This document shows positions 1 through 33,399 of a stretch of DNA of 33,399 bases, in pieces. The notes beneath the pieces were generated by a model. It was given only the letters and a program-made list of their open reading frames with translations. It searched no databases and was not told the origin of the DNA. Source of the DNA: Prevotellaceae bacterium (GTDB lineage: Bacteria > Bacteroidota > Bacteroidia > Bacteroidales > Bacteroidaceae); the NCBI GenBank assembly GCA_030531085.1, contig JAUNOM010000027.1:1-33399 (forward strand), written 5' to 3'. A program made the position numbers and the translations under genes. How positions within the stretch are numbered: the stretch's first letter is position 1; every line of letters begins with the position of its first letter.

Positions 1-138
1 ATCACTGTTTCTTTGCTATGCCAGTGTAACGCGGCGAATGCTGCGGTTCTGCATCCCCGAAAACAAATAAAAAACATTAAAAAAGACTTTTGCGAAATCA
101 TTCTTTATTCTTCATTCTTCGTTTTTCTTTTTTATTTG

Positions 139-146
139 TAACTTTG
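139..146 (+). promoter_or_regulatory. Bacteroidetes-type -7 box before the AAA-ATPase-like gene
   Basis: TAACTTTG matches the TAnnTTTG -7 consensus of the Bacteroidetes primary sigma factor. The expected -33 position (about 115-118) has only a pyrimidine-rich TTCT, so the upstream box is weak. Four imperfect 7-bp units (ATTCTTT, ATTCTTC, ATTCTTC, GTTTTTC at 100-127) cover this region. Nothing convincing is coded in 1-138; a short open frame ending near 70 could be the tail of a gene outside the window. Confidence 0.5.
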
Positions 147-174
147 CAAAAAATCAATATAAGCGCTTGTGAAT

Positions 175-1341
175 ATGATGGACAGCTTCAAACAAAACAA
201 CTTTAGACGCCTGCCTGAGGGCATTCAGTCATTTGAAATGATAAGAAAGGGCAACTACGTCTATGTTGACAAGACAGACTTGGTATGGCATCTGGCAAAC
301 GGCCGGATGTTTAACTACCTCAGTCGCCCGCGTCGCTTCGGCAAGTCACTGCTTGTCGACACACTTCGCTGTTACTTTGAGGGAAGGAAAGAACTCTTTG
401 AGGGTCTGAAGATAATGGAGCTGGAAAAGGAATGGAAGGTTAGTCCCGTTATTCGCTTTGACATGAGCAACGCCGGAGCCTCGGCGGAAGACATGAACAG
501 TTACTTTAACTCCACATTCAGAAGGCTGGAGCACGACTATAACGTGAGGACTTTCGATGGGGACGGGCTTGTCGCACGCTTTGAGAATATCCTCCGCACC
601 GCAAGCGGTGAGGGCGAGAACCCCGTGGTGATACTTATAGACGAGTATGACTCACCATTGCAGCACTCTTGGCACACCCCGGAGCATGAGGCTTGTACGG
701 CAATATACAGAAAAATGTTTGCCTTGCTGAAGTCATGCACACTATATGAGCGTTTCGTGTTTCTGACAGGCATCACCAAGTTCACACAAATCTCACTTTT
801 CTCTGTACTGAACAACCTTACCAACGTAAGTTTCATGCCCCAGTATGCAGCCATCTGCGGCATCACCGAGCAGGAAATCCACGACAATTTCATGCCCGAG
901 ATAGAGGCTATGGCAATACATGACGGCGAGACAGCTGACGGTGTCTTTGCAAAGCTGAAGCACAATTACGACGGATATCATTTCAGTGACAAGAATATGG
1001 TGGACATATACAATCCCTTTAGCCTCGTCACTTCTCTCGCGCAGTTGCGGATAGGCAACTACTGGGTATCCTCTGGAGCCACGTCGATGCTGCCCAAGTT
1101 TGTTGAGGATTTGGAATTGAAAATCAAAGACATGGAAGCCATCCCTGTAGACAAGAGCATTTTGGAGAGTTCCGATGTCACAGGCGGCGCGGAACTGTTT
1201 CTCTATCAGTCGGGATATCTCACCATCAGAAATTTCAACAGTCTCGATTACATACTTGGCATTCCCAATAACGAGGTGCGCCAGGCACTGTATGCTGTGG
1301 TAATCCCGGCGCTGACCCTTCGCAGCCAGAAATTATATTAG
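175..1341 (+). CDS. AAA-ATPase-like protein, C-terminally truncated
   Basis: This belongs to the AAA-ATPase-like family common in Bacteroidetes, whose members usually have about 500-550 residues: an N-terminal ATPase domain followed by a C-terminal PD-(D/E)XK nuclease-like domain. A Walker A-like RPRRFGKS lies near residue 52 and a Walker B ILIDEYDSPL near residue 155. The family blocks FLTGITKF and YDGYHF follow. The reading frame stops after about 388 residues, just past NNEVRQAL, so the nuclease-like domain is missing, and no continuation is visible downstream. The last ten residues look like read-through into unrelated DNA. A GTG at 169 is a possible start, but the ATGs at 175 or 178 are more likely. 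The biological role of the family is not known. The gene is separated from rpsL by about 300 bp and is not part of the ribosomal operon. It may be a decaying copy. Confidence 0.75.
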   Translation: MMDSFKQNNFRRLPEGIQSFEMIRKGNYVYVDKTDLVWHLANGRMFNYLSRPRRFGKSLLVDTLRCYFEGRKELFEGLKIMELEKEWKVSPVIRFDMSNAGASAEDMNSYFNSTFRRLEHDYNVRTFDGDGLVARFENILRTASGEGENPVVILIDEYDSPLQHSWHTPEHEACTAIYRKMFALLKSCTLYERFVFLTGITKFTQISLFSVLNNLTNVSFMPQYAAICGITEQEIHDNFMPEIEAMAIHDGETADGVFAKLKHNYDGYHFSDKNMVDIYNPFSLVTSLAQLRIGNYWVSSGATSMLPKFVEDLELKIKDMEAIPVDKSILESSDVTGGAELFLYQSGYLTIRNFNSLDYILGIPNNEVRQALYAVVIPALTLRSQKLY

Positions 1342-1513
1342 GTTTAGTAAGGCTTTTATGGGATGTCATTTAGATTTAGTCCCACAGATTGAACCATCAT
1401 AAAAAACTATTAATATCAAATGGAATGACTGTTTAAGCGATGGAGTCTTCATGATAATAATAGTTAAATAATAATAAAAAAGATGGAGATAGAGTGCGAT
1501 TTGTTAATATTAA

Positions 1514-1545
1514 TTAGGTAAATTCAGAAAAAAGTAGTACCTTTG
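1514..1545 (+). promoter_or_regulatory. str operon promoter before rpsL
   Basis: A TTAG box (1514-1517), a 20-bp spacer and TACCTTTG (1538-1545) fit the Bacteroidetes -33/-7 pattern. The transcript would carry a leader of about 95 nt with a short dyad ATGGC-TATA-GCCAT at 1580-1593, then A-rich sequence up to the rpsL start. The 28 bases at 1522-1549 match those at the rplC promoter in 26 positions. The rest of the gap 1342-1513 is AT-rich and shows no gene. Confidence 0.75.
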
Positions 1546-1645
1546 CACCCCGAAAGGCTAAATATGGCCTTGTGATAGCATGGCTATAGCCATTTAATGT
1601 GTTGAATACAAATAAAATAATATATAATTAAAAACTAAAAAAGAA

Positions 1646-2029
1646 ATGCCTACAATTCAACAATTGGTAAGAAAAGGCAGACAGGTACTTGTAGACAAGA
1701 GCAAGTCACCAGCTTTGGACTCATGCCCTCAGCGTCGTGGTGTGTGCGTGCGTGTGTATACAACTACCCCTAAGAAGCCTAATTCGGCTATGCGTAAGGT
1801 AGCCCGTGTTCGTCTGACGAACTCAAAAGAAGTTAACTCCTACATCCCAGGTGAGGGCCACAACCTTCAAGAGCACTCTATTGTGCTGGTGCGTGGCGGA
1901 CGTGTTAAGGACCTCCCAGGTGTACGTTATCACATCGTGCGCGGCACTCTTGATACAGCAGGTGTGGCCAACCGCACACAGCGCCGTTCAAAGTACGGAG
2001 CTAAGCGTCCTAAGGCTGGCAAGAAGTAA
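1646..2029 (+). CDS. rpsL: 30S ribosomal protein S12 (uS12)
   Basis: S12 sits at the decoding centre of the 30S subunit and helps inspect codon-anticodon pairing. The 127-residue protein has the family-wide block [13 protein letters not shown] (residues 40-51) and [13 protein letters not shown] near residue 85. The lysines where streptomycin-resistance substitutions usually arise (K43/K44 and K88 here, counting Met) are intact, so the sequence predicts a streptomycin-sensitive S12. It is the first gene of the str operon, with rpsG 142 bp downstream. The start is preceded by an A-rich stretch rather than a clear Shine-Dalgarno, which is usual for this phylum. Confidence 0.98.
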
Positions 2030-2171
2030 GCCTTGGTGAGAGAAAGGAAACAAAAACAACAAAGTTAACGTTTTGCTGATTGTTAAGACGAAAGGTTGAG
2101 TAAATGCCCAGGTGTGGGCGTTGAAGATACGTAAGGACAAGACAACCTCAGCAAGATTATTAAAGACTAAA

Positions 2172-2648
2172 ATGAGAAAAGCAAAACCAAAGAAGCGTGT
2201 GATCCTTCCAGATCCCGTTTACAATGACCAGAAAGTGTCAAAGTTCGTTAACCATCTGATGTATGATGGCAAGAAGAACACCTCTTATCAGATTTTCTAT
2301 GCTGCTCTGAACACAGTGGGTGAGAAGATGCAGAACGAGGAGAAGTCAGCTCTCGAGATATGGAAGCAGGCTCTTGACAACATCACTCCGCACGTGGAGG
2401 TGAAGAGCCGCCGTATCGGTGGTGCCACTTTCCAGGTGCCTACAGAGATTCGTCCGGACCGCAAGGAGTCCATCTCAATGAAGAACCTTATCGCCTTCGC
2501 ACGCAAGCGTGGCGGCAAGGGCATGGCAGACAAGCTCGCTGCAGAGATAATGGACGCCTACAACAACCAGGGTGGTGCCTACAAGCGTAAGGAGGATATG
2601 CACCGTATGGCCGAGGCTAACCGTGCGTTCGCACATTTCCGTTTCTAA
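2172..2648 (+). CDS. rpsG: 30S ribosomal protein S7 (uS7)
   Basis: S7 is a primary assembly protein of the 30S head that binds the 3' major domain of 16S rRNA near the E site. The 158-residue product starts MRKAKPKKR, as Bacteroidetes S7 proteins do, and contains [10 protein letters not shown] near residue 30, [13 protein letters not shown] near residue 83 and FAHFRF at the C-terminus. The frame is open further upstream to a GTG at 2112, but those residues (MWALKIRK...) do not resemble S7, so the ATG at 2172 is preferred. The 142-nt gap after rpsL is where S7 feeds back on its operon in E. coli. Whether it does so here cannot be told. Confidence 0.97.
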
Positions 2649-2674
2649 TTATTTATTAATAAGGAGGAAAAGAA

Positions 2675-4792
<2,118 letters not shown>

Positions 4793-4803
4793 TAGATAAC
4801 AAT

Positions 4804-4851
4804 GAGGACAGGAGCACGTGAGCAAATGACTCTTTACGTGCTTCCTGCCTC
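4804..4851 (+). promoter_or_regulatory. Long hairpin between fusA and rpsJ
   Basis: The arms at 4804-4819 and 4836-4851 pair over 15 base pairs in three blocks (GAGG/CCTC, CAGGA/TCCTG, GCACGT/ACGTGC), with one bulged base on each side. Inside, GAG/CTC may pair further. No strict T-run follows (CGTACTATTTTAATATT), so it looks more like an RNA processing or protein-binding element than an intrinsic terminator. It lies about 40 nt before the rpsJ start. The function is inferred only from position and structure. Confidence 0.55.
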
Positions 4852-4889
4852 GTACTATTTTAATATTCACTAATAAACAAAGACAGAAA

Positions 4890-5195
4890 ATGAGTCAGAA
4901 AATCCGTATCAAGCTCAAGTCTTACGACCACACTCTCGTTGACAAGTCAGCCGAGAAGATTGTTAAGGCTGTAAAGGCTACAGGCGCTATCGTCAGTGGA
5001 CCAATTCCACTCCCTACACATAAGCGCATTTACACTGTGAACCGCTCTACCTTCGTTAACAAGAAGAGCCGTGAACAGTTCCAGCTCTCAGACTACAAGC
5101 GTCTGATAGACATCTACAGTTCAACAACCAAGACAATCGACGCTCTCATGAAGCTCGACCTTCCTTCTGGTGTTGAGGTAGAGATTAAGGTGTAG
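4890..5195 (+). CDS. rpsJ: 30S ribosomal protein S10 (uS10)
   Basis: S10 is a 30S head protein, also known as NusE in antitermination complexes with NusB. The 101-residue product has the expected start [14 protein letters not shown], the block [17 protein letters not shown] near residue 38 and the end [11 protein letters not shown]. In most bacteria it is co-transcribed with rplC just downstream. Here it is the last gene of its operon: a strong intrinsic terminator begins 36 bp after the stop, and the next ribosomal gene, rplC, is 13.9 kb away. Confidence 0.98.
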
Positions 5196-5230
5196 TTTAA
5201 CTCCCTTTGTGGGAAGCTATAAGGTATAAA

Positions 5231-5267
5231 GGCCACAACCGTGACATCTGCGGTTGTGGCCTTTTTT
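5231..5267 (+). terminator. Intrinsic terminator after rpsJ
   Basis: A perfect 11-bp stem (GGCCACAACCG at 5231-5241 with CGGTTGTGGCC at 5251-5261) encloses a 9-nt loop and is followed by six T residues (5262-5267). This is a textbook Rho-independent terminator and closes the str/rpsJ transcript. Confidence 0.95.
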
Positions 5268-5298
5268 AGTTATGGCCAGAAGATTTCAGCCGAAACGC

Positions 5299-5329
5299 TT
5301 GGCTGTTACACTGAAAAATCCTAATTTTG
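5299..5329 (+). promoter_or_regulatory. Promoter before the MG2-like gene
   Basis: TTGG (5299-5302), a 19-bp spacer and TAATTTTG (5322-5329) match the Bacteroidetes -33/-7 pattern. It lies directly behind the rpsJ terminator and 48 bp before the next start codon, so the downstream gene has its own transcription unit. Confidence 0.65.
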
Positions 5330-5377
5330 CAATGTGACACCCTAAAACTAATAACTAACCACCTCCTTGTAACCTAA

Positions 5378-8185
5378 ATGAATAAGTCCGTTATAATCAT
5401 ACTACTCCTTCTATATTCTATCTGCGGTTATGCGGATTGCATCGACTCATTGGAGTTGAGCATACGCAATAATCCGCAGATACAGGAGAAGGTGTATATA
5501 CATACGGACAACCAGTGCTATTATCTTGGCGACACCTTGTGGTATAAGGCTTATGTTACCCGTGCTGATGATTTGCGGCCTACGGACATTAGCCGTATAC
5601 TTTATGTGGAGCTGCTCACCCCTGACGGTTATCTTGTGGAGCGGCAGCAGTTGCGTTTGCGGAGAGATGGCAGTGCAAAAGGTCAGTTCGCCTTGAAAGA
5701 CAGTCTCTATTCTGGGTACTATGAGTTGCGTGCATACACACGGTGGCAGCTTAACTTTAATGTGACGCATAAGAAGTATTACAGTATAAACCGCCATGTG
5801 TTCTACAGAAAAGATTTTGAACGTGATTATTTCCGTGATTATGAAGGGCTGTACTCACGTGTGTTTCCTGTATATGAGAAACCGGACACCATTGGTGACT
5901 ATGCGGATAAACGCATAATACCACGCCCCAAGCAACGTATATATGTGGATAAGCTGAAACTAAATGTCGCCTTCTTTCCGGAAGGGGGACAGCTGGTGCA
6001 GGGCTTGCCATGCCGAATGGCTTTTGAGGTGACGGACCAGAACGGAGCGGCTGTTGATATAACCGGCTGTTTGGACAATGGACAGGTGTTGCGAACAGAG
6101 TACTTGGGGCGTGGCACCGTTGTTGTCACACCGGATGAACAGAGAATGAAGGCACACTTTGAATGGGCAGGAAAGGAGTATTCCTTTAAGCTGCCGCGGG
6201 CTGTGATGGCAGGGTGCGCGATTATGTACAGTCACAGTGATGGCATACTGCACTGCAGGGCAGTGGGTAAAAGGATAGCAGCCGTGTCGATAGCCTGCCG
6301 TGGTAGGGTCAGCAACTTTATAAGAGTAAAGGGAGAGGGGGATTCTCTTGTATTGAATGTTAAGGGAATGGGCCTGCCCACAGGGGTTAATGACATCGTG
6401 GTATACGATGATTATGCAAACCCTATAGCCGCAAGGCAGATATTCGTGAACAACAATGATGTTGGGGTAGAGTTGAGTGCCAGTCTGATGAAGGCAGGTA
6501 CAGATACTGTTATAGAACCTTATCGGACTACGGTTGGGCCGTACGATGCTGTGACAGTGTCAGTAAATAGTGGAGAAAGTGGAAGGAAACAGTTGAGGAG
6601 TGTCACTGTATCTGTTCGCGACACGAGAAGTGATGAGTGCACGTATGATGATGGTAACATTCTTACAGACATGATACTTGCAGGAGACCTAAAGGGTTTT
6701 GTGGCAAATCCGGAATATTATTTCAATGGCATTGACGATAAGCGCCAGCGGCATCTGGATATGCTGATGATGGTGCAGGGGTGGCGCAAGTATGGCAGGA
6801 GGGAGAAGATACGATATGATCCGGAAAGGACCCTGACGTATGAGGGATGTGTGTTCAAGACCCCGGACAACCTAAAGCTGTCAAATGACATAGGAGTTGA
6901 GGATCTGTCTGATATGAACAGTGAGGAAAGCAGTATGGAAAAGGAGACTGATGATATAGTGAATAAGGCGAGGAGTGAGGCTGAGTCATCAGGAATATAC
7001 GGCCGTGCTGATACTCAAGACAGTGATGACGAGGAGGAATTCACACCGGAAGAGTTTACAACGGAGCAGCAGATAAGTAGTGGAGTGTTGAACAGGAAGA
7101 ATGATAAATTATGGAAAAAGGAGATTATAGTGGAGGCAGAGCTGATAAAAGACGGATATGTTGCCAGTGTATCATTGAGGCCAGACTCCAAAGGACACTT
7201 CGTGTTCCAGATACCGGAATATTATGGACAGGCCGTTTTGTTCGTTACAGCCTATCAGCGCAAGGACTCTCTGAAGGAAAGTCTGGTAAGTCGTGGCAAT
7301 GAAGAGTTTGGGGTCATGGAGTATCCGGACCTGTATGTGAAGAGGGACTGGTTCTTTCCTAACTTTATTTCTCCCTATTCATGGTTTCAGACTCATACAC
7401 CGGAAATGCCGTTGGATACATATAGTGATGTTTTTTCAGAAGAAGAGACAGACAGTGTGGCGGCTTCAGTGGTTTTGGATAACTTTACAGTCCGGAAATT
7501 CAGAAGGACCAAACTTGCTCTGCAATATGACAAACCTGCAATAAGAAAGGATGCCTATGACTTATATAACGATGTTACGGACTGCGGACTGTCATACGGT
7601 ACATTCACTGTTGAATTTCCTCTACAGGCTGCTACGTTTATGTTCGGATATCTTGGTATGCCTATAGACTTTAAGGTTAGGGGAACGGTGGATGGCATCA
7701 CCTATTACACCAACTATCCTTCTAACCCTTATGTAACAAAAAAGGAGAAAACAAGACCTCTTTCTTTAGTACTTCTAAGAGCCTGTAATGACTTAAGCAG
7801 GATAAAAGACTTCTGTTTGCTGTCAGATTATGACAAGCGTGCTGACACACGCCTGCAAATAGGAACGGGTATAGAGGACATTACAACGAACATAATACCA
7901 GTGTCGGATGAAGGAAGACGGTATGTCTATAAGGCGCGCCGTTATATTTATCCGGGATATGCCGTGGCAGAGGAGTTCTATTCGCCAGATTATTCTAAGG
8001 CCAGGCCAACAGAGCCCGTAGACTATCGCCGTACTCTGTATTGGAATCCAGATGCAAAACTAAATTCTGACGGTCAGTTTTCCACCATAATATATACGGG
8101 CTCGCGTGAGTGCCGCATAAGTGTGAATGCCTGCGGAGTGGGGGCCGACGGCCGGATTTATTATACGGGCAGCAGGAAAGATTAG
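5378..8185 (+). CDS. Secreted MG2/macroglobulin-like domain protein
   Basis: This is a large exported protein of 935 residues. A short signal peptide (hydrophobic core VIIILLLLYSIC) ends at a likely signal peptidase I site GYA|DC near residue 19. The lipobox is poor, so a lipoprotein is less likely. The first mature domain, with EKVYIHTDNQCYYLGDTLWY (about residues 38-57) and GYYELRAYTRW near residue 115, resembles the MG2 domain of the alpha-2-macroglobulin-like proteins that Bacteroidetes export to the periplasm or outer membrane. An acidic linker (residues about 500-560) is followed by beta-rich sequence. No thioester motif (CxEQ) and no TonB-receptor barrel were seen. The function is unknown; family members are often hypothetical surface proteins. 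It is a single gene between a terminator and a repeat array and has no evident link to translation. Confidence 0.65.
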   Translation: MNKSVIIILLLLYSICGYADCIDSLELSIRNNPQIQEKVYIHTDNQCYYLGDTLWYKAYVTRADDLRPTDISRILYVELLTPDGYLVERQQLRLRRDGSAKGQFALKDSLYSGYYELRAYTRWQLNFNVTHKKYYSINRHVFYRKDFERDYFRDYEGLYSRVFPVYEKPDTIGDYADKRIIPRPKQRIYVDKLKLNVAFFPEGGQLVQGLPCRMAFEVTDQNGAAVDITGCLDNGQVLRTEYLGRGTVVVTPDEQRMKAHFEWAGKEYSFKLPRAVMAGCAIMYSHSDGILHCRAVGKRIAAVSIACRGRVSNFIRVKGEGDSLVLNVKGMGLPTGVNDIVVYDDYANPIAARQIFVNNNDVGVELSASLMKAGTDTVIEPYRTTVGPYDAVTVSVNSGESGRKQLRSVTVSVRDTRSDECTYDDGNILTDMILAGDLKGFVANPEYYFNGIDDKRQRHLDMLMMVQGWRKYGRREKIRYDPERTLTYEGCVFKTPDNLKLSNDIGVEDLSDMNSEESSMEKETDDIVNKARSEAESSGIYGRADTQDSDDEEEFTPEEFTTEQQISSGVLNRKNDKLWKKEIIVEAELIKDGYVASVSLRPDSKGHFVFQIPEYYGQAVLFVTAYQRKDSLKESLVSRGNEEFGVMEYPDLYVKRDWFFPNFISPYSWFQTHTPEMPLDTYSDVFSEEETDSVAASVVLDNFTVRKFRRTKLALQYDKPAIRKDAYDLYNDVTDCGLSYGTFTVEFPLQAATFMFGYLGMPIDFKVRGTVDGITYYTNYPSNPYVTKKEKTRPLSLVLLRACNDLSRIKDFCLLSDYDKRADTRLQIGTGIEDITTNIIPVSDEGRRYVYKARRYIYPGYAVAEEFYSPDYSKARPTEPVDYRRTLYWNPDAKLNSDGQFSTIIYTGSRECRISVNACGVGADGRIYYTGSRKD

Positions 8186-8219
8186 TGCAGCATCCGTATC
8201 TTTCGCACAAAACCATCCC

Positions 8220-8256
8220 AAAAGCTATCAGATTGCCTTGTAATCAGATAGCTTTT
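8220..8256. terminator. Hairpin after the MG2-like gene, possible terminator
   Basis: AAAAGCTATCAGATT (8220-8234) and AATCAGATAGCTTTT (8242-8256) are inverted repeats matching in 14 of 15 positions around a 7-nt loop. A-rich and T-rich ends make it look like a bidirectional terminator. It overlaps the first unit of the 22-bp repeat array, so its role may instead belong to that array. Confidence 0.45.
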
Positions 8257-8323
8257 ACCTTGTAATTTGATAGATATTGCAAGGTAATCAGATAGATATT
8301 ACAAGGTGATTTGATAGCTTTTG
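8236..8323. repeat. Tandem 22-bp degenerate repeat array (four units)
   Basis: Four back-to-back 22-bp units lie at 8236-8257, 8258-8279, 8280-8301 and 8302-8323. Each carries AT, two variable bases, then GATAG at the same offset (8247, 8269, 8291, 8313). The first two units begin CCTTG and the last two begin CAAGG, the reverse complement, so the border motif switches orientation in mid-array. An inverted CTATC half-unit precedes the array at 8225-8229. There are no unique spacers, so it is not CRISPR. The 22-bp period is about two helical turns. The rest of 8186-8622 is AT-rich non-coding DNA apart from the hsdR promoter. Confidence 0.7.
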
Positions 8324-8556
8324 CAGTGCCGTAGTTGAATTTTCCAATCATTAGAAATCCCATATGGTTGATGTTTATTGTGGAATATTCGTTTAACAAT
8401 TTTCTAACCCGAACTTTGAGATTATTGTCCGGATGTATGTTGTCCTGCAAATACGCGAGGCAATATAATTGTGTATAAAGTTTATTTGGGCGAATACGAA
8501 TACGTTAAGTCAGTATATGCCTTTTAGTCACTTTTTGCGAAAAAATGTAAAAATAA

Positions 8557-8587
8557 TTGGAGTATCAAATATAATTCACTATTTTTG
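8557..8587 (+). promoter_or_regulatory. hsd operon promoter
   Basis: TTG (8557-8559), a 20-bp spacer and TATTTTTG (8580-8587) fit the Bacteroidetes promoter pattern, 35 bp before the hsdR start codon. hsdR, hsdM, the DUF1016 gene and hsdS follow on the same strand with small gaps or overlaps and probably share this promoter. Confidence 0.65.
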
Positions 8588-8622
8588 CAGAAACAAACTT
8601 CCGATAATGTTACTTATTATAT

Positions 8623-11427
8623 ATGTCACCAGAAGAAAAAGCGCGTTTAGTGATAGATGAAAAACTCAACCAAGCTGGTTGGGTTGTTCAAGATATGAAA
8701 GACTTTAATCGTTACGCATCATTGGGTGTGGCTGTCAGAGAGTACAGGACAAATGATGGTGACGAGGTGGACTATGCCCTTTTTGTTGAAGGAGAACCTG
8801 TTGGGCTCATTGAAGCAAAGGCAGAAGAAGAGGGCGTCCATTTGTCGTCAAAGGCAAGTGAGCAGAATCTCCGGTACGTCAAGTCTGGGTTAAAGGGAAA
8901 CTATGATAAAAAGGATATGCGCTTTATCTATGAAGCCACAAACATAATCATTGAATTCACAGATTTGCGTGATCCCAAACCTCGCCTAAGGACTATCTAT
9001 AATTTCCACCGTCCCGAAAGTTTGTTGGAACTTATAAAGGATTACAAATATAATGGCAATAAGACATTGCGGGGAAGGATGCAGGAATTTCCTGATTTAC
9101 CCAAAGCAAACTTCCGCCAGTGTCAGACCACAGCAATCACACAACTGGAGCAATCCTTTTCCAACAACAACCCTCGTGCCTTAATCCAAATGGCAACTGG
9201 TGCGGGCAAGACTTTCACGGCAATCACCAACACCTATCGTTTGCTTAAATTTGCGAAGGCTAAACGTGTGTTGTTTTTGGTTGACACTAAAAATCTTGGA
9301 GAACAGGCAGAGCGTGAGTACAAAAATTTCCAGCCATACGACAGCACATCCAAATTAAGTGAGCTATACAATGTCCAGCGCATTCAAACCTCGAATATAC
9401 CAACCGAAACAAAAATTTGTATCTCCACCATCCAACGAGTATATTCCATGCTCCGTGGTGAGATTGACAAGTTCGTAGATGATGCAGATGAAGAATCAGG
9501 CAGCGTATATAATGGCTCGCCACGCGAAGTCACATACAACAAGACATATCCGCCGGAATTCTTTGATGTGATCATCATTGATGAGTGTCACCGTTCCATA
9601 TACAATCTTTGGAGACAGGTGCTTGATTACTTTGACGCTTTTCTTGTTGGATTGACAGCCACGCCCAACAAAGACACTTTTGCCTTCTTTAATCAGAATG
9701 TGGTGAGCGAATACACCCATGAGCAAGCCGTAAACGACGGAGTGAATGTTGGCGCTTTTGGTACTTTTGTCATAGAGACCAAAAAGTCAAAGCAAGGAGG
9801 TATGATTGCCTCTATCAACCAAAAAATAGAGGTGCGTGACAAACGTACTCGTCTTCAGAAATGGGAATCTGCCGATGAAGAAATTTCTTATGTTGGAAAG
9901 GAATTGGATAACTCTGTGGTAAATAAATCACAGATACGTTTGATATTGCAGACCTTCAAGGCCAACTGGCAAAAGTGGGAATATTTCAAGGATAGAAAGG
10001 AACTGCCCAAGACGCTGATATTTGCCAAAAACGACAGTCATGCAGCAGACATAGTGGAAATAGCCCGTGAGGTGTTCGGAGAGGGAAATGATTTCTGCAA
10101 GAAAATCACTTACACTTCCGAAGAGGACGAACAGAGTCTGCTTTATGCCTATCGCAATGAATACAATCCAAGGATTGCCGTCACGGTGTCAAAGATTGCG
10201 ACAGGCACAGATGTAAAAGCTATCGAGATACTTGTTTTCATGCGCGACATTCGTAGCGAAAACTATTACGAGCAGATGCTTGGACGTGCCCGGCGTACAC
10301 TTGGTAAGGAGGAACTTATAAAGTCTTCACCTTCAGCTCATTCGTGTAAGTTGGGGTATGTGATCGTTGATGCCGTTGGTGTAACGAAATCGGAAAAGAT
10401 GTCGCGAGGCAAATGTGGTGGAGACTCACAACCCTCTATCCCTTTCAAGAAGCTCTTGGACAATGTGGTTACCGGAGACATTAGTGAGGAGACCTTTGGT
10501 ACTCTTGCTACAAGAATAGAGCGTTTGGGCAAGATTCTGACAGACAAGGAGCGTGAAAAGTTCAAATCCATCTCAGGTAATGTTGATATTCAAGATTTGG
10601 TGGTAGCTATGAAGAAAGCCCATGACACAGACGAAGTTGAAGAGACTATTAAGCGTGAGCACAAAGACTTCAATACGCTTTCGCCAAAAGCGCAAGACGA
10701 TATTCGCAAGGACATCATAAAGGAAAGATGTAAACGTGCTTCCATGCCACTCCACCAGCCTGAGGTCAGAAGATTCTTGATGACGATAAGAAGTTCAAAT
10801 GAGCAAACTATCGACCCGGCTCTTGACTCCTTGATAAACGCAGGGTTTACCGATGATGTTGACACCAACAAAGACAGCATACGTCAGACGCTTAAGGAAT
10901 TTATCAATAAGCATAAGGACGAGATAACAGCCTTGCAGATTATCTATAATCAGGAATTCAGACACCGTCACCTGACGGAAGCGATGATAAAAGACCTCTA
11001 TGAAGAGATGAAACGCTACAATGCCTCGCTGCAGCAGGATTTGATATTCTCTGCTTATGAGACAGAGAAGAAATCTGTTCTGAGAGAGCTTGTTGATATC
11101 ATTCAAATTATCCGTTATGAATGGATGCAGATACCAGAACTGATACCATTCGCTGACGGAGTACGCAAACGGTACAAAGATTGGATATTCGACAAGAACA
11201 AGAACAAAGGCGGTGCGCGTGGCGCAAGTTCTGAGCCATTTACTTCGGAGCAAATGGCATGGCTTGAAATGATTCGCGACTATATCGCTAAGAATGCAAG
11301 CATGAAAGTCGAAGCACTGGAACTTGGCGTGTTCAAGAAAAATGGCGGCGCGGCAAAGTTCTTCCGACTGTTCGGCAACCAATGGGAAATTATTATAAAC
11401 GAGATGAACGATGCTCTTGTGGCATAA
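8623..11427 (+). CDS. hsdR: Type I restriction enzyme R subunit (EcoEI-like)
   Basis: HsdR is the ATP-dependent translocase and nuclease subunit of a type I restriction complex. The 934-residue protein has an N-terminal PD-(D/E)XK nuclease site (D50, E64-A-K66), the SF2 motor motifs ATGAGKT (191-197), DECH (320-323) and LTATP (near 344), a second RecA-like lobe with ATGTDVKAIEILVFMR and QMLGRARR, and a C-terminal region that would contact HsdM. Layout and length match the EcoEI (type IB) subfamily. All key residues are present, so it is predicted active. It is followed 6 bp later by hsdM. Confidence 0.95.
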   Translation: MSPEEKARLVIDEKLNQAGWVVQDMKDFNRYASLGVAVREYRTNDGDEVDYALFVEGEPVGLIEAKAEEEGVHLSSKASEQNLRYVKSGLKGNYDKKDMRFIYEATNIIIEFTDLRDPKPRLRTIYNFHRPESLLELIKDYKYNGNKTLRGRMQEFPDLPKANFRQCQTTAITQLEQSFSNNNPRALIQMATGAGKTFTAITNTYRLLKFAKAKRVLFLVDTKNLGEQAEREYKNFQPYDSTSKLSELYNVQRIQTSNIPTETKICISTIQRVYSMLRGEIDKFVDDADEESGSVYNGSPREVTYNKTYPPEFFDVIIIDECHRSIYNLWRQVLDYFDAFLVGLTATPNKDTFAFFNQNVVSEYTHEQAVNDGVNVGAFGTFVIETKKSKQGGMIASINQKIEVRDKRTRLQKWESADEEISYVGKELDNSVVNKSQIRLILQTFKANWQKWEYFKDRKELPKTLIFAKNDSHAADIVEIAREVFGEGNDFCKKITYTSEEDEQSLLYAYRNEYNPRIAVTVSKIATGTDVKAIEILVFMRDIRSENYYEQMLGRARRTLGKEELIKSSPSAHSCKLGYVIVDAVGVTKSEKMSRGKCGGDSQPSIPFKKLLDNVVTGDISEETFGTLATRIERLGKILTDKEREKFKSISGNVDIQDLVVAMKKAHDTDEVEETIKREHKDFNTLSPKAQDDIRKDIIKERCKRASMPLHQPEVRRFLMTIRSSNEQTIDPALDSLINAGFTDDVDTNKDSIRQTLKEFINKHKDEITALQIIYNQEFRHRHLTEAMIKDLYEEMKRYNASLQQDLIFSAYETEKKSVLRELVDIIQIIRYEWMQIPELIPFADGVRKRYKDWIFDKNKNKGGARGASSEPFTSEQMAWLEMIRDYIAKNASMKVEALELGVFKKNGGAAKFFRLFGNQWEIIINEMNDALVA

Positions 11428-11433
11428 CAATAT

Positions 11434-12954
11434 ATGGCAGACAATACGATAAGCAACAAAGTATGGCAAATCGCCACTGTCCTGATGGATGGCGGTGTGT
11501 CCAATAGTGATTATTTGGAGCAAATCACATTCTTGCTCTTCTTGAAGATGGTGGATGAGAACTCTCACATGCCAACACCTTTTCGTTGGAAAGGCATAGA
11601 ACTTCCTGATGATTGTCAATGGGATTTACTTATATCCAAGAATGGTGAGGCACTGAAAGACCACTATAATCAAATTCTGACCACGTTGTCAAAGAAGACG
11701 GGTATGATTGGCGAAATCTATCGTGGTGCTCAAAATAAAATTTCCTCTCCAGTCCATTTGCGCAAGGTGATTGACATGATAAATGGTATTGAATGGAACT
11801 CTTTGAGCGAAGATGTCAAAGGCGATATTTACGAGAGTCTTTTGGAAAAGATTGCTCAAGACACCAAAAGCGGCGCAGGTCAGTATTTCACCCCGCGAGC
11901 CTTGATCAAAACCATTGTGAAGTGTGTCAATCCCCAGTTGGGAAAGACCATTGCCGACCCATGTTGTGGCTCTGGAGGCTTCCTGCTCGCTGCTAAATCG
12001 TATATGGATGAGCAGAATCCTGGTGAGGAAGAGAACGAGAAACTGAAATACAGCACGTTCTATGGCAACGAGATAGTACCGAATACTTACCGTATGTGTT
12101 TGATGAATCTCTTACTTCATGGCATCGGTGAGTTCGGAGGAGAGCCTCCTATCAAGTGTGTTGATAGCCTAGCCTCGCAGTCTGGTGACAGTGATTTGCG
12201 TGATTACGTGATGACCAATCCTCCGTTTGGAAAGAAGTCTTCTACCATGATAGAGGTGGTTGAAAAGGACAAGGAAACTGGCGAAGAGGTAGTAAAACTG
12301 AAACGTGAGCAGGACAACTATGTCCGCAACGATTTTATAGCCGTAACCTCAAACAAACAACTCAACTTCGTTCAGCATATCAAATCAATGTTGAAAATCG
12401 GTGGCACAGCCGCTGTTGTCCTGCCCGACAATGTTCTGTTTGAGGGTGGTGCTGGTGAAACGATACGTAAGAATCTGCTTGCATCATGCGACCTACACAC
12501 CATCTTACGCTTGCCAACCGGCATATTCTATGCACAGGGGGTTAAGGCCAACGTGTTGTTCTTCGAGAAGAAACCCACAACAAGCACCCATCAGACCAAA
12601 GAGGTGTGGATATATGACTACCGCACGAACATCAAGCATACATTGAAGCAAAATCCGCTTACGGAGAGTAGCCTTGACGATTTTGTCGCTTGCTACAAGC
12701 CCGATGACAGATACCACCGGGTGGAAACATATAATGCGGAAACCAACCCGACAGGTCGTTGGCGCAAGTTTTCTTACGAAGAGCTTATCAGCCGTGACAA
12801 GACCAGCCTTGATATAACATGGCTGAAGTCGGGTGAAGAACAGGATGATTGCACGCTTGCCGAGTTGCTGGACATTATCGAAGAGAAAAGTAAAAACATT
12901 AACAATGCCGTAGCAGAGTTGAAGAAACTGATGGCTAATATATCCGAGGAATAA
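11434..12954 (+). CDS. hsdM: Type I modification methyltransferase subunit M
   Basis: HsdM transfers a methyl group from S-adenosylmethionine to adenine N6 in the sequence chosen by HsdS, and pairs with HsdS in the methyltransferase and with HsdR for restriction. The 506-residue protein has an N-terminal helical HsdM domain, the SAM-binding motif DPCCGSGGF (from D175) and the catalytic motif NPPFG (from N262). The block SGAGQYFTPRALI before motif I is typical of the family. It starts 6 bp after the hsdR stop. It appears intact. Confidence 0.96.
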   Translation: MADNTISNKVWQIATVLMDGGVSNSDYLEQITFLLFLKMVDENSHMPTPFRWKGIELPDDCQWDLLISKNGEALKDHYNQILTTLSKKTGMIGEIYRGAQNKISSPVHLRKVIDMINGIEWNSLSEDVKGDIYESLLEKIAQDTKSGAGQYFTPRALIKTIVKCVNPQLGKTIADPCCGSGGFLLAAKSYMDEQNPGEEENEKLKYSTFYGNEIVPNTYRMCLMNLLLHGIGEFGGEPPIKCVDSLASQSGDSDLRDYVMTNPPFGKKSSTMIEVVEKDKETGEEVVKLKREQDNYVRNDFIAVTSNKQLNFVQHIKSMLKIGGTAAVVLPDNVLFEGGAGETIRKNLLASCDLHTILRLPTGIFYAQGVKANVLFFEKKPTTSTHQTKEVWIYDYRTNIKHTLKQNPLTESSLDDFVACYKPDDRYHRVETYNAETNPTGRWRKFSYEELISRDKTSLDITWLKSGEEQDDCTLAELLDIIEEKSKNINNAVAELKKLMANISEE

Positions 12955-12997
12955 AAATGCCGCCGGATAGGTGTCTAATTGTAAAAATGATGCGTCT

Positions 12998-14062
12998 ATG
13001 TCAACAGAGTTAACAAACATACAAGAGCGAGATTACAACGAAATACTGCTACAAGCCGTAGCAGTTATCGAATCATCTCGCTCGCAAATCGCTCGCAAAC
13101 TAAACGAATCAGTTTCTAATGCTTACTGGAACATTGGAAAGCTTTTGTATGATAGGAAGTTAGAGGGCAAGCATGGAGATAGTGTCGTAAAAAGGTTGTC
13201 CTATGACTTGAAAACAAGATTCCCTCATATAGGACTTTCGCCACGCCAACTATGGAATATGAAGAAATTCTATGTCCGTTACTCCAATGCCGACCCAAAA
13301 CTGCTACAGAGCGTGGCAGTTTTGCCGTGGTCGCATAATTTGTTGTTGCTCAATAAGAATGTAGATGATGGCGCGACAATGTTTTATGCCCACGAAACTG
13401 TTGCCAAGCACTGGAATCGCGACCTATTACTCAATGCAATTAACATGAAGATGCATGAGACGCATAAACTTGTTCCACTTGACAACAATTTCTCACGTGT
13501 ATTGTCAGCTGAACAAGCAGCCTATGCTAATGAGGTGTTCAAAGACAGATACAATCTCGGCTTTTTGGGTGCGACCAATCCTATTCTTGAATTAGAACTG
13601 GAGAGCCGGCTGGTTTCTAAAATCACCCGCTTCTTGATGGAATTGGGCAAAGGCTTCACTTTCATTGGCAACCAGCACGTGTTGGAGTATAACGGCAAGG
13701 AAAGCCGTGTGGATATGCTGTTCTTCCACAGAGGCTTGCGAGCCCTTATTGCTATCGACCTAAAAATTGGAATATTCAAACCTGAATATGCAGGAAAGAT
13801 GAATTACTATCTTTCACTGCTTGATCGCTTGGAGCGTGGCGAAAACGAGAATCGTTCTATTGGTATCATACTTTGTGCAGAAAAAGACCATGTTGATGTG
13901 GAACTTGCGCTCGAAGATTTCCATAAGCCCATTGGCGTTGCTGACTATTCTTTGATTGTACCAAAAGAAGAACTGCAAAAAGTCCTCACTGACGAAATAC
14001 GTGCATTCGAGGAAGATGTAGAGAGCAGCAAACGCTTGGAAGAAGATAAAAAGAATGATTAA
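12998..14062 (+). CDS. DUF1016/YhcG-type PD-(D/E)XK nuclease family protein
   Basis: The protein has about 354 residues in two parts: an N-terminal DUF1016 domain (ARKLNESVSNAYWNIGKLL, LSPRQLWNMKKFY, LPWSHNLLLL) and a C-terminal PDDEXK nuclease domain with D239 in SRVDMLFF and D254-L-K256 as the likely catalytic residues. YhcG-type genes are often found beside type I restriction loci. The exact role is not established; DNA cleavage or repair linked to restriction is a guess. It starts 43 bp after hsdM and its stop overlaps a possible hsdS start by 8 bp, so it is in the operon. The frame is open to a GTG at 12971, but the ATG at 12998 gives a better N-terminus. Confidence 0.85.
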   Translation: MSTELTNIQERDYNEILLQAVAVIESSRSQIARKLNESVSNAYWNIGKLLYDRKLEGKHGDSVVKRLSYDLKTRFPHIGLSPRQLWNMKKFYVRYSNADPKLLQSVAVLPWSHNLLLLNKNVDDGATMFYAHETVAKHWNRDLLLNAINMKMHETHKLVPLDNNFSRVLSAEQAAYANEVFKDRYNLGFLGATNPILELELESRLVSKITRFLMELGKGFTFIGNQHVLEYNGKESRVDMLFFHRGLRALIAIDLKIGIFKPEYAGKMNYYLSLLDRLERGENENRSIGIILCAEKDHVDVELALEDFHKPIGVADYSLIVPKEELQKVLTDEIRAFEEDVESSKRLEEDKKND

Positions 14063-14063
14063 G

Positions 14064-15494
14064 ATGGACACTAAGCAATTACGTCAAAAGATACTCGACC
14101 TTGCCATTCATGGTAAGCTCGTGCCACAAGACCCGAACGATGAACCTGCATCTGTCTTGCTTGAACGAATCAAAGCAGAGAAAGAACGACTGGTGAAAGA
14201 GGGGAAAATTAAGAAAAGTCGAAAGCCAACCAAGACTTCCGATACGCCCCATTATCCCTACTTGCTGCCGAATGGATGGAAATGGTGCAGGTTGGAAGAT
14301 ATTGCATACGTTGCGTCGGGTAGTACACCTGAAAAGAGTGCCTTTGAGTCTATAGAAGTGCCTTATTTAAAAATGTACAATCTTCGCAATCAGAAAATTG
14401 ACTTTGAGTTTCATCCGCAATATATAAAGCGAGAGGTTCACGAAGGCAAACTGAAACGCTCCATGGCTGTTACTGGCGATTTGTTGATGAACATTGTTGG
14501 GCCACCACTGGGAAAGCTGGCTATAATACCAGACACCATACGAGAATGTAATTTCAATCAAGCGGCAGTGATGATAAGACCTTATTTGTATAAGGACGTA
14601 ATCAACGTATATCTTTTCTGCTATTTGGAAGAAATGTCTGAAATAAATTCTATAACAACAAAAGGAACAGCAGGACAAGACAACATTTCTTTGACACAAT
14701 CTCAAAACATGAGAATAGCCTTGCCTCCACTTGCCGAGCAACGGCGAATAGTGGAAGACGTGGAACATTGGTTTGCTTTAATTGACCAAATAGAGCAAGG
14801 TAAAGCCGATTTGCAGACTGCCATCAAGCAAGCCAAAAGCAAAATCCTTGACTTCGCCATTCATGGCAAACTCGTACCGCAAGCCCCGAATGACGAGTCT
14901 GCCATCGAACTGTTGAAGCGCATAAATCCCGACTTCACACCTTGTGATAACGGGCATAGTGAGAAGTTACCACAAGGATGGTATCAAACAAAATTAGGGA
15001 CAATTGGAATATGGCAATCTGGTGGTACACCTAGCCGTTCAAATAAATCTTATTATGGTGGAAATATACCATGGCTTAAAACAGGAGATTTAAATGACGG
15101 ATTGATTACGGATATTCCAGAAAGCATAACAGAAGAGGCTGTCTCAAATTCTTCTGCTAAAATCAATCCTACAGGGAGTGTGTTAATTGCAATGTATGGA
15201 GCAACTATTGGGAAATTAGGAATATTAACTTTCCCGGCAACCACAAATCAAGCATGTTGCGCTTGTATAGAGTTTAATGCCATTATTCAATTATACCTCT
15301 TTTATTTCCTATTGTCGGAAAGAAGTGCATTTATATCAAAAGGAGGAGGTGGAGCACAACCCAATATATCAAAAGAAATAATTGTAAATACATTTATTCC
15401 TTTGCCACCTCTTAGTGAACAACAACGTATTGTTCAAAAAATAGAAGAACTATTTTCTGTTCTGGATAATATTCAAAATGCCTTAGAAGTGTAA
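14064..15494 (+). CDS. hsdS: Type I specificity subunit S, expressed copy
   Basis: HsdS recognises the bipartite DNA target of the type I complex, each half read by one target-recognition domain (TRD). The 476 residues read: N-terminal conserved segment (ILDLAIHGKLVPQDPNDEP, 1-58), TRD1 (about 60-215), central conserved helix (LPPLAEQRRIV, WFALIDQIEQGKADLQTA, then a second copy of the AIHGKLVPQ block, about 216-290), TRD2 with SGGTPSRSNKSYYGG (about 300-445), and a C-terminal helix with PLSEQQRIVQKIEELF. An ATG at 14055 overlapping the previous stop is an alternative start. This is the only hsdS copy with an intact N-terminus behind the operon promoter. Inverted repeats shared with the silent copy lie precisely before TRD1 (14242-14255) and TRD2 (14916-14957), so either TRD can be exchanged by DNA inversion. 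TRD2 is visibly more AT-rich than its surroundings. Confidence 0.93.
   Translation: MDTKQLRQKILDLAIHGKLVPQDPNDEPASVLLERIKAEKERLVKEGKIKKSRKPTKTSDTPHYPYLLPNGWKWCRLEDIAYVASGSTPEKSAFESIEVPYLKMYNLRNQKIDFEFHPQYIKREVHEGKLKRSMAVTGDLLMNIVGPPLGKLAIIPDTIRECNFNQAAVMIRPYLYKDVINVYLFCYLEEMSEINSITTKGTAGQDNISLTQSQNMRIALPPLAEQRRIVEDVEHWFALIDQIEQGKADLQTAIKQAKSKILDFAIHGKLVPQAPNDESAIELLKRINPDFTPCDNGHSEKLPQGWYQTKLGTIGIWQSGGTPSRSNKSYYGGNIPWLKTGDLNDGLITDIPESITEEAVSNSSAKINPTGSVLIAMYGATIGKLGILTFPATTNQACCACIEFNAIIQLYLFYFLLSERSAFISKGGGGAQPNISKEIIVNTFIPLPPLSEQQRIVQKIEELFSVLDNIQNALEV
14242..14255 (+). repeat. Inverted repeat IR1, expressed-copy side (TRD1 border)
   Basis: ATACGCCCCATTAT is repeated in reverse orientation at 18030-18043 upstream of the silent hsdS. 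It lies at codon 60 of hsdS, exactly where the conserved N-terminus gives way to TRD1 (TPHY in both copies, same frame). Inversion between the two sites would move the silent TRD1-TRD2 set behind the hsdS start. Confidence 0.75.
14781..14818 (+). repeat. 38-bp identity block within the central hsdS repeat
   Basis: These 38 bases (encoding IDQIEQGKADLQT) recur exactly in inverted orientation at 17473-17510 in the silent copy. They are part of a roughly 190-bp imperfect inverted repeat (14767-14957 against 17334-17524) covering the central conserved helix of both hsdS copies. Confidence 0.8.
14916..14957 (+). repeat. Inverted repeat IR2, expressed-copy side (TRD2 border)
   Basis: This is a perfect 42-bp inverted repeat with 17334-17375. 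It encodes the segment ending INPDFTPCDNGH just before TRD2. Identity stops at the first bases of the TRD2 linker on one side and one base before AAGCGC on the other, which marks it as the likely crossover region. Inversion of the roughly 2.5 kb between the sites would swap TRD2 and flip the recombinase gene. Confidence 0.85.
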
Positions 15495-15513
15495 TCAAAT
15501 ACACTTCTAAAGG
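15481..15513. terminator. Hairpin between convergent hsdS and recombinase genes
   Basis: CCTTAGAAGTGTA (15481-15493) pairs with TACACTTCTAAAGG (15500-15513) with one bulged base, around a 6-nt loop. It overlaps the last codons of hsdS and sits 12 bp from the recombinase stop, so it may stop transcription from both sides. No long T-run follows, so confidence is moderate. Confidence 0.5.
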
Positions 15514-15524
15514 CTGATGTGACT

Positions 15525-16328
15525 TTACCAGTTCACCACTTTATCCACAATCTTCTGTTGCTCGCTGGCAGTCCTGCGAAGATAGATACGAGTGGTTTCT
15601 ATGCTTTCATGTCCCATAAGGTCGGCAAGTAGAGCAAGGTCGTTAAAACGTTCAAGGAAGTTTTTAGCGAAACGGTGACGGAATGAATGAGGATAAACGA
15701 CTTCCTTGTTCATTCCGTATTTTTCAGCGAAGTGCTTGAGTTGGGAGGCTATACCACGAGTGGTAATACGTTGTCCAAAACGGTTCAAGAAGATATAGCC
15801 AGACGTTAGACCTTGATTCTGCAACCATTTCATAGCCTCTATTCGTAAGTTTTTGGGGATGTATAGCCGTCGAATCTTTCCGCCTTTGCTATACAAATCA
15901 AGATAGCCCACCGATACATGCTCCACCTTGATATGGAGTAATTCGCTCACTCTGGCACCTGTGGCAGCCATAAACCATACGATGAAATACCATTCATCAT
16001 AACCATCAGCCTTAAGTTTGGCTTTGAGAAACTTGTAATCGGCATCACTGATTACATTCTCCAAGAAGTTCTTTTGCTGCACTTTGACAAACTTCACTTT
16101 CAGCTTGTCTTGCTTCGTGAATTCCAAATACTTGTTGATGCCTTGCAGACGGAGGTTTACCGTCTGCGGTTTGAAGTTCTCTACGAGATAACCCTTGTAC
16201 GCCAAGAGATTCTTCTTGTTCACCTCCCCATAGTGGTTGAGGAAATACTGCACCGTCCATACATACGATGTCACGGTGTTCTTTGCAAGATTAGTCTTGC
16301 TCAAATAGTTTTTGAATTTTGTTACCAT
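15525..16328 (-). CDS. Tyrosine recombinase, probable hsdS invertase
   Basis: This is a 267-residue tyrosine recombinase with an N-terminal SAM-like core-binding domain (KNTVTSYVWTVQYFLNHYGE) and a C-terminal catalytic domain. The catalytic set is complete: R126 (GARVSELL), a lysine near 148-151 (SKGGK), H214 and R217 (HSFRHRF), H240 (LMGHES) and nucleophile Y249 (TRIYLRR). Related recombinases beside type I loci in Bacteroidetes and other bacteria carry out hsdS inversion, and its position between the hsdS copies, inside the segment bounded by the IR1 and IR2 repeats, fits that job. It is convergent with hsdS and divergent from the orphan TRD cassette. An ordinary element integrase is the alternative, but no other element genes are nearby. 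No clear promoter was found in the 45 bp upstream. Confidence 0.9.
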   Translation of the reverse strand: MVTKFKNYLSKTNLAKNTVTSYVWTVQYFLNHYGEVNKKNLLAYKGYLVENFKPQTVNLRLQGINKYLEFTKQDKLKVKFVKVQQKNFLENVISDADYKFLKAKLKADGYDEWYFIVWFMAATGARVSELLHIKVEHVSVGYLDLYSKGGKIRRLYIPKNLRIEAMKWLQNQGLTSGYIFLNRFGQRITTRGIASQLKHFAEKYGMNKEVVYPHSFRHRFAKNFLERFNDLALLADLMGHESIETTRIYLRRTASEQQKIVDKVVNW

Positions 16329-16373
16329 ATATCATTATTTTAAATGAGACAGGTAACAATATAAGGTTTACGC

Positions 16374-16406
16374 AACGGGCATTATACGCAGTTGCCTGAT
16401 GGATGG
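16374..16406 (+). repeat. Inverted repeat IR3, orphan-cassette side
   Basis: These 33 bases match 17310-17342 in reverse orientation with one mismatch. They cover the NGHYTQLPDGW coding segment at the start of a TRD2. The nine bases AACGGGCAT are common to all three TRD2 borders in the locus (14949-14957, here, and 17334-17342). Confidence 0.8.
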
Positions 16407-16862
16407 CAACGTGCATCAATGTCAGATATATGCTCGTTAGTTGACGGAAAGAAGTTGCAAGGCACAGGATATCCTAACCTCGACGTGAAATATTTGCGTG
16501 GCGAACACGAGGCAAAAACACTTAACTCAGGTAAATTCGTATCAGCCAATACACTAATGATATTGGTGGATGGCGAAAACTCTGGTGAGGTGTTCCGGAC
16601 TCCAATAGATGGTTATCAAGGAAGTACTTTTAAGCAGCTCTCTATCAATGATAATATGAACATCGAGTATGTGTTACAAGTTATCAACTTGCACAGGAAG
16701 ATACTGCGAGAGAATAAGGTTGGCTCTGCCATTCCACATTTGAATAAGAAACTTTTCAAGGCAATTGACGTACCTATTCCACCTTATAAGGAGCAGCAAA
16801 GGATTATAGAAACCGTAAATAAAGCTTTTGTGGCTTTGGATATGATAACGGAGAGTTTATAA
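16374..16862 (+). pseudogene. Silent orphan hsdS TRD2 half-cassette
   Basis: This is a promoterless 3' half of an hsdS gene. It reads in frame from NGHYTQLPDGWQRAS through a third, distinct TRD2 (DGKKLQGTGYPNLDVKYLRG, then SAIPHLNKKLFKAIDVPIPP) to a C-terminal helix (KEQQRIIETVNKAF) and a stop at 16862. It has no N-terminal conserved region, no TRD1 and no plausible start codon; the TTG at 16392 is simply the Leu of QLPDGW. It is in the same orientation as hsdS and tail-to-tail with the silent hsdS, whose stop is 3 bp away. It should be read only after inversion places it behind a TRD1, so it is a storage cassette rather than a degenerate gene. Confidence 0.85.
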
Positions 16863-17309
16863 GCCCTACATTATCGTATCTAATTGTGCAAAGATGTCGT
16901 GAATGGCATGAACGATTCTTTTTTGCTCTGCTTTTGGTGGTAACGGAATTTCTAACTTTGAATATTCGGAAATCCAATATCGCTTATGGGTGTTGCCAAC
17001 CAATCTGGTAATACTCATAAACATTGCCACATAATCAATCTCAATCTCCTTGTGTATTTTTAGAATCTTCATGGCCGAAGATTTGACCTTGAAAGGGAAA
17101 TCCACTAATTTTGAGTCTGTTGTAAAATCATCAAAGATTATACAAGGAAGATTTGAGTATATGCCTGTATCCTCATTAGTATATCCAATTATGAAAGATT
17201 TACCCGCTGTCAGAACAGGAGTTGAATAAGAGTCATCATAAGCCGTTGAATTTACAATATAAGCTGTAGGTTGTTCATAATCTACAATTTGTTCAAGCCT
17301 ACAAACCGT

Positions 17310-17342
17310 CCATCCATCGGGCAACTGCGTATAATGCCCGTT
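17310..17342 (-). repeat. Inverted repeat IR3, silent-copy side
   Basis: Partner of 16374-16406 (32 of 33 bases). Inversion of about 0.97 kb between them would exchange the orphan TRD2 with the TRD2 of the silent hsdS. It partly overlaps IR2 in the nine bases 17334-17342. Confidence 0.8.
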
Positions 17343-17375
17343 ATCACAAGGTGTGAAGTCGGGATTTATGCGCTT
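17334..17375 (-). repeat. Inverted repeat IR2, silent-copy side
   Basis: Perfect 42-bp partner of 14916-14957, in opposite orientation, placed just before TRD2 of the silent hsdS. Confidence 0.85.
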
Positions 17376-18029
17376 TAGCAATTCAATGGCTGGCTCGTCA
17401 TTCGGGTCTTGTGGTACCAACTTGCCATGAATAGCAAGGTCAAGAATTTTGCTCTTGGTTTGTTTGACGGCTGTCTGCAAATCGGCTTTACCTTGCTCTA
17501 TTTGGTCAATCAAAGCAAACCATCTCTCTATTTCTGTTACTATACGATATTGTTCAGCCAAAGGAGGTAATGGAATTTGTAAATCGGTAAAAATTCCTTT
17601 ATGAACTCTTTGCTGTCCAACAACTCCTTTGAAATATTTTGTTCCCTCGCTTATATACCATTGTGACTTAAAGAGATATAGATAGAATTTTGCATGAATG
17701 TTTAATGGACGCAAGATAACTAACTCAGTAGTGCCTGCGCCATAATTATTAGGGAGATTTTGAAATATCGTTGATTTGAGATTTTCAAAGCAAGGAGATA
17801 TTTTTGCTATACCTATGTCTCCATTTTGAAAGTGGCAATATCCTTTTTTTACTTCTTTCCAAATGCGTTCCTCAAATTGATGTTTTCCAGAAAATCCACC
17901 ATCGACACAAGCCATAGGAATAAACCCCACACTTGTATCATCTGTTATTTCAGACTTTGGGTTAAGACAGAATAATTCAGAAACAGGAACGGATTTCCAA
18001 CCTTCAGGCACCTCAAACGGCACGTTCTC

Positions 18030-18043
18030 ATAATGGGGCGTAT
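18030..18043 (-). repeat. Inverted repeat IR1, silent-copy side
   Basis: The 14-bp partner of 14242-14255 in opposite orientation, at the 5' edge of the silent hsdS. Sequence similarity between the two hsdS copies ends about here, so this is the outer border of the invertible locus. Confidence 0.75.
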
Positions 18044-18075
18044 GTATAGTAACTTTGTATTCACCCTTTTTGCGA

Positions 18076-18261
18076 TTATTTACGTTTTCTTACATTGCTC
18101 TTGTCCTTGTCTCTCCACGGCAATTCAGATGTTGAACCTCCACCAGTGCCTATATGAGGTTGAGCGGTCCCACCTGTTGCCAGTTCAATAGCAGCGCTAA
18201 GTAAATTTGCTTGAATCTCGCTGACTTGCTCGGCAGTACTGAAGCTGACAGTGATGAATTG
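18076..18261 (-). pseudogene. C-terminal remnant of an unidentified protein
   Basis: The minus strand has an open frame of about 60 codons that ends with TAA at 18076-18078. It contains VSEIQANLLSAAIEL, then a Gly-rich linker GTGGGS, then ELPWRDKDKSNVRKRK with a basic end. Such Gly-rich, LPWRDKD-like, basic tails recall the C-termini of Bacteroidetes mobilization proteins, but this is a weak resemblance and I do not name a family. The 5' part is missing because the IS30-type fragment begins at this edge. It is probably debris of a mobile element. Confidence 0.35.
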
Positions 18262-18870
18262 ACTCTATAGAAAGACTTCCAAGAAGCACACTACGAAGGC
18301 CACCAACATCAAAAACCGCGTAAGCATACACGAAAGGCCAACGGAGGCCAACGGGGAGCGCTTCGGTGACTGGGAGATGGACCTCATCGTGGACAAGGAC
18401 CAGAACGCCATCCTGACACTCGTGGAAAGAAGCAGCGACCGCTTCCTCATGGAGAAGCTCAAGTACGGCAAGCAGGCCATGCCGCTGGCAAGGGTCGCAT
18501 GGAGGCTGCTGCTGCCGTACAAGGGGGAAGGACTCAAAACCATCACAACAGACAATGGTTCAGAGTTTGCCGCCCACGAATGGCTGTCAAAACAGCTGGG
18601 AGGTGTACCCGTCTACTTCACCGACTCATATTCCTCATGGCAGAAAGGAAATATAGAAAACACCAACAAGCTCATCAGGCAGTACATACCAAAAGGAACA
18701 GACATCAGCACCGTAACTGATAAGAAAATTGCAACAATACAGGCCAAAATCAACCGAAGACCAAGGGAAAAACTAAATTATCTCACACCTAATGAGGTCT
18801 TTTTCAAACATTATGTATAACTTTGCAGACAACTTGCACTTGCTGGTTGACTCTATATATGACTCTATAT
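18259..18870. mobile_element. Remnant of an IS30-family insertion sequence
   Basis: The segment contains a 5'-truncated IS30-type transposase gene and is bounded by an 11-bp direct repeat TTGACTCTATA (18259-18269 and 18847-18857). A further TGACTCTATAT follows at 18860-18870, one base after the second copy. No matching terminal inverted repeat pair was found, so the element is unlikely to move by itself. The repeats may mark a deletion end-point or a target duplication. Confidence 0.6.
18263..18820 (+). pseudogene. IS30-family transposase, 5'-truncated
   Basis: The frame is open from just after the TGA at 18260-18262 and encodes about 185 residues of the catalytic core. It has SIHERPTEANGERFGDWEMD with the first Asp of the DDE triad, LVERSSDRF, TTDNGSEF with the second Asp, and WQKGNIENTNKLIRQYIPKG with the Glu. 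LNYLTPNEVFF is the usual IS30 end. The N-terminal helix-turn-helix part (roughly 150 residues) is missing and no ATG begins the frame before 18377. Codons are richer in C at third positions than in the neighbouring hsd genes, which suggests separate origin. It lies 84 bp before the rplC promoter. Confidence 0.85.
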
Positions 18871-18903
18871 TTAAGTGTCTGATAATAAAAAGTTCAGGAA
18901 AAA

Positions 18904-18935
18904 TTTGCGTGATTCGGAAAAAAGTTGTACCTTTG
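18904..18935 (+). promoter_or_regulatory. Promoter of the S10-spc ribosomal operon (before rplC)
   Basis: TTTG (18904-18907), a 20-bp spacer and TACCTTTG (18928-18935) form a near-perfect Bacteroidetes promoter. The 28 bases at 18912-18939 match the rpsL promoter core at 1522-1549 in 26 positions. It begins 34 bp after the last TGACTCTATAT repeat and would restart transcription of the ribosomal genes cut off from rpsJ. The leader is about 155 nt. Confidence 0.85.
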
Positions 18936-19005
18936 CACCGCAAAAAGTAGATGTTGCGCTGGCAGTAGGCTAACAACACATTGGAATAGAATACTTTATG
19001 ACAGG

Positions 19006-19071
19006 TTTTCTTTCTGTGTGAACGTGCTCCGCCAGTATGCGGCAGAACGTTACACAGAAAGAAAATTTTTT
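19006..19071 (+). promoter_or_regulatory. Terminator-like leader hairpin before rplC
   Basis: A 14-bp perfect stem (TTTTCTTTCTGTGT at 19006-19019 with ACACAGAAAGAAAA at 19052-19065) is topped by a G-U/A-U extension, an irregular CGT/ACG stem and an apical CCGC/GCGG hairpin (19029-19032 with 19039-19042). A T-run follows (19066-19071). It ends 26 nt before the rplC start. The form is that of an attenuator or ribosomal-protein-binding leader. In E. coli, L4 regulates the S10 operon through its leader; a similar role for L3, L4 or another product here is inference. Confidence 0.7.
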
Positions 19072-19097
19072 ATATACATTATTAATTTCAAAAAGAA

Positions 19098-19712
19098 ATG
19101 CCAGGATTAATTGGAAAAAAAATCGGAATGACATCCGTTTTCAGTGCCGACGGTAAGAATATACCGTGCACTGTTATCGAAGCTGGTCCTTGTGTCGTAA
19201 CTCAGGTGAAGACCGTCGAGAAGGACGGTTACTCTGCTCTTCAGCTTGGCTTCGGCGAGGCTAAGGAAAGCCGTACAACAAAGCCTATGATGGGCGTGTT
19301 CAAGAAGGCCGGCACAACACCAAAGCAGCACTTGGCCGAGTTCGAGTATGATGAGGAGCACAACCTCGGTGACACCATTACCGTGGATCTCTTCAGCGAG
19401 TCTGACTTCGTTGACGTTGTCGGCACTTCAAAGGGTAAGGGATTTCAGGGTGTTGTAAAGCGTCACGGCTTTGGCGGCGTAGGCCAGTCAACACACGGTC
19501 AGGATGACCGCGCCCGCAAGCCGGGTTCTATCGGTGCCTGCTCTTATCCTGCGAAGGTTTTCAAGGGTATGCGCATGGGTGGCCACATGGGCAATGAGCG
19601 TGTAACAACACAAAACCTCAAAGTTATTAAGGTTATCCCGGAGAGCAACCTCATCATCGTTAAGGGCTCTGTTGCTGGATACAATGGTTCAACCGTTTTA
19701 ATCAAGAAGTAA
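19098..19712 (+). CDS. rplC: 50S ribosomal protein L3 (uL3)
   Basis: L3 is an early-assembling 50S protein whose long loop reaches toward the peptidyl transferase centre. The 204 residues begin [15 protein letters not shown] and contain [19 protein letters not shown] (near residue 114) and [15 protein letters not shown] near residue 156, all hallmarks of L3. It is the first gene of the restarted operon, and its stop overlaps the rplD start by one base (TAATG). Confidence 0.98.
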
Positions 19713-20341
19713 TGGAAGTAAATGTATTAAACATACAGGGTCAGGAGACTGGACGTAAGGCAGTTCTCAATGATGCTATTTACGCTATTGAGCCTAACGA
19801 CCACGTGCTTTATCTTGACGTTAAGCAGTATCTCGGCAACCAGCGCCAGGGAACAGCTAAGTCTAAGGAGCGCAGCGAGATGTCTGGCTCTACAAGGAAG
19901 CTCGGACGCCAGAAGGGTGGCGGCGGCGCTCGCCGTGGTGACATTAACTCACCAGTACTCGTAGGCGGTGGGCGTGTTTTCGGTCCTAAGCCACGTGACT
20001 ACCGTACAAAGCTTAATCTGAAGACAAAGGTTCTGGCACGTAAGAGCGCACTTGCATATAAGGCGCAAGAGAACAACATTATAGTTGTTGAGGACTTTAC
20101 TTTTGACGCTCCTAAGACTAAAGATTTCTTAAATATCACTAAGAATCTCAAAATAGAGGGTAAGAAAGTGCTTCTGGTTTTGCCAGTAGAAGATAAAAAC
20201 GTATATTTGTCAGCCCGTAACCTGAAGAAGGCGGAAGTGATGGGCGCGGCATCTATCAACGCCTATAAGGTGATGAATGCTGACGTGTTAGTGGTTTGCG
20301 AAAAGTCACTTCAGACAATTGACGAGATTTTAACCAAGTAA
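19712..20341 (+). CDS. rplD: 50S ribosomal protein L4 (uL4)
   Basis: L4 has a globular domain on the 50S surface and a loop lining the exit tunnel. In the 209-residue product the tunnel loop is [16 protein letters not shown] followed by [13 protein letters not shown]. In E. coli L4 also represses the S10 operon by acting on its leader, which makes it a candidate ligand for the hairpin before rplC. Start and stop context indicate translational coupling with rplC. Confidence 0.98.
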
Positions 20342-20365
20342 ACTTAAGGAAGGAGACATAGAGAT

Positions 20366-20659
20366 ATGGCATTCATTATTAAGCCAATAGTCACCGAGAA
20401 GATGACTAAGATTACTGAAAAGCAGCCAAACCGCTACGGCTTCATCGTAAAGCCTGAGGCTAACAAGCTCCAGATTAAGAAAGAGGTTGAGGCTCGCTAT
20501 AATGTGAAGGTTGAGGACATCAACACCCTTAACTATGCCGGCAAGCGTTCTGCACGTTACACCAAGGCTGGCTTGATTAAGGGACAGAAGAACGCTTTCA
20601 AGAAGGCTATCGTCACCTTGAAGGCAGGCGATGAAATAGATTTTTACAGCAATATTTAA
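20366..20659 (+). CDS. rplW: 50S ribosomal protein L23 (uL23)
   Basis: L23 sits at the tunnel exit and is the docking point for trigger factor and SRP. The 97-residue protein has the typical start IIKPIVTEKMT and the block YGFIVKPEANKLQIKKEVE, with YNVKVEDINTLNY after it. A purine-rich GAAGGAGA stands about 12 nt before the ATG. It follows rplD by 24 bp. Confidence 0.97.
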   Translation: MAFIIKPIVTEKMTKITEKQPNRYGFIVKPEANKLQIKKEVEARYNVKVEDINTLNYAGKRSARYTKAGLIKGQKNAFKKAIVTLKAGDEIDFYSNI

Positions 20660-20665
20660 ATAAAA

Positions 20666-21493
20666 ATGGCAGTACGTAAATTAAAACCAGTTACACCTGG
20701 TCAAAGACACAAGGTTATTGGCACGTTCGAGGATATTACTGCATCCGTGCCAGAGAAGTCTCTCGTTTACGGTAAGCGTTCTACCGGCGGTCGAAACAAC
20801 ACCGGTAAGATGACCGTTCGCTACATCGGTGGCGGCCACAAGAAGAAGTATCGTCTCATAGACTTCAAACGAGAGAAAGATGGTGTTCCAGCTGTAGTAA
20901 AGTCAATAGAGTATGATCCAAACCGCTCTGCGCGTATCGCTCTGTTGTACTACGTTGATGGTGAGAAGCGCTACATTGTTGCTCCAAACGGGCTTCAGGT
21001 AGGCGCTACCGTAATGTCCGGCGCTGACGCCGTGCCTGAGGTAGGTAACTCTCTCCCTCTTGCTAACATTCCTGTTGGTACAGTTATCCACAACATTGAG
21101 CTCCGTCCGGGACAGGGCGCGCTCCTTGTTCGTTCGGCTGGTAATTTCGCTCAGCTCACTTCTCGTGAAGGCAGTTACTGTGTTATCAAGCTTCCTTCAG
21201 GCGAGACCCGTAAGGTCCTCTCTGCCTGCAAGGCTACTGTTGGTGCAGTAGGCAATTCAGACCACGCACTTGAGCAGTCTGGTAAGGCTGGCCGCTCACG
21301 CTGGCTTGGCCGTCGCCCACACAACCGCGGTGTTGTAATGAACCCTGTAGATCACCCGATGGGTGGTGGTGAAGGACGTCAGTCAGGCGGACATCCACGC
21401 TCACGCAAGGGTCTTTACGCTAAGGGTCTCAAGACACGCGCACCAAAGAAGCTTTCTAACAAGTATATTATCGAAAGAGCTAACAAGAAGTAA
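20666..21493 (+). CDS. rplB: 50S ribosomal protein L2 (uL2)
   Basis: L2 is needed for subunit association and peptidyl transferase activity. The 275 residues include [19 protein letters not shown] near residue 41 and the C-terminal block [14 protein letters not shown], which holds the conserved histidine near the catalytic centre. The length is standard. The gene begins 6 bp after rplW. Confidence 0.98.
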
Positions 21494-21518
21494 CACTCAA
21501 ATAAAAACAGCGTAAATT

Positions 21519-21785
21519 ATGAGTCGTTCATTAAAGAAAGGTCCGTACATCAACGTTTCTCTCGAGAAGAAGATTCTCGCTATGAATGAGAGCGGCAAGA
21601 AGACTGTCGTTAAGACATGGGCCAGAGCTTCTGTAATCTCACCTGATTTCGTGGGTCATACAGTGGCTGTACACAACGGAAATAAATTCATTCCTGTCTA
21701 CGTAACCGAGAACATGGTAGGACACAAGCTCGGAGAGTTCTCTCCTACACGTCGATTCGGTGGACACGCTGGTAACAAGCGTTAA
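21519..21785 (+). CDS. rpsS: 30S ribosomal protein S19 (uS19)
   Basis: S19 lies in the 30S head, forms a complex with S13 and contacts the A-site finger. The 88-residue product shows [11 protein letters not shown] at the start, [15 protein letters not shown] in the middle and [19 protein letters not shown] at the end, which is diagnostic. It lies between rplB and rplV, the usual order. Confidence 0.98.
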
Positions 21786-21821
21786 TTGACAGGCACATAA
21801 CCATTAATCAAACAAAGTAAA

Positions 21822-22226
21822 ATGGGAGCAAGAAAACATATTGCGGCTGAGAAGATTAAGGAAGCCAAGAAAACTCAATACTTTGCCAAGCTCGTAGGTG
21901 TGCCTTCATCACCACGCAAGATGCGCTACGTTGTAGACATGGTACGTGGAATGGAAGTGAACCGCGCGCTCGGTGTGCTCAGATTCTCCAAGAAGCAGGC
22001 TTCTGCTGACGTTGAGAAGCTGCTCCGCTCTGCCATAGCAAACTGGGAGGTCAAGAATGACCGCAAGGCAGAAGACGGTGAACTGTATATCTCTAAAGTC
22101 TTCGTGGACGAGGGCGTAACACTCAAGCGTATGCGCCCAGCACCGCAGGGTCGTGGCTACCGCATCCGTAAGCGCAGCAACCACGTGACACTGTTCGTTG
22201 ACACTAAAACTAATGAAGATAAATAA
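21822..22226 (+). CDS. rplV: 50S ribosomal protein L22 (uL22)
   Basis: L22 spans the 50S subunit, and its beta-hairpin lines the exit tunnel near the macrolide site. The 134-residue protein has [17 protein letters not shown] near residue 27 and the hairpin [21 protein letters not shown], which looks unaltered. It follows rpsS by 36 bp. Confidence 0.97.
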
Positions 22227-22234
22227 GGAATAGA

Positions 22235-22972
22235 ATGGGACAGAAAGTTAATCCAATAGCAAACCGACTCGGAATTGTCCGCGGTTGGGATTCAAACTGG
22301 TTCGGTGGAAAGAACTTCGGAGACAACCTCGTTGAGGATCAGAAAATCCGTAAGTACCTGAACGAGCGTCTCGCTAAGGCAAGCGTATCACGCATCGTCA
22401 TCGAGCGCACTTTGAAGCGTGTCACCATCACTATCTGCACAGCCCGTCCGGGTATCGTCATTGGTAAAGGTGGTCAGGATGTAGACAAACTCAAGGAAGA
22501 GCTGAAGAAACTTTACAAGAAGGATATTCAGATAAACATCTTTGAGATTAAGAAGCCAGACCTTGACGCAAATATCGTGGCTAACTCTATCGCTCGCCAG
22601 GTAGAAGGTAAGATAGCTTACCGCCGCGCTATCAAGATGGCTATCCAGAACACAATGCGTGCTGGTGCTGAAGGTATCAAGGTACAGATTTCTGGACGTC
22701 TGAACGGCGCAGAGATTGCACGTGCCGAGATGCTGAAGGAGGGACGTACTCCGTTGCATACATTCCGCGCTGACATCGATTACTGCAAGACAGAGGCTCT
22801 CACAAAGGTAGGTATCCTCGGTATCAAGGTGTGGATTTGCCGTGGTGAGGTGTACGGAAAGCGCGATCTCTCTCCTAACTTCACACAGGAGAAGACAGGC
22901 GGCAACCGCTCTGCAGGAAACGGACGTTCAAACGGCCGTGGTGGTAACCGTAAGAGAAACAATAACCGTTAA
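22235..22972 (+). CDS. rpsC: 30S ribosomal protein S3 (uS3)
   Basis: S3 forms part of the mRNA entry tunnel and its helicase activity. The 245 residues start [20 protein letters not shown] and include the KH motif [14 protein letters not shown] near residue 72. The C-terminal tail is low-complexity and rich in Gly, Asn and Arg ([18 protein letters not shown]), a lineage-typical extension. It begins 8 bp after rplV. Confidence 0.97.
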
Positions 22973-22988
22973 AAACTAAGAAGCTACT

Positions 22989-23417
22989 ATGTTACAGCCA
23001 AAAAGAGTAAAATATAGAAGACCGCAGGATGGTCGTGGCAATAAAGGCAATGCCCACCGCGGTACACAGCTCGCTTTCGGTTCTTTCGGTATCAAGACAC
23101 TTGAGCCAAAGTGGATTGACAGCAGACAGATAGAGGCTGCCCGTGTGGCAATTAACCGCTATATGAACCGTGAGGGTCAGGTGTGGATCCGTATCTTCCC
23201 TGACAAACCTATCACCCGTAAGCCTGCTGATGTGCGTATGGGTAAAGGTAAGGGTGATCCTGCAGGATGGGTGGCACCTGTCACACCAGGACGTATCCTC
23301 TTCGAGATAGAGGGTGTTTCTTTTGATGTTGCCAAGGAGGCTCTCCGACTCGGCGCTCAGAAGCTACCAGTTAAAACAAAGTTTGTTGTACGTCGTGACT
23401 ACGATAAAAACGCTTAA
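22989..23417 (+). CDS. rplP: 50S ribosomal protein L16 (uL16)
   Basis: L16 binds near the A site and helps position tRNA. The 142-residue product has [47 protein letters not shown] (with the arginine that is hydroxylated in some bacteria) and [18 protein letters not shown]. It follows rpsC by 16 bp. Confidence 0.98.
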
Positions 23418-23420
23418 ACT

Positions 23421-23615
23421 ATGAAGATTAAAGAACTGAAAGAACTTGAAACCAAGGACTTGGTTGAGAAGTTGGACAATGCGAAGGCTGCTTATGACAC
23501 TATGAAGCTTAACCACAACATTGCTCCGCTTGAGAATCCATCACAGATTAAGGCTGCTCGTCGTGACATTGCACGTATGATGACAGAACTCCGTTTACGT
23601 GAACTTAACAAATAA
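23421..23615 (+). CDS. rpmC: 50S ribosomal protein L29 (uL29)
   Basis: L29 is a small helical protein beside L23 at the tunnel exit. The 64 residues start [19 protein letters not shown] and end with the conserved [19 protein letters not shown] helix. It lies 3 bp after rplP. Confidence 0.96.
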
Positions 23616-23617
23616 CA

Positions 23618-23884
23618 ATGGTCCAGATGGAAACGCGTAATTTAAGAAAGACAAGACAGGGTGTAGTTACAAGCAACAAGATGGATAAAACCATTGTTAT
23701 TGCCTCTAAGTTCAAGGAGAAGCACCCAATCTACGGTAAGTTTGTGCAGAAGACTAAGAAGTACCATGCACATGATGAGAAGAATGAGGCTAACGTAGGT
23801 GATACAGTCCTCATAATGGAGACCCGTCCACTCTCAAAGACAAAGAGATGGAGATTAGTTTCAATAATCGAAAAAGCTAAGTAA
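23618..23884 (+). CDS. rpsQ: 30S ribosomal protein S17 (uS17)
   Basis: S17 is a primary 16S-binding protein of the OB-fold type. The sequence [20 protein letters not shown] and [20 protein letters not shown] is diagnostic. Two starts are possible: 23618 (MVQMETRN) and 23627 (METRN). Homologous proteins usually begin at the second, so the product may have 85 rather than 88 residues. It begins 2 bp after rpmC. Confidence 0.96.
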
Positions 23885-23887
23885 AAT

Positions 23888-24253
23888 ATGATACAGGCAG
23901 AATCAAGACTTACAGTATGTGATAACAGCGGCGCCCGTGAGGCTCTTTGCATACGTGTCCTCGGTGGCACACGCCGTCGTTACGCAAGCGTAGGTGACGT
24001 TATTGTCGTTGCTGTCAAGAATGTCATCGCATCAAGTGATTTGAAAAAAGGTGCAGTATCTAAGGCTCTCATCGTTCGTACAAAGAAGGAAATCCGTCGT
24101 CAGGACGGTTCTTATATCCGTTTCGATGATAACGCTTGTGTCCTCCTCAATAACGCAGGCGAGCTCCGTGGCAGCCGTATCTTCGGTCCTGTAGCCCGTG
24201 AGCTTCGTGCCGTTAACATGAAGGTCGTTTCTCTCGCACCTGAGGTACTTTAG
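23888..24253 (+). CDS. rplN: 50S ribosomal protein L14 (uL14)
   Basis: L14 forms part of the inter-subunit bridge B8. The 121-residue protein starts [19 protein letters not shown] and contains [20 protein letters not shown] and GPVARELR, all standard L14. The spacing to rpsQ is 3 bp. Confidence 0.98.
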
Positions 24254-24281
24254 TTTTTCACACTTAAAGAGTAATAAAGTA

Positions 24282-24599
24282 ATGAGTAAGTTACATATCA
24301 AGAAAGGCGATACCGTAATTGTTCTCACTGGCCGTGACAAGGGCAAGAAGGGAACAGTGCAGAAGGTTCTCGTAGAGGATCAGCGCGCTATCGTTGAGGG
24401 TATCAATATGGTCTCAAAGAGCATGAAACCCTCAGCTAAGAACCCTCAGGGTGGTATCGTAAAGCAGGAGGCTCCTATCCATATCTCAAACTTGAGCCTC
24501 ATTGATCCGAAGAGCGGTAAGGCTACCCGTGTGTCAATCAAGCATGAGGGCAAGAACGTTATACGCATCTCTAAAAAGTCAGGGGAGGAAATCAAGTAA
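24282..24599 (+). CDS. rplX: 50S ribosomal protein L24 (uL24)
   Basis: L24 is an assembly initiator of the 50S subunit. The 105 residues carry the N-terminal KOW motif ([20 protein letters not shown]) and end with the [16 protein letters not shown] region. The stop overlaps the rplE start by one base (TAATG), implying coupled translation. Confidence 0.97.
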
Positions 24600-25144
24600 T
24601 GGATACAGCTCAGTTAAAGAAAATATACAAGGAGACTATCGCTCCTGATCTGCAGAAGCAGTTCAACTACTCTTCTCCAATGCAGATTCCGGTATTGAAG
24701 AAGATCGTGGTTAACATGGGTCTCGGTGATGCTACACAGGACAAGAAGCTCATAGAGGTTGCCATCAATGAGATTACAGCTATTACAGGCCAGAAGGCTG
24801 TGGCTACATACTCAAAGAAGGATATCGCGAACTTCAAACTCCGTAAGAAAATGCCTATCGGTGTAATGGTGACACTGCGTCGTGAGCGTATGTATGAGTT
24901 CCTTGAGAAGCTCGTTCGTGTCTCTCTTCCACGTATCCGTGACTTCAAGGGCATCCAGTCCAAGCTGGATGGACGTGGTAACTATACACTCGGTATACAG
25001 GAGCAGATTATCTTCCCTGAGATAAATATCGACTCTATCGACCGTATTCAGGGTATGAACATCACCTTCGTAACAACTGCGAAGACTGATGAGGAGGGTT
25101 TTGCTCTTCTAAAGGCATTTGGTCTTCCATTCAAAAACGCTTAA
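24599..25144 (+). CDS. rplE: 50S ribosomal protein L5 (uL5)
   Basis: L5 binds 5S rRNA in the central protuberance. The 181-residue protein has [15 protein letters not shown] near residue 26, [19 protein letters not shown] and the end blocks [14 protein letters not shown] and [16 protein letters not shown], typical of L5. The start overlaps rplX by one base. Confidence 0.98.
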
Positions 25145-25156
25145 GTAAATACGACT

Positions 25157-25459
25157 ATGGCAAAAGAATCAATGAAGGCTCGCGAGGTTAAGCGCGCCAA
25201 GCTCGTTGCACGTTACACTGAAAAGCGTGCTGCTCTGAAGAAGGTTATTGCTACCTCAGAGGATCCGGCGGAGCGTTATGAGGCAGCTCGTGCTCTCCAG
25301 GCTATTCCTAAGAACGCCAATCCTATACGCCTGCACAACCGCTGCAAGGTTACAGGTCGTCCAAAGGGTTATATCCGTCAGTTCGGTATCTCCCGTATTC
25401 AGTTCCGCGAGATGGCCTCTGCCGGTCTTATTCCTGGTGTTAAGAAGGCAAGCTGGTAA
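25157..25459 (+). CDS. rpsN: 30S ribosomal protein S14 (uS14), zinc-free type
   Basis: S14 is a 30S head protein. The 100-residue form belongs to the long, zinc-independent (C-) class: the two CxxC pairs of the short form are absent and only one Cys remains, in [12 protein letters not shown]. The rest, [25 protein letters not shown], is canonical. It is followed by an unusually long gap of 212 bp before rpsH. Confidence 0.97.
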
Positions 25460-25560
25460 AATAAGGTGTACCGCATGTGCCTATATATAATAAGGTGGCG
25501 GCATATCCTGCGCAGATTGCCATATAAAGAAAATGGCACTGTGAAATTAAGGTTTTAAGG

Positions 25561-25671
25561 TGTAGGCTTATTCCGAAAGGAATACCTACAGCCTCATTAC
25601 CTGACCAAGAAAATATTTTTCTATTTAATTAATATTGTCGGGACTGTCCCGATTAATTAACTAATTTTTTT
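25561..25671 (+). promoter_or_regulatory. Two hairpins with T-run before rpsH
   Basis: The first hairpin has TGTAGG/CCTACA (25561-25566 with 25585-25590) and TATTCC/GGAATA (25569-25574 with 25579-25584) separated by a 2-nt bulge and closed by a GAAA tetraloop. The second has TCGGGA/TCCCGA (25638-25643 with 25647-25652) extended by TTAATTAA on each side, and is followed by T7 at 25665-25671, right at the rpsH start. The second looks like a terminator or attenuator. S8 represses the spc operon in E. coli by binding mRNA, so an S8-responsive site is a reasonable guess. The preceding 25460-25560 shows no gene. Confidence 0.6.
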
Positions 25672-26067
25672 ATGACAGATCCAATAGCAGATTATCTGAC
25701 AAGACTCAGAAACGCAATCATGGCTCATCACCGTGTTGTAGAGGTTCCTGCGTCAAATCTGAAGAAAGAGATCACAAAGATTCTCTTCGAGAAGGGTTAC
25801 ATCCTTAACTACAAGTTTGTAGAGGATGGTCCTCAGGGTGCTATCAAGGTAGCTCTCAAGTATGATCCCGTTACAAAGAAGAACGCTATCAAGTGTTTGA
25901 AGCGTGTCTCTACGCCAGGTCTTCGTAAGTACACTGGTTATAAGGACATGCCACGTGTTATTAACGGATTAGGTATTGCAATACTGTCTACATCTCAGGG
26001 TGTGATGACAGACAAAGAGGCTGCTGACCTGAAGATTGGTGGTGAGGTTCTTTGCTATGTATATTAA
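25672..26067 (+). CDS. rpsH: 30S ribosomal protein S8 (uS8)
   Basis: S8 binds the central domain of 16S rRNA. The 131 residues start MTDPIADYLTRLRNAI and end with AILSTSQGVMTDKEAADLKIGGEVLCYVY, which is diagnostic when read in its two halves (STSQGVMT and GGEVLCYVY). The ATG directly follows a run of seven T residues, so the leader structure reaches up to the start codon. Confidence 0.98.
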   Translation: MTDPIADYLTRLRNAIMAHHRVVEVPASNLKKEITKILFEKGYILNYKFVEDGPQGAIKVALKYDPVTKKNAIKCLKRVSTPGLRKYTGYKDMPRVINGLGIAILSTSQGVMTDKEAADLKIGGEVLCYVY

Positions 26068-26081
26068 TTGGAGGATTGAAT

Positions 26082-26648
26082 ATGTCAAGAATAGGTAAAT
26101 TGCCAATTAGTATCCCTGCAGGTGTTACAGTTACCAATAATGGTGGCCTGATTACCGTAAAGGGTCCAAAGGGTGAACTCTCACAGAAGGTTGACTCTTC
26201 CATTATCGTTAAGATAGAGGATAATCAGATTACATTTGAGATTGACGAGAACAGCCCAGTGAACAGCAAGCAGAAGCAGGCTTTCCATGGTTTGTACCGT
26301 TCACTTGTCAACAACATGGTTGTTGGTGTTAGCGAGGGTTACAAGAAGGTGCTTGAACTTGTAGGTGTAGGTTATCGTGTTTCAAACAAGGGTAACCTCA
26401 TAGAGTTCTCTCTCGGTTATACTCATCCTATCTTTATAGAGCTTCCTAAGGAGGTAAAGGTTGAGACAAAGTCTGAGCGTAACCAGAACCCTCTTCTCAT
26501 TCTCGAATCTGCTGACAAGCAGTTGATCGGACTCATTTGTGCAAAGATTCGTTCTTTCCGTAAGCCAGAGCCATATAAGGGTAAGGGTATCCTGTTCCAG
26601 GGCGAGGTTATCCGCAGAAAGTCTGGTAAGTCAGCTTCAGCTAAGTAA
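26082..26648 (+). CDS. rplF: 50S ribosomal protein L6 (uL6)
   Basis: L6 supports the factor-binding region of the 50S subunit. The 188-residue product begins MSRIGKLPISIPAGV and contains the C-terminal L6 signature near IRSFRKPEPYKGKGI. The frame is open upstream to 26052, but the ATG at 26082 matches the family start and has GGAGG at 26070-26074, 7 nt before it. The gap after rpsH is 14 bp. Confidence 0.98.
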   Translation: MSRIGKLPISIPAGVTVTNNGGLITVKGPKGELSQKVDSSIIVKIEDNQITFEIDENSPVNSKQKQAFHGLYRSLVNNMVVGVSEGYKKVLELVGVGYRVSNKGNLIEFSLGYTHPIFIELPKEVKVETKSERNQNPLLILESADKQLIGLICAKIRSFRKPEPYKGKGILFQGEVIRRKSGKSASAK

Positions 26649-26666
26649 TTTTAAAACGTTACGACT

Positions 26667-27011
26667 ATGACAACAAAGAAAGTAGAAAGACGACTTAAAA
26701 TCAAGTATAGAGTTCGTAAGAATGTAAACGGCACTGCTGAGCGTCCACGTCTCTCTGTGTTCCGCAGCAACAAGCAGATTTACGTTCAGGTTATTAATGA
26801 TGTTACCGGCCAGACTCTTTGCTCTGCATCTTCATTCGGTCTTGAGGCCATGCCAAAGATTGAGCAGGCTGCGAAGGTGGGTGCTCTCGTTGCAGAGAAG
26901 GCAAAGGCCGCAGGTATCACCGCTGTAGTATTTGACCGTAACGGCTATCTCTATCACGGACGTGTAAAGGCTCTTGCCGATGCAGCTCGTGAGGGTGGTC
27001 TTAACTTCTAA
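26667..27011 (+). CDS. rplR: 50S ribosomal protein L18 (uL18)
   Basis: L18 binds 5S rRNA together with L5. The 114-residue protein has [20 protein letters not shown] near residue 15 and [20 protein letters not shown] near the C-terminus, ending REGGLNF. It lies between rplF and rpsE as usual. Confidence 0.97.
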
Positions 27012-27024
27012 ACGATTTATAGCA

Positions 27025-27531
27025 ATGGATAAAGTAAAAGTAAATAGTGACGTTGAATTAAAAGACAAGCTGGTTGCTATTAACCGCGTTACCAAGGTAA
27101 CGAAAGGTGGTCGCACATTCACATTCGCTGCTATTGTCGTTGTAGGTGACGGTAATGGTACTATCGGATGGGGTCTTGGTAAGGCTGGTGAGGTACAGCA
27201 GGCTATAGCCAAGGGTGCTGACGCAGCAAAGAAGAATCTTGTAAAGGTTCCTGTAGTTAAGGGTACTATCCCTCATGAGATGGAGGTGTCTTTCGGTGGA
27301 GCAACGGTGTTCATGAAGCCTGCCGCCCTTGGTACTGGAATGGTGTGTGGTGGTGCCATGCGTGCCGTGCTTGAGAGCTGTGGTATTAAGGACGTTCTCG
27401 CAAAGTCTAAGGGCTCTTCTAACCCTCACAACCTTGTGAAGGCAACAATAAAGGCTCTTTCAGAGATGCGTGATGCTTATACAGTGGCACATGACCGTGG
27501 TATCAGCATGAATAAAGTGTTTAACGGATAA
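27025..27531 (+). CDS. rpsE: 30S ribosomal protein S5 (uS5)
   Basis: S5 acts in mRNA unwinding at the entry site and in fidelity. The 168-residue protein contains [20 protein letters not shown] (the loop altered in spectinomycin-resistant mutants is present and normal-looking), [14 protein letters not shown], and [16 protein letters not shown]. The frame is open upstream to 26974, overlapping rplR, but that extension does not look like S5, so the ATG at 27025 is chosen. Confidence 0.97.
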
Positions 27532-27551
27532 TAACTGGGAGGATTACAATA

Positions 27552-27728
27552 ATGGCAACAATTAAAATTAAGCAGATAAAAAGCCGTATCGGTGCTTCTG
27601 CGGACCAGAAGCGTACCCTTCTTGCATTAGGTCTTCACAAGATCTCACAGGTTGTTGAGAAGGAGGCTACACCGTCTACACTCGGTATGATCCGTAAGGT
27701 GCATCATCTTGTAACTGTAGTAGAGTAA
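27552..27728 (+). CDS. rpmD: 50S ribosomal protein L30 (uL30)
   Basis: This small gene of 58 codons begins MATIKIKQIKSRIGAS and ends GMIRKVHHLVTVVE, the L30 pattern. TLLALGLHKISQVVEKEATP fills the middle. It has a GGGAGG run at 27538-27543 about 8 nt before the ATG. It sits between rpsE and rplO, the standard position. Confidence 0.96.
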   Translation: MATIKIKQIKSRIGASADQKRTLLALGLHKISQVVEKEATPSTLGMIRKVHHLVTVVE

Positions 27729-27753
27729 TATTAATATCATTAAACCATCGATT

Positions 27754-28200
27754 ATGAAATTGAATAATTTGAAGCCAGCTGCTGGCTCAACCCATTCACG
27801 TCGTCGTATCGGTCGCGGTCCTGGTTCAGGTCTGGGTGGTACCTCTACTCGTGGTCACAAGGGTGCTAAGGCACGTTCAGGCTATAAGAGAAAGATTGGT
27901 TTCGAGGGTGGCCAGATGCCATTGCAGCGTCGTCTGCCTAAGTTCGGATTCAAGAACATCAACCACAAGGAGTATTTTGCAGTTAATCTTTCAACATTGC
28001 AGAAGATGGCCGAGCGTAACAACCTTGAGAAGATTGGAATAGCCGAGCTTCAGGAGGCTGGTCTTACAAACGGTAAGGAACTTGTCAAGATTCTTGGAAA
28101 CGGCGAGCTGACAGTCAAGCTCACTGTAGAGGCTAATGCTTTCTCTAAGACTGCCGAGGAGGCTATCAAGGCTGCTGGAGGCAACGTGGTTGTACTCTAA
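27754..28200 (+). CDS. rplO: 50S ribosomal protein L15 (uL15)
   Basis: L15 has a long N-terminal extension deep in the 50S subunit. The 148 residues start MKLNNLKPAAGSTHSRRRIG and contain GRGPGSGLGGTSTRGHKGAK and GFEGGQMPLQRRLPKFGF, which identify the family. It stands 34 bp before secY. Confidence 0.98.
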   Translation: MKLNNLKPAAGSTHSRRRIGRGPGSGLGGTSTRGHKGAKARSGYKRKIGFEGGQMPLQRRLPKFGFKNINHKEYFAVNLSTLQKMAERNNLEKIGIAELQEAGLTNGKELVKILGNGELTVKLTVEANAFSKTAEEAIKAAGGNVVVL

Positions 28201-28234
28201 GCTTATTGTTTTACCTTGAGTTAATACTTAAGTA

Positions 28235-29578
28235 ATGAAGAAATTTATAGAGACACTGAAGAACTGTTGGAAAGTAGAGGACCTGCGTATGCGTCTCCTT
28301 ATAACAATCCTCTTTGTCGCTATCTACCGTTTCGGCTCTTTCGTGGTTCTGCCAGGTATCAACCCGGCAAACCTCGAAAAGCTGCAACAGCAGACAGCAG
28401 GAGGACTTATGTCACTTCTTGACATGTTCTCCGGTGGTGCATTTTCCAATGCGTCAATATTTGCGCTTGGTATCATGCCTTACATCTCTGCTTCCATTGT
28501 GATGCAGCTTGTGGCCATTGCTGTACCTTCCTTCCAGAAGATGCAGCGTGAGGGCGAGAGCGGCCGTAAGAAGATAATGCAGTATACCCGCTATCTTACA
28601 GTGGCTATCCTGCTGTTCCAGGCTCCCTCCTACCTCATGAACCTCAAGATGCAGTCGCCGGGTGCTCTTGCATCTGGCCTCTCCTGGTCAGAGTTCCTTA
28701 TTCCTGCCACAATCATTCTTGCAGCGGGAAGTATGTTCATACTCTGGCTTGGTGAGCGTATCACAGACAAAGGCGTAGGAAATGGTATTTCGCTTATCAT
28801 CATGATAGGTATCATAGCGCGTCTGCCTCAGTCATTCATACAGGAGGTAGGTAGCCGTTTCACTGCGATAACTGGTGGCGGTCTTGTAATGTTCATTGCC
28901 GAGGTGCTTATTCTTTACGCAGTTGTGTGTGCTGCTATTCTTCTTGTACAGGGTACACGTAAAGTGCCTGTTCAGTATGCTAAGAAGCTGGTTGGCAACA
29001 CACAGTATGGAGGTGCACGTCAGTATATCCCTCTAAAGCTTTTCGCTGCAAATGTGATGCCTATCATCTTCGCTCAGGCGCTGATGTTCATCCCACTTGC
29101 CATTGTGCAGTATAGTAGCGACAATCTGGGATGGTTTGCGCGTTCACTTTTGGACAATAGCAGCCTGCTGTATAATGTGGTTTACGTCATACTTATTGTG
29201 GCATTTACATACTTCTATACAGCAATCACGCTTAACCCTACGCAGATGGCGGAGGACATGAAGCGTAACAATGGATTCATTCCCGGTGTAAAGCCTGGCA
29301 GAGATACAGCCAATTATATAGAGGAGATAATGTCTCGACTGACATTGCCTGGATCTCTCTTCATTGCCTTTATCGCAATAATGCCTGCGCTTGCCGGACT
29401 GCTTAATGTCCAGCAGGGTTTTGCACAGTTCTTCGGCGGTACATCACTTCTGATTCTTGTAGGTGTTGTTATAGACACACTGCAGCAGATAGAATCACAT
29501 CTCATGATGCGCCACTATGACGGACTGCTTAACAGTGGCCGCACCCGTCCACACATGAATGGTGTTAGTGCATATTAA
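28235..29578 (+). CDS. secY: Protein translocase subunit SecY
   Basis: SecY is the ten-helix channel of the Sec translocon in the inner membrane. The 447-residue product shows the expected hydrophobic segments, the plug region near GGLMSLLDMFSGGAFSN, GIMPYISASIVMQL (TM2), ITDKGVGNGISLIIM (near residue 180), the cytoplasmic loop MKRNNGFIPGVKPGRDTANY and DTLQQIESHLMMRHYDG near the C-terminus. Its place after rplO in the spc operon is the common bacterial order. Confidence 0.98.
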   Translation: MKKFIETLKNCWKVEDLRMRLLITILFVAIYRFGSFVVLPGINPANLEKLQQQTAGGLMSLLDMFSGGAFSNASIFALGIMPYISASIVMQLVAIAVPSFQKMQREGESGRKKIMQYTRYLTVAILLFQAPSYLMNLKMQSPGALASGLSWSEFLIPATIILAAGSMFILWLGERITDKGVGNGISLIIMIGIIARLPQSFIQEVGSRFTAITGGGLVMFIAEVLILYAVVCAAILLVQGTRKVPVQYAKKLVGNTQYGGARQYIPLKLFAANVMPIIFAQALMFIPLAIVQYSSDNLGWFARSLLDNSSLLYNVVYVILIVAFTYFYTAITLNPTQMAEDMKRNNGFIPGVKPGRDTANYIEEIMSRLTLPGSLFIAFIAIMPALAGLLNVQQGFAQFFGGTSLLILVGVVIDTLQQIESHLMMRHYDGLLNSGRTRPHMNGVSAY

Positions 29579-29591
29579 TCTGTTATAGGAA

Positions 29592-30386
29592 ATGTCCATA
29601 TTTCTGAAGACAGATGAAGAAATAGAGCTAATGCGGGCTGCCAATCTTTTGGTTGGCAGCACGCTTGGTGAACTTGCCAGGCATATACGTCCTGGTGTCA
29701 CAACGGCATATCTTGATAAGATTGCCGAGACGTTTATACGAGATTATGGAGCAGAGCCCACTTTTAAAGGCTTCCCCAATCCATACGGTGCTCCATTCCC
29801 TGCCAGTATCTGTACGTCAGTCAATGACTGTGTGGTGCATGGCATACCCAATGAGGAACAAATACTGAAGGAGGGCGATATAATTTCCATTGACTGTGGT
29901 GTATTGCTAAATGGTTTCAATGGTGATTCTGCCTATACTTTTCCAGTTGGAGAGATAACAGAAGATGTAAGGGCTCTGCTTCTTACTACCAAGGAGAGTC
30001 TTTACAAAGGAATAGAACAGGCCGTGCACGGAGCCTATACTGGAGATATTGGCTATGCGGTGCAGCAACAATGCGAGTCACAAGGTTACGGAGTGGTTAG
30101 AGAGTTGTGCGGCCATGGGATAGGTAGAGAGATGCATGAGGAACCACAAGTCTCAAACTATGGTAAACGAGGCAGTGGTACACTCCTTAAAGCAGGAATG
30201 TGCATCGCCATAGAGCCGATGATAACCCTTGGCGCACGTCATATATGGTTAGGACAGGACAGATGGTCCATCGTGACACGTGACAAGAAGGCGGCTGCGC
30301 ATTATGAGCATACTATAGCAATACGTAAAGGAAAGCCAGAGGTGCTCTCTTCATTTGCCGAGATAGAAAAATATATACAATTATAA
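29592..30386 (+). CDS. map: Methionine aminopeptidase, type I
   Basis: This enzyme removes the N-terminal methionine from nascent proteins using a two-metal site. All five ligands are visible in the 264 residues: D101 (ISIDCG), D112 (FNGDSAYTF), H175 (CGHGIGREMHEEP), E208 (AIEPMITLG) and E239 (HYEHTIAI); H83 is the substrate-binding histidine. The N-terminal SH3-binding or zinc-finger extension of some families is absent. It lies 13 bp after secY. Confidence 0.97.
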   Translation: MSIFLKTDEEIELMRAANLLVGSTLGELARHIRPGVTTAYLDKIAETFIRDYGAEPTFKGFPNPYGAPFPASICTSVNDCVVHGIPNEEQILKEGDIISIDCGVLLNGFNGDSAYTFPVGEITEDVRALLLTTKESLYKGIEQAVHGAYTGDIGYAVQQQCESQGYGVVRELCGHGIGREMHEEPQVSNYGKRGSGTLLKAGMCIAIEPMITLGARHIWLGQDRWSIVTRDKKAAAHYEHTIAIRKGKPEVLSSFAEIEKYIQL

Positions 30387-30422
30387 AAACTATAAATATA
30401 ATCGCGTAACTAAAAGTACATT

Positions 30423-30641
30423 ATGGCAAAACAGTCTGCTATAGAACAGGACGGTACAATTATTGAGGCGCTGAGCAATGCTATGTTCCGCGTAGAGCTT
30501 GAAAACGGAGTACAAATCATAGCGCATATCTCAGGAAAGATGAGAATGCACTACATCAAGATACTTCCTGGTGACAAGGTGAAAGTGGAAATGAGTCCAT
30601 ACGATCTGACAAAAGGCCGTATCAGTTTCAGATACAAGTAG
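30423..30641 (+). CDS. infA: Translation initiation factor IF-1
   Basis: IF-1 blocks the A site during initiation and modulates IF-2 and IF-3. The 72-residue OB-fold protein has [40 protein letters not shown] and [11 protein letters not shown], the family pattern. It follows map by 36 bp. Confidence 0.98.
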
Positions 30642-30734
30642 AAATGAAGTGTATTGCAAAGTGTGCACAAGAGAGCCACTAAAGGATAATGCAAAAATTA
30701 TAATCAATAAATAATAATAACATTAACAAACAAG

Positions 30735-30851
30735 ATGAAGACAAGAGCATCATTAAAGAAGCGTACACCAGACTGCGTAATAGTACGCCGTAAGGGTCGT
30801 CTTTTTGTAATTAACAAGAAAAACCCTAAGTTCAAACTCCGTCAGGGTTAA
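30735..30851 (+). CDS. rpmJ: 50S ribosomal protein L36 (bL36), single-cysteine form
   Basis: This 38-codon gene reads [20 protein letters not shown], then [18 protein letters not shown]. Zinc-binding L36 proteins carry a CxxC-type ribbon; here only C14 remains, so this is the zinc-free version that Bacteroidetes also have. It follows infA by 93 bp of AT-rich sequence in which nothing else was seen. Confidence 0.95.
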
Positions 30852-30893
30852 AAATTATTAAAAGTTAAAAGTTAATACCTTGTGTTAAAAAAG

Positions 30894-30924
30894 TTGTAGT
30901 GTTATAATAAATTTCGTAACTTTG
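30894..30924 (+). promoter_or_regulatory. Promoter before rpsM
   Basis: TTG (30894-30896), a 20-bp spacer and TAACTTTG (30917-30924) fit the Bacteroidetes pattern, about 60 bp before the rpsM start. It would start a separate transcript for rpsM-rpsK-rpsD-rpoA in addition to read-through from rplC. Confidence 0.7.
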
Positions 30925-30985
30925 CAACTCCGAATTTTCGAATAAGAGGTTAATTAACAAGTTATTTATTCATTTACAAGCAATT

Positions 30986-31366
30986 ATGGCAATAAGAATT
31001 GTTGGAGTAGATTTGCCCCAGAACAAGCGTGGCGAAATCGCATTGACCTATATTTATGGTATAGGTCGAAGTAGTTCAGCAAAGATATTGGATAAGGCTG
31101 GTGTAAACCGCGACCTGAAGGTGAGCGAGTGGAGTGATGACCAGGCTGCCAAGATCCGTGAAATTATCGGCGCTGAATTTAAAGTAGAGGGTGATCTCCG
31201 TTCAGAGATCCAGTTAAACATCAAGCGTCTGATGGATATTGGCTGCTATCGTGGCATCCGTCATCGTAATGGTCTTCCTGTTCGTGGTCAGAGCACCAAG
31301 AACAATGCACGTACCCGTAAAGGTAAGAAAAAGACTGTTGCTAACAAGAAGAAGGCCACAAAGTAA
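30986..31366 (+). CDS. rpsM: 30S ribosomal protein S13 (uS13)
   Basis: S13 lies in the 30S head and contacts the P-site tRNA and bridge B1. The 126-residue protein has [53 protein letters not shown] and a Lys-rich tail ([16 protein letters not shown]). It is the first gene of the alpha operon part. Confidence 0.98.
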
Positions 31367-31408
31367 TCATTCATTAACATCTAACACTTAACAGTTAAGA
31401 ATTACATC

Positions 31409-31798
31409 ATGGCAAAGAAACAAGCAACAAACAAGAAGAGAAACGTAAAGGTTGACGCAATCGGTCAGCTTCACGTTCACAGTTCTTTCAACAATATCAT
31501 CGTCAGCCTTGCAAACTCTGAGGGTCAGGTAATTTCATGGTCATCAGCAGGTAAGATGGGCTTCCGTGGTAGTAAGAAGAACACTCCATACGCAGCGCAG
31601 ATGGCTGCAGAGGATTGTGCAAAGGTAGCGTATGACCTCGGACTGCGCAAGGTGAAGGCCTATGTAAAAGGTCCCGGTAACGGTCGTGAGAGCGCCATCC
31701 GTGCCTGCCACAGCAGCGGCATAGAGGTGATGGAGATTATCGATGTAACACCACTTCCACACAATGGCTGCCGTCCTCCAAAGCGTCGCCGTGTATAA
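31409..31798 (+). CDS. rpsK: 30S ribosomal protein S11 (uS11)
   Basis: S11 forms the platform of the 30S subunit. The 129 residues include [54 protein letters not shown] and the end [17 protein letters not shown], all typical. It follows rpsM by 42 bp. Confidence 0.98.
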
Positions 31799-31832
31799 TA
31801 AAACCTATTAAATAAAAATTTCATAAGATATT

Positions 31833-32438
31833 ATGGCAAGATATACAGGCCCGAAATCAAGAATCGACCGTCGTTTTGGTGAAGCCATCCTCGGTAAAGA
31901 AAAAGTTTTGTCCAAGAGAAACTTCGCTCCTGGACAGCATGGCAATAATCGTCGTCGCAAGACTTCTGAGTATGGTGTCATGTTGGCGGAGAAGCAGAAA
32001 GCCAAGTACACATACGGAGTACTTGAGCGTCAGTTCCGTAATATGTTTGAGAAGGCTGCTACTGCAGAAGGCGTAACAGGTGAGGTTCTTCTCCAGCTCC
32101 TCGAGAGCCGTCTCGACAACGTAGTGTTCCGTCTTGGAATAGCACCTACACGTCGTGCAGCTCGCCAGCTCGTTGGTCACAAACACATCACTGTTGATGG
32201 TAATGTAGTAAACATTCCTTCTTTCCAGGTAAAGCCTGGTCAGGTTGTGGCTGTTCGTGAGAAGTCTAAGTCTCTGGAGGTAATAGAGGATGCTCTCGCA
32301 GGTTTTAACCATAGCAAGTATCCTTGGATAGAGTGGGACAACGCTACAAAGAGTGGCAAGTTCCTTCATCGCCCAGAGCGCGCTGACATCCCAGAGAATA
32401 TCAAAGAGCAGTTAATCGTTGAGTTGTACTCTAAATAA
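31833..32438 (+). CDS. rpsD: 30S ribosomal protein S4 (uS4)
   Basis: S4 nucleates assembly of the 30S body. The 201-residue product starts [19 protein letters not shown] without the zinc-binding cysteines of some S4 proteins, and has the S4 RNA-binding domain in [20 protein letters not shown] and [20 protein letters not shown]. In E. coli S4 also represses the alpha operon; no comparable leader was identified here. Confidence 0.98.
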
Positions 32439-32452
32439 TCCTTAAAATCATA

Positions 32453-33399
32453 ATGGCGATATTAGCATTTCAAAAACCTGACAAAGTCGTGATGTTGGAG
32501 TCAACAGACAGATTCGGCAAGTTCGAATTCCGTCCGTTGGAGCCGGGCTTCGGTGTTACTATTGGTAATGCCCTCCGCCGCATCCTTCTTTCTTCTCTTG
32601 AGGGTTTCGCCATCAATACCATTCGTATTGAAGGTGTAGAGCAGGAGTTCTCTTCTGTCCCGGGAGCTAAGGAAGATGTGACGAATATCATCTTGAATTT
32701 GAAGCAAGTAAGATTCAAGCAAGTAATAGAAGAATTCGAGAATGAGAAAGTTACTATCACTGTTGAGGACTCTACAGAGTTCAAGGCAGGTGATATCAAT
32801 AAGTATCTGACTGGATTTGAAGTGTTAAACCCTGATTTGGTGATTTGTCATTTAGATTCTAAGGCTTCAATGCAGATAACACTCACTATCAACAAGGGCC
32901 GTGGCTATGTGCCTTCTGATGAGAACCGTGAGTACTGTACAGATATTAACTCAATCGCCATCGATTCTATCTACACCCCTATCCGTAATGTGAAATTCAG
33001 TGTTGAGCCTACCCGTGTCGAGCAGAAGACCGACTACGACAAGCTTGTACTGGAGATAACAACGGACGGTTCCATCCATCCGAAGGATGCGCTGAAAGAG
33101 GCTGCCAAGATTCTTATCTATCATTTCATGCTCTTCTCTGACGAGAAGATACAGTTTGAGGATACAGGTCTTGATGTTAACCAGGATTTCGATGAGGAGG
33201 TGCTTCATATGCGCCAGTTGCTCAAGACACGTCTTGTAGACATGAACCTCAGTGTCCGTGCTCTCAACTGTCTGAAGGCCGCTGATGTTGACACACTCGG
33301 TGATCTTGTGCAATATAATAAGACAGACCTCTTGAAGTTCCGCAACTTTGGTAAGAAATCGCTCTCAGAGCTTGATGATTTGCTCGAGAGTCTGAATCT
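32453..33399 (+). CDS. rpoA: RNA polymerase alpha subunit (partial, cut by window end)
   Basis: The alpha subunit nucleates RNA polymerase assembly and contacts activators and UP elements through its C-terminal domain. The visible 315 codons start [20 protein letters not shown] and include [17 protein letters not shown] near residue 38, the dimerisation domain, [14 protein letters not shown], and the start of the C-terminal domain ([38 protein letters not shown]). The usual length is about 330 residues, so only the last few are lost. It lies 14 bp after rpsD. Confidence 0.97.

Follow-up and report, generated by a model that had tools for sequence, protein, structure and literature searches.

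How does a restriction-modification locus that is lodged in a ribosomal operon come to hold five different target-recognition sequences and a recombinase, and what would such an assembly do? We addressed this for a stretch of 33,399 nt from a Prevotellaceae bacterium (GCA_030531085.1, contig JAUNOM010000027.1, positions 1 to 33,399, forward strand), hereafter the window. Judged from its anatomy and its relatives, recombinase-driven inversion very probably switches HsdS among six specificities, giving rise to a mixed population. On sequence grounds the locus is a member of the known PsrA/CreX class (cod, SpnIII), and such specificity switches are already known in many bacteria; the cassette of the window appears to sit on an unusual enzyme core, within a ribosomal cluster.

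The cassette is composed of four parts, each found at the position given in an earlier note on this DNA. A complete hsdS with TRD1a and TRD2a occupies 14064..15494 on the plus strand (two Methylase_S stretches; start codons at 14055 and 14064 are both possible) and would be the expressed copy. A second, inverted hsdS with TRD1b and TRD2b (16866..18043, minus strand, Methylase_S) lacks the 5' end and is presumably silent; its frame is open starting at the TRD1 site, and no ATG precedes TRD1. An orphan TRD2c half-cassette (16392..16862, plus strand, Methylase_S E 2.1e-12) lies in between, as does a PsrA/CreX-like tyrosine recombinase gene (15525..16328, minus strand, 267 aa, Phage_integrase E 6.5e-25). 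The five TRDs share pairwise identities of 19-33%, congruent with the proposed two TRD1 and three TRD2 sequences, all different. The recombinase is 66% identical to its Streptococcus pneumoniae 19F homologue (L080), and R126, K148, K151, H214, R217, H240 and Y249 are invariant in five aligned recombinases. Hence the suggestion of a complete tyrosine recombinase within the invertible segment holds, as far as an intact frame and the residues expected for catalysis can tell. The pairing of a complete hsdS with an inverted, start-less hsdS that carries other TRDs, in-frame inverted repeats 5' of TRD1 and between TRD1 and TRD2, a linked PsrA-family recombinase and an adjoining hsdR and hsdM are all features of the PsrA/CreX-type class.

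The inverted repeats at the TRD borders, likewise anticipated, are present and agree in frame, with TPHY encoded ahead of TRD1 and NGH ahead of TRD2. The TRD1 repeat is a perfect 14-bp inverted repeat (expressed copy 14242..14255, plus strand, core 14246-14251; silent, outer copy 18030..18043, minus strand, core 18034-18039) with no third copy in the window; in a chance control, 13 of 2000 shuffles had even one 12-mer common to both flanks. The TRD2 repeat is exact over 42 bp (14916-14957 / 17334-17375) and forms part of a 268-bp inverted repeat at 80% identity. Its core lies at 14951-14956 in the expressed copy (14916..14957, plus strand), at 16376-16381 in the orphan copy (16374..16406, plus strand) and at 17335-17340 in the silent copy, where the repeats span 17310..17375 on the minus strand. 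Orphan and silent copies agree over 33 bp at 97% (16374-16406 / 17310-17342), while orphan and expressed copies have only 9 bp in common. The crossover could be placed within a 6-bp core, GCCCCA at the TRD1 sites and CGGGCA at the TRD2 sites.

This 6-bp core was then compared across 42 loci, with sites located by a scored search that replaced a strict pattern missing many of them. The core is identical within loci for TRD1 in 39/42, for the full TRD2 copies in 38/42 and for the orphan in 30/34, compared to permuted means of 9.8, 5.0 and 5.5, respectively, and the TRD1 core equals the TRD2 core in none of the 42 loci. The surrounding arms vary while the core stays common within a locus. The orphan site of the window itself escaped the scored search and was set by hand before counting; every other mismatch, real or missed, was kept (TRD1 3/42, TRD2 4/42, orphan 4/34). 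Those at locus L055 (TRD1) and in Phocaeicola faecalis (L018, TRD2) look like real differences, and the remaining ones like misses of the site finder. Furthermore, 85 TRD pairs are at least 75% identical between the 42 loci; 55 of these sit in different slots, and 4 cross between TRD1 and TRD2. Core identity may provide a base-level, testable rule for which TRDs can swap.

Mechanistically, we propose that the recombinase would pair inverted copies of short sites located just 5' of each TRD, these sites consisting of GATA-like and ATTAT arms that flank the 6-bp core. Since the TRD1 sites share GCCCCA and the TRD2 sites share CGGGCA, TRD1 would swap with TRD1 and TRD2 with TRD2. Two TRD1 and three TRD2 sequences would then yield six HsdS forms via eight DNA configurations. 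Indeed, simulated inversion took the cassette through 8 configurations that encode 6 different full-length HsdS proteins (451-476 aa), all six frames being open, which, together with the anatomy and the relatives, supports the earlier prediction of up to six specificities. Expression is predicted solely for the copy that carries the hsdS 5' end downstream of hsdM and yhcG, with the rest serving as a silent store. The outcome would be a mixed population of cells with differing m6A patterns, presumably at six target motifs, and differing restriction barriers, perhaps with an effect on gene regulation. R64-type shufflons operate by a related principle, a tyrosine recombinase joining one fixed 5' part to alternative 3' parts, to vary the pilin tip and not HsdS.

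Two other readings of the cassette need to be weighed against such recombinase-driven switching. The cassette may have been acquired whole and no longer switch or methylate, due to an incompatible hsdM/hsdR or a silent recombinase. The source assembly shows a single configuration, and, relative to the HsdMs that adjoin the 23 recombinases at least 85% identical to that of the window, its HsdM has only 46-52% identity, both of which would fit such a locked state. Decay, however, is not apparent: all six HsdS frames are open, the catalytic residues are kept, the 14-bp and 42-bp repeats are still perfect, and the reading frames of hsdR and hsdM are uninterrupted and carry their family domains. 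We consider a relic highly improbable. We regard as scarcely likely that inversion proceeds mainly through general homologous recombination at long repeats and not through the recombinase at the short core. The 268-bp repeat offers a substrate for this route, and pneumococcal reports point both ways: PsrA catalyses IR1, IR2 and IR3 inversions in vitro (PMC7096588), yet IR2 and IR3 inversion was described as intact upon psrA deletion (PMC4948785), and spnIII switching independent of known site-specific recombinases has been reported (PMC6620402). In the window, on the other hand, the TRD1 repeat measures a mere 14 bp and the orphan and expressed TRD2 copies have just those 9 bp in common, and the constancy of the core amid differing arms also argues for a site-specific reaction.

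Comparison to the pneumococcal systems, cod / SpnD39III / Spn556II (PsrA/CreX), supports the recombinase-driven reading of the window. These have five TRDs in the same order and a PsrA-family recombinase inside the segment. For cod, 8 inversion arrangements (PMC4948785) and six alternate HsdS proteins (PMC7394358) are described, with repeats given as 15, 85 and 33 bp (PMC7394358) or 15, 298 and 85 bp (PMC4948785), compared to 14, 42 (within 268) and 33 bp in the window. The systems differ in that the recombinase gene runs in the opposite direction relative to the orphan, and in that the window has yhcG and other 6-bp cores; best tblastn identities are 28% for HsdM and 25% for HsdR. The arrangement had been noted earlier as one not recognised, a view that does not stand: the TRD order is that of SpnIII with the recombinase gene reversed, and the layout is the commonest found for the recombinase family (30/81 loci, window counted). 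The five-TRD layout with hsdM in reach is common to 29/80 relatives. The family occurs in Bacteroidota, Treponema and Streptococcus, thereby tying the well-known pneumococcal switch to a wider group. In 12/81 loci the recombinase is present with no TRD found nearby; thus, the association of the family with hsdS may not be exclusive. In Prevotella intermedia ATCC 25611, a 2371-bp hsdS inversion has been described, along with several type I motifs within a single culture (PMC5608340), in a paper whose main text does not contain the words recombinase and integrase; pv-RMS have also been named in P. intermedia and P. gingivalis (PMC5690328). Our likening of the P. intermedia inversion to the window is drawn from the published description.

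Inversion isomers were recovered in nature among the relatives, though not in the window strain. The type strains Hoylesella nanceiensis DSM 19126 (L035) and Hallella seregens ATCC 51272 (L036) carry one locus that is collinear at 99.9% up to base 8995 and at 99.3% from base 11369, with the middle inverted (97%). Both edges of the inversion fall on the TRD2 core, and the five TRDs are 99-100% identical, with expressed and silent TRD2 swapped. As these are two named species, the isomer is evolutionary and not one within a single culture. Congruently, the recombinase and hsdM lie on the same strand in 25 loci and on opposite strands in 29, and orientation on the recombinase tree, from which L060 was omitted for a stop in its sequence, changed at least 20 times without clustering.

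The enzyme core differs from that of the closest recombinase kin. It comprises hsdR, the restriction subunit (8623..11427, plus strand, 934 aa; ResIII, EcoEI_R_C), and hsdM, the adenine methyltransferase subunit (11434..12954, plus strand, 506 aa; N6_Mtase, HsdM_N). Between hsdM and hsdS lies a YhcG/DUF1016 PDDEXK nuclease-family gene (12998..14062, plus strand; YhcG_C, DUF1016_N; PADLOC PDC-S02). Of 55 loci with a placed hsdM (window counted), 32 have a yhcG relative anywhere in the compared stretch, and in 30 of these it likewise separates hsdM from hsdS. The loci of Phocaeicola vulgatus ATCC 8482 (L017), P. faecalis and Xylanibacter rarus (L020) share the layout of the window, with recombinases at 93-94% identity and 6-bp cores that are the same or one base off, whereas their hsdR and hsdM are of another lineage (HsdM 50-51%, HsdR 34-35%). 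More generally, the HsdR is 33-35% identical to those adjoining the closest-kin recombinases, and 45-49% identical to 23 HsdRs of the order. Within the order, the group that came closest to this hsdR/hsdM pair lacks such a recombinase, and its one hsdS is placed between hsdR and hsdM.

HsdM did not group with the closest-recombinase loci: an AU test rejected a clade uniting the window with five of them (p 1.75e-57). The HsdM and HsdR trees alike left out eight named Firmicutes loci. With HsdM alone, a sister relationship between the window and the 42 cassette HsdMs as a whole was not rejected (AU p 0.169), and the HsdR tree places it on the cassette side (unstarred support 91). We therefore claim only that hsdR and hsdM appear to form a distinct, deep backbone, without deriving them from the fixed-specificity group. 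A recombination junction within hsdM was also considered and found unsupported, HsdM identity being uneven against cassette and fixed groups alike. The closest HsdR of the genus search (G164, 67%) comes from a genome with only a partial 37% HsdM match and a contig that ends at its hsdR, and so says nothing about the cassette. Aggregated, it is possible, and we put it forward tentatively, that the invertible hsdS and recombinase segment (about 14050-18052) travels as a portable module between distant type I R-M cores and can expand the targets of an enzyme from one to six. In this reading, it was here combined with hsdR and hsdM of a lineage whose closest kin carry a fixed hsdS, and the 6-bp cores would be addresses that separate the TRD1 and TRD2 pools. 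A parallel replacement is seen in Treponema. Such movement would explain how switchable specificity spreads apart from the enzymes.

The placement in the ribosomal operon is unusual and was correctly recognised earlier: rpsJ (S10; 4890..5195, plus strand, Ribosomal_S10) lies upstream and rplC (L3; 19098..19712, plus strand, Ribosomal_L3) downstream of the locus. No rpsJ or rplC match was found in the compared stretches around any of the 80 relatives' loci, and in each of the seven further genomes in which the recombinase gene, rpsJ and rplC could be located, the recombinase gene lies elsewhere. The position could reflect an assembly misjoin, considering that the window makes up a single contig in a draft genome of 81% completeness, that the 3' part of an IS30-family transposase gene precedes rplC (18377..18820, plus strand; NCBIfam IS30 model positions 139-266 of 267), and that the close relatives G122 and G133 keep a tight junction. 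Among 120 genomes drawn from the genus (window counted), both genes were scored in 74, with rpsJ-rplC gaps of at most 150 bp in 38, of 150-1000 bp in 11 and above 1 kb in 14, and with the genes on different contigs in another 11. The gap thus exceeds 1 kb in 14/63 same-contig genomes (window counted), with differing contents and including the one-contig assembly G141, and the close relative G001 also has rpsJ and rplC on separate contigs; against this background a misjoin is improbable. With the junction open or split in 25/74 genomes (window counted), the ribosomal position was dropped as the main novelty, and how insertions can be accommodated in a core ribosomal operon becomes a separate question. 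Twenty insert proteins that were scanned comprise C5 methyltransferases and VapE-like, RibD and RibAB-like, glutamine amidotransferase/SIS, DsbD and TonB-receptor-like proteins, kinds so unlike that the site does not seem specific to defence. Finally, a match to the Bacteroidetes -33/-7 promoter consensus precedes rplC (18904..18935, plus strand), one of 5 matches in the window compared to 0.96 expected.

The specificity cassette at 14064-18043 is a real and probably working six-way switch, and it is of an already known kind. It lies on contig C43 (33,399 bases; draft genome 2.37 Mb, completeness 81%), where rpsJ (S10) is followed by the gene of an MG2-like protein, hsdR, hsdM, a YhcG/DUF1016 gene, a complete hsdS, the recombinase (15525-16328, minus strand), an orphan TRD2, a second hsdS that is inverted and lacks its 5' end, an IS30 fragment and rplC (L3). 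The inverted repeats described in the earlier note were found in place, with matching reading frames. Across five aligned recombinases, R126, K148, K151, H214, R217, H240 and Y249, which we take to be the catalytic residues, are unchanged, and the solved structures nearest by sequence are XerC-like, XerA and XerD.

Relatives of the recombinase were sought in genome contigs, and the best 80 of 91 loci were kept; these range from 95% (Phocaeicola coprocola) down to 57% identity, with Bacteroidota, Treponema, Streptococcus and a few others as hosts, and include the pneumococcal 19F homologue at 66%. Genus-wide, the recombinase occurs in 22 of 398 genomes, window counted. The layout, which the same note had not recognised, turned out to be ordinary within this family: two TRDs, a tail-to-tail orphan, the recombinase and two inverted TRDs with hsdM in reach are seen in 30 of 81 loci, window counted. 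The orphan is absent in eight and sits at the opposite side of the recombinase in four, all streptococci; in 12 no TRD was detected nearby, and the remaining 27 are truncated or irregular. On the opposite strand, the streptococcal loci show the TRD order of the window, the sole difference being the reversed recombinase gene. The P. coprocola locus (L015) carries two recombinase copies (95%; 8109-8909 and 10001-10801) in opposite directions, and six TRDs. Switching hsdS systems are reported from pneumococcus (PMC4190663, PMC4948785), from Prevotella intermedia and Porphyromonas gingivalis (PMC5608340, PMC5690328), from 13 species by a survey of inversions across genomes (PMC5903667), from REBASE, with B. 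fragilis among the commensals (PMC7394358), and among gut invertons (PMC11892184), while B. fragilis and Treponema are named as having homologues of the pneumococcal system (PMC4948785).

When exchange was simulated at the 14-bp TRD1 repeat and at the 8 bp that all three TRD2 sites share, the full set of inversions between inverted copies yielded eight configurations and six distinct HsdS proteins (476, 474, 457, 455, 453 and 451 aa). As the window stands, the complete hsdS and the orphan carry their TRD2 sites as direct repeats on either side of the recombinase, so that its excision is also possible in principle; for the pneumococcal locus, eight inversion arrangements plus excisions are reported (PMC4948785). 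Since the recombinase lies inside the invertible segment, the inversion state can be read from its orientation against hsdM. Among 54 loci on the recombinase tree, 25 point one way and 29, including the window, the other, with at least 20 changes of direction against a shuffled-label mean of 18.3 (440 of 500 shuffles as low), that is, without clustering. Hoylesella nanceiensis DSM 19126 (L035) and Hallella seregens ATCC 51272 (L036) are 99.9% identical to base 8995 and 99.3% from 11369, and the interval between is inverted at 97% identity. Both edges fall on AACGAGCAT, containing the TRD2 core, and the five TRDs are 99-100% identical, with expressed and silent TRD2 swapped. Between 42 loci, 85 TRD pairs are at least 75% identical, 30 in the same slot and 55 in another, and only four pair a TRD1 with a TRD2.

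In the window, the end of the repeat joining the two full TRD2s meets the start of the orphan/silent TRD2 repeat, with an overlap of AACGGGCAT, and such abutting recurs in many relatives. The segment common to all site copies is about 6 bp, between GATA-like and ATTAT arms. This core varies from locus to locus; within a locus it agrees between TRD1 sites in 39 of 42 cases (permuted mean 9.8), between the TRD2 pair in 38 of 42 (5.0) and between TRD2 and orphan in 30 of 34 (5.5), the permutation figures being descriptive, as related sequences share descent, and the window's orphan site having been placed by hand before counting. TRD1 and TRD2 cores are the same in none of the 42 loci. Mismatches in L055 and L018 look like genuine exceptions, the others like failures of the site finder. 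In the simplest reading, strand exchange would require an identical 6-bp core, which would keep the TRD1 and TRD2 pools separate; congruent with this, inversion at IR2 and IR3 is reported to depend on IR1-like sequences inside them (PMC7096588).

The enzyme core does not follow the cassette. Against its five closest-recombinase loci (L015, L016, L017, L018 and L020), the window recombinase is 93-95% identical, HsdM 50-51% and HsdR 34-35%, while among themselves, at least in the comparisons listed, these loci share 91-98% in HsdM and 87-96% in HsdR. In 289 locus pairs whose recombinases share 85% identity or more, the HsdM median is 85%; HsdM identity falls below 60% in 27, of which 23 involve the window and four are among Treponema, where L067 and L070 have recombinases similar to those of L068, L071 and L072 with HsdM at 44-45% in these four pairs. 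In the HsdM tree, 42 of 46 HsdMs found beside such recombinases form one fully supported group with the window outside; a clade of the window and the five loci is rejected (p-AU 1.75e-57), as is a single clade of the five Treponema HsdMs (p 6e-54). Among 393 genomes of the order, 23 others carry an HsdR 45-49% identical (E 1e-190 or better). In stretches around 20 of these, several of them cut short, the recombinase was found in none; 16 include hsdM, and in every one of the 16 a single hsdS on the same strand separates hsdR from hsdM. A Myxococcota-labelled MAG (L073) combines HsdM at 59%, HsdR at 46% and one hsdS with a recombinase at 69% at the contig end, and thus places a window-type core beside such a recombinase in at least one further case.

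With most of the 24 best cassette loci, similarity in DNA starts at about 14042-14088, and with L025 and L028 at 13121, taking in yhcG; it stops at 18043-18052, the outer TRD1 site, in L026, L027, L030, L043 and L093, and a further patch of 65-76% covers the 3' part of hsdM. From these sequence comparisons we infer that cassette and enzyme core appear to have been exchanged as modules, in one direction or the other. With HsdM alone, the window as sister of the whole cassette group stays unrejected (p 0.169), and the HsdR tree sets the window on the cassette side with support that is not firm; because of these two results we hold back a stronger claim. Both the cassette-core mismatch and the 6-bp core rule are worth following. 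Judged by title and abstract opening, none of the papers listed on invertible hsdS genes of Bacteroides, Prevotella and Bacteroidetes, on S10-operon insertions in Prevotella or on YhcG/DUF1016 with type I systems reports the core rule, the backbone exchange or the rpsJ-rplC junction, most subscription journals being outside this scope.

The YhcG/DUF1016 nuclease-family gene (12998-14062), between hsdM and hsdS, recurs as a relative in 32 of the 55 recombinase loci for which hsdM could be placed, window counted, with 30 of these relatives in the same interval, and is 68-69% identical to the copies of L025 and L028 and 24-36% to the others; P. intermedia 17 is reported with an unnamed gene at this place (PMC5608340). 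The MG2-like protein (5378-8185, 935 aa), between rpsJ and hsdR, scores slightly below the Pfam cut-off for MG2, and tblastn found no match in 40 rpsJ/rplC loci (L095-L134) or the 80 recombinase loci. Elsewhere in the genome, contig C50 (40721-44872; L001, L006) carries two more Methylase_S matches on the same strand, about 3 kb apart, with no Phage_integrase among the matches listed for that contig.

Regarding the ribosomal site, 120 genomes of the genus, including the window, were surveyed and 74 yielded both genes. The rpsJ-rplC gap is at most 150 bp in 38, 150-1000 bp in 11 and above 1 kb in 14, and the genes lie on separate contigs in 11; the S10-operon junction hence has a gap above 1 kb or is split in 25 of 74, counting the window (5195-19098), and the scanned inserts hold genes of unlike kinds. 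At 162 bp ahead of rplC the sequence matches the promoter consensus of Bacteroidetes, and rplC may thus be transcribed on its own; the window holds five such matches where 0.96 would be expected, and two of the five lie antisense within the silent hsdS. In all seven other comparable genomes of the genus the recombinase lies at other places than rpsJ/rplC. A predicted AAA-ATPase (PF09820; 169-1341) stands immediately ahead of rpsL.
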